Shown: piece by piece, positions 1 through 64,000 of the stretch | Layout of the letters: each line of letters begins with the position of its first letter | How positions within the stretch are numbered: the first letter of the stretch is position 1 | NCBI RefSeq assembly: GCF_000379825.1 | Contig: NZ_KB903836.1 | Span: forward strand, 62,599-126,598 | Length of the DNA: 64,000 nt | Reading direction: 5' to 3' | DNA from: Longispora albida DSM 44784 | GTDB taxonomy: Bacteria > Actinomycetota > Actinomycetes > Mycobacteriales > Micromonosporaceae | The notes under the pieces: model-generated | Told to the model about the DNA's origin: nothing | The model's database searches: none | Seen by the model: the letters and a program-made list of their open reading frames with translations, nothing else | Made by a program: the position numbers and the translations under genes

Positions 1-154
1 TCTCGTGCCATACCGTGGCTGGCTCGCCGAAATACTGGCTGATGTGGCGGTCTATGGCCTCCAGCGACTCCGGATCGCTGTCGGCGGGCGGCGTCCAGCC
101 CCGCTCCAGCGCTTCGTGCCGAAGTATCCCTGACCCCTGGGGTGCCGATTCCAT
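1..154 (-). CDS. Suppressor-of-fused (SUFU) domain protein, N-terminal part
   Basis: Fifty-one N-terminal codons are present; the gene runs off the left edge. The start is the ATG at 154-152. The readable stretch includes AIDRHISQYFGEPATVWHE, which matches the opening of bacterial SUFU-domain proteins (an acidic helix, then a DRHI...FGEPATVxHE motif before the conserved VHIDV strand, which lies outside the window). Bacterial SUFU proteins are small cytoplasmic proteins of poorly defined role, often near secreted toxins or immunity genes. Assignment rests on this motif only. Confidence 0.6.
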   Translation of the reverse strand, partial: MESAPQGSGILRHEALERGWTPPADSDPESLEAIDRHISQYFGEPATVWHE

Positions 155-728
155 CCGGAGAGAGTAAATGCCAGCTACCGGCGCCCTGCCGGCCGGCCGG
201 CGTCCGGGTCACCGGCCGGTGCCGGACGACGGCTCCGGGCGCTCCCAGGCCAGGCCACGCTGTTCCCTTGGTAGCGCACGGTCCTTCCTCCGGCCAGGTG
301 CACTAGCCGGCAGCCCGGCCTGCTCGTGGGCACATGCGGTGAGGTCCGCACACTCAGCGTTCTGCAATGTGGACGGCACTGTCTGTCGAAGTTGGTGAGG
401 CGTCAAGCTCCACGGCGGCTGGTCCCGCAGACGTCCCCGCGGCACGCCTCCGGCGCTCAAGCCTTCGTCAGCGCTGACCTGATCGGCATCCTGGACGCGG
501 TGCTGCAGGTCGCCGGAACTCATCAGTATCCGCCAGGAAAATTACGCCGGGCTTGCCTGGGATTTTCGGCTGTCGCCGAATGATCTTCCCGGGATGTTCC
601 TCGATTACTACGATCCGGGCTGTGGATCCCGTGATCACGGGGCTGGCTTCCCGCTGCCTGTCAGCTGGAGGGCTTGGTCAGACGAGGATTCCATGTTCGT
701 CGTTCAGCCCCTGGAAGAGGAGTTTCCC
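155..728. other. Intergenic region with no supported gene
   Basis: Short open frames occur on both strands, but none has a ribosome site plus a recognisable protein, and their composition is Arg/Ser/Pro-rich as expected for chance frames in GC-rich DNA. CCGGC-rich palindromic sequence lies near 185-225. The segment separates the divergent SUFU and I36 genes and must hold both promoters; I could not place them. Confidence 0.5.
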
Positions 729-1400
729 TTGACGTTCCGAGCAGTTCGATCACCTTCTTCGCCTTGGCGGCGCAGGTTCGCGGTCATGGCGATCGTCGCC
801 CTGGGGGCATCTGCGGCCATACAGGGCCCGGCGTCCGCCCACACGCACACGGCGGCCAAGCCGACCCGCGCCCAGCAGGAACTGCTTTCCAGGGTCCCCG
901 CATCGGCAGCCGTCCTGCAGAAGCAGATCGACCTGCAGCTTTCCCTGTACCCGGGCGGCAAGCAGACCTCGGCGAACGAGGTCTCCTACGACGGCGGGAA
1001 CTTCGTGATCACCTTCGCGAAGCCGGCCACCACCCAGCCGTCCCTGCTCAGCGGTAAAGGCGACTGCCCGGACGGGTGGTTCTGCTTCTGGGACTACGAG
1101 TACTACGGCGGAGCCATGGGCAAGCTCAGCAGCTACGGGGCACAGGATCTGTGGCGGTACGGCTGGAGCGACCGCATCGAGTCGGCCTGGAACCGTACGA
1201 ACACAGTGGTGCGGTTCTACAACCACACCACGGGCAGCCACTCGGAGTACGCGATCAGCTCCTACGATCAGTACCTCTTCATGGTCTTCCCCGGCGATTA
1301 CGACACGAGTGTCAAGTACCTGGCCGACGGCGAGGACTCGGAACGGAACAAGGCTGATCACGTCTACCGGTGCGGGGGCCCGGGCGGGAGCATGTGCTGA
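729..1400 (+). CDS. Secreted peptidase inhibitor family I36 protein
   Basis: A 223-residue exported protein. I chose the TTG at 729 because a GGAAGAGGAG ribosome site lies just before it and the next residues form a signal peptide: a basic run (WRRR), a hydrophobic core, then GPASA before HTHT. The mature domain carries CPDGWFCFWDYEYYGG and ends YRCGGPGGSMC, giving four cysteines for two disulfides; this is the beta/gamma-crystallin-like pattern of family I36 (Streptomyces metalloproteinase inhibitor SMPI). It is likely to act outside the cell on proteases. The frame stays open upstream to an ATG at 594, but that would bury the signal peptide. Confidence 0.75.
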   Translation: MTFRAVRSPSSPWRRRFAVMAIVALGASAAIQGPASAHTHTAAKPTRAQQELLSRVPASAAVLQKQIDLQLSLYPGGKQTSANEVSYDGGNFVITFAKPATTQPSLLSGKGDCPDGWFCFWDYEYYGGAMGKLSSYGAQDLWRYGWSDRIESAWNRTNTVVRFYNHTTGSHSEYAISSYDQYLFMVFPGDYDTSVKYLADGEDSERNKADHVYRCGGPGGSMC

Positions 1401-1535
1401 CACGTGACCGCTGAGGGCCGGCCCGGCAGACGGGTATGAGGCAACGCCGTACGCGGTGCCGTTCCTGCTGCTGACGCTGATCACCGTCGGGTACGACGAG
1501 GCGTGGCTGGCGGAAACCTTCCCACTCGCGGGGGC

Positions 1536-2249
1536 CTAGTTGTGGAGTACTGCCTTGTCCACAGTCACCCGGAACGGGCAGCGGTAGGCGGCCGGTGAGC
1601 CCGTGACGACCACGGTCACGCTCTGTTTTGCGCCGCCGACGGCAACGACGCCCCCGTAGCCCTCGTCGGCCGAGCGGGCTTCGGTGCTGTCCCGGGACAC
1701 CTTCCCGTCGATGACCGGTGTGAGCGTGTACGTGGTGGCCGCCTGGCAGCCTGGCTGCTGGGTGACGTCCAGGGTGATCAGCAGGAGGAGCTTGCCTCTG
1801 GCGGGTGGTGATCCGGGTACGCGGAGGTTCACCGAGCCCGGGCCCAGCAGCCCGGCCGTCCTGGCCGCGGCGGACGAGCCCAGCTCCTTCGTGACATGGA
1901 TCTCGGCCCTGCCGGCGGCCACCCACAACGCCCACGGGCCGGCGAAGAAGACGACACCGGCCAGCCCCCAGGCGATCCGGCGGCCGGCTGGGCTGGATTC
2001 CCGGTCACCGGGGCGGGAGAACAGCCGCTGCTGGCTGGTGGTGGCGGGGCGGCGGCCGACCTCGTGCAGGGCGAGCAGGCCGCCGATCAGCTCGGCGGCA
2101 CCGAGGATCATCGCGGTGGTCTCGAAGGCCCCGTTACCCCGGTGCTCGCGGGCCACGAGCAGCAGCGCGAGACTGCCCGCGGCCATGACGAGCAGGACGC
2201 AGGCCAGGAGCCGCCACGTGCGGTTCCACTCCGCCTGGGTCTGCGTCAT
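1536..2249 (-). CDS. Three-helix membrane protein of unknown function
   Basis: A 237-residue protein that I do not recognise. Hydrophobic segments lie at about residues 14-32, 44-64 and 88-111. A C-terminal domain of about 125 residues, probably outside the membrane, contains two cysteines (GCQAATTY and YRCPFRV) that could form a disulfide. The ATG at 2249 follows GAGGAGGCC. It is convergent with the I36 gene and downstream of another small membrane protein on the same strand. Confidence 0.6.
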   Translation of the reverse strand: MTQTQAEWNRTWRLLACVLLVMAAGSLALLLVAREHRGNGAFETTAMILGAAELIGGLLALHEVGRRPATTSQQRLFSRPGDRESSPAGRRIAWGLAGVVFFAGPWALWVAAGRAEIHVTKELGSSAAARTAGLLGPGSVNLRVPGSPPARGKLLLLITLDVTQQPGCQAATTYTLTPVIDGKVSRDSTEARSADEGYGGVVAVGGAKQSVTVVVTGSPAAYRCPFRVTVDKAVLHN

Positions 2250-2421
2250 GCGCTGGCCTCCTCGCCGGTGCGGGGCCCGCCAGACGGCGAGACTTCCCCC
2301 TCAACCGGGCAAGTCTGTCCACTTGCCAGCCAGAGCAGACATTGACTGTAGTGATTCTGACTCTTCGCATAGGCCGGCCACGGACCAGCGCTATAGTGCG
2401 GCCTGCCCCGCTCCGTGAGGT

Positions 2422-2736
2422 TTAGCGCATGCTCGCCACGAACGCTGCGATCCTGCGGTCGATCCGGCGGTTCGTGCGCCTGCGCCGGAGCGTGGCGAGC
2501 ACGCCGAGCGTGACGATGGCCGTCACCACGGCGGCCCGTACCCGGTTGTCGGCCGCTGCGGCCTTCGCGCGGGGCGCCCAGGCGCGTGCCCGCTCGGAGA
2601 CGGCGTCGACCACCGGCTGGAGCGGGCTGGGCGCGGCGGGCTCGGCGGCGTGCCCGGGTACGTATCCCGCGTCTGCCGCGTCGATGTCGTCGAGGATGGT
2701 GCGGCTGCTGGTCCTGATGTGCGCGTGCGTGGTCAT
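2422..2736 (-). CDS. Small single-pass membrane protein
   Basis: A 104-residue protein of unknown function starting MTTHAHIRTS. The ATG at 2736 is preceded by GGAGCAGAACCG; the open frame extends upstream, but the upstream codons look non-coding. The middle is acidic and Ala/Pro-rich, followed by one C-terminal transmembrane segment (about residues 73-88, VVTAIVTLGVLATL) and a strongly basic tail (RRRRTNRRIDRR), which predicts a cytoplasmic C terminus. Confidence 0.5.
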   Translation of the reverse strand: MTTHAHIRTSSRTILDDIDAADAGYVPGHAAEPAAPSPLQPVVDAVSERARAWAPRAKAAAADNRVRAAVVTAIVTLGVLATLRRRRTNRRIDRRIAAFVASMR

Positions 2737-3344
2737 CGGTTCTGCTCCGTATCCGTTGTCGTTCACTGAGCCTGGGCCTCCAGTGTTCGGCTGACGGAGG
2801 GTTACCCATCCCGGCCGGGCCTCAACCCCGGCGCCCGTGGGCGGTACCCGGGCACTGGCCATTCGCGTCCACTGTGTACAGTGGTCGAGTCCCCGGCGGC
2901 GTCTACGCCCCGGCGGCCGTCGCATTCTTCTTTTCGCGGAATGGCTGAGCCTCCGGCTCGCCGATAACCGCTGATAACCGCCGGCAAATCAGCGCTGAAT
3001 TTCCCGGGTATCCTCGCGCGTACCCACTCTGGAATATATTACCGGCCGGTCGGTAAGCGGGCCGCGGTGGCGGTTCTTTTCTATCTCCGGAGGTCGGTGG
3101 CATTAATACCGCGTGAATTCCCGGGCTCCATTGCCGCGACGTATCCATGCCTGCGAGGGTCGTGGCTCAGGTCACTGAGTGTCACAACTCACTTCGCGGG
3201 TAGCTACGTCCATTTGCGACTACCTGGTCCAGATTTCCTCCGTGTTAGCGTGCCGCTTTGTCGAATGTGGTCTGTTCGGGGGGCGGCAGTGATCACAGGA
3301 CGATCGTGCCCGCACGCCCCCTGCGGCTGTGTGGAGGAACACTC
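2737..3344. other. Regulatory intergenic region upstream of the NRPS operon
   Basis: About 600 bp without a convincing gene. Bases 2926-3120 are clearly lower in GC than their surroundings, as expected for a promoter zone. They contain the tandem short repeat GATAACCG (twice near 2963-2980) and the TetR-type palindrome listed separately. Nearer the operon, TAGCGT at 3246-3251 resembles an actinomycete -10 box, but I see no good -35 partner. Confidence 0.4.
3039..3056. promoter_or_regulatory. TetR-family-like operator palindrome
   Basis: TTACCG-GCCGGT-CGGTAA: the outer arms TTACCG/CGGTAA are perfectly complementary and the centre contains the palindrome ACCGGCCGGT. This layout matches typical TetR-family operators (TACCG...CGGTA). 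It overlaps a TATATT sequence at 3035-3040 that could be a -10 element, so binding here would be expected to repress. No TetR gene is visible in the window. Confidence 0.45.
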
Positions 3345-3548
3345 ATGAATCCCTTCGAGGATGCCAGCGGGACGTATCTCGTCCTGATCAACGACGAGGG
3401 CCAGTACTCGCTGTGGCCGGAATTCGCCGCGGTGCCGGCCGGCTGGTCGGTCGCGAAAACTGCGAGTTCCCGCCAGTCCTGCCTGGACTACGTCAACGAG
3501 CACTGGACGGACATGCGTCCCAAGAGCCTGATCGAAGCGATGGGCTGA
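3345..3548 (+). CDS. mbtH: MbtH-like NRPS chaperone
   Basis: A 67-residue protein matching the MbtH family end to end: NPF at the start, [16 protein letters not shown] in the middle and [12 protein letters not shown] near the end, with the conserved Trp residues present. MbtH proteins bind and activate adenylation domains. The ATG at 3345 follows a good GGAGGAAC ribosome site. It lies only 13 bp before the NRPS start, so it is co-transcribed and presumably serves the five A domains encoded downstream. Confidence 0.93.
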
Positions 3549-3561
3549 CGGGAAAATCGTG

Positions 3562-6500
3562 ATGCCAGGTCTACGGGTACCCGCCGAACTTCCGCTCACC
3601 GCCGCCCAGCGCGGCGTCTGGTACGCCCAGCAGCTCGCCCCGGGCAGCCGTGCCCTGCACCTCGGCGAGTACCTCGACATCACCGGCCCCCTGCGGCCGG
3701 AGCTGTTCGAGGTGGCTCTGCGCCGGACGGCCGCCGAGGCCGCGTGCCTGACCGCCCGGTTCGGCCAGTCGCCGGACGGCGAGGTCCGCCAGCACGCCGG
3801 CGGGGTACCGGGCTGGGAGCTTCCCGTCCTCGACCTCAGCGGGGAGGCGGACCCCGCCGCCGCCGCGAGGGACTGGATGGACGGCGACCTCGCCCGGCCC
3901 TTCGACCTGGCGGGCGGGCCGCTGTTCCGGTTCGCGCTGTTCCGCCTGGGCGCTGACAGGTACGTGTGGTGGCACAGCTATCACCACCTGGTCATCGACG
4001 GCTTCGGCATGGGCCTGGTCGCGCGGCGGGTCGCCGAGACGTACACCGCGCTGGAGGCTGGCGAGGACGTACCGGACAGCCCGTTCGGTGAGCTGGCCGG
4101 CCTCATCGGCCGGGAGAGCGAGTACGCGGAGTCGGGCCGGCGCGCGCTGGACCGTGACTTCTGGGCCGGGTACCTGAGCGACTGCCCCGAGCCGGTGAGC
4201 CTGGCGCACAGCCAGCCGGTCCCGCCGACCGGCGTGATCCGCCGGACGAGCTGGATCGGCAAGGACGTCGTCGCGGATCTCGGCGAGGCGGCCGGCGCGT
4301 CGGGTACCCGCTGGCCGCTGGTCGTCATCGCGGCCTGGGCCGCCTACCTGCACCGGATGACCGGCGCACCCGAGGTCGTGGCCGGGCTGCCAGCAGCCGT
4401 GCGCCGCGACCAGCAGGCCCGCAGCACCCCGGCGATGGTGTCGAACGTGCTGCCGCTGCGCGTCCCGATCGGCGCGGGCACGACCGTCGCCGGTCTGATT
4501 GGCCAGGTCGCCGCCGAGGCGCGGACCGTGCTGGCGCACCAGGAGTACCGGCTGGAAGACATGCACCGCGACCTGGGCCGGGCCCGCCTGGCTGGTCCCC
4601 GTGCCAACATCATGAGCTTCGAGTACCAGCTGAGCTTCGGCCGCAGCCGGGCCGTCGCGTCCAACGTGTCCGGCGGGCAGCCCGACGACCTGGCGATGCT
4701 GGTCTACGACCGTCGTGACGGCGGCGCGTACCGGGTGGACTTCGACGGCAACCCTGAGCTGTACTCGGCCGCAGATCTCGCCAGCCACCAGGACCGGTTC
4801 CTGAGCTTCCTCGGGCAGTTCGCCGGCGCTGCTCCCGGTACGGCAGTCGCTGACCTGGAACTGGCCGCAGCCGGGGAACTCGTCAGTGCCAGCGGCGGGC
4901 CCGCCGCTCAGCCAGAGACCCTGGCCGCGCTGTTCGCCGCCCAGGTCGCGCGTACACCTGATGCTCTTGCTCTTGCCGGCGATGACCGGACGCTCACCTA
5001 CGCGCAGCTCGACCGGGAGACCAACCGGATCGCCCGGTGGCTGGTCTCGCACGGGGTGGGTGCCGAGGACCTGGTGGCGCTGGCCTTCCCCCGGTCGGTG
5101 CACTGGGCCATCGCGATGCTCGCCGTGACCAAGGCCGGCGCGGCGTACCTGCCGGTCGACCCGGCATACCCGGCGGAGCGCATCCGCTACATGCTCAGCG
5201 ACGCGCAGCCCGCGCTGGTGCTCACCGTGCCCGAGGTCGCCGGAGCTGTGCCCGGGCCGGTGCTGCTGCTCGACGACGCCGCCGGTTTCGATGACGCGCC
5301 GCTGGCAGGCCGGGCAACGGCCGCCAACGCCGCGTACGTGATCTACACGTCGGGGTCCACCGGGCTGCCGAAGGGCGTGACGGTCACCCACACCGGCATC
5401 GCGAGCCTCGCCGCAGGGCAGGGTGAGCGGCTGCTGGCTGGGCCCGGTGCCCGGATGCTCCAGTTCGCCTCGCCGAGCTTCGACGCGGCCCAGTCCGACC
5501 TGTGGGTCACCCTGCTGAACGGTGCCACTCTGGTCATGCCGTCGGCGGAGCGGATCGCCATCGGAGCGCCGCTCGCGGCCACCGTGACCGAGATGGGCGT
5601 GACGCACCTCAAGCTGCCGCCCGCAGCCCTCGCCGTCCTGCCTGATGACGCGCTCGCTGGTGTCGAGGTGCTCGCGGTGGCCGGTGAGGCCGCGCCGCTG
5701 GACCTCGTGGCCAGGTGGCACGGCGGCCGTCGCATGATCAATGTGTACGGTCCGACGGAGAACACCGTCACCACCACGCTCAGCGGCCCGCTGTCCGCCA
5801 CCGGCCCGGTCCCGATCGGTACCCCGATCACCGGCTCCGGCGTGTACGTCCTCGACGCCAGGCTCCGGCAGCTCCCGCCGGGCGCGGTGGGGGAGCTGTA
5901 CGTGACCGGGGCTGGCCTGGCTCGCGGATACCTCCGGCGGGCCGGCCTGACCGCCGAGCGGTTCGTCGCCTGCCCGTTCGGCGCACCCGGTACCCGGATG
6001 TACCGCACGGGTGACCTGGCCCGCTGGACGGCCGACGGTCAGCTCGTCTTCGCCGGGCGGGCCGACGAGCAGGTGAAGCTCCGGGGGTTCCGGATCGAGC
6101 CCGGCGAGGTCGAGGCCGTGCTGGCCGGCCACCCGGCGGTCCGGCAGGCAGCCGTGATCGTGCGGGAGGACCAGCCCGGCGACCAGCGGCTCGTCGCCTA
6201 CGTCACCGGCGAGGCCGACCCGGCTGCCGTGCGGGCACACGCGGCCGCCCGGCTGCCCGCGCACATGGTGCCCGCAGCCGTCGTCGTACTCGGCCAGCTG
6301 CCCCTCACCCGGAACGGCAAGCTGGACAAGCGCGCCCTTCCCGCTCCAGATCTGTCCACAGTGGTCAATGAATCACGCGCGCCACGGACCGCCACCGAGG
6401 AGATCCTGTGCGGCCTGTTCGCCGAGCTGCTCGGCCTGCCAGCGACCGGCCCGGATGACGACTTCTTCGCCCTCGGCGGCCATTCGCTGCTCGCGGCCCG

Positions 6501-9500
6501 GCTGACCGGCCGGATCCGCGCCGCTCTCGGTGCTGAGCTGTCCATCCGCGACGTCTTCGCCGCCCCGACCCCGGACCGGCTGGCCACCGTCGTGGCCGCT
6601 TCGCAGTACGGGCCGCGCCCGGCGGTGCAGGCCGTCGCGCGTCCCGAGGTGCTGCCACTGTCGGCGGCCCAGCAGCGGCTGTGGTTCGTGCACCAGCTCG
6701 AAGGCCCGGGCGCGACCTACAACATGCCGTACGCGCTGCGCCTCACCGGCCCGCTCGACGTACCAGCGCTGGAATCCGCGCTGGGCGACGTCGTGGCCCG
6801 GCACGAGAGCCTGCGGACGGTCTTCGCCGAGCACGACGGCGTACCCCGCCAGGTGATCCTCTCCGGTGACCGCGCACGGCCGGTGATCGAGCGGCACGAG
6901 GGCCAGCTGTGGCTCACGGAGGCCGCGCACCAGCCCTTCGACCTGGCCCGGGACCTGCCCGTCCGCGCCCACCTCGGCGAACTCGGGCCGGATGAGCACA
7001 TCCTGCTCCTCGTACTGCACCACATCGCCGCCGACGGCTGGTCCACCGGGCCGCTGATGCGGGACCTGTCCGTCGCGTACGCGGCCCGGGTTCGCGGTGA
7101 CGCACCGGAGTGGACGGCGCTGCCGGTGCAGTACGCCGACTACGCGCTCTGGCAGCGTGACCTGCTCGCCGACCGGAGACTCCTGGACACGCAGCTGGGC
7201 CACTGGCGTACGGCCCTCGCGGGCGCACCGGGAGTGCTGGAGCTGCCGTTCGACCGGCCGTACCCGGCTGTGCCCACGAACCGTGGCGCGAAGGTACCTT
7301 TCACCGTCCCGGCGGATCTGCACCGTGACCTGCTACGGCTGGCCCAGGACAACGACGCGACCCTCTTCATGGTGCTGCACGCGGCTTTCGCGGTCCTGCT
7401 GCACCGCTCGGGGGCCGGCCGGGACATCCTGATCGGCACGCCGGTCGCCGGCCGGTCCGACGCGGCACTCGACGACCTGGTCGGGTTCTTCATCAACACC
7501 CTGGTACTGCGGGCAGACCTGTCCGGCGACCCGGGCTTCGGCGAGCTGCTCGGCCAGCTCCGCGAGCGTGATCTCGACGCCTTCGCACACCAGGACCTGC
7601 CCTTCGACCGCCTCGTGGAGGAACTGGCTCCCGAGCGGTCCACGCGGCACCCGCTGGTGCAGGTGATGCTGACCCTGCGCAACACCGGCCGATCGGCCCT
7701 CAGCCTGCCGGGCGTGCTGGCCGAACCGGAGCCGGTCGAGCTGGGTATCGCGAAGTTCGACCTCACCTTCGACTTCGCCGGGAACGCCACCGGGGCCGGG
7801 CAGCCCGCCGGCATGGACGCCTACCTCGAGTACGCCTCGGACGTGTTCACCCCGGAGACAGCTCAGTCCCTTGTGGACCGGATGATGCGCGTCCTGGCCG
7901 CCGTCGCCGCCGACCCGGCGGTCCGGGCCGGCGAGATCGGGGTGCTCAGCCCCGCCGAGCAGGACAAGGTACTCCTGAGCTGGAACGACACCGAGGCTGC
8001 CGTGCCGGCCGGTACCGTGGCGGAACTGTTCGCCGAGCAGGTGGCCCGGACCCCGGACGCGACGGCGCTGACCGACGGGCAGGCCCGGTGGACGTACGCC
8101 GAGCTCGACGCCCGCGCCGCCCGGATCGCCCAGCAGCTCACCGAGGCCGGAGCCGGCCCGGAGACCCCGGTGGCCGTGCTCATGCACCGTTCCTCGAACC
8201 TGGTCGCCGCGCTGCTCGGCGTCCTCAAGGCCGGCGGGGCCTACGTGCCGCTGCTGCCGGAGTACCCGGCCGAGCGGCTCAGCTGGATCGTGCAGCAGGC
8301 CGGGGCCACCGTGCTGCTCACCGAACCGGCGCTGTCCGCCACCACCTTCGAGCATTCCGCGGCCGTCGTGACCGTGGACGGCGGCACGGGTACGAGTGCC
8401 ACGGTGCCCGTGGATCCCGCCAGCCTGTGCTACGTCATGTACACCTCGGGCTCCACAGGTACACCTAAAGGGGTTTCGGTTTCCCACCGCAGCGTCGTGG
8501 CGCTGGCGATGGACCGGAGGTTTGACGGTGAGGCGCACCGCCGCGTGCTGATGCACTCGCCGCACGCCTTCGACGCCTCGACCTACGAGCTGTGGGTGCC
8601 GCTGCTGCGCGGCGGGGAGGTCGTCATCGCCCCGCCGGGGGAGACAGACGTGGCCGCGCTCGCCGGGCTGATCGCCACCAGCGGCGTGACCAGCGTGTGG
8701 CTGACCGCCGGGCTGTTCGGCGCGGTGGCTGAGGAACACGCGGCGTCGTTCGCGCAGGTCCGTGAGGTGTGGACGGGCGGGGACGTCGTGCCGCCGGCCG
8801 CTGTGCGCCGGCTCCTCGAAGCCTGCCCGGGCACGGTGGTCGTGGACGGTTACGGGCCGACAGAGACGACGACCTTCGCCACCTCGTACCCGGTCAGCGA
8901 CGCCGGTGAGGTCACCGCCACCCTGCCGATCGGCTCCCCGCTCGACAACACCCGGGCATACGTCCTCGACGACCGGCTCAGCCCCGTGCCGCCCGGCGTC
9001 GTCGGCGAGCTGTACCTGGCCGGGGACGGCCTGGCCCGTGGCTACGCCGGCCGCTTCGACCTGACAGCCGAGCGCTTCGTGGCCTGCCCCTACGGCGCCA
9101 CCGGCGAGCGCATGTACCGCACAGGCGACCTGGTCCGCTGGGACGCGGCCGGCCGGCTGGTGTTCGCCGGGCGCTCCGACGGCCAGGTGAAGATCCGGGG
9201 TTACCGGATCGAGCTGGGCGAGATCGAGGCCGCGCTGTCCGCGCACCCTGCCGTACGGCAGGCCGTGGTGCTCGCCCGCGAGGACCAGCCAGGCGGCAAA
9301 CGGCTCGTGGCCTACGTCGCCAGCGACGAGACCCCGGCCGGCCTGCGCGCCTACGCCTCGGCGCACCTGCCGGAGTTCATGGTCCCGCTCATCGTCGTGC
9401 TCGACGCCCTGCCACTGACCGGTAACGGCAAGGTCGACAAGCGGGCACTGCCGGCTCCGGCCCTGGCCACCGAGCCGGGCCGTGCCCCGCGTGACGAGCG

Positions 9501-9762
9501 CGAGGAAGTGATCTGCCGGCTGTTCGCCGAACTGCTCGGCCTGCCAGCGACTGGTATCGACGACGACTTCTTCGCCCTCGGCGGCCACTCGCTGCTCGCC
9601 ACCCGGCTGCTGAGCCGGATCCGTACCGCGCTGAAAGCCGAACTGTCCATCCGGGACCTTTTCGAGGCCCGTACCCCGGCCCTGATCGCCGGGAAGCTCA
9701 CCACAGCCAAGCCAGCCCGGCCCACCCTGCGCCGCATGGCACGGAAAGGCAACCCGTCATGA
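3562..9762 (+). CDS. NRPS, two modules: C(starter)-A-PCP-C-A-PCP
   Basis: A 2066-residue synthetase. C1 (about 8-435) has HHLVIDG at 141-147 and resembles EntF-type or acyl-starter condensation domains. A1 (about 453-935) has YTSGSTG near 595; PCP1 has LGGHS with Ser975. C2 (about 1032-1470) has HHIAADG at 1153-1159. A2 (about 1490-1975) follows, then PCP2 with Ser2010. Pocket residues aligned by eye to GrsA: A1 D-A-S-K-A-A-V-V-T-K, unassigned; A2 D-A-Y-W-W-G-G-T-F-K, close to Val codes. No epimerase or methyltransferase is present. A GTG one codon earlier (3559) is possible; ATG gives better spacing to GGGA. Its stop overlaps the next NRPS gene by 4 bp. Confidence 0.93.
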
Positions 9763-12700
9763 CTGTCCTGTCCTACGCCCAGCAGCGGCTGTGGTTCCTG
9801 AACCAGCTCGAAGGATCGAGCGCCACGTACAACATGCCGTTCGCGCTGCGCCTCACCGGTGAGCTGCACCTGCCCGCGCTCCGGGCCGCGCTCGCCGACG
9901 TGCTCGGCCGGCACGAGAGCCTGCGCACCGTTTTCCCGGAACACGACGGCGTACCCGTCCAGCAGATCCTCGAAGCCCCGGCCCTGGACCTCACCGCCGA
10001 GCCGATCGCGGCCACCGGCCTGGCCGCCGCGCTCACACAGGCAGGCCGGGAACCGTTCGACCTGTCGGGTGACCTGCCGCTGCGGGCCCGGCTCTTCGCC
10101 CTCGAACCGGGCGTGCACGTGCTCCTGCTCGTCGTGCACCACATCGCCGGTGACGGCTGGTCGATCGCGCCGCTGATGCGGGACCTGTCCGAGGCCTACG
10201 CCGCCCGGCTCGGCGGGCAGGCCCCGGACTGGGAGGAACTGCCGGTCCAGTACGCCGACTACAGCCTGTGGCAGCGCGAACTGCTCGGAGAGGAACACGG
10301 CGTCCTCGAAGAGCAGCTCGGCTACTGGCGTGGCGCGCTCGCCGGTGCCCCGGCCGAGATCGCGCTGCCCTTCGACCGCAGGCACCCGGCCGTGCCGTCC
10401 CACCACGGCGACCGGGTGACGTTCACGATCCCCGCCCCGGTACACCAGGGGCTGGTACGCCTGGCCCGTGAGGCCGACGCGACCCTGTTCATGGTCCTGG
10501 AGACCGCCGTCGCGGCGCTCCTGCACCGGATGGGCGCTGGTGAGGACATCCCGCTCGGCACCGCCGTGGCCGGCCGCACCGACGAGGCCCTCGACGACCT
10601 GGTGGGCTTCTTCGTCAACACGCTCGTGCTGCGCGCGGACGTGTCGGGCGAGCCGACGTTCCGTGAGCTGCTGGCACGGGTCAGGGAGACGGCGCTGGGT
10701 GCGTACGCCCACCAGGACATCCCCTTCGACCGGCTCGTCGAGGAACTGGCCCCGGCCCGCTCGCTCGCCAGGTCGGCGCTGTTCCAGGTGATGGTGCTGC
10801 TCCAGAACAACGCGACGGCCGGGCTGGACCTGCCGGGGCTGCGCGCCGAGGCGGAGCAGGTGGTGCTGAACGTCGCCAAGTTCGACCTGCTCATCAACTT
10901 CACCGAGCGGCCGTCCGATGTGGAGTGCGTCATCGAGTACGCCACGGACGTGTTCGACGCACCCACCGTGGAGGCCATCGCCGCGCGGCTTGGCACCGTG
11001 CTCGCCGCCCTCGCCAACGACCCCGGCATGCTCGTCCGGGACGTCGAACTGCTCGGCGAGGCCGAGCGCCGGGCTCTCACCGCCCCTCCGGCGGTCTCCG
11101 GGACCACAGCGGACACGATCGTGTCCCTGTTCGAGACCCAGGCCGCCGCCCGGCCGGACGCCATCGCGCTGACCTGCGGCGACACCGGCATGACGTACGG
11201 CGAGCTGAACGCCGCCGCCAACCGGCTGGCCCATCACCTGATCGCCCGGGGCGCGGGGCCGGGCGAACTGGTCGGCATCCGCTTCCCGCGCTGCCACGAG
11301 GCTGTCGTCGCGCTGCTCGGCGTGCTCAAGGCCGGGGCGGCGTACCTGCCGATCGACCCGTCATACCCGGCCGACCGGATCGACTACATGCTCGCCGACG
11401 CCCAGCCGGTCCTCACCGTGACCCCGGAGACCCTGGCGGCCACGGCGGGGGAGCCGGCCACGAACCCGGCCGTGGACCTCTCGCCGGACCATCCGGCATA
11501 CGTCATCTACACCTCCGGCTCGACCGGCCGTCCCAAGGGCGTGCTCATCCCGCACGCCAACGTCGCCCGGCTGATGTCGCAGACGGAGGACTGGTTCGGG
11601 TTCGGCCCGCAGGACGTGTGGACACTCTTCCACTCCTACGCCTTCGACTTCTCCGTCTGGGAACTGTGGGGCGCGCTGCTCTACGGCGGCCGGCTCGTCG
11701 TGGTGTCCTACGCCGACAGCCGCTCACCGGAGGACTTCCTCCGCCTGCTGGTCACCGAGCAGGTCACCGTGCTCAACCAGACCCCCTCGGCCTTCTACCA
11801 GCTGATGGCCGCCGACCGGGACAACCAGGCCCTCGGAGCCCAGCTGTCGCTGCGTACCGTCATCTTCGGCGGGGAGGCCCTGGACCTGGGCCGGCTCGCC
11901 GACTGGTACAGCAGGCACGATCCGGCCGCCACGGTGCTGGTCAACATGTACGGCATCACCGAGACCACCGTGCACGTCTCGTACCTGGCTCTCGACGCGG
12001 AGTCGGCAGCGGCCCTGCCCGGCTCCGTGGTCGGCGGGCCGATCCCCGACCTCGCCATGTACGTGCTCGACGAGCGCCTGCGGCCGGTACCGGCCGGCGT
12101 GGCCGGTGAGCTCTACGTCGCGGGCGCTGGCCTGGCGCACGGCTACCTCAACCGGCCGGACCTGACGGCGGGGCGGTTCGTCGCCAACCCGTTCGCGGAC
12201 GGCTCCCGGCTCTACCGCACCGGCGACGTCGGCCGCTGGCTGCCCAGCGGGCTCCTGGAGTACCTGGGCCGCAGCGACGACCAGGTGCAGCTGCGCGGCT
12301 TCCGCGTCGAACTCGGCGAGATCGAGCAGATACTCGCCCAGCAGCCCGGCGTCACCGGCGCGGCGGTACTCGTCCGTGACGACCGGCTGATCGGCTACGT
12401 GACCGGCGACGCGCACCCGGACCGGGTACGCGAGGAAGCCTCCCGGGTCCTGCCCGACTACATGGTGCCCTCAGCCGTCGTGGTGCTGCCGTCCTTCCCG
12501 CTGACCGGCAACGGCAAGCTCGACCGCGCGGCCCTGCCCGCGCCGGACTTCACGAGCAGTGGGGCCGGCCGCGAGCCGCGTACCCCGGCCGAGGAGATCC
12601 TCTGCGGACTGTTCGCCGAGGTGCTGGGCGTGGAATCGGTCGGAGCGGACGATGACTTCTTCGCGCTCGGCGGCCACTCGCTGCTCGCCACCCGGCTCGC

Positions 12701-15700
12701 GTCCCGGGCCCGGTCTGCGCTCGGCGTCGAGCTGCCCGTCCGCGAGGTCTTCGCCGCGCCGACCCCGGCCCGGCTGGCTGCGGTCGCTGAGGCGGCGGCT
12801 GGCACGGTACGGCCGAGGCTGCGCCCGATGGAGCTGCCCGACCCGCTGCCGTTGTCGGCCGCTCAGCAGCGGCTGTGGTTCCTCAGCCAGCTCGACGGGC
12901 CCAGCGCCACCTACAACATGCCGTACGCGCTGCGCCTGACCGGTGACCTCGACGCCGCCGCGCTGCTGGCCGCGCTGAACGACCTCGTGGCCAGGCACGA
13001 GAGCCTGCGCACGGTGTACCCGGCGCACGAGGGCGAGCCGCGCCAGGTGATCCTGGCGGACGCGGCCGTCGAGCTGGCGGAGCGCGCCGTCGAGCCCGCG
13101 GCACTCGCACGGGAACTGGCCAGGGCCGCCGCCGTGAAGTTCGACCTGGCCAGCCAGCTTCCGCTGCGCGCGTCGCTGTGGTCGGTCGCGCCGGGCGAGC
13201 ACGTGCTCGTACTCGTGATCCATCACATCGCCGGCGACGGCTGGTCGATGGCTCCGCTGCTGCGTGACCTGTCTGCGGCGTACGCGAGCCGGGTGGCCGG
13301 TGAGGCGCCACAGTGGACGGAGCTGCCCGTCCGGTACGCCGACTACACGATGTGGCAGCGCGAGCTGCTCGGCTCCCACGCCGACCCGGAGAGCCTGATC
13401 AGCCAGCAGCTCCGGTACTGGAAGGAAACCCTGGCCGGGGCACCGCAGGAGCTGGAGCTGCCCTTCGACCGGCCGCACCCGGCGGTCGCGTCCCACCAGG
13501 GCGGGCACATCCGGTTCCAGCTCAGCGCCGGCCTGCACCGTGCGCTGCTCAAGGTCGCGCGGGAGACCGACACCACGCTGTACATGGTGCTCCAGGCGGC
13601 TTTCGGCGTCCTCCTGCACCGCGCCGGGGCCGGGGACGACATCCCGATCGGCGTGCCGGTCGCCGGGCGGACCGACGAGGCACTCGACGACCTCGCAGGC
13701 TTCTTCGTCAACACCCTGGTGCTGCGGACCGACCTGAGTGGCAATCCGGCCTTCGGTGAGCTGCTGGCCCGGGTACGCGAGACGGCACTGAGCGCCTACG
13801 CCCACCAGGACGTCCCCTTCGAGCGGGTGGTGGAGGAGCTGGCCCCGGCCCGTTCGGCGTCCCGCCAGCCGCTCGTCCAGGTGCTCCTGGCCCTCCAGAA
13901 CACCGCCCACGCCGGCCTGGAGTTCCCGGGGCTCGGTGTCACGCCCGAGCCGGTGAGCATGAACGTGGCGAAGTTCGACCTGCTGGCCAGCTTCGAGGAG
14001 CAGGGCGGCAGCGGCGAGCCGGGCGGGCTCAACGGTGTCGTCGAGTACGCAGCCGACGTCTTCGACCGCTCCACCGCGCAGTCCCTCACGAGCAGGCTGA
14101 TCAGCATCCTGGAAGCCGTGGCGGCCGACCCGCACGCGCCGCTGGCCCGGATCGGTGCCCTGTCGGCAGCCGAGAACGAGCTGATGCTGGCCGCCGGGGA
14201 CCGTACGCGGCCGGCCGTCCAGGGGACCGTGCCCGAGCTGTTCGCCGCGCAGGCCGCGCGTACGCCGGACGCCCCGGCACTGTGGATGGACGGCACCACC
14301 GTCAGCTACGCCGAGCTCGACGCCCGCGCCAACCGGCTCGCGCACCGGCTGATCGCCGCCGGTACCAGGCGCGAGGTGCCGGTGGCCGTGCTGATGGAAC
14401 GCTCGGTCGACCTGGTCGTGGCGCTCCTCGCCGTGCTCAAGGCCGGCGGCGCGTACGTGCCGCTGCTGCCCGACTACCCCGCCGAGCGGCTGAGCTGGAT
14501 CGCCTCACAGGCCGGAGCCCGGGTACTCCTGGTGGACCCGGCACTGTCAGATGTGGAGTTCGACCACTCCGCGACCGTGCTCACCGTGACCGGGGACGGC
14601 CCGGAGCACGACCCGGCCGTCGAGCTGCACCCGGACAACCTCAGCTACATCATGTACACCTCCGGCTCCACCGGCCGCCCCAAGGGCGTGGCGATCCGGC
14701 ATCGCGACATCGTGGCTCTCGCCGCCGACGGCCACTGGGACGGCGGTGCGCACGAGCGGGTGCTGTGCCGCTCCCCGCACGCCTTCGACGCGTCCACCTA
14801 CGAGCTGTGGGTGCCGCTGCTGCGTGGCGGGACGGTCGTGATCGCCCCGCCGGGTGAGCTCGACCTGCCCGCGCTGGCCCGCACGATCTCCGAAGGGCGG
14901 GTGACCTCGGCCTTCCTCACCACGGCCCTGTTCAACCTGCTGGTCGAGGAAGGGCCGGAGCACCTGGCCGGGCTGCGCGAGATCCTCACCGGAGGCGAGG
15001 CTGGCAGCCCCGCCGCGATGCGCCGGTTCCTGAAGAACTGCCCCAGCACCGTCCTCAGTCACGTGTACGGGCCCACCGAGGCCACCACCTTCGCCACGGC
15101 GTACCCGCTGGCCGACCCGGCGGAGCTGCCCGGAGACGAGGCCCCGATCGGCACTCCGCTCGACGGGATGCGCGCCTACGTCCTCGACCAGTACCTCCAG
15201 CCGGTGCCGGCCGGGGTCACCGGCGAGCTGTACCTGGCGGGCGCTGGCCTGGCGCGCGGCTACACCGGCCGGGCCGACCTGACTGCCGAGCGGTTCGTCG
15301 CCGACCCCACCGGCCGGGCCGGCTCGCGGATGTACCGCACCGGCGACCTCGTCCGGTGGAACCCGTCCGGGCAGATCGTCTTCGTCGGCCGGGCCGACGG
15401 GCAGGTGAAGCTGCGCGGGTTCCGGATCGAGCTGGGCGAGATCGAGGCTGTCCTCGCCGCGCACGACGACGTGGGCCAGACCGTCGTGGTGGTCCGCGAG
15501 GACCGCCTGGTCGGCTACGTCACCCCGGGCCGGGCCGGCCGCCCGGTGAGCGCCACCGAGGTCCGTGAGCACGCCGCGCGCCGGCTGCCGGAGTTCATGG
15601 TGCCGGCGGTGATCGTGCCGCTGGATGGCCTGCCGCTGACCACGAACGGCAAGGTGGACCGCCGGGCGCTGCCGGCACCGGATCTCGCGGTGCTGGCCGG

Positions 15701-18700
15701 TCCGGTCCGTGCGCCCCGTAACGAGCGCGAGGAGATCCTGTGCGGGCTCTTCGCCGGGCTGCTCGGCACTCCCGTGGCCGGGATCGACGACGACTTCTTC
15801 GCGCTGGGCGGGCACTCGCTGCTCGCGACCAGGCTGGTGTCGCGGGTCCGTGCGGCCCTCGGGGCGGAGATCGCCGTACGGGACGTGTTCACCGCGTCCA
15901 CGCCGGCCCGGCTCGCCGCGCTCGTGGCGAACGCCGCCAGTGGTACCCGGCCCGCGCTGCACGCGATGCCCCGCCCGGCTCAGGTTCCGCTGTCTGCGGC
16001 CCAGCGCCGGCTGTGGTTCCTGCATCAGCTGGAGGGGCCGAGTGCCACGTACAACATGCCGGTACTGCTCCGGCTGACCGGCGCCCTCGACCAGGCGGCG
16101 CTCCGGGCGGCCCTGGACGACCTCGCCCGCCGGCACGAAACCCTCCGTACCGTGTTCGCCGACGACGGTGGCACCCCGGTCCAGCGGGTACTCGAACCGG
16201 CCCGCCTGCCACTGGAGACGGTACGCGTCGAGGCTTCCGGGCTGGGGCACGCCCTGGCCGGCGCGTCCGGGTACCGCTTCGACCTCGCCGCCGAGGCGCC
16301 AGCCCGCGCGTGGCTGTTCGAGCTGGGGGAGCGCGAACACGTGCTCGCCATCGTGATGCACCACATCGCTGGCGACGGCTGGTCGATGACCCCGCTGCTG
16401 CGTGACCTGGCCCAGGCGTACACCGCCCGTACCGGCGGCCGCGCGCCGGACTGGGCCCCGCTGCCCGTGCAGTACGCCGACTACACGCTCTGGCAGCGCG
16501 ACCTGCTCGACGGTGTCCGCGACACGCAGCTCGGCTACTGGCGTCAGGCGCTCGCCGGCGCGCCCGCCGAGCTGGAACTGCCCTTCGACCGGCCCCGCCC
16601 GGCCGTGCCCTCGTACCGGGGCGGGCACGTGCCGTTCACGGTCGGCCCGAAGCTGCACGCCGCGCTGGTCGGCCTGGCCAGGGAACAGGACGCGACGCTG
16701 CACATGGTGCTCCAGGCCGCGCTCGCGGTACTGCTGCACCGGCTGGGAGCCGGCGAGGACCTGCCGATCGGGACGCCGGTGGCTGGCCGTACAGACGAAG
16801 CTCTTGATGATCTGGTGGGTTTCTTCGTCAACACGCTGGTGCTGCGCGCCGACCTGTCTGGTGACCCGGCGTTCACCGAGCTGCTGGCGCGGGTGCGCGA
16901 GTCCGCACTGGACGGTTACGCGCACCAGGACGTGCCCTTCGACCACCTCGTGGAGGAACTGGCCCCGGACCGCTCCCTGGCACGGCAGCCGCTGTTCCAG
17001 GTGATGTGCGTGCTCCAGAACAACGCGCGCGGCCAGCACCGCTTCGGCGGCCTGCACGTGTCGGCCGAACCGGCGGGCCTGCCCGTCGCCAAGTTCGACC
17101 TGACTGCCGTCTTCTCCGAGCAGCCCGGCCGCCAGGGCGAACCGGCGGGCCTGGCCGGCGTGCTGGAGTACGCCACGGACCTGTTCGACCGCGCCACCGC
17201 CGAGGTGCTGGCCGAGCGGCTGGTCCGGGTCCTCGAAGCCGTCACCGCGGCTCCGGCGCGCCCGGTCGGCCAGGTGGACGTGCTCACGCCCGCCGAGCGG
17301 GAGAACGTGCTGGTGACCTGGAACGACACCAGTACCCCGGTGCAGACCGGCACGCTCGCGGCGCTGTTCGCGGCGCAGGTGGCCCGGACACCGGACGCGA
17401 CGGCGGTCATCGGCGACGACGTGACGCTCAGCTACGCCGAGCTCAACGCGCGCGCCAACGTCCTCGCCCGCTGGCTGATCAGCCAGGGAGCCGGGCCGGA
17501 GGACATCGTCGCGCTGTCCTTCCCGCGTTCCGTGCACTGGGTGATCGCCATGCTCGCGGTCACCAAGGCCGGCGCGGCTTTCCTGCCGATCGACCCGTCC
17601 TACCCGGCCGACCGGATCAGGTACATGGCGGGCGACGCCCGCCCGGTCCTGCTGCTGACCGTCGCCGACACGGCCGGTGAGCTGCCCGAACTCGGCGTCC
17701 CGCTGGCGCTGCTGGACTCGGAGGAGGTCGTCACCGCGCTCGCGGGGCTGCCGGCCAGCCCGGTGTCCGATGTGGACCGGGTGCGCCCGCTGGCCCTGGC
17801 GAACACGGCGTACGTCATCTACACGTCCGGCTCCACCGGCCGTCCCAAGGGTGTCGCCGTCAGCCACGCCGGCATCGCGAGCCTGGTGCTGGCGAAGGCC
17901 GGCCGGTACGGGATCAGCCGCCACAGCCGGGTGCTCCAGTTCGCCTCGCCGAGCTTCGACGCGGCCATCGCCGACATCTGCCCGGCGCTGCTGTCCGGCG
18001 CGGCCCTGGTCGTGCCGTCGGCTGAGCGCCTCACGGTCGGCCCGCAGCTGGCTGCCACGATCGCGGAGACCGGCGTGACGCAGGCGACGCTGCCGCCAGC
18101 CGCGCTGGCCGTCCTCGCGGAAGAAACCCTTTCCGGTGTACGCGTCCTCGCGGTCGCCGGCGAGGCACCTTCCTCCGACGTGGTGGACCGCTGGTCGGCT
18201 GGCCGGACGATGGTCAACGCCTACGGGCCGACGGAGACCACGGTCTGCGCCACGATCAGCGAGCCGCTGGCAGCAGGGGCCGGACCGGCTCCGATCGGCG
18301 CCCCGATCGCCAACACCAGGGTGTACGTGCTCGACGCCCGGCTGAGCCCCGTGCCACCCGGTGCGGCAGGCGAGCTGTACGTGGCGGGCTCCGGCCTCGC
18401 CCGTGGCTACCTGCGCCGCCCGGACCTGACATCCGACCGGTTCGTGGCCTGCCCGTGGGGCCGGCCGGGTGGGCGGATGTACCGCACCGGTGACCTGGTC
18501 CGCTGGGGCGCCGACGGCCAGCTGGTCTTCATCGGCCGGACCGACGACCAGGTGAAGGTACGCGGGTTCCGGATCGAGCTGGGCGAGGTGACCCGGGCCG
18601 TGGCCACGTGCCCTGGCGTCCGCCAGGCCGTGGTGATCGCCCGCGAGGACCGGCCGGGGGACAAGCGCCTGGTGGCGTACGTGACCGGGCATGCCCTGGA

Positions 18701-20273
18701 GCCATCCGGGGTGCGGGAACACGCGGCCCGGGAACTGCCCGGCTACATGGTGCCTGCGGTGGTGGTCCTCGACGTGCTCCCGCTGACCAGCAACGGCAAG
18801 GTCGACAAGGCGGCGCTGCCAGCCCCGGCCCTCGCCGCCGAGCAGGGCAGGGCCCCGCGCGACGCCCGCGAGGAAGTCCTCTGCGGACTGTTCGCCGAGG
18901 AACTGGGCGCGCCGGCGGTGAGCATCGACGACGACTTCTTCACCCTCGGCGGCCACTCGCTGCTGGCCACCCGGCTCGCGGCCCGGATCAGGGCGACGCT
19001 CGATGTGGAGGTGTCGGTCCGCGACATCTTCCTCGGCCGGACCGTGGCCGGGCTGGCCGAAGCGCTGTCCGGTACCGCCCGGCGCGGCGCCGACCTGACA
19101 GCCGACGCCCAGCTAGACCCGTCGATCGTCATTGGTACCGGGGCCGTGCGCGCCGAGCCGGAGCACATCCTGCTCACCGGCGCGACGGGCTTCCTGGGTT
19201 CCTTCCTGCTCACCGAGCTGCTGAAGGCGTACCCGGCGGCGCGGATCACCTGCCCCGTCCGGGCGGAGGACCAGGTCGGCGCGATGGCGAGGATCGAGCG
19301 GAGCCTGCGCCGGTACCAGCTGTGGGACGAACGGGTCCGCGAGCGCGTCACCGCGATCCCTGGCGACCTGGAGCAGCCCCAGCTGGGCCTGACCGGCGCG
19401 CGGTTCGCCGAGCTGGCCGCGAACGTGGACGTGATCTACCACAACGGGGCGCGCGTGCACCTCGCCGACCCGTACGAGCGGATGCGCGCGGCCAACGTGC
19501 ACGCCACAGTGGACATTCTCCGGCTGGCCGCCGGGCGGGCGGTGCCCGTGCACTACGTGTCCACCGGCAGCGTGCTGATCGCCGCCGGCGAGAACCCGCC
19601 GCTGCTCACCGAGGACCGGCGGGTGGAGGCGGGCCAGGTACCGGCCAACGGGTACATCCAGACCAAGTGGGTGGCCGAGGAACTGGTCCGCGAGGCTGGG
19701 CGGCGCGGCCTGCCCGTGGCGATCTACCGGCCGGGCCGGATCAGCGGTGCGGTCACCACCGGAGCGACCGGCGAGGGCGACGCGTTCTGGAACATGATCC
19801 GCGCCTGCGTCGAACTCGGCGCGGCCCCCGACGGCGGCCAGCTCACCCCCGTCGACCTGGTACCCGTCGACTACGTGGCCGCAGCGCTCGTGCAGCTGTC
19901 CCGTTCGGCCTCCGGCGGGGCGTACAACCTGATCAACCCGGAACTGACCCGGCCGGAGGACGTGCTCGACGCGGTCCGCGCCGCCGGGTACCCGGTGCGC
20001 AGCCTGCCCGCAGCCGAATGGGCCGCCGAACTGACGGCGGCGGCGCGCACCGCCGGAGCGGGCAGCTCCCTGCCAGGGGTGGCGCTCCTGCACGGCGGCG
20101 CCCCCGCCCCTGGTGACGGCAAACCCAGCCAGGCACCCCGTTTCGACCATGCCAGCACCCTGCGCGGACTCGCCAGCTCCGGCATCGCCTGCCCGGCCAT
20201 CGGCCCCGGCACGCTGCGGCGCTACGTCGAGTTCTTCGCAGCCACCGGTTTCCTTCCCGAGGAGCGTTCATGA
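9759..20273 (+). CDS. NRPS, three modules with terminal thioester reductase: (C-A-PCP)x3-TD
   Basis: A 3504-residue synthetase. Module 3: C with HHIAGDG at 127-133, A (about 455-945), PCP Ser974. Module 4: C, A, PCP Ser2020. Module 5: C, A, PCP Ser3067. Each condensation domain keeps HHIAGDG. Pocket residues by eye: A3 D-F-W-N-I-G-M-V-H-K, the classic Thr code; A4 D-A-Y-F-L-G-V-T-F-K, Ile/Val-like; A5 D-A-A-T-A-A-A-V-C-K, closest to Phe/Tyr codes but with W239 and I299 replaced by Ala, so a larger pocket. The last 375 residues are a reductase with GATGFLG near 3139 and YIQTK (Tyr3299, Lys3303), which releases the chain with NADPH as an aldehyde or alcohol. No thioesterase. ATGA overlap with both neighbours. 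Confidence 0.94.
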
Positions 20274-21532
20274 GCCAGCCACTGATCCTGCGCAACAGGG
20301 CGTTCGCCCAGGTGTGGGCGGCACAGATCTTCAGCCAGGTCGCCACCCGGATGTTCCAGGTCGGTACCGTCTGGTGGGTCGTCAGCTCCGTCGCCGAGGC
20401 CAACCGTGGCAAGGCCACCGGCCCGTTCATGATGCTGGCGACCCTGCCGGCCGTCCTGCTCATCCCGGTCGTGGCACGGACACTGTCCCGTTATGCCAGC
20501 CGTACCGTGATGCGGACAGCCGAACTGGCCGCCGCCACAGTGGCCCTGGTACTCCTGGCCTGGTCGGTGGCCGGTGACCTCCCGCTGCTGGCGCCGTACC
20601 CTGCGGTCCTGCTGCTGGCCGCCGCCCAGTGCTTCTTCGATCCGTGCCTGACCAAGTCGGTACCCGAGATCGTCGACCGCGAGGACATCCAGCACGCCAC
20701 GTCGTTCGAGATGTCCACCCAGTCGATCGCGGGGCTGACCGGCGCGGTGGCCGGGCCGTTCCTCATCCACCTCGGCGGACCCGGAGCCCTGGTCGGCGTG
20801 TGCGCGGGAAGTTACCTGCTGTCCGCGCTGCTGCTGCACCTGGCGAGCTTCCGCCCCGTCCCGGCTCCGGCACCGGCTGCCGCTCCGGCTCAGCCCGCAC
20901 CGGCGGGTAGCGGCGGGACCGCGACGCTCACGGCTCCCGCCCCCGCTCGCCGCACGCTCCGGGCGGTACTCGCGGACCTGCCCTTCATCCGCGCCGTCCT
21001 GGTCTGCTTCGCCGCGGCGAACCTGTTCGCCACGGCTGGCGCGGTCATCTACCCGCTGTACGTGAAGAGCCTGTTCGGCGACAGCCCCGTGACGCTGGTC
21101 CTGTTCCAGTCCGCCATCGGGATCGGCATGATCATCGGGTCCTTCTCCGGGCCGCGCATCCCGGGCAAGCCCGCCACGCTCGGCGCGCTGTGCCTGACCG
21201 GGATCGCGGCAGGCCTCACCGTCCCGGGCCTGGTGACCAGCCGGGCCGTGATCCCCGTGGCGCTGCTGCTGGTCGGCTGGTGCGCCGGCGTGCTCGGCGT
21301 GAAGTTCGTGACCCTCTTCCAGCACACCGTCCCGGCCACCGACAAGCCGGTGTTCTTCGCGGCGATGCAGGCCCTGATGACGGTCACGTTCCCGATCGCC
21401 TCGATCAGCTTCGGCTTCCTCGGCGACGTCCTCGAACCGCGGACCCTCTGCCTGATCCAGGGCATCGGCCTCGTACCGGCCGCCATCGCACTCCTCGCCC
21501 TCCGCGGCCGCGAACCGTCCCCGGCCAGCTGA
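20270..21532 (+). CDS. MFS exporter, EntS-like
   Basis: A 420-residue polytopic membrane protein with about 11-12 hydrophobic helices. It opens [22 protein letters not shown], typical of the MFS_3/EntS group, which exports siderophores and peptides. A Pro/Ala-rich cytoplasmic linker at about residues 200-225 separates two six-helix halves. The ATG overlaps the TGA of the reductase-ending NRPS by 4 bp, so it belongs to that operon and most likely exports its product. Confidence 0.85.
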
Positions 21533-21538
21533 TCCGGC

Positions 21539-21566
21539 CCGGGGGACCTCCCGCGAGGTCCCCCGG
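21539..21566. terminator. Bidirectional hairpin terminator
   Basis: A perfect 11-bp stem, CCGGGGGACCT paired with AGGTCCCCCGG, with a 6-nt loop. It lies 6 bp after the exporter stop and 9 bp before the stop of the convergent gene, so it can end both transcripts. There is no T-run, as is common in actinomycetes. Confidence 0.75.
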
Positions 21567-21575
21567 ACAGGACGG

Positions 21576-22097
21576 TCAGGTCGGGCGGGTTTCCCCTTCG
21601 TAGGGGATCCAGGCGAAGCCCGGGCCGAAGGGCACCAAGGCGGGGCTCGGCGGAAGCTGCTCCTTGAGTTCACTGGAGATGACCAGGCCCGGAATTGTTC
21701 CGTCAGCCAGGTCCTCGGAATAGTCACTGTTGAGTTCGGCAAGGCTGATGTATGACTCCGGGTTCCATCCGACGATCGCCGCACGGTAGCCGGTGCAACT
21801 GAGGAGGACATCGTAGAGGTGCCATCCGAGTGCGCTGAGTTCTGCCGCGGTCAGCGGGATGCGCTTTCTGCCCTGGTCGAAAACGGGACCGTAGCTGATC
21901 TGCCGAGGACAGACCGACACCTCCCAGTAGGGAGGTTCACCAGCCTTTTCGATTCTCAGCTTGCTCACGTAGGACGGAGCGAGCTGATGCTGTCCGGCTG
22001 TGGGTGCGGGCCAGATGGATGATGCGACCTTGACTGCCTGATCGGCGTCACGTTCGTTGTCGCCGAAGTTGATTGCCAGCATGAATGTGACAGCCAT
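21576..22097 (-). CDS. Hypothetical protein, 173 aa
   Basis: Not recognised. The ATG at 22097 follows GAAGGG; the frame continues upstream without coding character. The protein is soluble, with no signal peptide: an N-terminal MAVTFMLAINFG strand, a middle part that mentions CPRQISYGPVF and WHLYDVLLSCTGYRAAIVGW, and a Pro-rich end. Convergent with the exporter and separated from it by a shared terminator, so it is unlikely to belong to the biosynthetic operon. Confidence 0.5.
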   Translation of the reverse strand: MAVTFMLAINFGDNERDADQAVKVASSIWPAPTAGQHQLAPSYVSKLRIEKAGEPPYWEVSVCPRQISYGPVFDQGRKRIPLTAAELSALGWHLYDVLLSCTGYRAAIVGWNPESYISLAELNSDYSEDLADGTIPGLVISSELKEQLPPSPALVPFGPGFAWIPYEGETRPT

Positions 22098-22240
22098 GAC
22101 GCACCCTTCACGGGAAGTTGCTGATCGCAGCGATGCTAGCCCGCAGCCAGCCGGCGTGCGGCCCCGCGTGGTGGCACAGGCGTGCGTGTCCGGTACCGGC
22201 CTGGCCTGCACGGCTGGCTCTGGCAGATAGCCGAACCGGC

Positions 22241-22633
22241 ATGGCGAAACTCGCTCAGGGGCTGGCGGTACTGCTGGTCCTGGCAGGCACGAGCGCGTGC
22301 GGGAAGGCGGCAGGCACGTCCACTGTCAACGTCGACGTCCGCGTGGCGGTGTGCACGGACGAAACAAGAGGCACTTGTGCCGCGCTGCCGCTTCCCGGTG
22401 CCGATGTGACTGTGAGCGTCCAAGGCAGTACATCGCCGGTGGCGACCGCGAAGACCGACGATGTGGGCCGGGCAACCCTCCACGGCGCCTTCGCCGGGCA
22501 GATCCAGATCACGGTGACTTCACCCCTGATCGACGACGGCAGGGCTGTGGCGCCGGGAAGCATCTCCGCTGGCGAGACATTCAGCTCATCCATCATGGCC
22601 CGGTTGTCCGCGTCGGCCCGGCGCGGCGGGTAG
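22241..22633 (+). CDS. Small lipoprotein with a CnaB-like beta-sandwich
   Basis: A 130-residue protein. I start it at the ATG at 22241 (MAKLAQGL) because a lipoprotein signal follows directly: hydrophobic LAVLLVLAGTSAC with Cys20 as the likely lipid attachment site. The remainder (DVRVAVCTDE, LPGADVTVSVQG, DDVGRATLHGAFAGQIQITV) has the strand spacing of carboxypeptidase-regulatory/CnaB-type domains. It would sit on the outer face of the membrane. Its stop codon abuts the stop of the convergent I36 gene. The ribosome site is weak. Confidence 0.5.
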   Translation: MAKLAQGLAVLLVLAGTSACGKAAGTSTVNVDVRVAVCTDETRGTCAALPLPGADVTVSVQGSTSPVATAKTDDVGRATLHGAFAGQIQITVTSPLIDDGRAVAPGSISAGETFSSSIMARLSASARRGG

Positions 22634-23029
22634 TCAGCAGGGGCGCAGCGACGAGGCTTTGTTGTCCTCGCGGCCGGGCTGGTTGATCCAGCGCTGGTGG
22701 CTGAAGTCCATGACGTGTGACTCGCCGCCGTAGTTGGCGTCGAAGTACCAGCAGTACCGCATGCTCGTGGTGCTGTACCAGGACGACATCTCGTCGTTCC
22801 AGTTGTTGCCCCAGCATGAGCCGCAGTACTTGCTGTTCAGCTCGGGCACGTAGGTACCGGCGGTGAAGCAGAAGCTGTTGCGGCCCCCGTCGCGGTCCTG
22901 CGCGATGCAGATCGAGTTGGCCCGCCAGGCCAGGGACGGGCTCGCCGTACCGACCACGACGGCGGGGACCACCAGGGCCGTGATCGCGGCGAACGACAGC
23001 ATGGTGCGGCGGGCGAAAGATACGCGCAT
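22634..23029 (-). CDS. Secreted peptidase inhibitor I36-like protein
   Basis: A 131-residue exported protein. The ATG at 23029 follows GAGGAGAAG. A signal peptide (RRTMLSFAAITALVVPAVVV...PSLA) precedes a mature domain with six cysteines. YCWYFDANYGGE and the closing NKASSLRPC match the beta/gamma-crystallin-like I36 inhibitor pattern. It is the second such gene flanking the NRPS operon; the similarity to the 729-1400 product lies in fold signature and Cys placement rather than close sequence identity. Confidence 0.6.
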   Translation of the reverse strand: MRVSFARRTMLSFAAITALVVPAVVVGTASPSLAWRANSICIAQDRDGGRNSFCFTAGTYVPELNSKYCGSCWGNNWNDEMSSWYSTTSMRYCWYFDANYGGESHVMDFSHQRWINQPGREDNKASSLRPC

Positions 23030-23154
23030 CGGTACTTCTCCTCGGGGTGCGGCTGGGCACCACGACGATGCCCAGCCAGATGGTTGCCCCGGAGGCCAGC
23101 ACGCGGCCATCCTTTCGACGATGGTCACAAGGATGGCCGCGGCCTGTCTGACTG

Positions 23155-23520
23155 CTACATGTTCACGCAGGGGAGTCCGTACGAGTACCAGACACCACCG
23201 ACCCGGGACCAGCCCTGGGCGCAGAGCTGGCCGCTGCCGGAGCCGGAGAAGCGGGCGGTGTCGTGGCCGGCCGGCCAGTACCCGTTCGGCGAGGACTGCC
23301 GGAACCCGTTCGGGCCCCAGAAGTCGATGTGCCCCTCGTTGATGTTGACGTTGAACTCGCCCCACACCTGCCAGCCTGAGCCGGTGTAGGCGGTGTAGAT
23401 ACACACTCGTTTGTTGCAGCCGGACGGGCCGTTCGTATCGGCCTGGGCCGGCGTGGCGACGGCGAGCGGAGCCAGAGCCGCGGTCATGGCGACAGCGGCG
23501 AGAGCGATCTTCTTACGCAT
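23155..23520 (-). CDS. Small secreted disulfide-rich protein
   Basis: A 121-residue protein with a clear signal peptide (MRKKIALAAVAMTAAL...ATPAQA) and a 93-residue mature part rich in Trp, Gly and Tyr with four cysteines (GCNKRVC, LCAQGW, LPC). The ATG at 23520 follows GAAGGAAAC. I do not recognise the family for certain; size, disulfides and position suggest another extracellular inhibitor- or crystallin-like protein. It is divergent from the STAND regulator gene. Confidence 0.6.
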   Translation of the reverse strand: MRKKIALAAVAMTAALAPLAVATPAQADTNGPSGCNKRVCIYTAYTGSGWQVWGEFNVNINEGHIDFWGPNGFRQSSPNGYWPAGHDTARFSGSGSGQLCAQGWSRVGGVWYSYGLPCVNM

Positions 23521-23655
23521 GCTGTTTCCTTCGGTCGGATGTCCTGGTGAACCGGATGTGCTGGTGGACAGGCCAGCCCTGTCCCCCCGGGAGTCAGGGC
23601 CGGCGCCTGCCCGCACGTCCAGCCTCGGGCACAGTGGACACCGCCCTGCCGAAGC

Positions 23656-23714
23656 TGAACGATCCTGAACGACACTCAACGGCCCTGAACCGCCGCGTGG
23701 CGCTTGCATAGAAT
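23656..23714 (+). promoter_or_regulatory. Four 10-bp-spaced CTGAACG repeats overlapping a promoter
   Basis: TGAAC, TGAAC, TCAAC and TGAAC occur at 23656, 23666, 23676 and 23686, exactly 10 bp apart, each preceded by C. The last copy sits where a -35 box would be, 17-18 bp before TAGAAT at 23709-23714. Read on the other strand the unit is GTTCA, as in PHO boxes and AfsR/SARP sites, although those usually repeat every 11 bp. The array lies between the STAND gene and the divergent secreted-protein gene and could control either. Confidence 0.5.
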
Positions 23715-23743
23715 CGTGGCGATCCATCAGGGAGGCGGCAGTG

Positions 23744-26251
23744 ATGTCCGGAGAAGCACCAGATCCCGGCCCGGCGCGCACACTCGACGGTTTCGTCACG
23801 GCACTGCGCCAGCTGCGGGTGTGGGCCGGCAACCCCTCACTGACGGAGATCACGCAGCGGGTGCACCGTGCGGCTGAGGCGGCCGGGCAGCCCCGGGGTG
23901 AGTGGCCGGCTCGCAGCACGATCTGGGGGTGCTTCCAGCTCGGCCGCCACCGGCTCAACGCGGAACTGCTCATCGCCGTGGTCACCGCGCTGGCTCCGGA
24001 GCCGGCCGCCGTCCAGCGGTGGCGGCAGGCCCTGCGGGTCGTGCTGGGCGAGGCGGACGCCGCAGCCAGCGTCACCGCCCACGCCCAGCTCCCGGCGGAC
24101 CTGCCGGCCTTCGCCGGGCGTACCGGGCTCGTGGAGCGCGTCCTGGCCTCGGCACCCGGCCACGTGGTGATGATCTCCGCGCTGGAGGGCATGGCCGGGA
24201 TCGGGAAGACCGCACTGGCCGTCCACATCGGGCACCAGCTGGCCGGCCGGGACCGGGTGCTCTTCGTGAACCTGCGCGGATTCGACCAGCACAGCCCGCC
24301 GGCCGACCCCTCGGCGGTACTGGAATCCTTCCTGCGCCTGCTCGGCGTGGCCGGGGAACGCATCCCGCCAACGCTCGACGGCCGCGCAGCCGCGTACCGC
24401 AGCCTGGTCGCCTGCACTCCCGCGCTGGTCGTCCTCGACAACGCCGCCAGCGCGGACCAGGTCAGGCCGCTGCTGCCGGACTCCCCGGGCTGCCGGGTCC
24501 TGATCACCAGCCGGCGCCGCCTGACCGGCCTCGGCGGGACGGAACACCTGGCGCTGGGCACGTTCACCCCGCAGGAGTCCCTGGACCTGCTGCGCGGCAC
24601 GGCGGGCCGCGACCGGATCGACGCCGACACCGCGGCCGCCGCGCAGATCGCCGCGCTCCTCGGCCACCTGCCCCTCGGGCTGTCCATCATCGGCTGTCAC
24701 CTCCGGGACCACCCGGACTGGGAACTGGCCGACTACCCGGCGGCGCTGAGCGCGCTGGCACTGGAAGGCGGTGTCCGTGCCGCTCTCGCCCTGTCCGACC
24801 GGAGCCTTCCACCCGGCCACGCCTGGATGCTGCGGCTGCTGGCCCTGCACCCGGGTCCCGACTTCAGCGTCGAAGCCGCAGCGGCTCTGTCCGGCGGTAC
24901 GCCACAGGAGACAGCCGAGCAGCTCACCGCGCTGACGGCGGCCCACCTGCTGCTGCCGTCCGGCTCGGGGCGGTACGGATTCCACGACCTCGTCGCCGCC
25001 TACGCCAGGGAGCGGGCACTCCTGGACCAGCCGGAGTCCCGCCGCCGCCAGGCCCTCGACCGGCTCTGCACGTACTACGTGTGCACGGTGGACGCCGCCG
25101 TCGCGGTACTCCACCCGCACGACCACGAGAACATGCCGAGCCCCGGCATGCCAGGCACCCAGCCCGTGACCGCGTTCGCCACGGCCCACGACGCCCGCGC
25201 GTGGCTCGACGGCGAACGTGCGGGGCTGCTGGCCGCTGCAGCCGACCCGGCCGCGCCGCCGGGCTTCGTCTGCGTGCTCGCGGCGCTGCTGGCCCGGTAC
25301 CTGACGGAGCGTGCCGGATACGACGAGGCCGAAGTCCTGCACCAGCGTGCGGTGCGGGCGAGCCGCGACACCGGCGACCTGCGGGCCGAGACGACGGCGC
25401 TGCGCAACCTCGGCATCGTGTACCGCCGCCGGGGCCGGACCGAGGAAGCCATCCGGCACCACCACCAGGCCCTGGAACTCGACCAGCGCACCGGCGACCG
25501 CCTCGGTGAGGGCCGTACCCTCAGCGGTCTCGGCAGCGCGTACCAGGCGCTGGGCCTGTACACGGAAGCCCTGGACTTCGACCGCCGGGCGGCAGAAGCC
25601 AGCCGCGAGGTCGGTGACCGCATGGGCGAGTCCCTCGCACTGGGCAACATGGGCGTCGTGTACTTCCGGCTCGGGCGGTACGACGACTCGATCACCCAGG
25701 CCCGGCTGGCCATCGAGGTGGCACGGCAGGCTGGCGACCGGGCCGGTGAAGGCCGTCACCTCGGCAATGTGGGCGGGGCATACGTGCAGTCCGGCCGGCA
25801 CGAGCAGGCGATCGGGCCGCTCCGGCAGGCGGTCGCGATCGCCCGCGAGATCGGCGAGCGCAACAACGAGGGGTACGCGCTGTGCAACCTCGGCCTGACC
25901 CTCGAAGCCGCAGGCCACCGCAGCGAAGCACTGGACACCCAGAACGAAGCGCTGACGGTCGCCCGGGAGATCGGCGACCCGTTCCTGGAGATCGCCGTCC
26001 TCAACGCACTCGGCGGGCTGCTGCGCACGGACGAGCCGCGCTCGGCCCTGGGCAGGTACGAGGAAGTACTGGCGATGGAAGGCCCGCTCGACGAGCACGC
26101 CCGTGCCCACGAAGGCTCCGGCGACGCCTGGTCGGTCCTCGGTGACGCCGAGGCTGCCGCCGCCCACTGGCACAAGGCGATGGACCTCTACTCCGGGCTC
26201 GGTTCCGGGGAATCCGCCGCCCGGATGCGGGAAAGGCTCGGGAACCGCTGA
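23744..26251 (+). CDS. STAND NTPase regulator with NB-ARC and TPR repeats
   Basis: An 835-residue cytoplasmic protein. The N-terminal ~110 residues form a helical domain of the kind found in actinomycete STAND regulators (LRQLRVWAGNPSLTEI...STIWGCF). An NB-ARC NTPase follows, with Walker A GMAGIGKTAL near 148-157 and Walker B ALVVLDNA. A winged-helix part (RYGFHDLVAAYAR) comes next, then about six tetratricopeptide repeats from residue ~510 to the end (ALRNLGIVYRRRG, ALGNMGVVYFRLG, HLGNVGGAYVQSG). Proteins of this plan act as ATP-dependent signalling switches. GGAGG lies 8 bp before the ATG; a GTG one codon earlier is possible. It may regulate neighbouring genes; this is inference. Confidence 0.85.
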   Translation: MSGEAPDPGPARTLDGFVTALRQLRVWAGNPSLTEITQRVHRAAEAAGQPRGEWPARSTIWGCFQLGRHRLNAELLIAVVTALAPEPAAVQRWRQALRVVLGEADAAASVTAHAQLPADLPAFAGRTGLVERVLASAPGHVVMISALEGMAGIGKTALAVHIGHQLAGRDRVLFVNLRGFDQHSPPADPSAVLESFLRLLGVAGERIPPTLDGRAAAYRSLVACTPALVVLDNAASADQVRPLLPDSPGCRVLITSRRRLTGLGGTEHLALGTFTPQESLDLLRGTAGRDRIDADTAAAAQIAALLGHLPLGLSIIGCHLRDHPDWELADYPAALSALALEGGVRAALALSDRSLPPGHAWMLRLLALHPGPDFSVEAAAALSGGTPQETAEQLTALTAAHLLLPSGSGRYGFHDLVAAYARERALLDQPESRRRQALDRLCTYYVCTVDAAVAVLHPHDHENMPSPGMPGTQPVTAFATAHDARAWLDGERAGLLAAAADPAAPPGFVCVLAALLARYLTERAGYDEAEVLHQRAVRASRDTGDLRAETTALRNLGIVYRRRGRTEEAIRHHHQALELDQRTGDRLGEGRTLSGLGSAYQALGLYTEALDFDRRAAEASREVGDRMGESLALGNMGVVYFRLGRYDDSITQARLAIEVARQAGDRAGEGRHLGNVGGAYVQSGRHEQAIGPLRQAVAIAREIGERNNEGYALCNLGLTLEAAGHRSEALDTQNEALTVAREIGDPFLEIAVLNALGGLLRTDEPRSALGRYEEVLAMEGPLDEHARAHEGSGDAWSVLGDAEAAAAHWHKAMDLYSGLGSGESAARMRERLGNR

Positions 26252-26337
26252 CCTGAAAGCGGGAATGCAGCCGGAATGCAGCGTGCCCATGCACCGTGTC
26301 CGGGACACGCGTCCTCATTCCTGACAGGAGGGTCAGC

Positions 26338-27189
26338 ATGACCGCCCCAGCCGTGAAGCCCGGCGTCGTACTCGGATCGGTGTACTCCGCCGACGGCACC
26401 GTGATCAGCTACCGCAGTACCGGATCCGGCCCGGGTCTGCTGGTGGTACCAGGAGCGTTCGCGCTCGCGGCCGACTTCGACGGGCTCGCGGCAGCGCTGG
26501 CCGGGACCTTCACGGTGCACGTCATCGAGCGGCGCGGACGCGGAGCCAGCGGCCCGCAGGGTGACAGGTACGGCGTGGCGGCCGAATGCGCCGACATCGA
26601 AGCCGTCCGGGCCGCGACCGGCGCCCGTCTCGTGTTCGGCCACAGCTTCGGCGGCTTCCTCACCCTGGAGTCCGCGCTGGCCGGCTCACCCTTTGACCGG
26701 ATCGCCGTCTACGAGCCCGGCGTGTCCATCGGCGGTTCCATCCCGTTCGGCTGGGCGGGGGAGTGCCGGCGTCAGCTCGATGCTGGCCAGCCGGCCGAGG
26801 CGTTCCTGACCTTCGTCCAGGGGGTCAATCCCGAGACCAGCGGCAAGGCTCCGCGCTGGCTGCTGCGGCTCATTCTCCCCATCGCTCTCAAGAAGCCGGA
26901 GCGCCAGCAGAAGCACGCCCTGCTGGCCGCCGCGATCCGCGAGCACGCCGAGATCGCGGCGAGGGACGGGGCTTTCACCGAGTACCGCCGGATCAGCCAG
27001 CCGGTCCTGCTGATGGCAGGCAAGGAGGCCGGGACCACCGGGGCCGGGAAGGCAGCGGCGCACCTGCACACCGTGCTGCCAGCCTCCGGGGTGACGTTGT
27101 TCCCGAAGCTGGACCATTTCGGCCCCGAGTCGAAGCCCGCCGCGATCGCCCCGGCCCTTGCTGCTTTCTTCCTCGGCCGCCCGGCCTAG
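26338..27189 (+). CDS. Alpha/beta hydrolase
   Basis: A 283-residue protein with the alpha/beta-hydrolase pattern: VVPGAFALAADF (oxyanion region), ERRGRGASG, the nucleophile elbow GHSFGG, and a late catalytic His in KLDHFGPES. The usual acid position (VLLMAGKEAG) shows Glu rather than Asp. The ATG at 26338 has a strong AGGAGGG site. Substrate unknown; it is the last gene before the tRNA scar, 86 bp after the STAND gene on the same strand. Confidence 0.8.
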   Translation: MTAPAVKPGVVLGSVYSADGTVISYRSTGSGPGLLVVPGAFALAADFDGLAAALAGTFTVHVIERRGRGASGPQGDRYGVAAECADIEAVRAATGARLVFGHSFGGFLTLESALAGSPFDRIAVYEPGVSIGGSIPFGWAGECRRQLDAGQPAEAFLTFVQGVNPETSGKAPRWLLRLILPIALKKPERQQKHALLAAAIREHAEIAARDGAFTEYRRISQPVLLMAGKEAGTTGAGKAAAHLHTVLPASGVTLFPKLDHFGPESKPAAIAPALAAFFLGRPA

Positions 27190-27306
27190 CAGGACGGGAC
27201 CACCCATTCCCGGGCCCCGGTCCATCATGGATCGGGAAAGTTGCCTGCGGACTTGAACCTTCTGGTGCCTGGCGAGGGGTGGACTTCACGGGCACTTAGA
27301 CCGGTG

Positions 27307-27396
27307 AACATCCCAGCTTCTGCGGGAATCTTCCCCTGCGCCTCGTCAAACCCGAACGCGCGAAGTCCTCGACCCCGCACGTGCGGGGATCTTTCC
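27307..27396 (+). CRISPR. Degenerate two-repeat type I-E CRISPR-like remnant
   Basis: The 29-mer at 27368-27396 has type I-E architecture: a 5-nt leader, CCCCGC-ACGT-GCGGGG palindrome, then ATCTTTCC. Exactly 61 bp upstream (27307-27335) lies a decayed version with CCCAGC-TTCT-GCGGGA-ATCTTCCC. Sixty-one bp equals one I-E repeat plus a 32-nt spacer. No further repeats fit at +/-61 bp and no cas gene is in the window. The second repeat overlaps the start of the tRNA fragment. This could be chance. Confidence 0.3.
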
Positions 27397-27440
27397 TGAC
27401 ACGGAAGGGGTCACAGGTTCAATCCCTGTTACGCCTACCA
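27391..27440 (+). tRNA. 3' half of tRNA-Val(GAC); probable attachment site
   Basis: From 27391 the sequence folds as an anticodon arm (stem CTTTC/GGAAG, loop CTGACAC, anticodon GAC at 27398-27400), a 5-nt variable loop GGGTC, a T arm (ACAGG-TTCAATC-CCTGT), acceptor strand TACGCCT, A and encoded CCA ending at 27440. The 5' half is missing: no AGGCGTA acceptor strand or D arm precedes it. Integrases commonly cross over at the anticodon loop, leaving such a displaced 3' half. The intact tRNA would lie beyond the left edge, making the DNA to the left the inserted island. Confidence 0.75.
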
Positions 27441-27454
27441 GCAAGTAGGACGAC

Positions 27455-27489
27455 AAAGGCCAGTTCCTGAGAATCAGGGGCTGGCCTTT
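27455..27489. terminator. Terminator following the tRNA fragment
   Basis: A nine-bp outer stem (AAAGGCCAG with CTGGCCTTT) encloses a second stem CCTGA/TCAGG with a GAA loop, and TTTT follows the 3' arm. It is a textbook intrinsic terminator, placed where a tRNA terminator is expected. Its symmetry allows it to stop transcripts of the convergent phosphoketolase gene too. Confidence 0.85.
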
Positions 27490-27582
27490 TGCTTGCCCGC
27501 CCGCGATCGGCCCGCAGGAATCAGCGGTTCCCGGAGCCGGGGCGGCAGATCCTTCTGACGGGTGAGCTGGCGGTTCGCTGGG

Positions 27583-29919
27583 CTAGTGGGCTGGAGATGT
27601 CCAGTTCTTGATGTGTGGCGGGTCGTCGCCGTGTTCGAGGATGTGGGCCCGGGTGGCTGCGCGGGCGTCGGCGAGGTGCTGGCGGGTGACGGCTGCGGTG
27701 CGGGCGAGGCCGGGGACGTGGTCGATGACGTCGATGGCGAGGCGGTAGCGGTCGAGGCCGTTCATCATGAGCAGGTCGAAGGGCGTGGTGGTGGTGCCTT
27801 CTTCCTGGTACCCGCGGACGTGGAGGTTCGCGTGCCCTGCGCGGCGGTACGTGAGGCGGTGGATGAGGGCCGGGTAGCCGTGGTACGCGAAGATGACCGG
27901 CTTGTCTGTCGTGAAGATGGCGTCGTACTCGGGGTCGGGCAGGCCGTGCGGGTGCTGGCTGGGGGCCTGCAACCGCATGAGGTCGACGACGTTGACGACG
28001 CGTACGCGTACGGCTGGCAGGTGTTCGCGGAGGAGGGTGGCGGCGGCGAGGGTTTCGAGGGTGGGTACGTCTCCGGCGCAGGCGAGGACGACGCCGGGGT
28101 CGCCGTCGTCCGCCGAGGCCCAGTCCCAGATGCCCAGGCCGCGGGCGCAGTGCGCGATCGCCGCGTCCATGTCCAGCCAGGTGGGGGCTGGCTGCTTGCC
28201 GGCGACGATGACGTTGATGTAGCCGGAGGTTCGCAGGCAGTGGTCGGTGACGGACAGGAGGGTGCTGGCGTCGGGTGGCAGGTACACCCTGATGGTTTCT
28301 GCTTTTTTGTTCACGACGTGGTCGATGAAGCCGGGGTCCTGGTGGGAGAAGCCGTTGTGGTCCTGCCGCCAGACATGTGAGGTGAGCAGGTAGTTGAGGG
28401 ACGGGACCGGGCGTCGCCACGGAATGCCGCTGGAGACCTTGAGCCATTTGGCGTGCTGGTTGACCATTGAGTCGACGATGTGGATGAACGCCTCGTAGCA
28501 GGAGAACAGGCCGTGGCGGCCGGTGAGGGTGTAGCCCTCGGCCCAGCCCTGGCAGGTGTGCTCGGAGAGGATCTCCATGACGCGGCCGCGGGGTTCGAGG
28601 TGCTCGTCGGTGTCCAGTGTGGTGGCCTGCCAGGCTTTGCCGGTGACCTCGTAGACGGCGTCGAGGCGGTTGGACGCTGTCTCGTCGGGGCCGAACAGGC
28701 GGAAGTCGCGCGGGTTGGCGGCCATGACGTCGCGCAGCCAGCCGCCGAGGACCCGGGTCGCTTCGTGCTGCTCACCGGCTTTGACGGCGTGGTCACGGAT
28801 GGGTGGCAGGTTCAGTGCGCGGGTGAGCAGGCCGCCGTTGGCGTGGGGTGTGGCGCCCATGCGCAGTTCGCCGCGGGGGAGCCAGCTGGTGATCTCGGGC
28901 ATGGGCGCGCCTGACGGCGCGAAGAGTTCCTGCGGCCGGTAGGAGCGCATCCAGGTTTCCAGGGCTGCCAGCTGGCCGTTGTCGGTCTTTGCTTTCGGGA
29001 GGGGTACCTGGTGGGAGCGCCACGTCCCCTCGACGGGCCGGCCGTCCAGTGTGGCCGGTCCGGTCCATCCCTTCGGCGTGCGCAGCACGATCATGGGCCA
29101 GCGCGGGCGGATGGGTTCGTAGCGGATCGCGGCGAGGCGGTCGAAGACGGCGTCCATCGTGGCGGCCATCTCCTGGTGCATGGCGGCCGGGTCGTCGCCG
29201 GAGACAAGGAACGGCTCGTAGCCGTAGCCGGTGAGCAGGGCGGTCAGCTCGTCGTCGCCGATGCGGGCCAGCACGGCGGGGTTGGCGATCTTGTAGCCGT
29301 TGAGGTGCAGGATCGGCAGCACGGCTCCGTCGCGGGCCGGGTCGCAGAACTTGTTCGAGTGCCAGGCGGCGGCGAGGGGGCCGGTTTCTGCTTCCCCGTC
29401 GCCGATCACGCACGCCACGACCAGGCCCGGGTTGTCGAAGGCCGCTCCGTAGGCGTGGGCGAGCGAGTAGCCGAGCTCGCCGCCTTCGTGGATGGAGCCG
29501 GGGGTCTCCGGCGCGACGTGGCTGGGTACGCCGCCGGGGAAGGAGAACTGGCGGAACAGGCGGGCCATGCCGGCCTCGTCGAGGGACACGTCAGGGTACG
29601 TCTCGCTGTAGGTGCCCTCCAGCCAGGTGCTGGCCAGCAGGGCCGGGCCGCCGTGGCCGGGGCCGGTCACGAACAGCACGGGCTGGTCGCGCCCGGCGAT
29701 GATCCGGTTGAGGTGGGTGTAGGCGAAGTTCAGGCCGGGGCTGGTGCCCCAGTGGCCGAGCAGCCGTGGCTTGACGTGTTCCGGGCGCAGCGGCTCACGC
29801 AGCAGCGGGTTGGCGAGCAGGAAGATCTGCCCGGCGGCGAGGTAGTTCGCGGCGCGCCAGTGCGCGTCGAGGGCGTGGAGTTCACCGGAGGACAGCGGAT
29901 GGCTGGTGATCACGCGCAT
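27583..29919 (-). CDS. xpk: Phosphoketolase (xylulose-5-P/fructose-6-P)
   Basis: A 778-residue TPP enzyme that splits xylulose 5-phosphate or fructose 6-phosphate with phosphate to acetyl phosphate and a shorter sugar phosphate. Family hallmarks: [20 protein letters not shown], the TPP motif [27 protein letters not shown], and [13 protein letters not shown]. Length is normal for the family (~790). The ATG at 29919 follows AGGAGCAGCC. It overlaps the end of the upstream DDN-like gene by 10 bp, so they form one operon under a DevR-like site. A fermentative acetyl-phosphate route suits a low-oxygen regulon. Confidence 0.93.
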
Positions 29920-30338
29920 GATGGCTGCTCCTGGAGGGTGATGCGGATCAGCTTGTCGCCGGGCAGGAGCCGCACGCCGGGGTGGCGGGCCCAGTAGATC
30001 GCGGTGGCCTCGTCGTAGCCGGGGTCGGACGCTCTGATGACGGCGGCGGTGCCCGGCAGTGCCTGCTCGGCCAGAGTCACGGTGACGGGGCGGGGGCTGC
30101 GGAAGTTGCGCCACCAGCGTTTGGCTTCGGCGTTCCCGGCCAGGACCACCACGGTCGGCCCCTCCTTGGCGTACATCACGGGCAGCCGGATCAGGCGGCC
30201 TGTCCGGTGGCCGGTGAAGGCCAGCTCACAGATTCCAGGGTCCAGCAGGAAGTGCAGCGGGGAGTGCAGAATCCCGAGAACGAGCCGGTTGGCCGTACCC
30301 AGATGCTGCGCGCCGGTACCGCTGATGGTGCTGGTCAT
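29910..30338 (-). CDS. DDN-like deazaflavin (F420)-dependent nitroreductase family protein
   Basis: A 142-residue split-beta-barrel protein. [23 protein letters not shown] followed by [15 protein letters not shown] matches the family of Mycobacterium DDN and related F420H2-dependent reductases. The ATG at 30338 has a GGAGGAGACGG site. Co-transcribed with phosphoketolase. Likely a cytoplasmic quinone or nitro reductase; cofactor assignment (F420 versus FMN) is from family knowledge only. Confidence 0.75.
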
Positions 30339-30402
30339 TGGCCGTCTCCTCCAGGCTGCGGCGGTGGTTCTCATCGTCTGCCGGGTACCGGTGTGCTGTA
30401 CC

Positions 30403-30416
30403 GGGCCTGTCGTCCC
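30403..30416 (-). promoter_or_regulatory. DevR/OsdR-like box before the DDN-xpk operon
   Basis: On the minus strand GGGAC-GACA-GGCCC keeps both half-sites of the window consensus GGGAC-TTCC-GGCCC (11 of 14). It lies about 65 bp upstream of the DDN-like start codon, matching the spacing of other sites in this region. Confidence 0.45.
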
Positions 30417-30438
30417 GTCCTGACCGGGCCGTCCGGCA

Positions 30439-31221
30439 CTACATCGCGGTCAGGGCCGGGTTGACGGCCACGCCGTCCACGGCCAGCTCGAACCACGGCC
30501 TGGCCTGGTCCGCCCACGTCACGGTGAGGCGGGACGGGAACAGCATGCCGCCGTAGTGCCGCCAGTCCCGGTACTCCAGCTTCCAGCCGATCTTCTCGCC
30601 GCCGGGCTCGCGGTACCGCAGGGCGAAGCCCTCCGACAGCAGCCCGGTGACGGGGTCGAAGCGGAACCGGAGCGTGTCGGTGCCGCCGGCGTACGGCACG
30701 ACGAGAATCGCGCTGTGCTCGCCGTCGGGCAGCCACACCGCGCCACGGCGCACGATGGCGGATGGCAGGAGGACCAGCTCGGCCCAGACGAACAGGTTCT
30801 CGCCCTGGTCGATCTCGGGGCCGGTGACAGCCCGCCCGGCGATCACCATCCGGCCGTGGCCGCCGCTGAACGTGTCGACGCCGCGCAGTACCGGTAGCCC
30901 GTACCAGGTGACGGTGATGTCCTGGCGGGCGGACACACCGATGCGGTGCCCGGACCAGAACGTCGCGCGCAGGGGCACGCCCCGGATGCGCATCCTCGCC
31001 CGCCCCCACAACGCGAAGGTCATGACCGGCCCGGACGATCGCCCGGTGCTGGCCGCGTAGTGCCGCCGGACCGGCTGGGGCCAGCCGTCGTGCGGCGGCA
31101 GCGTCCCGTGGGGTGGAGCTGTTTCCGGTGGCGGGGCCAGGGGGCGCGGCGTCACCAGGAAACCCGCCGCCAGCACGGCCAGCGCCGCCAGCAGGCCGAT
31201 CGTCACCACCAGCCAGGACAT
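30439..31221 (-). CDS. DUF6544-like membrane-anchored protein
   Basis: A 260-residue protein with one N-terminal transmembrane helix (SWLVVTIGLLAALAVLAAGFLV) and a large domain containing PVRRHYAAS, WGRARMRIRGVPLRATF and FRFDPVTGLLSEG. This resembles the family often annotated DUF6544, whose function is unknown; the family match is from memory. The ATG at 31221 has AGGAGGGATGACCC before it. Twenty-four bp downstream of a universal stress protein gene, so it is in the same operon. Confidence 0.55.
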   Translation of the reverse strand: MSWLVVTIGLLAALAVLAAGFLVTPRPLAPPPETAPPHGTLPPHDGWPQPVRRHYAASTGRSSGPVMTFALWGRARMRIRGVPLRATFWSGHRIGVSARQDITVTWYGLPVLRGVDTFSGGHGRMVIAGRAVTGPEIDQGENLFVWAELVLLPSAIVRRGAVWLPDGEHSAILVVPYAGGTDTLRFRFDPVTGLLSEGFALRYREPGGEKIGWKLEYRDWRHYGGMLFPSRLTVTWADQARPWFELAVDGVAVNPALTAM

Positions 31222-31245
31222 GGGTCATCCCTCCTCTGCTGGCGG

Positions 31246-32139
31246 CTACCGGCCGGCGGTCCGTGCGATGACGACCGGGCAGGCGGCGTGGTGGATGAGT
31301 GTGTAGCCGACCGAGCCCAGCAGCAGGCTGGCCACCTCGCCCCGGCCCCGGCTGCCGACGACGACCAGAGCGGCCTCCGTCGACTCGTCGGTGAGGAGCA
31401 TCGCGGGATCGAAGTCGAAGGACAGGACCGGGGTCACCTTCACATCTGGGTACTTTTCGCCGTACCCGGCGAGCGCCTCGGCCAGGATCCGCTCGGAGAT
31501 CTCCTGGGCCTGGTCGAAACCGAACACCGACAGCCGTCCGGGCATCGGCAGGTCCCGGGGAGCCGTCTTCCACGCGTACACCGCGACCAGAGGCGCCTGT
31601 CTCCGCGAAGCCTCCTCGAACGCGAAGTCCAGCGCGGCCTGGCTGTGCTCGGAGCCGTCCACCCCGGCGACGACCGGCGCGGTGGACGGCCGGGCGGAGT
31701 CGCCGCGCACGACCATCACCGGGCACAGCGCGTGCGTGGCGACCTGGCTGGACACCGAGCCGAGCAGCAGCCCGGTGAACCCGCCCGCGCCCCGCGAGCC
31801 GACGACGATCAGCGCCGCGTCCCGCGAGCGCTCGACGAGCCAGGCGGCCGGGGCGGTGTGGATGAGGTGGGTTTCGACGGCCAGGTCCGGGTGGGCGTCC
31901 CGGGCCCGCTGCTCGGCCCTGGTGAGGATCTGCACGACGTGAACCGGCGGGTCGCTGTACTCCGGCGGGTACGGCTCGCCCAGAACCGCGCCGTACAGGG
32001 CCGCGCTGGTGTGGCTGTGCATGATCTCCAGCGGCCGGCCCCGCGACGCGGCGTGGCTGGCCGCGGCGTCGAGTGCGGCCAGGCTGGCGTCCGAGCCGTC
32101 GACGGCTGCGATGACGGGGGAGACCGTGCGCTTGCTCAT
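31246..32139 (-). CDS. Tandem universal stress protein (two USP domains)
   Basis: A 297-residue protein made of two USP domains. Each carries the ATP-binding signature G-x2-G-x9-G-(S/T): GSRGAGGFTGLLLGSVSSQ in the first and [19 protein letters not shown] in the second. Such tandem ATP-binding USPs are core DosR/OsdR regulon members thought to link ATP level to dormancy. The ATG at 32139 follows TTGGAGGAATC. It leads the operon with the DUF6544-like gene and is divergent from the DoxX gene. Confidence 0.9.
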   Translation of the reverse strand: MSKRTVSPVIAAVDGSDASLAALDAAASHAASRGRPLEIMHSHTSAALYGAVLGEPYPPEYSDPPVHVVQILTRAEQRARDAHPDLAVETHLIHTAPAAWLVERSRDAALIVVGSRGAGGFTGLLLGSVSSQVATHALCPVMVVRGDSARPSTAPVVAGVDGSEHSQAALDFAFEEASRRQAPLVAVYAWKTAPRDLPMPGRLSVFGFDQAQEISERILAEALAGYGEKYPDVKVTPVLSFDFDPAMLLTDESTEAALVVVGSRGRGEVASLLLGSVGYTLIHHAACPVVIARTAGR

Positions 32140-32252
32140 GATTCCTCCAATGTGGACACCTGTGCGGGCGCCGCTGTATGAGCTGGGCTCGCTCAGCCTC
32201 ACGTTCCCCGGTGGCCGATCCCCGGGCCAGTGCCGGACGGCCTGGTCAGGTA

Positions 32253-32266
32253 GGTGCTACCGGCCT
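32253..32266. promoter_or_regulatory. Weak DevR/OsdR-like site between USP and DoxX genes
   Basis: GGTGC-TACC-GGCCT matches the window consensus at 10 of 14 positions. It lies between divergent promoters, about 114 bp from the USP start and 94 bp from the DoxX start. A poorer second copy (GTGCCGGACGGCCT) precedes it near 32230. Weak on its own; supported mainly by context. Confidence 0.3.
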
Positions 32267-32359
32267 GCGGTACCCGGGAGGGGCGGCCCTGCCGCGCGAT
32301 GCCGGCCCGGCGCGACGCTGAAGGCGACACCACGGCACTCACGAACAAGGGGACCGACG

Positions 32360-32905
32360 ATGACCGCGATCTCACACCCGCCAGCCGCCACCTGGTCGCG
32401 CACCGAGACGGCCAGCCGAGCCGGGGCAGCCCGGTACGTTTTCGCCCTGCTGCGCCTCGGTACGGGCTGGATCTTCCTGTGGGCGTTCCTGGACAAGATG
32501 TTCGGCCTCGGATACGCCACGAAACCCGCCGCGGCCTGGATCGAGGGCGGGCACCCCACCCAGGGCTTCCTGAAGAACTCCGCGAAGGGGCCGCTGGCGG
32601 ACTTCTACCACTCGATCGCCGGTACCGCCTGGGCCGACGCCCTGTTCATGGCCGGGCTGGCGGGCATCGGCGTGGCGCTGATCCTCGGCATCGGCATGCG
32701 GGTCGCCGCCACCGCGGGCGCGCTGCTGCTGGTCATGATGTGGACGGTGGTCTTGCCGCCCGCCACGAACCCCGTGATCGACGACCACCTGATCTCCGCC
32801 GGCCTGCTGATCGGCCTGGCCCTCACCAGCGCCGGTGACACCCTCGGCCTGGGCCGGTGGTGGGCGCGTACCCGCCTGGTCCGCCGGATGCCGTGGCTCC
32901 GCTGA
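32360..32905 (+). CDS. DoxX/DoxD-family membrane protein
   Basis: A 181-residue protein with four hydrophobic helices. LLRLGTGWIFLWAFLDKMFGLG at about residue 30 and the amphipathic WIEGGHPTQGFLKNSAKGPL segment are typical of DoxX/DoxD relatives (thiosulfate:quinone oxidoreductase small subunit type). Role probably in membrane redox chemistry; substrate unknown. The ATG at 32360 follows AAGGGGACCGACG. Confidence 0.75.
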   Translation: MTAISHPPAATWSRTETASRAGAARYVFALLRLGTGWIFLWAFLDKMFGLGYATKPAAAWIEGGHPTQGFLKNSAKGPLADFYHSIAGTAWADALFMAGLAGIGVALILGIGMRVAATAGALLLVMMWTVVLPPATNPVIDDHLISAGLLIGLALTSAGDTLGLGRWWARTRLVRRMPWLR

Positions 32906-32992
32906 CCGGGTGCTGTTTCACCGTCCTCACAGGAAGGTGCCGCCGCCGTTGCCAGAACAGGCCGGCGGCGGTGCCGTGCGCTGTCTCAGCAG

Positions 32993-33006
32993 GGGCCGCT
33001 GGTCCT
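32993..33006 (-). promoter_or_regulatory. Candidate DevR/OsdR-like site before the DUF4389 gene
   Basis: On the minus strand AGGAC-CAGC-GGCCC (10 of 14 to the window consensus; both half-sites mostly intact). It lies about 60 bp before the DUF4389 start codon, the usual spacing here. Confidence 0.3.
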
Positions 33007-33064
33007 GTCCTGCCGGTCAGTGTGGCACTGACGGAGGTGCCGCCTCTGGCGGTCTCATCGAGAT

Positions 33065-33643
33065 ATGAAGACGTATCCGGTACGGCTGCGCGCCCGCCGC
33101 GAGCTGCCGCTGAGCCGCTGGCTGTGGCTGGTGAAGTGGCTGCCGCGGGGCATCCACACCTTCAACACGGGTGTGCTGCGCTGGGCCTGGCGGGTCGACT
33201 ACTACGGCTACGAGGTACTGGGCACGGACCGGTATCCGCCGTTCACGCTGGCCGAGGTGCCGGAGTACCCGGCAGGCCTCCAGATCGGCTACCCGGACCG
33301 GCTACCGTGCTGGCGGCCGCTGGTCGCCTGGCTGCTGGCCATCCCGCATGTGCTGGTCGTCGGCGCGTTCGCGGGTGTGGCGACGTGGACGGTGCGGAGC
33401 TCGGTGGACAACGAGGTCGTCGCGGAGTTCCCGGCCGGCCTCATGCCGGTCCTGATCCTGATCGCCGTGGTCGCCCTGCTGTTCACCGGCAGGTACCCGC
33501 AGGGCGTCTACGACCTGCTGCTCGGCATCAACCGCTGGATGATCCGCACGGGCGCGTACGTGGCGCTGCTGACGGACGTCTACCCGCCCTTCCGCCTGGA
33601 TCAGGGCGACGCCGAACCGGGAGAGGGCCGGGACTATGAGTGA
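33065..33643 (+). CDS. DUF4389 membrane protein with shortened N-terminal half
   Basis: A 192-residue protein. GVLRWAWRVDYYGYEVLGTDRYPPF and VYDLLLGINRWMIRTGAYVALLTDVYPPF are the paired repeats of DUF4389. Hydrophobic helices lie at about 87-105 and 122-139. In the family as I know it, a transmembrane helix follows the first WLWLVKWL; here that motif runs straight into PRGIHTFNTGVLRW, so roughly 40 residues seem to be missing in frame. Function unknown; DUF4389 genes are common in actinomycete stress regulons. Confidence 0.7.
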   Translation: MKTYPVRLRARRELPLSRWLWLVKWLPRGIHTFNTGVLRWAWRVDYYGYEVLGTDRYPPFTLAEVPEYPAGLQIGYPDRLPCWRPLVAWLLAIPHVLVVGAFAGVATWTVRSSVDNEVVAEFPAGLMPVLILIAVVALLFTGRYPQGVYDLLLGINRWMIRTGAYVALLTDVYPPFRLDQGDAEPGEGRDYE

Positions 33644-33672
33644 CCGGGACTGCGCGACCCGGCTGAAATGAG

Positions 33673-33690
33673 GAAGCCGTGACCGGCTTC
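33673..33690 (+). terminator. Hairpin terminator after the DUF4389 gene
   Basis: GAAGCCG-TGAC-CGGCTTC: a perfect 7-bp stem with a 4-nt loop, 30 bp after the stop codon and before the next promoter. Confidence 0.5.
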
Positions 33691-33742
33691 GGGCTGGTCG
33701 GGTTCCTCACCCGGGTACACGATCAATGATCTTTCGTCCTGG

Positions 33743-33762
33743 TGCGGGACTTATGGCCCTAT
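33743..33762 (+). promoter_or_regulatory. DevR/OsdR-like box before a USP gene
   Basis: TGC-GGGACT-TA-TGGCCC-TAT closely follows the mycobacterial DosR consensus (TTSGGGACTWWAGTCCCSAA) and matches the window core at 12 of 14. It lies about 63 bp before the leader reading frame and 113 bp before the USP start. Confidence 0.6.
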
Positions 33763-33824
33763 GCCTGGACCGCACAGTCGCGGTGTGATGACGTCCGGGG
33801 AACTCTCGGCGGAAGGAGCCGGTC

Positions 33825-33878
33825 ATGAGAGCGGCAGCAGTAGACGTCATTCCACGCGCAGAGGGCAGCCGGGCATGA
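33825..33878 (+). CDS. Possible 17-residue leader peptide coupled to the USP gene
   Basis: An ATG with a strong GAAGGAG site opens a 17-codon frame (MRAAAVDVIPRAEGSRA). Its TGA overlaps the ATG of the downstream USP gene as ATGA. The USP gene's own upstream sequence has no equally good ribosome site, so translation may depend on reinitiation after this leader. Could instead be a chance frame. Confidence 0.35.
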   Translation: MRAAAVDVIPRAEGSRA

Positions 33879-34729
33879 GGCGGGAGATCGTCGCCGGCGT
33901 GGACGCCTCACCTGCGGCTGGTGCGGCGCTGGCGTGGGCCGCTGAGGCAGCCCAGCGCAGGCAGTGTGCCCTGCGGGTGATCCACGCCTACCAGCGTGCC
34001 TGGGTGGATCTGCCGATTCCCGTCCCGCCGGATGAGGGGGAGGCGTTGCGTGCCGCCGAGACGCTGGTCGCCGAGGCGGTGTCGGAGGCGCGGATGCTGG
34101 CACCCGGCATCGAGGTGACCGGGGCCGCGCTGCTCGGCGATCCGGCGACCCTCCTCATCGAACAGTCGCAGGACGCTACCCTGCTGGTGACCGGATCGCG
34201 CGGGCGGGACGGATTCGCTGGCCTGCTGCTGGGGTCGGTGGCTTTGCGGGTCGCCTCGCACGCGCCGGTGCCGGTGGTGATCGTCCGGGCGGACGCCTAC
34301 CAGGCCGATGGCCCGGTCGTGGCCGGTGTGGACACGGAACGCGACCAGGCCGCTGTCGAGCTCGCCGTTGCCGAGGCCGCCGCGTCCGGGTGCGGGCTGA
34401 CCGTGATCCGGGCGTGGGATCCGCCAGCCCTGCGGTACCCCGGGCTCCCCGACGACTACGCGGCGGAGATGGAGACCGCTGAGCGGCACTGGCTCACACA
34501 GCTCGTGTCGCAGGCCTTGGCCCGCCACCCGCAGGTACGCGTCGACATCCAGCTCTACTCCGGCGGCCCGGCGCGGGCGCTGGTGGAGGCCTCCCGGCAT
34601 GCCCGGCTGGTCGTCGCCGGTACCCGCGGCTACGGCGGGCTGCGCGCCCTGCTGGTGGGTGCCACCGGGCTCCAGCTGCTGCACCACGCGCACTGCCCGG
34701 TACTCATCGCCCGCCCATCGGCTTCCTGA
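33875..34729 (+). CDS. Tandem universal stress protein
   Basis: A 284-residue two-domain USP starting MRREIVAGVDASPAAG. Domain 1 has GSRGRDGFAGLLLGSVALR and domain 2 GTRGYGGLRALLVGATGLQ, both close to the ATP-binding G-x2-G-x9-G consensus. The frame is open back to 33761, but the N-terminal USP strand fixes the start at 33875. It is the only USP gene here on the plus strand and is convergent with the alcohol dehydrogenase gene. Confidence 0.85.
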   Translation: MRREIVAGVDASPAAGAALAWAAEAAQRRQCALRVIHAYQRAWVDLPIPVPPDEGEALRAAETLVAEAVSEARMLAPGIEVTGAALLGDPATLLIEQSQDATLLVTGSRGRDGFAGLLLGSVALRVASHAPVPVVIVRADAYQADGPVVAGVDTERDQAAVELAVAEAAASGCGLTVIRAWDPPALRYPGLPDDYAAEMETAERHWLTQLVSQALARHPQVRVDIQLYSGGPARALVEASRHARLVVAGTRGYGGLRALLVGATGLQLLHHAHCPVLIARPSAS

Positions 34730-34822
34730 AATCACCTGAAGCCGCCAGCACCGGTGCGGCCAGGCGGGACAGCTCCGTCCGCGACGTGAACTCCACTGTG
34801 GAATCCGGCGCGGGCAGTTCTC

Positions 34823-35863
34823 TCAGCTGCGGGACACGACGACTTTCAGGGCGCCGGTGGCGGCCGGGTCGGCGAACGTGTCGTAGGCGGTCTCGAACTC
34901 GCTGAGGTCGTACCGGTGGGTGACCATGTGGCTGAGGTCGAGCTGCCCGGCGGTGAGCATCCGCAGCAGCGCGGGTGTGGAGTAGGTGTCGACGAGGCCG
35001 GTGGTGATGGTGATGTTGCGGATCCACAGGTCTTCGAGGTGCAGGGTCGCGGGTTTGCCGTGGACGCCGATGTTGGCGATGTGCCCGCCGGGCCGGACCA
35101 GGGTGGTGCACAGCTCGAAGGTGGCTGGGGTACCGACGGCTTCCATCACGACGTCGGCGCCGAGCCCGCCGGTCATCGAGCGCACGAGCCCGGCGAGATC
35201 CCGGTCGGGTGTGACCGCCTCGTCGGCACCGGAAAGCTTGGCGGCATCGAGCCGGGAGGCGGCCTTGTCGACCACGATGATCCGCGAGGGCGAGTACAGC
35301 TTCGCTGTGGCCACGGCTGCCAGGCCGATGGGTCCCGCGCCGATGATGACGACGGTGTCGCCGGGCCGCACGTGCCCGTTGAGGACCCCGACCTCGTAGG
35401 AGGTGGGCAGGATGTCGGCGAGCAGTACCGCCGTTTCGTCGGGCAGCGCGGCCGGGAGCTTGTGGGTGGAGAGGTCCGCGAAGGGTATCCGCGCGTACTC
35501 GGCCTGCACGCCGTCGATGGTGTGCCCGAGTACCCAGCCGCCTCCGCCGAGGCACTGGCCGTAGGAACCTTGCCTGCAGTACTGGCACGTGCCGCACGCG
35601 GAGATGCAGGACGCCAGTACCCGGTCGCCTGCCCGCAGGGTGGAGACCCCGCTGCCGAGGGCGGCGACGGTGCCGACGGCCTCGTGGCCGAGGACCCGGC
35701 CGGGGGCGACTTCGGGGACGTCCCCGCCGAGGATGTGGAGGTCCGTGCCGCAGATCGTCACGGCGTCCACGCGGATGATCACATCGCCGGGGTCGCTGAT
35801 CACCGGGTCGGGGACCTCGGTCCACGCCCGGTTTCCGGGGCCGCCGTACACCATCGCTCGCAT
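34823..35863 (-). CDS. Zinc-dependent alcohol dehydrogenase (MDR family)
   Basis: A 346-residue medium-chain dehydrogenase. Catalytic zinc ligands Cys38 (ICGTDLH) and His60-Glu61 (GHE); structural zinc cysteines at 90, 93, 96 and 104 (CGTCQYCRQGSYGQC). The Rossmann motif is GAGPIGLAAVATAK. NAD(P)-linked oxidation of an alcohol or reduction of an aldehyde is expected; substrate unknown. The ATG at 35863 follows AAGGAGGCATGTG. A DevR-like site lies about 63 bp upstream, consistent with fermentative redox balancing. Confidence 0.9.
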   Translation of the reverse strand: MRAMVYGGPGNRAWTEVPDPVISDPGDVIIRVDAVTICGTDLHILGGDVPEVAPGRVLGHEAVGTVAALGSGVSTLRAGDRVLASCISACGTCQYCRQGSYGQCLGGGGWVLGHTIDGVQAEYARIPFADLSTHKLPAALPDETAVLLADILPTSYEVGVLNGHVRPGDTVVIIGAGPIGLAAVATAKLYSPSRIIVVDKAASRLDAAKLSGADEAVTPDRDLAGLVRSMTGGLGADVVMEAVGTPATFELCTTLVRPGGHIANIGVHGKPATLHLEDLWIRNITITTGLVDTYSTPALLRMLTAGQLDLSHMVTHRYDLSEFETAYDTFADPAATGALKVVVSRS

Positions 35864-35925
35864 CACATGCCTCCTTGATCGCGCGGGTTCTCCTCCATCC
35901 CACGCCGCTGCGGCCGTGATCCGTA

Positions 35926-35939
35926 GTGCCGGAAGTCCT
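35926..35939 (-). promoter_or_regulatory. DevR/OsdR-like box before the alcohol dehydrogenase gene
   Basis: On the minus strand AGGAC-TTCC-GGCAC, 12 of 14 to the window consensus and identical in the TTCC centre to the sites at 42093 and 43892. About 63 bp before the start codon. Confidence 0.5.
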
Positions 35940-35990
35940 TTGCCCGAGCGGAAAGGTCCCGCCGGGAGGGGGCCGGATGGACCGGAGCGC

Positions 35991-36289
35991 CTAGTCTTCG
36001 GCGAGGTGTTTGGCGTGGGTGTGGACCTCGTCGAGCAGTGTGAGGAGGTCTTCCTCGGCACGGTCTCGCCGCCGATCCGGACGGTGCCGAGGTAGGCGTG
36101 TCCCGCCTCCTGGATACGGCGGGCGAGCGGTGCGGTGGCTGGCCTCGCGGAGCGCCCCGGGATCCATGCGCCAGCCGGGGGTCATCGGCACGGAGCGGGC
36201 GCGGTGCGCGCCCAGGCCGATGGTGCCCCGGAGTCCGCGCCCAGTACCGATCCCGTCACCACAGTCCCCGTCCCGCTCAGGCCTCTTGA
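35991..36289 (-). pseudogene. Possible frame-broken small gene
   Basis: No single frame reads well, but pieces in successive frames look protein-like: WRMDPGALREASHRTA, then ARRIQEAGHAYLGTVRIGGE, then AEEDLLTLLDEVHTHAKHL before a stop at 35991. Two frame changes would join them. I do not recognise the family. This may be a decayed regulon gene or a coincidence of GC-rich frames. Confidence 0.25.
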
Positions 36290-36312
36290 TCATTGCGGGA
36301 GTAAAGGTAGCA

Positions 36313-36330
36313 AAAGCCCATAGAGGCTTT
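36313..36330 (-). terminator. Terminator of the ATPase-SHOCT-MBL operon
   Basis: AAAGCC-CATAGA-GGCTTT: a 6-bp stem, which on the minus strand is followed by TTTGC. It lies about 42 bp after the MBL stop, in a locally AT-rich stretch (36291-36372). Confidence 0.5.
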
Positions 36331-36372
36331 GTCTTCCTGAAATTCAACAACCAATTTGGACGTACCTGCGGC

Positions 36373-37734
36373 TCAGAGTCGTACCCGCTCGCCCATCCTC
36401 GGGATGACGGCCGCCCGGCCGAGCTCGCCACGGATGCGGCTGGCGAGGGCGGTGGCGGGATCGTGCTCACCGTGCACGACGAAGCACGTGGCTGGGGGCC
36501 TCCCGCCCGAGCCCAGCCAGCGGATCAGCCCGTCGGCGTCGGCGTGGCAGGAGAACTCGTCGAGCGTCACGACCCTGGCCCGCACAGTGGTGTACCGGCC
36601 GAACGCCTTGATCTCGCGTACTCCGTCGGCGATGGCCCGCCCGCGCGTCCCGGGTACCTGGAAGCCCGCGAGCAGGATCAGGTTGCGCGGGTCGGGTGCC
36701 AGCGCCTCGAAGTGGTGCACGACGCGCCCGCCGGTGAGCATGCCGGCGGCGGAGATGATGACGCAGGGGAAGCCGGGGTGGTTGAGCTGGACGGAGCCTT
36801 CCTTCCCGGGTACCAGCTTGAGCTTGCCGGGGTCGAAGGGGTCGCCGGGTTCGAGGGGGCGGATGTCGGGTGCCTGGCCGGCGATGGCTTTGCGGTACAC
36901 GTCCAGCGCCGCCAGGGCCATCGGGCTGTCAGCGAAGACCGGCACGTCCGGGACACGGCCCGAGGCGACGAGTTCGCGCAGGGACATGAGCAGGACGGCG
37001 GTACGGTCCACGGCGAAGGCTGGCATCAGGACGACCCCGCCGCGCCGCAGGCTGGCGTTGATTTCCGTGGCGAACCGGTCAAGGCTGCGCGGCGGGTGCT
37101 GGCGGTCGCCGTAGGTGGACTCGATGACGACGGCGTCGCTGTCCGGCAGCGGGTCGGGCGGCAGCAGGAGCGGGTGGGTGTCGCGGCCGAGGTCGCCGCT
37201 GAAGGTCACCGTCCGCGTTCCGTCGCTGATCGTGACAGTGGCCGAGCCGAGGATGTGGCCGGCCCGGTGGAGGGTGATGTCCGCGCCGCCGTAGGTGACC
37301 GTTTCCCCGAAGGCGACGGGGGACAGCAGCCCGATGGCCCGTTCGGCCGCTGCCGTGTCGAAGAGCGGCAGGGCCGGGTGGTGGCGGCTGGAGCCGATCC
37401 GGTTGGCGTACTCGGCGTCTTCTTCCTGGAGGTGTGCGGCGTCGCGGAGGATGATGGCGGCCAGTTCCGCTGTGGACGGGCTGCACAGCACCTGCCCGGT
37501 GAAGCCCTCGGCGACGAGCCGGGGCAGCCAGCCGCAGTGGTCGAGGTGGGCGTGGGTGAGGACGACGGCGTCGAGCTGGCCGGGCGGGTAGCCCAGCGGC
37601 TGCCAGTTGCGGCGGCGCAGCTCCCGGTCGCCCTGGAACATGCCGCAGTCCACGAGGATGCGGCTGTCACCGGCCTCGACGAGGTGCCTGCTGCCGGTCA
37701 CGGTGCCTGCCGCGCCGAGAAAAGTGATCCACAT
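36373..37734 (-). CDS. MBL-fold beta-CASP ribonuclease-like protein
   Basis: A 453-residue metallo-beta-lactamase-fold protein of the beta-CASP/RMMBL group (RNA-processing exo/endonucleases). Motif 2 is HAHLDH at residues 61-66; AGHILGSATV, SGDLGR and IESTYGDRQHP follow, then the beta-CASP insert (VLMPAFAVDRTAVLL...FADSPMA), SAAGMLTGGRVVHHF, and C-terminal DEFSCHADADGL and VHGE. It should bind two zinc ions and act on RNA in the cytoplasm. Twenty-three bp after the SHOCT gene in an operon headed by the P-type ATPase. Confidence 0.88.
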   Translation of the reverse strand: MWITFLGAAGTVTGSRHLVEAGDSRILVDCGMFQGDRELRRRNWQPLGYPPGQLDAVVLTHAHLDHCGWLPRLVAEGFTGQVLCSPSTAELAAIILRDAAHLQEEDAEYANRIGSSRHHPALPLFDTAAAERAIGLLSPVAFGETVTYGGADITLHRAGHILGSATVTISDGTRTVTFSGDLGRDTHPLLLPPDPLPDSDAVVIESTYGDRQHPPRSLDRFATEINASLRRGGVVLMPAFAVDRTAVLLMSLRELVASGRVPDVPVFADSPMALAALDVYRKAIAGQAPDIRPLEPGDPFDPGKLKLVPGKEGSVQLNHPGFPCVIISAAGMLTGGRVVHHFEALAPDPRNLILLAGFQVPGTRGRAIADGVREIKAFGRYTTVRARVVTLDEFSCHADADGLIRWLGSGGRPPATCFVVHGEHDPATALASRIRGELGRAAVIPRMGERVRL

Positions 37735-37757
37735 GATGCAGCCTCCGCTGAAGGGGT

Positions 37758-37982
37758 TCAGTGACCTATCCGGGTCCGGATGTCGTCATAGGACTGGGGG
37801 TCTATCTCGCCAGCGGCCAGCCGCCGGTCGAGGATCTCCGCCGGGGTCTCCTCCCGGCGGCGGCCGGGGGTTCCTGGCCCGGCCAGGCGCACGACCGTCC
37901 ACACGGCCGCGGCCAGCAGCCCGGCCCACAGCAGGCTCATGACCAGCATCCATCCCATGCCTGGGCCGTATCCGTACATCAT
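37758..37982 (-). CDS. Small SHOCT-domain membrane protein
   Basis: A 74-residue protein: Tyr/Gly/Met-rich start, one transmembrane helix (GWMLVMSLLWAGLLAAAVWTVV), and a C-terminal SHOCT motif (TPAEILDRRLAAGEIDPQSYDDIR). SHOCT modules are short oligomerisation helices. A perfect AGGAGGTGAGCACC site precedes the ATG at 37982. Five bp after the ATPase stop, so a small partner of the pump is plausible. Confidence 0.75.
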   Translation of the reverse strand: MMYGYGPGMGWMLVMSLLWAGLLAAAVWTVVRLAGPGTPGRRREETPAEILDRRLAAGEIDPQSYDDIRTRIGH

Positions 37983-37987
37983 GGTGC

Positions 37988-40528
37988 TCACCTCCTGGGT
38001 GCTGTGATGGTCCTGAACGCTGCGAGGGCGATGCCGGGCACGCTTGCTGCCGCCACGCACGCCAGGAGCTGGTTCAGGTTCAGTGATTCGGTACCGAGCA
38101 GCGTGCGCAGCGGCGGCAGCCACAGCGCCGCGAGCTGCCCGCCCAGCGACAGGGCGACGGCGGCCGGCAGCCACCACGTACGGGCCTGCCCCGGTTCGGG
38201 GCGGGCGCGGACGGCCAGTGCCACGCCGAGCTGCGCGAGGCCGAGCGTGGTGAACAGGACGGTCTGCCACGGCCAGCCCGAACGCGAGGCGGCGATCGCC
38301 ATGCCGCCCGCCACGAGGGTGATCAGGGCCCCGAGGACGGCGATCTGGGCGGCGAGCCCGCCACCGAGAATCGCCGAACCCGGCCGTCGCGGCGGCTGGT
38401 GCATGGCGTCGCGGTCGCCGGGTTCCGCGCCGAGCGCGACGCCCGGCAGGCCGTGCGTGAGCATGTTGATCCACAGGATCTGGGCGGGCAGCAGCGGCAC
38501 GGCGAAGCCGGCGAACGGGCCTGCCAGCATCACCAGTACCTCGGCGAGCCCGCCGGCCAGCCCGTAGGCGAGGAAGCGGCGGATGTTGGCGTAGATGCGG
38601 CGGCCCTCCGCGACGGCTGCCGCTGCGGTCGCGAGGTTGTCGTCGGCGAGGACGAGGTGGGCCGCCTGCCGCGCCGCCTCCGTACCGCCCTTGCCCATCG
38701 CGACGCCGATGTCGGCCGCGCGCAGGGCCGGTGCGTCGTTGACACCGTCGCCGGTCATCGCCACGATCTCGCCGCGGTCCTGGAGCGCGCGGACGATGGC
38801 GAGCTTGCGCTCGGGCCGGGTGCGGGCGAACACGCGGACGTGCGCGAGCCTGCCGGGGTCGAAGTCGCCGTCGCCGGGCAGGACCTCGCCTTCGCCGTCG
38901 ATGATGCCGATCTGGGTACCGATCGCGCGGGCGGTGGCCGGGTGGTCCCCGGTGATCAGGATCAGCCGGATACCCGCGCGCTCGAACTGGCGGGCCACCT
39001 CCACCGCGCCCTCGCGGATCGGGTCGCCCAGCGCGACGAGCCCGAGGAGCGTCAGGCCGGCCTCGGCGCGCTCCGGTGCGGGTACAGAGTCGCGGTTGTC
39101 ACTGGCAACGGCCAGGACGCGCAGTCCTGCGCTGGCCAGGCTGGCGGCCAGCGTCTCGGCCTCGGCCAGGTCGTCGCCGGCGATGTGGAGGACGTCGTGG
39201 TTCAGGACGGACTCGGGCGCGCCCTTGCAGAGAACCAGGTACTCGCCACCGGCCTCGTGCACGGTGCTCATCCGGCGGCGGACGGCGTCGAACGGGAACT
39301 CCAGCACGCGCGGGTACCGGTCACGCTCGGCCGCTTCGACGCCGCACCGCGCGGCTGCGGTGACCAGTGCGGCTTCCATCGGATCACCGGCGGGCCGCCA
39401 GCGCTCACCGGGAGCCGCTGGTGGTACGAGGTCCGCGTCGTTGCACAGCAGCATGGCCAGCGCGAGCCGCCGGAGCCGCTGCGGGTCGGCTCCTGCCTGC
39501 ACAGTCCCGGCAGGGTCGTAGCCGCGTCCGTCCACTGTGAACACCGAGCCCCCGCAGGCGATCTTCTCGACGGCCATCACGCCTTCGGTGAGGGTGCCGG
39601 TTTTGTCGGCGGCCAGTACCGTCACCGACCCGAGGGTCTCCACGGCGGGAAGCTGGCGGACGACGGCCGAGCGGCGGGCCATCCGGAAAGCACCAAGCGC
39701 GAGGGCGACGGTGACCACGGCCGGCAGGGACTCGGGTACGGCGGCGACAGTGAGGCTGACCGCCACGAGCAGCATCTCGCCCGCTGGTCGGCCACTGGCC
39801 ATGCCAAGCACCATGACCAGGGCCGACACCGCCACCACCACGGCTCCGATGGCCCGGCTGAGCCCGGCGAGGCGCCGCTGGAGGGGTGTCGGCTTGCGGG
39901 GCTGGGCGGCGACGAGGGCCGTGATCTGCCCGAGCGCGCTGGCCGGCCCGGTCCGGGTGACGACGCCGCAGCCGCGCCCGGCGGCCACCACGGTCCCGCC
40001 GGACAGCTCACCGCCCGGCCCCCTGGTGACGGGCACGGACTCGCCGGTCAGCGCGGCCTCGTCGACCGTGAGCTGCGCGGCCTCGGCGAGGGCGAGATCG
40101 GCCGGGACGATGTCGCCGGCCTCGACCCGCACCACATCGCCAGGCACCAGCTCCGCCGCCGGGATCACCTGGGGCTGCCCGGAGCGGACGACCCTGGCGT
40201 GTGGCGCGGCGAGTTCCCGCAGGGCGGCCACGGCCCGGTCCGCGCGGATCTCCTGGCGGATACCCACGGTCGTGTTCAGCACGATGACCAGGGCGATGAC
40301 GATGGTGTCCGAGACGTCGCGGAGCACGATCGTCACGGCCATCGCGCCCAGCAGGAGCAGGATCAGCGGCTCGCGGAGCTGCTCGCCGACCCGGGAGGCC
40401 AGCCGGCGTGGCGGCGGGACGGGCGTGGTGTTCGGGCCGTGGCGGGCCAGGAGCGCGGCGACCTCGCCGGGTTCCAGGCCCCGCAACGGCGGGGTTGTCT
40501 CGCTCGTGGTCGCGGCTGTTTCCCTCAC
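37988..40528 (-). CDS. P-type cation-transporting ATPase (PacL/CtpF-like)
   Basis: An 846-residue P2-type pump: N-terminal cation-ATPase domain ([17 protein letters not shown]), TGES actuator loop, [15 protein letters not shown] in the fourth helix, phosphorylation site DKTGTLT (Asp near 307), and the hinge [22 protein letters not shown]. About ten transmembrane helices. The family moves Ca2+ or related cations; mycobacterial CtpF is a DosR-regulon member of the same type. I start it at the GTG at 40528; the frame stays open to a GTG at 40600, but that would leave only 50 bp for two divergent promoters. Confidence 0.88.
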
Positions 40529-40584
40529 GCCCTCAGACTGGCCGTGCGGCGAGGGGCCCGGCAGGGTCAGCAGGACCGTGTCAC

Positions 40585-40600
40585 CCGGGCCGTTCGGCAC
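40585..40600 (-). promoter_or_regulatory. Weak DevR/OsdR-like half-site between ATPase and CBS genes
   Basis: On the minus strand GTGCC-GAA-CGGCCCGGG keeps the right half (CGGCCCGGG) seen at 42093 but a poor left half (9 of 14 in the core). It lies 57-72 bp before the preferred ATPase start and 51-66 bp before the CBS start. Low confidence. Confidence 0.25.
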
Positions 40601-40650
40601 TGCCTGGCCTGCCGTCGCGGCGTCACGCTGGGTGGAGGAGGGAGGCGGCG

Positions 40651-41070
40651 ATGGGAACTGTTCCTGTGAACGACAGCAAAGACGTCACACGGCAGCCGGT
40701 GATGGAGGTGATGTCGCGGCCGGTGGTGGCGGTGGTGATCGACGCCGCACCGGTCGAGGCACTGCGGATCCTCACCACACATGGCATCCGGCACCTGGTC
40801 GTCCTGGGTACCGACGGGCTGTGCGCGGGTGTGCTGACGGACCGGGCGCTGGCTGCGGCGTGGGCGATCGACCCGTTCGGGCTGGGCCGGCAGCGGGTCG
40901 GGCAGATGCTGGGCGGGGTGCGGGCCACGATGGCGCACACGGCGACGGTCGGGCAGGTGGCCAGGTTCATGCAGGAGCACGGCGTGGACGCCGTCGCGAT
41001 CGTGGACGACATCGGCCTGCCGGTCGGGATGGTCACGGTGAAGGACCTGGTCGCCGTCCTGGCGGCATGA
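40651..41070 (+). CDS. Two-CBS-domain protein
   Basis: A 139-residue cytoplasmic protein formed of a CBS pair: [32 protein letters not shown] is split here as the first module, and [20 protein letters not shown]...GMVTVKDLV as the second. CBS pairs bind adenosine nucleotides; single CBS proteins such as Rv2626c belong to the DosR regulon. Start ATG at 40651 after GGAGGGAGGCGGCG. Divergent from the ATPase gene. Confidence 0.82.
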
Positions 41071-41078
41071 GACAGCAC

Positions 41079-41113
41079 AAGATGCCCCCGCGCAGGACGC
41101 GCGGGGGCATCTT
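41079..41113. terminator. Strong bidirectional terminator
   Basis: A perfect 15-bp stem (AAGATGCCCCCGCGC with its complement) and a 5-nt loop. It lies between the stops of the convergent CBS and USP genes, 8 and 9 bp from them. Confidence 0.85.
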
Positions 41114-41122
41114 CCGCTGTGG

Positions 41123-42013
41123 TCAGTCCTTCGGCGTCCGTGCGATGACGACCGGGCAGTCCGCGTGGTGGATCAGCGTGTACCCGACGGAGCCGAGCAG
41201 CAGGCTGGCCAGCTCGCCCCGGCCGCGCGACCCCGCCACGACCAGGCCGGCCCGGGCCGACTCCTCCAGCAGGATCTCAGCCGGGTACCTGTCGTACGAC
41301 ACGAACGGGACGACCTGCACGTCCGGGTACCGCTCCCGGTACCCGGCCAGCGACTCCGACAGCACGCGGTGCGCGACGTCGGCGGCCGCGGTGTCGCCCG
41401 ACGGGGAGAACTCGTCCCGCGCGAGCAGCTGCGGGTCGGCCTGCCACACCGACAGCACGCGCAGCGCCACCCCGCGCCGGCTCGCCTCGGCGAACGCGAA
41501 GTCCAGGGCCGCGGCGCTGTGCTCGGTACCGTCCGCACCAACGAGGACCGGCGCGTTCGCCGGCCGGTGCGCGCCGCCGCGCACGACCATCACCGGGCAC
41601 GCGGCGTGCGTGGCGACCTGGCCGGGCACCGCTCCGAGCAGCAGCCCGCTGAACCCTCCGGTCCCGCGCGCGCCCACGACGACCAGCGCCGCCTCGGCGG
41701 ACTGCTCGACGAGCCAGCCAGCCGGGGAAGTGCGGATGAGGTGGGTGGCGATGGTCAGCGCCGGGTGACGGCTCAGCGCCCGCTGCTCGGCGCCGGTGAG
41801 GATCTCGACCACGGCGGCGGGCGGCTCACCGTACTCGTAGGCGTACGGCGCGCCGGGCATCGGGCCGTAGACGGGCGGGTACGGGTAGCTGTGCATGATC
41901 TCCAGCGGCACACCGCGCGCGGCTGCCTGGTCGGCGGCGGCGTCGAGTGCGGCGTTGCCGATCGGGGAGCCGTCGACGCCGACGATGACCGGCGGGACGT
42001 GACGGACGCTCAT
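41123..42013 (-). CDS. Tandem universal stress protein
   Basis: A 296-residue two-domain USP ([20 protein letters not shown] at the start). ATP-binding signatures: [19 protein letters not shown] and [19 protein letters not shown]. The ATG at 42013 follows GAGGAGGAACC. It is divergent from the DevR-like regulator, with a DevR-like box between them. Sequence is close to the USPs at 31246 and 48237, pointing to duplication within the region. Confidence 0.9.
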
Positions 42014-42092
42014 GGTTCCTCCTCAGTGGATGCAGAGGCCAGCCTGCCGCTCGCCGTGCGCTGCGGTCAGAGCCGTACTTCCCGCTCCACAC

Positions 42093-42106
42093 GGGACTTC
42101 CGGCCC
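42093..42106. promoter_or_regulatory. DevR/OsdR-like box between USP and devR genes
   Basis: GGGAC-TTCC-GGCCC, the best core in the window, flanked by ACAC and GGG. It lies 80 bp before the divergent USP start and 147 bp before the regulator start, so it may drive the USP and autoregulate the regulator. Confidence 0.6.
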
Positions 42107-42252
42107 GGGTGGCGCGGGCAGGACGGATCCTGGGCCGCCTCCGCCGGCGGCAGGTTCCCGGGGTGCTCGTCCGGAGACCGGGCCGGTCGGCCTGTCCGGT
42201 TCAGGACCAACGGCACGGGTATGGGAACGGGCTGGTGGGGTACAACTGGAAC

Positions 42253-42894
42253 ATGATCCGTGTCTTCCTGCTCGACGACCACGAAGTGGTGCGCCGTGGC
42301 CTGCGCGACCTGCTCCAGGACTCCGGGGACATCGAGGTCGTCGGCGAGTCGGGCTCGGCGGAGGAGGCGGCCCACCGCATCCCGGCCCTGCGCCCGGACG
42401 TGGCGGTCCTCGACGCCCGGCTGCCCGACGGCGACGGCATCGAGGTGTGCCGGGCGGTGCGCGCGGTGGATCCGTCGATCCAGGGCCTGATCCTGACCTC
42501 CTACGAGGACGACGAGGCCCTGTTCGCCGCGATCATGGCCGGGGCCGCGGGGTACGTCCTCAAACAGATCCGGGGCACCGACCTCGTGGACGCCGTCCGG
42601 CGGGTCGCGGCCGGGCAGTCGCTGCTCGACCCGGCCGTCACCGCCCGCGTCCTCGACCGCATCCGCAAGGGCGTGGAGGCACCGGACGTGCTCCAGGGCC
42701 TCACCGAACAGGAACGCAGGGTCCTGACGCTGATGGCCGAGGGGCTGACCAACCGGGAGATCGCGCAGAAGATGTTCCTGTCGGAGAAGACCGTCAAGAA
42801 CTACGTCTCCAGCGTCCTCGCCAAGCTGGGCCTCGAACGGCGTACCCAGGCCGCGGTGCTGGCCAGCAAGCTCCTCGGTACCCAGCGGGGCTGA
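42253..42894 (+). CDS. devR: DevR/DosR/OsdR-like response regulator (NarL family)
   Basis: A 213-residue receiver plus LuxR-type HTH. MIRVFLLDDHEVVRRGLRDL, Asp54 as phosphoacceptor (AVLDARLPDG), the conserved Thr/Ser in LILTSYEDDE and Lys in VLKQI are present. The DNA-binding half GLTEQERRVLTLMAEGLTNREIAQKMF and SEKTVKNYVSSVLAKLGLERRTQAAV is nearly the DevR sequence, including the residues that contact its GGGACT box. The DevS-like kinase encoded at 46441-48144 is its likely partner. The ribosome site is weak. The mgtE-like gene follows after 2 bp. Confidence 0.92.
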   Translation: MIRVFLLDDHEVVRRGLRDLLQDSGDIEVVGESGSAEEAAHRIPALRPDVAVLDARLPDGDGIEVCRAVRAVDPSIQGLILTSYEDDEALFAAIMAGAAGYVLKQIRGTDLVDAVRRVAAGQSLLDPAVTARVLDRIRKGVEAPDVLQGLTEQERRVLTLMAEGLTNREIAQKMFLSEKTVKNYVSSVLAKLGLERRTQAAVLASKLLGTQRG

Positions 42895-42896
42895 CG

Positions 42897-43889
42897 GTGC
42901 CCGGCCAGCCCGTGATCGCCGGCGACGACCTGCCTGCCCAGATCGGCACGGCAGCCCAGCACGCCGCCCGGGACGTGCCGGTCGCAGCTCCCGCCGACCG
43001 GGCTGACGTGGTGCTCGCCGGGATGACGGGACAGCGCTACGACAGCGCTGCGGTGATCGCCGTCTGCATGGACGGCAGGCTGGACGGGGTCGTCACCATC
43101 GAACGGCTGCTCGCCGCGTCACCGGACACGCCGATGGCGGAGATCATGGACGCGGATCCGCCCGTCGTGGCCCCAGGAACCGACCAGGAGCACGCCGCTC
43201 AGGCAGCGGTCCAGCACGGCGAGCCGGGCCTGGTGGTGGTGGACGCCGAGGGCCGGTTCCAGGGGCTGATCCCGCCGCAGCGGCTGCTGGCCGTGCTGCT
43301 CGCCGAGCACGACGAGGACATGGCCCGGCTCGGCGGGTACCTGCGCTCGACCGCCGAGGCACGCGGCGCCAGCGAGGAGAGCGTGCCGCGCCGGCTGTGG
43401 CACCGGCTGCCGTGGCTGCTGCTCGGCCTGGCCGGCGCGATCGTGGCGGCTGGCATCGTGGGGGCCTTCGAGGAACAACTCCAGCGGCAGGTCCTGATCG
43501 CGTTCTTCCTGCCCGGCGTGGTGTACCTGGCCGACGCTGTCGGCGTGCAGACCGTGACCCTCGCCGTCCGTGGCCTGTCGATCGGCGTCGGCATCCGCCG
43601 GATCGTACGGCGGGAACTGGTCACCGGCCTGCTCGTCGGTGTGTCCCTGGCGCTGGTCACCCTGCCCGTGGTGTACCTGCTGTGGGGGGACCTTCCCGTG
43701 GCCGTGGCAGTGTCGGTGGCCCTGCTCGCCGCGAGTGCCATCGCCACGAGCGTCGCGATGGCACTGCCGTGGGCACTGCACCGCCTCGGCCGTGACCCGG
43801 CGTTCGGGGCCGGCCCGCTGGCCACGGTGATCCAGGACCTTCTGACGATCATCATCTATTTCGTCAGCGCCGCGCTGATCCTGGCCTGA
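42897..43889 (+). CDS. Short MgtE-like Mg2+/Co2+ transporter
   Basis: A 330-residue protein starting at GTG 42897, 2 bp after the regulator stop, with GGGG upstream. Residues ~30-115 form a CBS-like pair ([34 protein letters not shown]). From ~139 there are five transmembrane helices of the MgtE pore ([35 protein letters not shown]). Typical MgtE is about 450 residues with an N-terminal superhelical sensor; that domain is absent here. The pore motif reads AVGVQ where MgtE usually has N-x-G-x-Q. Transport of a divalent cation is likely but its gating must differ. Confidence 0.75.
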
Positions 43890-43891
43890 AC

Positions 43892-43905
43892 GGGACTTCC
43901 GGCCC
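43892..43905. promoter_or_regulatory. DevR/OsdR-like box before the ABC transporter operon
   Basis: GGGAC-TTCC-GGCCC followed by TAC, 2 bp after the mgtE-like stop and only 36 bp before the ATPase start codon. The ATPase gene has no clear ribosome site, so the transcript may have a very short or no leader. Confidence 0.6.
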
Positions 43906-43941
43906 TACGCCCGGCACCCCGGCCGGGCAGACACTGCCGCT

Positions 43942-44835
43942 ATGACACCTGTGATCTCGGTATCCGGGCTGGTGAAGACCTTCGGGAAGACCCGGGCCCT
44001 CGACGGCCTCGACCTCACGGTGCGCCCGGGTGAGGTCTATGGCTTCCTCGGCCCGAACGGGGCGGGGAAGACGACCACGCTCCGCGTCCTGCTCGGCCTG
44101 CTGCGCGCCGGCGCCGGCCAGGCACGGCTGCTGGGCGGCGACCCGTGGCGGGACGCGACGGACCTGCACCGCCGCCTGGCCTACGTCCCCGGCGACGTGA
44201 GCCTGTGGCCGGACCTGACCGGCGGGGAGGTCATCGACCTGCTCGGCCGGCTGCGCGGCGGGCTCGACCCGCGCCGCCGCGCCGCCCTGGTCGGCGCCTA
44301 CGGCCTGGACCCGTCCAAGAAGTGCCGGGCGTACTCCCAGGGCAACCGGCAGAAGGTCGCCCTGATCGCAGCACTGGCCTCCGATGTGGAGCTCCTGATC
44401 CTCGACGAACCCACGATCGGCCTCGACCCGCTGATGGAGGCGCTGTTCCGCGAGCACATCGCGGCCGAGCGCGACCGGGGCCGCACCGTGCTGCTGTCCA
44501 GCCACATCCTCGCCGAGGTCGAGGCGCTGTGCGACCGGGTCGGCATCATCCGCCACGGCCGGATGGTCGAGACCGGCACCCTGGCGGAACTGCGGCACCT
44601 CACCCGTACCTCGATCACCGCCGAGCTGACCGGCCCGCCCGACGGCCTGGCCTCCCTCACAGGGGTGCACGACCTGACGGCGGACGGCTCCCGGCTGCGC
44701 TTCCAGGTCGACGCCGCGGCCCTCGGTACCGTGCTGGCCAGGCTGTCGGCCATCGGCGTGCGGGCGCTCGTCAGCCAGCCGCCCACCCTGGAGGAACTGT
44801 TCCTGCGGCACTACCGGGACGGGGCGCGGTCATGA
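43942..44835 (+). CDS. ABC transporter ATP-binding protein
   Basis: A 297-residue ABC-2-type ATPase: Walker [10 protein letters not shown] at about 34-42, a variant signature YSQGNRQKV instead of LSGGQ, Walker [14 protein letters not shown], and switch His in [11 protein letters not shown]. The extra C-terminal ~75 residues are as in antibiotic/drug exporters. Its TGA overlaps the permease ATG. Substrate unknown. Confidence 0.9.
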
Positions 44836-46421
44836 GCACCCTGACCGGTACCGGCACCCTGATCCGCCTGGCCGTGCGCCGCGACCGGATCAGGCTGCCC
44901 GCGTGGATCGTGACCTTCGCCGGCGTCGCGGCGATCTCCGCCTCGGCGACCGTGAGCCTGTACCCGTCGGCGGGCTCCCGCATCCAGGCCGCCGAAGCGA
45001 TCAACAACTCCCCGGCGCTGGTCGCCCTGTACGGCAGGATCTACGACCCCGCGTCCCTCGGCTCCGTCGCCATGCTCAAGCTCACCGCGTTCGGGGCCGC
45101 CCTCGCGGGCGTGCTCTGCGCGCTGACCGTCATCCGGCACACCCGCGCCGAGGAAGAAGCCGGCCGGATGGAACTCCTCGGAGCCGGCCTCGTCGGGCGG
45201 CGCGCCGCTCTGACAGCGGGCCTGGTCGTGGCGATGTCAGGGGCGCTCCTGCTCGGCCTGCTGGCCGCCGCCGGGCTGGTCGCCGCTGGCCTGCCGGCCG
45301 CCGGTTCCGTGGCGTTCGGGGCCGGGTGGGCCGCCACGGGCATCGTCTTCGCTGGTGCCGGGGCACTCGCGGCGCAGGCCAGCCGCAGCACCCGGACGAG
45401 TACCATGTTCGCGGCCGGAACGATCATCGCCGCGTACCTGCTGCGCGCCGCAGGCGACTCCACCGCCCTGTCGTGGCTGTCCTGGTTGTCGCCGATCGGC
45501 TGGGGCCAGCAGGTCCGCCCGTTCGCTGGTGACCGCTGGCCGGTACTGCTGCTGCCGGTGGCTGCTGCCATCCTCACCAGCGGGGCGGCGTATGCCCTGG
45601 CTGGCCGGCGTGACCTGGGGCGTGGCCTGCTGCCCGACCGCCCCGGCCCGGCCGCAGCGGGCCCGGCCCTGCGGGGGCCGCTGGGCCTTGCGTGGCGGCT
45701 GCACCGGGGTGTGCTGGCCGCGTGGGCTGTGGTGTTCGTGCTTCTCGGCCTGGTACTCGGCAATGTGGCTTCCGATGTGGAGGGCATGCTGGGCAGCCCG
45801 CAGGCCCGCGACATGATCGCACGCCTGGGCGGCCAGCAGTCCATGATCAATGCTTTTCTGGCCGCTGAACTGGGTTTCCTGGCCATCTTCGCTTCGGTCT
45901 ACGGCGTCGCGGCGGTCGGGCGGATGCGCGGTGAGGAGGCCAGCCTGCGGGCGGCGGCGATCCTCGCGGCCCCGGTTGGCCGGATCCGGTGGGCGGCCAG
46001 TCATCTCGCTTTCGCGTTCGGCGGCACGGCCGTGCTGATCACCATCGCCGGACTCAGCCTAGGTGCGGCACACGGGGCTCGCACTGGTGACGCGAGCCAG
46101 CCGCTGCGGCTGGCTGGTGCCGCACTGGCGCACCTGCCAGCGGCCTGGATCGTGACGGCTGTCGCCCTGGCTGTGTTCGGGCTGCTGCCCCGGGCTCCCG
46201 CCGTGGCCTGGGCGTGCCTGGTGACGTTCGTCCTGATCACCGAGCTCGGGCCGCTTCTGGAACTCAGTCACTGGATCATGGACGTCTCGCCGTTCACGCA
46301 CACGCCGAAACTTCCTGGAACCAGCCTGGACCTCGCCCCCGTGCTGTGGCTGGCCGCGGCCGCCGCCGTGCTGTCGGCCGCCGGGCTGGCGGGGCTGCGC
46401 CGCCGGGCCATCAGGAGCTGA
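44832..46421 (+). CDS. ABC-2 type exporter permease
   Basis: A 529-residue membrane protein with about twelve hydrophobic helices in two similar halves, as in actinomycete polyketide/drug exporter permeases. The ATG at 44832 overlaps the ATPase gene by 4 bp (ATGA). Early residues [26 protein letters not shown] fit this family. It is convergent with the sensor kinase gene, 19 bp apart. Confidence 0.85.
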
Positions 46422-46440
46422 CAGCACGCCGCCGTTCACC

Positions 46441-49145
<2,705 letters not shown>

Positions 49146-49166
49146 TGCTCCTCCTTGCGGGGCTGG

Positions 49167-50126
49167 TCAGGGGATGATGACGTCGGCGGCCGGCCGCCGC
49201 GGGCTGGCGGGTGCCGGCAGCCCGTAGCCGAGGCGCAGCAGCATCTGCGGGCTGCCGCGCCAGCGCAGTTCCCGCCACAGCGCGTCGCGGGCTCCGGGCG
49301 CGTCCATCGGCTGGGAGTACATGCCAGCGGAGAGCCCGAGCACGGTCGCGGTCAGCAGGACGTGCTGGAGTGCCTGCCCAGCCCGGACCTCGTCCGACGG
49401 CAGGTCGCCGTGCGCGCCGAGTATCCCGATCAGCGGCTCGGTCTCGTAGTCGCGGCCGGACTGGTGTGGCGCGCCGCCGAAGTCCCGCCGCATCAGCAGT
49501 TCGTATGCCTGCGCGGCCGGCCCGGCAGCCGAGCGAGGTATGCCGTCGAGGCTGCCGGGGGACCGGCTCGTCCACGCCCGCATCTCGGCCTGGTACGCCG
49601 GGTCGGAGGTGAGCTCGCGATCAGCGGCGCGCAGGATCGCGGCGATGCGCCGAACCTCTGCGGGGTCGTCGGTCAGCATGAGCCAGCAGTGCTCGGCCGC
49701 GGCGGCCTGCGACAGCCGGTGACGGTGCTCAGCCGGTACCTGCGTGTCCAGGAACGGCTCCCGGCTGGTGTGCCGGCGCGGGATCGCGGCATACAGCTCC
49801 CGCTCGGCCGGCGTCGGTGGCCGTGGCGATGCAGGGGTCAGCCGGGCGAGGATCTCGGGTCGTCCCGGCTCTGGCATGAGCCGGACCTCCATCGGGCAGC
49901 CCAGCACAGCCAGCCCGAGCCGCAGGTTGAACAGCGCAGCCCCGCAGCTGATCCGTACCGCGCGGTGCAGCGGGTCAGCGACCGGCAGCTCGCGGCGGTA
50001 GTCGGCGTGCAGGTCGATGGCGTCGCCCTCGCGGCGGAACAGCCACGGCTGGGTGTTGTGCATGGACGGCGCGAGCGTGGCGGCGGTGACAGCCTCGGTC
50101 AGCACATCGGTGGTCAGGACATTCAT
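49167..50126 (-). CDS. Acg-family nitroreductase-like protein
   Basis: A 319-residue protein of the Acg group (mycobacterial DosR-regulon proteins Rv2032/Rv3131). LAPSMHNTQPWLFRREGD near the start, ISCGAALFNLRLGLAVLG, RRHTSREPF, and LTATVLGLSAGMYSQPMD are characteristic. These are two-lobed FMN-fold proteins thought to bind or sequester flavin rather than act as normal nitroreductases. The start ATG overlaps the upstream nitroreductase stop (ATGA). Confidence 0.85.
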   Translation of the reverse strand: MNVLTTDVLTEAVTAATLAPSMHNTQPWLFRREGDAIDLHADYRRELPVADPLHRAVRISCGAALFNLRLGLAVLGCPMEVRLMPEPGRPEILARLTPASPRPPTPAERELYAAIPRRHTSREPFLDTQVPAEHRHRLSQAAAAEHCWLMLTDDPAEVRRIAAILRAADRELTSDPAYQAEMRAWTSRSPGSLDGIPRSAAGPAAQAYELLMRRDFGGAPHQSGRDYETEPLIGILGAHGDLPSDEVRAGQALQHVLLTATVLGLSAGMYSQPMDAPGARDALWRELRWRGSPQMLLRLGYGLPAPASPRRPAADVIIP

Positions 50127-51121
50127 GACTGTTCGCCTCCCGGTTCCCGTCGCGGGCTGCGCGGGACGTTCCCGGCCCGGCCGGGGACACCGAACCGCAG
50201 GGCGAGCACCGGCCAGCCGATCCCCGACAGCAGCCCGCGCAGGGCCTGCCTGACTGCGGGCAGCTCGGTGACATCACTCATCGGGGACACGCCCAGCCCC
50301 TCGGCCGTGGCGGTCAGCAGCACGGCGGACAGCGCCTCGCCGGCGCGCAGCCAGTCCAGCCTGGTGTCGGTGTCGGTGAACAGGATCGCGTACCGGGTAC
50401 CGGCATCCGTTCCCTCACCCGGCTCCAGGCTGCCGTCCCCGCCCGGCGCGAAGTCCCGTACCGGAACGCGGCGCGGCACCATCGCGACCGCCGACGCCGG
50501 CCGCACGCCGTCTCGTCCGGCCTCTGGGCGATGCGTCCAGGCACCGAGCTCGGCACGGTAGGCCGGATCGGTCATCTCCGCGTCGCCGGCATGCTGGACG
50601 ATCACATGGAACGCGGCGACCTGCTCGTCCGGGATCACCTGCAGATGCGCCCCGTTCGCCTCGGCGGCGAGCCGCAGAGCCTCCAGCGCCACACCCGGCA
50701 CCTCGGTACCGGTGAACGGCCGCCGATCGGTGCGCCGCGCGCTGATCGCCTTGGCCAGTCGCCGGTCTGCCGGGACGGGCACCCGGGTGCCGGTCACCGC
50801 GACGCGGGCCAGCAGGGACCCAGCCGGATCGGGAAGCAGCTCAGCCTCGGCGGTGTAGCCCGCAGCGGTGAGGCTGACCAGTGCGTGGTGCAGTGCCGTA
50901 CCGCAGCTGACCGTCAGCAGCCTGCCGTCGGGGTCGATCACGGGAAGCTTCACGCCGTCGTCGGCGATGAGGTCGGCGGTCCCGTCGTGCAGTTCCCATC
51001 GCCACGGCTGCGTGTTGAGAATGGACGGTGCGCGCAGCGCGGCCAGTACGGCGGCCCCGAGCGGGCTGGAACTGGCCCGGGCGCGCTCCGCCGGCAGCCT
51101 GTCAGTGAAAAAGATCGACAT
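50123..51121 (-). CDS. Acg-family nitroreductase-like protein
   Basis: A 332-residue paralogue of the next gene: APSILNTQPWRWELHD, VSCGTALHHALVSLTAAG, ARRTDRRPFTG and LLTATAEGLGVSPMSD. The ATG at 51121 follows TAGGAGGAGTC, 8 bp after the USP stop. The pair probably arose by tandem duplication, although they have drifted well apart. Confidence 0.85.
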   Translation of the reverse strand: MSIFFTDRLPAERARASSSPLGAAVLAALRAPSILNTQPWRWELHDGTADLIADDGVKLPVIDPDGRLLTVSCGTALHHALVSLTAAGYTAEAELLPDPAGSLLARVAVTGTRVPVPADRRLAKAISARRTDRRPFTGTEVPGVALEALRLAAEANGAHLQVIPDEQVAAFHVIVQHAGDAEMTDPAYRAELGAWTHRPEAGRDGVRPASAVAMVPRRVPVRDFAPGGDGSLEPGEGTDAGTRYAILFTDTDTRLDWLRAGEALSAVLLTATAEGLGVSPMSDVTELPAVRQALRGLLSGIGWPVLALRFGVPGRAGNVPRSPRREPGGEQS

Positions 51122-51129
51122 GACTCCTC

Positions 51130-52020
51130 CTACGGCCGCACGACGGCGACCGGGCACGCGGCGTGGTGCAGAGCCGCCTGGCTGACGGAACCGAGCAGCA
51201 GCCCGGCGAAACCACCCCGGCCCCGGGCCCCGACCACGAGCAGCTCGGCCCCGGCGGACGCGCCGACGATCGCCTGCCCCGCCCGGCCCTGGACCATGCG
51301 CTGGGTGACACGCACGTCGGGGTAGCGTTCCCGCCAGCCCGACAGTGCCTCGCTGAACACCCGCTTCTCCTCGGCTTCGACCAGGTCCGCGTCGTAGACG
51401 AGCGGCAGCATGTCGCCGGGCTCGGCCGACTGCGGCCAGCGCCAGGCGTGCACGGCGACCAGGTCCCGGCCGCGCAGCGAAGCCTCCCGGAAAGCGAAAC
51501 CCACAGCCCCCTGGCTGTTCGGCGAGCCGTCCACCCCGACGACGACCGCCCCGGCCGAGGGCAGCGGCTCAGATTCCGGACGTACCACGACAACCGGGCA
51601 CGCGGCGTGCGCGGACACCTGCACGCCCGTCGAGCCAGCCAGCAGCCCGGTGAACCCACCGAGCCCCCGGTGCCCCAGCACGACCATCGCGGCCTCCCGG
51701 CTCTCCGAGACCAGCACCGGCACGGCGGCACCCTCGGCGTACTCGGTCTCCACGCTCAGCCCGGGGTGCGCGGCCAGCGCGCGATCGGCGGCCTGCGCCA
51801 GGTACTCCTGCGCCTGTTCCCGCAGCGAGACCCGAAGCTCGTGCGCGCTGATCAGGCCGTTGGGCAGTCGCATCAACGGCCAGATACTCGCGTGAACGAC
51901 GCGCAGCTTGCGGTGGTGCAGCACAGCGGCATCAGCGGCCCAGTCCACGGCGGCGAGCGCCATCTCCGAACCGTCGATCCCGGCGACAACAGGGCTGCTG
52001 GCAACAGGCTGGGCAGTCAT
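51130..52020 (-). CDS. Tandem universal stress protein
   Basis: A 296-residue two-domain USP (SPVVAGIDGSEMALAAVDWAAD). ATP-binding loops: GHRGLGGFTGLLAGSTGVQ and GARGRGGFAGLLLGSVSQA. The ATG at 52020 follows CGGAGGCCGTC. It heads the USP-nitroreductase-nitroreductase-USP operon and has a DevR-like site about 62 bp upstream. Confidence 0.9.
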   Translation of the reverse strand: MTAQPVASSPVVAGIDGSEMALAAVDWAADAAVLHHRKLRVVHASIWPLMRLPNGLISAHELRVSLREQAQEYLAQAADRALAAHPGLSVETEYAEGAAVPVLVSESREAAMVVLGHRGLGGFTGLLAGSTGVQVSAHAACPVVVVRPESEPLPSAGAVVVGVDGSPNSQGAVGFAFREASLRGRDLVAVHAWRWPQSAEPGDMLPLVYDADLVEAEEKRVFSEALSGWRERYPDVRVTQRMVQGRAGQAIVGASAGAELLVVGARGRGGFAGLLLGSVSQAALHHAACPVAVVRP

Positions 52021-52081
52021 GACGGCCTCCGTGAAGATCGGGTACTTCTCCACGATCGCCGCACCAGCCCCTCACAGCACA

Positions 52082-52095
52082 GTGCCGAACGTCCC
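52082..52095 (-). promoter_or_regulatory. DevR/OsdR-like box before the USP-nitroreductase operon
   Basis: On the minus strand GGGAC-GTTC-GGCAC (11 of 14), preceded by GGG. The distance to the USP start, about 62 bp, matches the other sites. Confidence 0.45.
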
Positions 52096-52289
52096 CCCTG
52101 GCAGGTTCGACCGGCCTGTACCGCACGGCTGGGCTTCGCGGGTGGACCTGGACCAGATCAGCTACATAGTGATCATTTACCTGTGGCGCACTTCCCAGAC
52201 GAGGCGCGTGCCGCGTCGCAATCGGCTCTATGGCAAGCCCAGGCGGCCCGCTGGGGCACGGGTGAACCGGGCCGTGTAATACGGCCTAT

Positions 52290-52779
52290 ATGGCTGACAA
52301 GGTTCAGATGGCAGGAACGCTCATCGGTGTCCTGGTCGGCGCTGTAATTACCGGGGGATTCGGGCTGCTGAACCTGCGCGTCCAACGACGGCACAAGCTG
52401 GAGGCTGAGCGCCGTGAACGCGAGGCAGCGTCAGCGGCACGCGCCGCTGACGCCCTGTCGCGGCTGCTCCTCCTTGAGCCAGAACCCCGCTAGCCCGATC
52501 GCAGCGGCGGGGCTTCAGGGCGAGATGGTAATCCTGGCTAACCAGAATCTGCGCGTACGCCTTCTGGAAGCAGCAAAGATCTGGGACTGCTCCGGGAGCC
52601 CCGAGGTTTTGCAATCCGCGAAGGCCAGGCCGCGTCATGCCTCAGCAAGCCACGCGCTGGAGTGCATTGGCGCGCACCTTCGCGGTGACAGCATTCCGGA
52701 CGTCCCGGAGTCGTTTGCGCGGGTTCGATCGGCGTATGAAGACTGGGCTGAGTCGTTCCACGACTCACTTGGTCTTTAA
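52290..52779 (+). pseudogene. Frame-broken small membrane protein gene
   Basis: The first part (52290-52493) encodes one transmembrane helix (AGTLIGVLVGAVITGGFGLL) and a charged helix ending SRLLLLEPEPR. At about 52470-52490 a second frame takes over without a start of its own and continues with GLQGEMVILANQNLRVRLLEA to a stop at 52779. Joined, they resemble the small TM-plus-coil proteins common in actinomycetes. One base change in number would restore a single protein of about 155 residues. Could be a true pseudogene or a sequencing indel. Confidence 0.45.
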
Positions 52780-52983
52780 CCCTGTGGGTGCCGAGAGACT
52801 ACTTCGGTGATCGTGGCGGCAGCCCTTGGTTGATCATTCCACTTGCGACAGTTGGATGATCGGCTCAAGGGCTGCGGGATTAGTGTGCATCACGGTGGTC
52901 GCGGAACAGCGTTCGGGGAGTTGCCGGGGTTCCGGCGAGGGTTCTACCGGGCAGTCGCGAGACCAGGAACGAGGAGGCGGGCG

Positions 52984-53100
52984 ATGACCGGCTGGGAAGA
53001 GGATTTCTCGGAGTATTTCCGGGGTTCTGCTGCCCGGCTGCGCCGGATGGCGTACGCGCTGTGCGGTGACTGGCACGCCGCCGAGGACCCAGTTGGCTAG
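52984..53100 (+). pseudogene. N-terminal stub of a SigE-family sigma factor
   Basis: Thirty-eight codons: [20 protein letters not shown] followed by GDWHAAEDPVG and a stop. This is the start of sigma region 2 in SigE-family ECF factors, where GDWHxAEDLVQ is the family hallmark. Regions 2.3 to 4 are absent, so it cannot function. The remaining gene was lost by deletion at about 53090. Confidence 0.6.
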
Positions 53101-53120
53101 CGTCAGCTCTGTCGCCAAAT

Positions 53121-53378
53121 CTAGCACTCCATAGTGGATTCGGCCTCATGCCGTTCTTGGGCTCTGCTGGTCGTGTGCAACCCCAGGCGGGCCGCCGCGT
53201 CGAACCCACCGGCGCGGTGGAGGACCTTGACGGCCACAGTGCGCCCGGAGCGCAGGTCCGTGCCCTGCCATACGGAGGCCGTGGCACCACGGCCGGCCAG
53301 GCGGCTGAGCTGGTACCGGCCGCGCAGGACCCGCCCGGATTCCAGGACGGTGCGTGACTCACGTGGCGCTGGGGTCAT
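53121..53378 (-). pseudogene. N-terminal stub of a Ser/Thr protein kinase
   Basis: Eighty-five codons from the ATG at 53378. GRYQLSRLAGRGATASVWQG is the glycine-rich ATP loop and TVAVKVLHRAG contains the invariant Lys. Homology ends near residue 70, before the catalytic HRD and DFG motifs, and a stop follows at 53121. It faces the sigma stub; both genes lost their 3' parts at nearly the same place, consistent with one deletion or a vanished mobile element. Confidence 0.6.
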
Positions 53379-53522
53379 GTCACTGGCCTACCCGGCCGGG
53401 GAGCCCCGCCAGACGCGCCGCCGTCGGCCGTCCCGTACCGGATGATTCCTGGTGCCGGCTTGCGAGGCATGTGCGGGGTAAAGCTGCTTCCGTAGGCACG
53501 AGGCGCTGTCAGGCGGAAAGGC

Positions 53523-53564
53523 GGCATCGCCGCCGGGGCGTTCCCCTACCCCGGCGGCGATGCC
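53523..53564 (-). terminator. Terminator of the RHS gene
   Basis: A perfect 16-bp stem, GGCATCGCCGCCGGGG with its complement, and a 10-nt loop. It lies 14 bp past the RHS stop codon. Confidence 0.85.
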
Positions 53565-53578
53565 TGTTCGTGGTGCGG

Positions 53579-56500
53579 CTAGCACTCTCCTGGGAACCGG
53601 CCGCAGCCTCGCTTCTCGTTGCCGCGGATCGGCGGGGCCGGGTCTGGCGCGATCCGTACTTCCTCCGTCCACGTGACGGTCTGGGTCTTCTCCGAGCCCT
53701 GGCCGCTGGGGAAGTAGTTGTTCAGCATCGGGTTGACGTGTTTCTTGTAGAACTCGCTGTACCCGATCGGCGGTGGCAGCCGGGTGGCCGAGGCCATGGT
53801 GCTGGAGTTGGTGATCCGGAAGGCGACCGTCGCGGTGCCCTTCTTCTTGTCCACCCCGATCAGGGTGTACTCCAGGCTGTAGGAGCCCAGCAGGCCGGCC
53901 GACAGGTTGTTCGTCATGTCGTTGTAGAACTTCTTCGCGCTCTGGGTGAACCCGCCGCCCAGGCTGTACCGGTTCGAGTCGCTCCCGCCGACCTTGAGTT
54001 CGCCGCTGCGGACCTGGTCTGCGATCAGTTCCCGGGTCTTCTGGACGTGACCGTGCTCCTGGAGCTTGGTGACGAACCGGTCGCCGTCCTTGAGATCGCG
54101 GTGTTTCGGCCCCTTGCCGGATGCCCATTCCATCCCGATGCCGTAGGCGGTGGGGTCGTCCGGGGTGCCCTTGCGGTTCTTCACCGCGTGGAAGGAGGAC
54201 TCGAACGGCCCGCCCAGGCCCTCGGCCAGGGACTGCGCCCGCGATCCGGTGATCGCGTCGAGCCCGTGGTCGCCGGCGGTCACTCCGGCCACCACCGCCT
54301 CGCCGATCTTCGCGCCGCCGAAGGCGATCACGCCTGCTCCGAACAGCTTGAGCTTGTTGCAGATGTCCCACCAGCACAGGCCGCTCGGGTCGGAGAAGGT
54401 GACCGGGCTGTTGTTGGCATAGAGGTACGCCTGCCACTGCTGGGGATCGCTCAGGTCCATCACCGGGTCCGGTGAGACGAACCTGCCGATCGCCGGGTCG
54501 TACTCCCTGGCGCCGAGATGCGTCAGGCCCGTGCTGTCCTTCGTGCCGCCGACCAGGCCACGGTCGAGGCTCGCCGGCCAGCTGCGGGCCACGTTGCGCT
54601 CGGTACCGAACGGGGTGCTCCGCCGGCTCGACACCGCCTGCGTCACGGCGTTCACCGTGACCTGGGTGGTGCCCTGCGAGTCCTGCACGAGCCAGGTCAG
54701 GCCGGTGCTGGTCCGGGTGGCGGCTGTCTGGCCGCCGTGAGTGTAGTACCGGGTGCCGGTCTTCGCCGTGCCGTTGAACCGGATCTCCTGCCCCGGCAGG
54801 TACAGCGTGGTACCCGACGGGTCCTTCCGGATCAGGCGGCTGCCGTCGGCGTCGTACACATAGGACGATGTCCCGGACTTGTCGGTGCTGCTCGCCAGGT
54901 GGCCTTCGGCGTCCCACAGCAGCGTCTGCGTGCCGTTGGCGCCGGCCGGCCGGGTCTCGGTGTTACCGGCGGCGTCGTAGGTGTACGTGCCGGTCCTCGT
55001 CCCGGAGTTGTCCGTGGTCACCGTCTTGGCCAGCGCGTGGCTGCCCGCCTCGGGCGTGTACACAGTCGTCCGGTCGCCGGCCGTGGTGCCGTGCTCCACC
55101 TGCTGCGTGCGGTTGCCCAGCACGTCCAGGGTGAACTTCTGCCAGTACTTCGCCGGGCCGCCCAGCCCGGCCGCCGTCGGGGCCGCCTTGCAGTCGCGGG
55201 CGGCCGGTGTCCATGCCTCGGTCAGGCGCTGGAGGTAGTCCGACCTGAAGCACTGGTTGTCGCCGCTGGTCAGGTCGGAGATCGCGGAGACGTTGCCCGC
55301 CAGGTCGTAGCTGTAGCGGACGTCGGAGATCGTGGCTGGCCCGGTCTGCTTGGACGTCCAGATCTGGTCGAGCCGCCGGGTGCCCTCCTCGTAGTGCCGG
55401 GTGATGTCCACAGTGTTGCCGCCCTCGTTGCGCAGGCTGTAGGTGCCCAGCTCGCTGAACGAGGTGTACGTCGAGCCCGCGACCAGCGTCGTCTTCGCCC
55501 TGGTCCCGTAGCCCGAGTCCAGCGTCACCGGCCGGCCCATCCCGTCGTACCCGTAACCGAGGGTCTCCACAGCCAGGTCACCGGCCGCCGGGATGCGCTG
55601 GCTGAGCGCCGTGCCGTCCTGGTTGTAGGTGTAGACGTAGGTGTAGGTGCCGTTCACGCCCGCAGCCGGGATCGTGTACTTCACCGCGCTCGGCTGGTAG
55701 TCGGCCGTGAAGCCGGTGGTCTCCTTCACGTAGGCCTCGGCCCCGATGAACCTGGTCGAGCGGACCAGCTTCCCGTTGACCTTCTCGCCGCTCGGCAGGG
55801 TGTCGAAGTCCCAGCTCAGCCGGAGCGGCCCGTCAGCGGCACCCTCCCGGACACTCGTCTTGCGGCCGATCTTGTCGTAACCGAAGTACAGCGTGATCTT
55901 CCGCGCGTCGGTGACGCTGGTGACCTCACCGAAGTCGTTGATCTTCGTTTCGGTGGTGCCCCGGTCCGGGTCGGTGGTCTTCACCGTCCGGCCCCACAGG
56001 TCGTACTCGTAGCCCCAGCTGTTGCCCGCCGGGTCGGTGACCCTGGACCGCTGGCCCTTGCGGTTGAACGTGTACCGGGTCGCGTCATAGTCCGCCGGGT
56101 TGGCGCTGCCCGCCGTCTCACCCGCGTGGTACTGCCGGAACTCCACCGTCCGCCCGGCCGCGTCCTTGAGCGTGGACGTCGGGGTGCCGCCGGCCGCCGG
56201 GGTCACGTCGACCCGGTCGCCGCCGTACGCCGTCGTGCTCCTCGACCGGACCGTGCCGTTCACCTTCAGCGTGGACGCGACCGGCCGGCCGGCCCCGTCG
56301 AAGGTGGTCTCGCTGCGGTTCGGAACCTGCTGGGTCGGCCGGAACAGGTCCGGGCCCGGGCTGCCGAGCGCGAGGTACATGCCGTGTGCGGCGCTGGCCC
56401 GACCGGCCGAGTCGTAGAAGGTGTCCGTGACGACCACGCCGCTGCCGCCGGCCCCGTTCGCCGACTGGGTCTGCCGGGGACGGAGCATGCTGTCGTACAG

Positions 56501-59500
56501 GGTGTACATGCTGAACTGCCCGCCGGTCGCGTTCAGCTTCCTGGTGTGCACGGCGGTGGTGCCGCCGGAGCGGACCAGGTACTCGTAACTGATGTTCGGG
56601 ACCTGCGCCCGGTCCCGGCCCGGCTGCCACACGCTGAGCAGCCGGCCGAGCCCGTCGTACGCCATCTCGGTCCGGCGGCCGTTGCTGTCCACGCTGAGCA
56701 CTGGCGCGCCCCAGGCGGGGTCGACGGTGCTGCTGGTCTGCCAGCCCATCGCGTCGGTGGTCAGGGTCTGGGTCACCGGGCCGCCGAGCGCCGGCGTGTA
56801 TTCGATCTTGCTGGTGTTCTTCTTGATGTCGGAGGTGAGCACGGCCCGGCCGTACACGTCGAACTGGGTGGTGGTGGCCGTGATGTAGCTGGGCTGCCCG
56901 GCCGTGAAGGCCTTGAGCTGCCAGGTCTTCGTCGGCTCGCCCTCGGCAGGCGCGACGCCGTTGGCCTTGCCGTCGTAGTCGGTCAGGTTGTCGCTGAGCA
57001 CGTCGGCCTCGGTGAGCTTGGCCGGGACGGCGGCCTTCGCGCAGCTCACGGCGTAGCTGCGCTGCCGGGAGACGAAGGAGGTCAGCCAGGCCGTGGTGTT
57101 GCGGGCGTAGTCGGTGATCCCGCAGGTCTCATCGCCGGTCACCGCGTCGTCACCCGCGTTGTCCACCTTGAACGGCATGCCGTGGTCGTCGTACGCCGTC
57201 TTGGTGGTCGTGGTGCGCGGAGCCCGGCCGCCGTCCAGCGCCGTGCGGGTGTGGACGGCGCCGATGCCGCCGTGGCGCGCGTGCACGGTCCAGCCGTTGA
57301 TGGTCCGGGTCGCGGTCGGATCCGACTGCCACGGCACGTTCACCGTCGCCGAGACCTCAGCGGTTCCGTTGTAGATGATCGACTCGCGGGTCATGCCGGC
57401 GTAGGCGTCCTCGTCCGGGGTCTCCGGCACGCCACCGGTCGCGATGGCCGGCAGCTTCACCGAGCGGGTGCCGGTGGTGAACTTGTCGCCGTCGAGACCA
57501 CGGAAGTACCTGCTGACGCTCACCGACTGCTCGCCAGGGTCGCCCTTGGTGGTGCGCACCTCGGCGTAGCCCCGCCACCCGGACCAGGTCCGGCTGGCCG
57601 GCTTGACCAGCCCGTCGTCGTCGGCGTACCGCCAGCCGGGATCGCCGGCGTAGTCGTAGTGCGTGATCGCCCGCACGGCCCCGCCGCTCGGGTCGGCCTC
57701 GGTCACGTCGGTGACCACGTACTTGTGGAAGTAGTCGAGGATCGGCTTGAGTTCCCCGTCCGGCGTCCAGTACACCGGGTAGCAGCGCAGCTTGTTCTCG
57801 GCGAGCTTCGCCGGGTCGGGCATCCGGGAGCCGGGAACGCAGTCCGGGCTGGAGTACTCCACAGTGGTCTTCGCGCCGGTCTCGGTGATGATCGACTTGA
57901 TCCGGTGCCACTTCATCGCCGGGTACTGGTCGGAGTGGGTGTCCACCCGGTTCGGCAGCTGCACCGGCTCGAAGGTGATGTCCGGCACCGGGGTCCTGGT
58001 GCCAGCCAGGCCCACGTGTGAGATCTTGTCCAGCCACAGCCCGCCACGGGTGCCGTCACCCGGATCGGGGAACGACTGGGTCAGCGTCCACGACTCGACG
58101 TCCTTGCCGCCGGCCTTGTTCAGCACACCCGTCAGCCGCTTCTTCGACCAGAACGTCGGCGAGCCCACGTAACACGGGCTGGCCTTGCACTCCAGGTCGA
58201 CCGGCGTGTCCGGCCAGTGCGTCGCGTCGAACTTCGTGCAGTCCGACAGGCACCGGTCGCTCGTGGTGAACACGACCTGGAACGGCGCGGTCTCGGTACG
58301 ATCGGAACGGGTGCCGTAGTCGATCCGCGTCAGGTACGAGTCACGGTCGTAGCTCACCAGGTCGGTCGTGGTGCCCTCACGGGCGTACTTGTTGGTTTCC
58401 TTGGCGTAGACGTACGTCATGGTGTTCTTGTGCGGGTCCTCGACGGACTCCAGATTCCACCGGTAACCCTGGACGCAGTCGGAATCCTTGAACGCCGCCG
58501 CGTGGCAGTCCTCGCCCTCGTGATTGCCGTACACCGGCGCGGTCAGGGTGGCCGGGGCCGACTTGCCGAACACGTACTTCGTACCGTCCGGCGTGGTCAC
58601 CTGCCAGTGCTCGCCGTTCTTCGCGCCGTTCACCGCGCCCGTCACCCGCTCGATCAGCGTGCCGTCGTCGGAGCGGGACCGCCACCGGTTTCCGGAGTCC
58701 TTGATCAGCTCACTGGTCCGGCCGTTCAGGGACAGGGTCGCGTTGTCGGCCGCCCAGCAGCTGTCGCCGGTCTTCTTCGTGTTGTTGCCGCCGGTCATGT
58801 CGTCGGCGCAGTTGCGGTAGCGGCGCTCCACGAAACCGGGGGAGTAGTCGAAACCCTCACCGATCCACGACGGCTGGTTGTTGGAGGCCGCGACCTTACC
58901 GTCCACACTGGACGACGAGTAGCGGAACTTCACCGACGGCACCGGCCCGCTCATCGCCGGCGGGGACCGCAGCGGATAGCTCCACGAGAACTCGCCACTG
59001 TTCCCGCCCGCCGTCCACGTCGACGACGGCGACAGCGTGGTCGCCTCGAAGCTGCCCGCCGGCCCGGCCGTGCCAGGCGCGAGAGCCAGCGTCGTGTCAG
59101 CCTCGGCGGACAACGGCACAGCCGCCGACACGGTGGTGCTCTCCGGGCTGTTCACGCTCGGCACCGGCCTGCCCTCACAGCCGGGCGCACCCGGCGTGGT
59201 CAGCGCGCACCCGGGTAGCTCGATCAGCCGCAACCGGCTCGCCCAGTCCGCACCATGCGCCGACTGGAAGGCCGAATAGTCCACCGACACCGTCGCCTGA
59301 CCGGCACCATCCAGGCTGCGCACGTCAAAAACGAGGCCATCGACGCCGGCTGCGGATGCTGCCGCTCGATCACGAGTCTTTATTTGTACCTTGGACGGAG
59401 CCCGCACCGCCGCTCCGGCTGGGCTGCTGAACGCCACGGGAGTCCCAGCAGCCCGCACAGCCGACGGCAGCTCCATGAACCGCTGCCCGGGCGCGAGACG

Positions 59501-59776
59501 CTGGCCCCCGCCCGCGGCGAGGTCAACATCCACTGTGGACGCGGACGGCCACTGCGGATCCGGCTTGCTGACCGAGGCGCGGATACCGGCCTGGGCCGTG
59601 CCCGGCCTGACGACGGTACCGGCGACCGGCTTTTCCTTCTGGGTCTTGCCGGGGCTGTACGGGGCGGCCAGCGCTGGGGAACTGTCAGCCACCCCCGCCA
59701 GCAGCCCGGCGGCCATGGCCACGGCCAGGCCACGATGAAGTACCCGGCTCAGCCGGGCACGGCGCACTGCACGCAT
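53579..59776 (-). CDS. Secreted RHS/YD-repeat protein with variable C-terminal tail
   Basis: A 2065-residue protein. A signal peptide (LAVAMAAGLLAGVADSSPALA) is followed by an N-terminal beta-rich region, a SpvB/TcdB-like part (GEFSWSYPLRSPPA, WIGEGFDYSPGFVERRYRNC), and many YD repeats from about residue 900 to 1700 (YDGLGRLLSVW, YDLWGRTVKTTD, YDAAGNTETRP). The RHS core ends LGAREYDPAIGRFVSPDPV and NNSPVTFSDPSGL near 1798. The last ~265 residues are unlike the rest: Gly/Ala-rich hydrophobic KLFGAGVIAFGGAKIGEA, then an uncharacterised domain. RHS shells encapsulate and deliver C-terminal toxins. No immunity gene is evident downstream. ATG 59776 follows ACAGGAAGACAGAC. Confidence 0.88.
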   Translation of the reverse strand: MRAVRRARLSRVLHRGLAVAMAAGLLAGVADSSPALAAPYSPGKTQKEKPVAGTVVRPGTAQAGIRASVSKPDPQWPSASTVDVDLAAGGGQRLAPGQRFMELPSAVRAAGTPVAFSSPAGAAVRAPSKVQIKTRDRAAASAAGVDGLVFDVRSLDGAGQATVSVDYSAFQSAHGADWASRLRLIELPGCALTTPGAPGCEGRPVPSVNSPESTTVSAAVPLSAEADTTLALAPGTAGPAGSFEATTLSPSSTWTAGGNSGEFSWSYPLRSPPAMSGPVPSVKFRYSSSSVDGKVAASNNQPSWIGEGFDYSPGFVERRYRNCADDMTGGNNTKKTGDSCWAADNATLSLNGRTSELIKDSGNRWRSRSDDGTLIERVTGAVNGAKNGEHWQVTTPDGTKYVFGKSAPATLTAPVYGNHEGEDCHAAAFKDSDCVQGYRWNLESVEDPHKNTMTYVYAKETNKYAREGTTTDLVSYDRDSYLTRIDYGTRSDRTETAPFQVVFTTSDRCLSDCTKFDATHWPDTPVDLECKASPCYVGSPTFWSKKRLTGVLNKAGGKDVESWTLTQSFPDPGDGTRGGLWLDKISHVGLAGTRTPVPDITFEPVQLPNRVDTHSDQYPAMKWHRIKSIITETGAKTTVEYSSPDCVPGSRMPDPAKLAENKLRCYPVYWTPDGELKPILDYFHKYVVTDVTEADPSGGAVRAITHYDYAGDPGWRYADDDGLVKPASRTWSGWRGYAEVRTTKGDPGEQSVSVSRYFRGLDGDKFTTGTRSVKLPAIATGGVPETPDEDAYAGMTRESIIYNGTAEVSATVNVPWQSDPTATRTINGWTVHARHGGIGAVHTRTALDGGRAPRTTTTKTAYDDHGMPFKVDNAGDDAVTGDETCGITDYARNTTAWLTSFVSRQRSYAVSCAKAAVPAKLTEADVLSDNLTDYDGKANGVAPAEGEPTKTWQLKAFTAGQPSYITATTTQFDVYGRAVLTSDIKKNTSKIEYTPALGGPVTQTLTTDAMGWQTSSTVDPAWGAPVLSVDSNGRRTEMAYDGLGRLLSVWQPGRDRAQVPNISYEYLVRSGGTTAVHTRKLNATGGQFSMYTLYDSMLRPRQTQSANGAGGSGVVVTDTFYDSAGRASAAHGMYLALGSPGPDLFRPTQQVPNRSETTFDGAGRPVASTLKVNGTVRSRSTTAYGGDRVDVTPAAGGTPTSTLKDAAGRTVEFRQYHAGETAGSANPADYDATRYTFNRKGQRSRVTDPAGNSWGYEYDLWGRTVKTTDPDRGTTETKINDFGEVTSVTDARKITLYFGYDKIGRKTSVREGAADGPLRLSWDFDTLPSGEKVNGKLVRSTRFIGAEAYVKETTGFTADYQPSAVKYTIPAAGVNGTYTYVYTYNQDGTALSQRIPAAGDLAVETLGYGYDGMGRPVTLDSGYGTRAKTTLVAGSTYTSFSELGTYSLRNEGGNTVDITRHYEEGTRRLDQIWTSKQTGPATISDVRYSYDLAGNVSAISDLTSGDNQCFRSDYLQRLTEAWTPAARDCKAAPTAAGLGGPAKYWQKFTLDVLGNRTQQVEHGTTAGDRTTVYTPEAGSHALAKTVTTDNSGTRTGTYTYDAAGNTETRPAGANGTQTLLWDAEGHLASSTDKSGTSSYVYDADGSRLIRKDPSGTTLYLPGQEIRFNGTAKTGTRYYTHGGQTAATRTSTGLTWLVQDSQGTTQVTVNAVTQAVSSRRSTPFGTERNVARSWPASLDRGLVGGTKDSTGLTHLGAREYDPAIGRFVSPDPVMDLSDPQQWQAYLYANNSPVTFSDPSGLCWWDICNKLKLFGAGVIAFGGAKIGEAVVAGVTAGDHGLDAITGSRAQSLAEGLGGPFESSFHAVKNRKGTPDDPTAYGIGMEWASGKGPKHRDLKDGDRFVTKLQEHGHVQKTRELIADQVRSGELKVGGSDSNRYSLGGGFTQSAKKFYNDMTNNLSAGLLGSYSLEYTLIGVDKKKGTATVAFRITNSSTMASATRLPPPIGYSEFYKKHVNPMLNNYFPSGQGSEKTQTVTWTEEVRIAPDPAPPIRGNEKRGCGRFPGEC

Positions 59777-59818
59777 GTCTGTCTTCCTGTACGAGGGGAT
59801 CGCGGGAGAGAGGGGAAC

Positions 59819-59850
59819 GGGGCTGAGCCGATTGCCGTCAGCTCAGCCCC
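59819..59850 (-). terminator. Hairpin between the LamG and RHS genes
   Basis: A perfect 10-bp stem, GGGGCTGAGC/GCTCAGCCCC, with a 12-nt loop, 9 bp past the LamG stop and 43 bp before the RHS start. It could attenuate read-through so that less RHS than LamG protein is made. Confidence 0.6.
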
Positions 59851-59858
59851 GGGTACTG

Positions 59859-62800
59859 CTAGGAGAAGCGCCAGCGCTGGGCGGCACCACTGTTGCAGGC
59901 GAACACCTGGAGCTTCGTGCTGTTCGTGCTCACGCCGCCCGGGACGTCCAGGCAGCCGGCCGAGGTACGCAGCGCCAGCGTCGACGGGTCGTGCACCCAG
60001 GTCTGCCCGGCCGTGTTGTCGCACGGCAGCAGCTGGATCGCGGTGCCCTTCACGGTGGCGCACTTGCCGTGCGCGTTCAGCGCCCGGGTGTCGGGGTTGT
60101 ACACCCAGTACTGCGCGACGCCGCCGTTGCATGTGAAGATCTGGAGTGGCGTGCCGTCCGCGCTCGCGTTGCCCGGCAGGTCGATGCACGCACCGGCCCC
60201 GGACCGGATCGGACCGGACCTCGGCCCGTCGATCGTCACCACCCGGCTCGGCACGACCACACCGGCCAGCGTCTGCACCTCGTCGATGTCGCCGGTCCAG
60301 CCGTCCACCGCGTTGCCCTTGTACCGGGCCCGGCCCACCGACAGCGGGTTCTCCGAGTTCCACAGCTTGCACGGCGCGGTGTGCTTGAGCTCGTCGTCCA
60401 CGTACAGCCGCATCTCACCGGCCGCCGCGTCGTACACGCCGGCCAGGTGCGTCCACTTGTTCAGGTCGGCTGTGGTCAGCGATGTCTGCGTGCGGGCGTG
60501 GTTCCAGCCCGTCTCGTCCGAGTCGGCCGTCGCGCACGTGAACGACCAGCGCGCGTCACCAGCCCACTGCCGGTACCCGAGGTAGAAGGCACTGTTGCGC
60601 GTACCGCCCTGGCTGACCGCCGTCATGTTCCGGGCCGGCAACGAGGTACCGGTGACCCGCACCCACGCCGAGATCGTGAACGACTGGTCGGTGTTGAGAA
60701 CCGGCCGGTCGGTCTCGGCGTACCCATTGCCGTCCAGCCGCATGCCGGTGCCGGCCTTGCCCGCCGCCCAGGTCGCACCGGGAGCGAGCGTCAGGTTGAG
60801 GTCGTTGGCGTAGTTCGTCGAGTCGTACGCGGTGGTACCGCTGTTCTCGCTGAAGTGCCACTCGCCGACCTTGCCGGACAGCTGCGGGTCGGCGACCCCG
60901 GACACCTCGGTCTCGGAGATCACCCGGTCCCAGGCGCGGACGTCGGCGATGTCGCCCTTCCAGAAGTCACCCGGCTTGTCATTCCACTGGCTGCGGCCGA
61001 TCGTGAACAGGCCCCTGGCGCTCCACGGGACGGCTGGCGCCGCGGTCTGCGCTGCCCTCTCGCCGTTCACGTACAAGGTGATGGTCTTGGTTTCGGCGTT
61101 GAACACGCCCGCGAGGTGCGTCCAGACATTGGCTGGGGCCTTGTCGGCGCTCGCGGCGGCGACCTGCCCGGGGCTGAGCGCGTCAGACCTCGGCACGACG
61201 AACTGCCAGCAGTCACACCCGGGGGTGTACTGGAGCTGGAAACCGGGCACGTGCGAGCCGTCCTGGCTGACCGCCGTCCGCACAGCGCTCTTGTCACTGA
61301 TCCGCACCCACGCTGCCACGGAGAAGCTGCGGCTGGTGTCGACGGCCTGCGTGGTGGTGGCGTTACCCGCCGCCGTGCCGTCGAACCGGACGGCGCTGTC
61401 GCCGCCACGGGTCCGGCCGGGCACACCCAGGACGCCCCCGTTGAGCGTCGCGTCCAGAGTGCCGGGCTTCATCTGGTTGACCAGCGCGGTCGTACCGGCC
61501 GGCTCGTCCAGCCGCCACCGGGCCTTGGCCGGCTGCGGCGAGCGCACGATGAACTGGTACGTCCGGGTCGCGACCCGCCCAGCCCTGTCGATCGCCTGTA
61601 CCGTCAGGGTTTTCTGCGCGTGCTCGCCTTCCTGCGGTGTCCACGTCACCGTCACCGGGTCGCCGGGCTTGGCCGCGAACTTCTCCCGGTTGAGGGAACC
61701 GAAGCCCCACCGGTACTTCACCACGTCATCAGAGCTCTTGAACGTGAACCTGCCGGTCTTGCCGACCGAACCGCACCCCTCGGGGGCACAGCCTACCGAG
61801 TTCTCCGGGTACTCGGCGGAGGTAATGGCCGGCTTCACTGGATCGGTCAGGTCCACCTCGAACTCGCAGCTGCCGCTGTACCCGCTCCACCTGCCGCCCT
61901 TGCCGTAGTCCTCGGCGGCGGCCTTGAAGGAGTAGATCCCGCCGCCGGCCAGCACTGCGGTCGTCCACTGGCCGCGCGTGTTGTGCGCGACCGTCTGCTG
62001 GGTACCGGACGTCACCGGGTTGTCCTCGAACCGGGTGCCGTTCCAGCGCCGCACCTCGAACTTGACCTGCATCGTGTCCTTGTCCGGGTCAGTGACCTTG
62101 GCACTCAGGGTCGGAGTGGCCGTGGCGACCACCGGACGGCCACTACCGGTCACGCAGCCCCTGCCGTCCACCTTGAGGTCCTGCGGCGGGTCGGCCGGGT
62201 TGTTGAAGTCGACCGCGAGGACCGGGGACGTGGCGTTGAACCGCTTCCACTGGTTCGTGGTGCCCTCGTTGTCGGCCCGCAGGCCCAGGACGACATTCGT
62301 CCAGCCCCGGTCCTGCACGCCGTGCTGGAGGATCTTCGTCACGTCGAACTCGACGTCACCGCTGCCCGAGCAGCCGAACCTCTTGTCGGCACGGTGGTTG
62401 CCCGGCGCCACGGCGGTCAGGGAACTGTCCCAGTTCGGCTGGTGCTCCCAGGTGGTGTCCCGCGAGATCGGGCCGGTCAGCCAGACCTTCGCGTTGGTAC
62501 CGCCACTGCCGCAGGTCCACGCCCACTGCTGCTGGATACGGAAGGAGGCACCCGTGATCCGCTTGCCCGCGATCTTCTTCGTGTCCATCTGGAACAGCGA
62601 GCGGACCGTGTACTTCTGGGTCGCGCAGGTCGCGTCGGAGTAGATGTGGTCGCAGGTCAGGCCGGCCGGAGCCCCGCCCTTCACCTTGGCCTGCTCCGCG
62701 GCGGTGCCGTTGCGCCAGAACGAGGTGTTGCGCAGGTCGGGACGGCTCCACACCGTCGTCCACGCGTTGTCCTGGATCTTCCCGGTGAAGCCCGGGTCGA

Positions 62801-63737
62801 TGTACAGCGGGTACTGCGTGTCCGGGCTGCTCACGATCTCCGGGTCCGGGGTGATGGACACCTCGCCGCCCTCGACGGTGGCGGGCATGGCGGCCCGGCT
62901 CGGCTCGACCGGTACCGGAACGTCCTGGCCCTCGCCCGCCGTGCCGTCCTTCGGCGGGATCGGCGGGTTCACGTCAGCCGAGTCCCACATCATCGGAGTC
63001 GGCGAGTCGAAGACCGCGTTGCCTTCCGCGTCCACCGCCGTCATGCCACCGGCGGCAGTCTTCGACGTGGTCACACCGGCCGAGCTCAGGCCGAACTTGA
63101 TGTTCTTCACGGCCGGGTTCTCCGCAGCCGCCCGGTTCTTCACGACCAGCACCTCGGAAAAACCGAGCGTGGTGGCGGTGACGCGCAGGTCGACCCCCGG
63201 CAGTACTTCTGGATAGGTCGCACTGTCCCCGGCCAGCGACGGCGCGGGCAGCGGCCCGTTCGGCCAGGAGATGGCGATCTCCCTGCCGTTGTCATTCAGC
63301 CGGGCCAGCGGCCCGGTCCCGCCGCCGGAGAACTCCACCCCGAGCACCGAGGCGACCGGGGCGACCTTCCCGCCCGGCAGTACCCGCAGCGTGGTGTCCA
63401 CCGGCTTCCACGACAGCCCGTCCCTCGTCCAGCGCGGGTCCAGCGACTTCTCCGAGGTGAAGCCGCCGTCCGGCCGGGCGAAGACCTGCTCGACCTCCGA
63501 CCGCAGGCCGGTGACCTCGACCCGGCTGCCGCAGGCTGCGGCCATCGCGAGCGCCGCAGGTTCATCGGGCTGGCTGCCGGAACACACCGGCTCGGCAGCC
63601 GTATCCGCCGCAGCCGGGGCCGCCGCGAGCCCGATCGGGCTGAGCACGCCAGCGAGGATCGACAGTGCCGCGAACACGGCTCCCCGGTGACGGGCCCCCC
63701 GAGGGGCGAAAGACAGGGACACTTGCCGCAAAGACAT
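59859..63737 (-). CDS. Secreted LamG-domain protein with C-terminal ricin-type lectin
   Basis: A 1292-residue exported protein. The signal peptide ends PAAAD near residue 45. A domain found in actinomycete LamG/RHS partners follows (DPRWTRDGLSWKPVDTTLRV, SPDTQYPLYIDPGFTG), then a DNRLRE-type lectin-like region. Two LamG/concanavalin-like domains come next (FSVAAWVRISDKSA...WTHLAGVFNAETKTITLYVNG and FTISAWVRVTG...WTHLAGVYDAAAGEMRLYVDD). The end is a ricin-B trefoil with QxW-type repeats (GAAQRWRFS at the C terminus). Likely binds cell-surface or extracellular glycans. I start at ATG 63737, 9 bp after GGAG; a GTG two codons upstream is possible. Confidence 0.88.
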   Translation of the reverse strand: MSLRQVSLSFAPRGARHRGAVFAALSILAGVLSPIGLAAAPAAADTAAEPVCSGSQPDEPAALAMAAACGSRVEVTGLRSEVEQVFARPDGGFTSEKSLDPRWTRDGLSWKPVDTTLRVLPGGKVAPVASVLGVEFSGGGTGPLARLNDNGREIAISWPNGPLPAPSLAGDSATYPEVLPGVDLRVTATTLGFSEVLVVKNRAAAENPAVKNIKFGLSSAGVTTSKTAAGGMTAVDAEGNAVFDSPTPMMWDSADVNPPIPPKDGTAGEGQDVPVPVEPSRAAMPATVEGGEVSITPDPEIVSSPDTQYPLYIDPGFTGKIQDNAWTTVWSRPDLRNTSFWRNGTAAEQAKVKGGAPAGLTCDHIYSDATCATQKYTVRSLFQMDTKKIAGKRITGASFRIQQQWAWTCGSGGTNAKVWLTGPISRDTTWEHQPNWDSSLTAVAPGNHRADKRFGCSGSGDVEFDVTKILQHGVQDRGWTNVVLGLRADNEGTTNQWKRFNATSPVLAVDFNNPADPPQDLKVDGRGCVTGSGRPVVATATPTLSAKVTDPDKDTMQVKFEVRRWNGTRFEDNPVTSGTQQTVAHNTRGQWTTAVLAGGGIYSFKAAAEDYGKGGRWSGYSGSCEFEVDLTDPVKPAITSAEYPENSVGCAPEGCGSVGKTGRFTFKSSDDVVKYRWGFGSLNREKFAAKPGDPVTVTWTPQEGEHAQKTLTVQAIDRAGRVATRTYQFIVRSPQPAKARWRLDEPAGTTALVNQMKPGTLDATLNGGVLGVPGRTRGGDSAVRFDGTAAGNATTTQAVDTSRSFSVAAWVRISDKSAVRTAVSQDGSHVPGFQLQYTPGCDCWQFVVPRSDALSPGQVAAASADKAPANVWTHLAGVFNAETKTITLYVNGERAAQTAAPAVPWSARGLFTIGRSQWNDKPGDFWKGDIADVRAWDRVISETEVSGVADPQLSGKVGEWHFSENSGTTAYDSTNYANDLNLTLAPGATWAAGKAGTGMRLDGNGYAETDRPVLNTDQSFTISAWVRVTGTSLPARNMTAVSQGGTRNSAFYLGYRQWAGDARWSFTCATADSDETGWNHARTQTSLTTADLNKWTHLAGVYDAAAGEMRLYVDDELKHTAPCKLWNSENPLSVGRARYKGNAVDGWTGDIDEVQTLAGVVVPSRVVTIDGPRSGPIRSGAGACIDLPGNASADGTPLQIFTCNGGVAQYWVYNPDTRALNAHGKCATVKGTAIQLLPCDNTAGQTWVHDPSTLALRTSAGCLDVPGGVSTNSTKLQVFACNSGAAQRWRFS

Positions 63738-63892
63738 GACCACACGCTCCAGGACGGTGCGGGTTGAGGGGAACGCGCTCAGCCTGTGGCAGATCCGGGC
63801 CCGGCGGCAGGGCGGTTGCGAGTTTCCGCAATCGCCGTTGACCAGGCACGGCAGCCGGATCCCCGAAACTTCCTCGCGGTACGCTCAGCCCC

Positions 63893-64000
63893 ATGATCAC
63901 GGGGGCTGAGCTGGCGGAACCCGTCGTCGTACCCTCGCTGGCCCGCTGGGGCCTGAGCCCCGACGCCGACCTGGTCTACCGGGCACTGCACTCCCTCGGC
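63893..64000 (+). CDS. Helix-turn-helix regulator, N-terminal part
   Basis: Thirty-six codons to the right edge. LARWGLSPDADLVYRALHSL matches the opening of the TrmB-like/LuxR-type regulators found widely in Streptomyces and relatives, which begin with a winged helix and end with a LuxR HTH. The rest is outside the window. Divergent from the LamG gene, 155 bp apart. Confidence 0.5.
   Translation, partial: MITGAELAEPVVVPSLARWGLSPDADLVYRALHSLG

What the first reader, a model, noticed from the sequence alone, without database searches (positions are those of the whole stretch)
3345..21532. NRPS operon predicted to make an acylated pentapeptide aldehyde or alcohol
Five modules on two proteins with a reductive terminal domain and no thioesterase. 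Pocket residues read by hand give X-Val-Thr-(Ile/Val)-(bulky/aromatic). Established: TD domains release aldehydes or alcohols; DFWNIGMVHK-type pockets load Thr and DAYWWGGTFK is near Val codes. Inference: a C-terminal aldehyde on a hydrophobic peptide is a typical covalent protease or proteasome inhibitor warhead. I do not recall a known product with this residue order.
Basis: partly seen in the sequence, partly recalled or inferred. Interest (0 to 1): 0.75.

Follow-up and report, generated by a model that had tools for sequence, protein, structure and literature searches.

The report
Five-module acyl-peptide assembly line, reductive release
A four-gene bacterial operon encodes an enzyme assembly line predicted to make a fatty-acid-capped five-residue peptide ending in an aldehyde or alcohol; it belongs to a known kind of pathway, and its few close relatives carry exchanged substrate-selecting domains.

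Summary
The operon is real and complete: MbtH, NRPS1 (Cs-A-T-C-A-T), NRPS2 (C-A-T x3, thioester reductase), MFS transporter, overlapping at two of three junctions, catalytic motifs intact. Pockets: M1 DASKAAVVTK (unassigned), M2 DAYWWGGTFK (Val), M3 DFWNIGMVHK (Thr), M4 DAYFLGVTFK (Ile/Val), M5 DAATAAAVCK (aromatic-like) (literature passages). The first C domain is closest to acyl starter domains (RzmA, then CDA), with Met at RzmA's chain-length gate, suggesting a short to medium acyl cap. The reductase is closest to MxaA and MxcG, recalled as alcohol formers, so aldehyde versus alcohol is open. The reductase region occurs at high similarity in 5 of 354 searched genomes of the family. C domains mostly group by module, A cores by pocket: the Val core at M2 here sits at M1 in Actinoplanes sandaracinus. 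Such A-core exchange is already described (PMC8097286, passages). No product with this residue order turned up in the paper searches aimed at it, mostly seen as listings; MIBiG could not be searched. Verdict: new member of a known kind. The protease-inhibitor role is inference; no extra proteasome gene was found.

The parts
3345..3548 (+). MbtH-like A-domain helper (stop codon included)
   Evidence: PF03621, 93.8 bits; 84-88% identical in G136, G239 and G207
3562..9762 (+). NRPS1, Cs-A-T-C-A-T (modules 1 and 2)
   Evidence: Pfam; 56-62% identical to the orthologues in G136, G207, G239
3562..4881 (+). Starter condensation domain C1 (bounds approximate)
   Evidence: Best solved relatives RzmA-Cs 283 bits, CDA-Cs 250, ObiF1 199, EntF 168; HHLVIDG intact, Met at the RzmA R148 position
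4915..6351 (+). A1, code DASKAAVVTK, substrate unassigned (bounds approximate)
8029..9456 (+). A2, code DAYWWGGTFK, Val (bounds approximate)
   Evidence: same code listed as Val in PMC9113097 (passage)
9759..20273 (+). NRPS2, C-A-T x3 and terminal reductase (modules 3 to 5)
   Evidence: Pfam; 68-77% identical to the orthologues in G136, G207, G239
11106..12548 (+). A3, code DFWNIGMVHK, Thr (bounds approximate)
   Evidence: same code at the Thr position of cyanopeptolin in PMC2533009 (passage)
14241..15653 (+). A4, code DAYFLGVTFK, Ile or Val (bounds approximate)
   Evidence: 9 of 10 letters shared with DAFFLGVTFK at Ile/Val positions of cyanopeptolin (passage)
17391..18833 (+). A5, code DAATAAAVCK, probably aromatic (bounds approximate)
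   Evidence: by pairwise identity its core is nearer to the module 2 core of G239 (77%) than to any orthologous module 5 core (67-71%), but the tree does not resolve this
19173..20270 (+). Terminal thioester reductase domain
   Evidence: PF07993 223.5 bits; TIGR01746 319.6 bits, cut-off 213.35; MxaA 285 bits
20270..21532 (+). MFS transporter, probable exporter
   Evidence: PF07690 62.6 bits, cut-off 33.4; 74-79% identical in G136, G207, G239, G056

Best explanation
The operon is a self-contained peptide assembly line. The first C domain takes an acyl group, most likely a short to medium acyl-CoA, and joins it to residue 1. Modules 2 to 5 add Val, Thr, Ile/Val and a bulky, probably aromatic residue, expected to be L because no epimerase domain is seen. 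The terminal reductase uses NAD(P)H to cut the chain off as an aldehyde, which may stay as such or be reduced on to the alcohol. The MFS protein exports it. If the aldehyde persists, the product should act as a covalent inhibitor of serine, cysteine or threonine proteases. Relatives reuse the same frame with exchanged A cores. Shown by sequence: domain order, intact motifs, pocket letters, conservation, core exchange. Inferred: substrates, acyl length, redox state, export, target.
For: Domains and motifs; starter C domain nearer to RzmA-Cs and CDA-Cs than to ObiF1 and EntF; Met at the RzmA R148 position in the window and in 4 of 4 orthologues, where PMC7804268 (passages) ties R, M and A to C2, C6 and C8; pockets with literature matches; reductase models; conserved four-gene order.
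Against: No product is known. M1 is unassigned. No acyl-activating gene or free carrier protein was seen among 20 flanking window genes and 8 genes upstream of the window that I scanned with Pfam; other called genes were not scanned, and the acyl donor is inferred. The nearest named reductases are alcohol formers by recall, which argues against a stable aldehyde. PMC12783407 (passages) reports that the OmnF reductase, needed for an aldehyde, lacks the C-terminal helix-turn-helix part, whereas the window domain aligns to MxaA up to residue 417 of 420. In G136 and G207 the second C domain reads NHVAADG instead of HHxxxDG, and one carrier motif of G239 reads GGYSL; the window itself has no such change.
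Confidence: 0.72

Rival explanations
1. A sub-case of the best explanation with another function: the reductase makes two two-electron steps and the product is an N-acyl pentapeptide alcohol, acting for example on membranes rather than as a covalent protease inhibitor.
For: Closest solved reductase is MxaA, 285 bits, against 107 for a carboxylic acid reductase and 59 for AusA. The highest NCBIfam hit is a stretch of the MxcG model, 325.8 bits, far below that model's whole-protein cut-off of 2300 as expected for one domain. The alcohol products of MxaA and MxcG are recalled; a reference title seen speaks of the myxalamid reductase and primary alcohols.
Against: Similarity does not fix the number of electrons; acyl-peptide aldehydes of Streptomyces also come from reductase-ended NRPS (passages of PMC10548850). 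I had no aldehyde-forming actinomycete reductase as a control.
Confidence: 0.4
2. The starter C domain takes an aryl acid such as 2,3-dihydroxybenzoate, giving a siderophore-like product.
For: The C domain also matches ObiF1 and EntF, and NRPS1 matches the MxcG and EntF models over its first module, below their cut-offs. That these use aryl acids is recalled.
Against: RzmA and CDA starter domains score about 50 to 116 bits higher; no aryl-acid activation gene among the 28 flanking genes scanned.
Confidence: 0.08
3. The aldehyde is only an intermediate that cyclises with a side chain or free amine into a macrocyclic imine or hemiaminal.
For: Known for other reductase-ended NRPS (recalled: nostocyclopeptide, lugdunin).
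Against: A starter C domain predicts a blocked N-terminus; the four operon genes include no tailoring enzyme.
Confidence: 0.07

Closest known systems
Flavopeptin, tyropeptin and other acyl-peptide aldehydes
   Same: Acyl-capped peptide aldehydes of actinomycetes; flavopeptin comes from a reductase-ended NRPS (passages of PMC8009326 and PMC10548850)
   Different: The primary flavopeptin paper is not held, so neither its sequence nor its residue order could be compared
RzmA and CDA starter condensation domains
   Same: Match over nearly the whole domain, HHxxxDG motif, and Met as in CdaPS1 at the gate position
   Different: Other peptides; release step not compared
MxaA and MxcG terminal reductases
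   Same: Nearly full-length match to MxaA with the nucleotide-binding and YxxxK motifs; top NCBIfam stretch MxcG
   Different: Here at the end of a five-module peptide line
A-core exchange in NRPS evolution (PMC8097286, passages)
   Same: C domains keep their place while A cores are replaced
   Different: Another instance, in Micromonosporaceae; here the C-terminal A subdomain also pairs window M2 with G239 M1, whereas the paper says this part is mostly left in place

Membership tests
Reductase-ended acyl-peptide NRPS | Terminal thioester reductase and no thioesterase domain | tested here: met
Reductase-ended acyl-peptide NRPS | Starter-type C domain for N-acylation | tested here: met
   by sequence only
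Reductase-ended acyl-peptide NRPS | Aldehyde product | not testable with these tools
   Sequence kinship leans to recalled alcohol formers; needs chemistry
Known cluster in MIBiG | Close match to a characterised cluster | not testable with these tools
   MIBiG not held; paper searches on products, codes and strain showed no match in what was listed or read
Proteasome inhibitor pathway with self-resistance | Extra proteasome subunit gene | tested here: not met
   2 PF00227 matches in each of 5 of 5 genomes; this does not exclude the proteasome as target
Natural A-core exchange | C domains orthologous by position while A cores are not | tested here: met
   6 of 15 window-orthologue module pairs have A cores at 42-45% identity with C domains at 62-69%; trees, with M2 C domains unresolved

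The most novel reading that the evidence does not exclude
One fixed frame (starter C domain, C domains kept by position, a conserved Ile/Val pocket at position 4 and the reductase) is being refitted in nature with exchanged A cores at positions 1, 2 and 3 and a drifting or exchanged pocket at position 5, yielding a panel of acyl-peptide aldehydes or alcohols aimed at different proteases, with the same core even moving between module positions.
Probability: 0.3. Interest if true: 0.55.

Novelty: new member of a known kind. Interest (0 to 1): 0.36.

Why it matters
If the product is an aldehyde it is a candidate covalent protease inhibitor with a residue order that did not turn up in my limited searches. 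The small group also offers naturally occurring A-core swaps between modules of one assembly line, useful for engineering: a Val core behind two different C domains, and an unassigned pocket with Lys at position 278 in four of the five genomes.

Tried and rejected
Code searches in papers: DASKAAVVT, DAATAAAVC, DAHTVAAVC and DAYFLGVTF gave no hit; DAYWWGGTF gave one paper and DFWNIGMVH four. A wider prefix search held 118 papers; the 20 listed were all unrelated and the rest were not seen. A four-term search on Actinoplanes peptide aldehydes returned none. The search for pentapeptide or lipopeptide aldehydes listed 7 papers and that for Micromonosporaceae 6; of these I read only passages of PMC10548850. 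PMC12283262 was read in passages and adds that DFWNIGMVHK also serves modified Thr; its code tables are not in the text.

The A1 pocket shares Lys278 with the 3-methyl-Glu codes listed in PMC9113097, but its core groups with aromatic-type cores, so I left it unassigned. A role for the neighbouring Inhibitor_I36 genes was dropped because no gene in the fetched flanks of the orthologues had them as best match at E up to 1e-8. Structure prediction and fold search were not run. In one search the nine-letter M4 strings are wrong in their last five letters because of an offset error of mine; one search gives the right codes.

The order search with the MFS protein found 1 of 397 genomes, the window's own, at 1e-110; the class search with the reductase found 2 of 394, the window's own and a 50% relative. 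Both are samples whose hits did not include the known orthologues.

Full report
Observation. The operon runs from an MbtH gene (3345-3548) through NRPS1 (3562-9762) and NRPS2 (9759-20273) to an MFS gene (20270-21532); NRPS1/NRPS2 and NRPS2/MFS overlap by four bases. Pfam gives C-A-T-C-A-T and three C-A-T modules with a terminal NAD_binding_4 domain. Five HHxxxDG, five GGHSL and five TSGSTG motifs are present in the window proteins, and GATGFLG and GYIQTK in the reductase.

Specificity. By alignment to the Thr-type domain of the window the codes are DASKAAVVTK, DAYWWGGTFK, DFWNIGMVHK, DAYFLGVTFK and DAATAAAVCK (the final K was read and set). PMC9113097 (passages) lists DAYWWGGTFK as Val for PstD of A. 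friuliensis. PMC2533009 (passage) has DFWNIGMVHK at the Thr position, DAFFLGVTFK at positions found as Ile or Val (its text also says Leu), and DAWTIAGVCK at Phe(Me), which shares 7 of 10 letters with M5.

Start. The first C domain scores 283 bits with RzmA-Cs, 250 with CDA-Cs, 199 with ObiF1 and 168 with EntF. PMC7804268 (passages) identifies 7C1H as RzmA and reports that the residue at R148 gates acyl length, with R, M and A for C2, C6 and C8. The window and 4 of 4 orthologues have Met there. A short to medium acyl-CoA is the inference.

Release. The reductase meets TIGR01746 and is nearest to MxaA among solved chains. MxaA and MxcG are recalled as alcohol formers. PMC12783407 (passages) says reductase domains release aldehydes or alcohols, and that the OmnF reductase, needed for an aldehyde, lacks the C-terminal helix-turn-helix part; the window domain aligns to MxaA to near its end. 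I put aldehyde somewhat above alcohol only because the actinomycete acyl-peptide products I saw described are aldehydes.

Distribution. At E up to 1e-150 the reductase region is found in 5 of 354 genomes of the family; at 1e-110 in 4 of 67 of the genus of G136. The other genome of the window's own genus has a 56% relative in a longer NRPS. G239 is Actinoplanes sandaracinus, since contig length and gene place equal those of L001; that species is in Micromonosporaceae and the window's genome is listed in the same family. Three of the four other genomes hold the whole four-gene order. G056 has the reductase end and MFS gene at the start of contig C11 and a first piece of NRPS1 on C19 that seems to stop at the contig end, judged from the length of L115; its MbtH was not looked for on C19. 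Apart from a TPR protein at about 31% in G207, no fetched flanking gene of these four genomes matched the window genes around the operon at E up to 1e-8, which supports the four-gene boundary.

Core exchange. In 60-residue steps most values between window and orthologues lie between about 50 and 95%; the long low stretches of 20-50% lie over the A cores of M1 (G239), M2 (all three) and M3 (G136, G207). Single low steps occur elsewhere, such as 32% at the start of NRPS1 of G207 and 45-48% at residues 61-120 of NRPS2 in G207 and G136. Of 15 module pairs, 6 have A cores at 42-45% while their C domains are at 62-69%; the other 9 have cores at 67-83%. In trees of 21 rows, C domains of M1, M3, M4 and M5 group by module and those of M2 stay unresolved, while A cores group by pocket: window M2 with G239 M1 (support 95/88) at 79% identity, against 42-44% for its positional counterparts. 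The core of window M5 is closer by identity to M2 of G239 (77%) than to M5 of any orthologue (71% at best), while its C domain is closest to M5; the tree leaves this open. This is the A-core exchange described in PMC8097286 (passages). Against a pure core swap, the tree of the A-domain end also pairs window M2 with G239 M1 (99/97).

Intactness in relatives. In G136 and G207 the second C domain reads NHVAADG, and the last carrier motif of G239 reads GGYSL. Whether these matter is unknown.

Function. A protease inhibitor role is inference. Each of the five genomes has two PF00227 matches, side by side, so no spare subunit points to the proteasome. Ten paper searches were made; seven of them bore on products, codes or the strain, and nothing listed or read named a product with this order. 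The library lacks most subscription journals, and MIBiG was not available.

Verdict. A real, intact, rare operon of a known kind. Interest is moderate for its unassigned first pocket and its natural core swaps.

Noticed in passing
786-1400 (+) and 22634-23029 (-): Inhibitor_I36-family genes lie on both sides of the operon (44.6 and 25.8 bits); none was matched by fetched orthologue flanks at E up to 1e-8.
   Followed up: partly
53579-63677 (-): A large Rhs/SpvB-like gene (53579-59164) and, upstream of it on the same strand, a LamG and ricin-B-lectin gene (59859-63677).
   Followed up: no
27583-52053: Phosphoketolase, GAF histidine kinase, LuxR-type response regulator and two nitroreductase-family genes, with several universal-stress-like proteins read by eye and not scanned: looks like a dormancy or low-oxygen island.
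   Followed up: no
L106-L107 (G040), L108-L109 (G007), L110-L111 (G082): Other MbtH-preceded, reductase-ended NRPS whose first A domain sits at the protein start; G007 and G082 have a Pro-like pocket (DVQFAAHVVK, DVQYAAHLVK; compare DVQYVAHVVK = Pro) in the second A domain.
   Followed up: partly
L099-L102 (G136, G207): The C-terminal A subdomains of modules 3 and 5 are very alike within each genome, which suggests gene conversion inside the gene.
   Followed up: no
L112:3156-10706: Upstream of the window: a penicillin amidase gene, two beta-lactamase-family genes and a LysR-type regulator.
   Followed up: no
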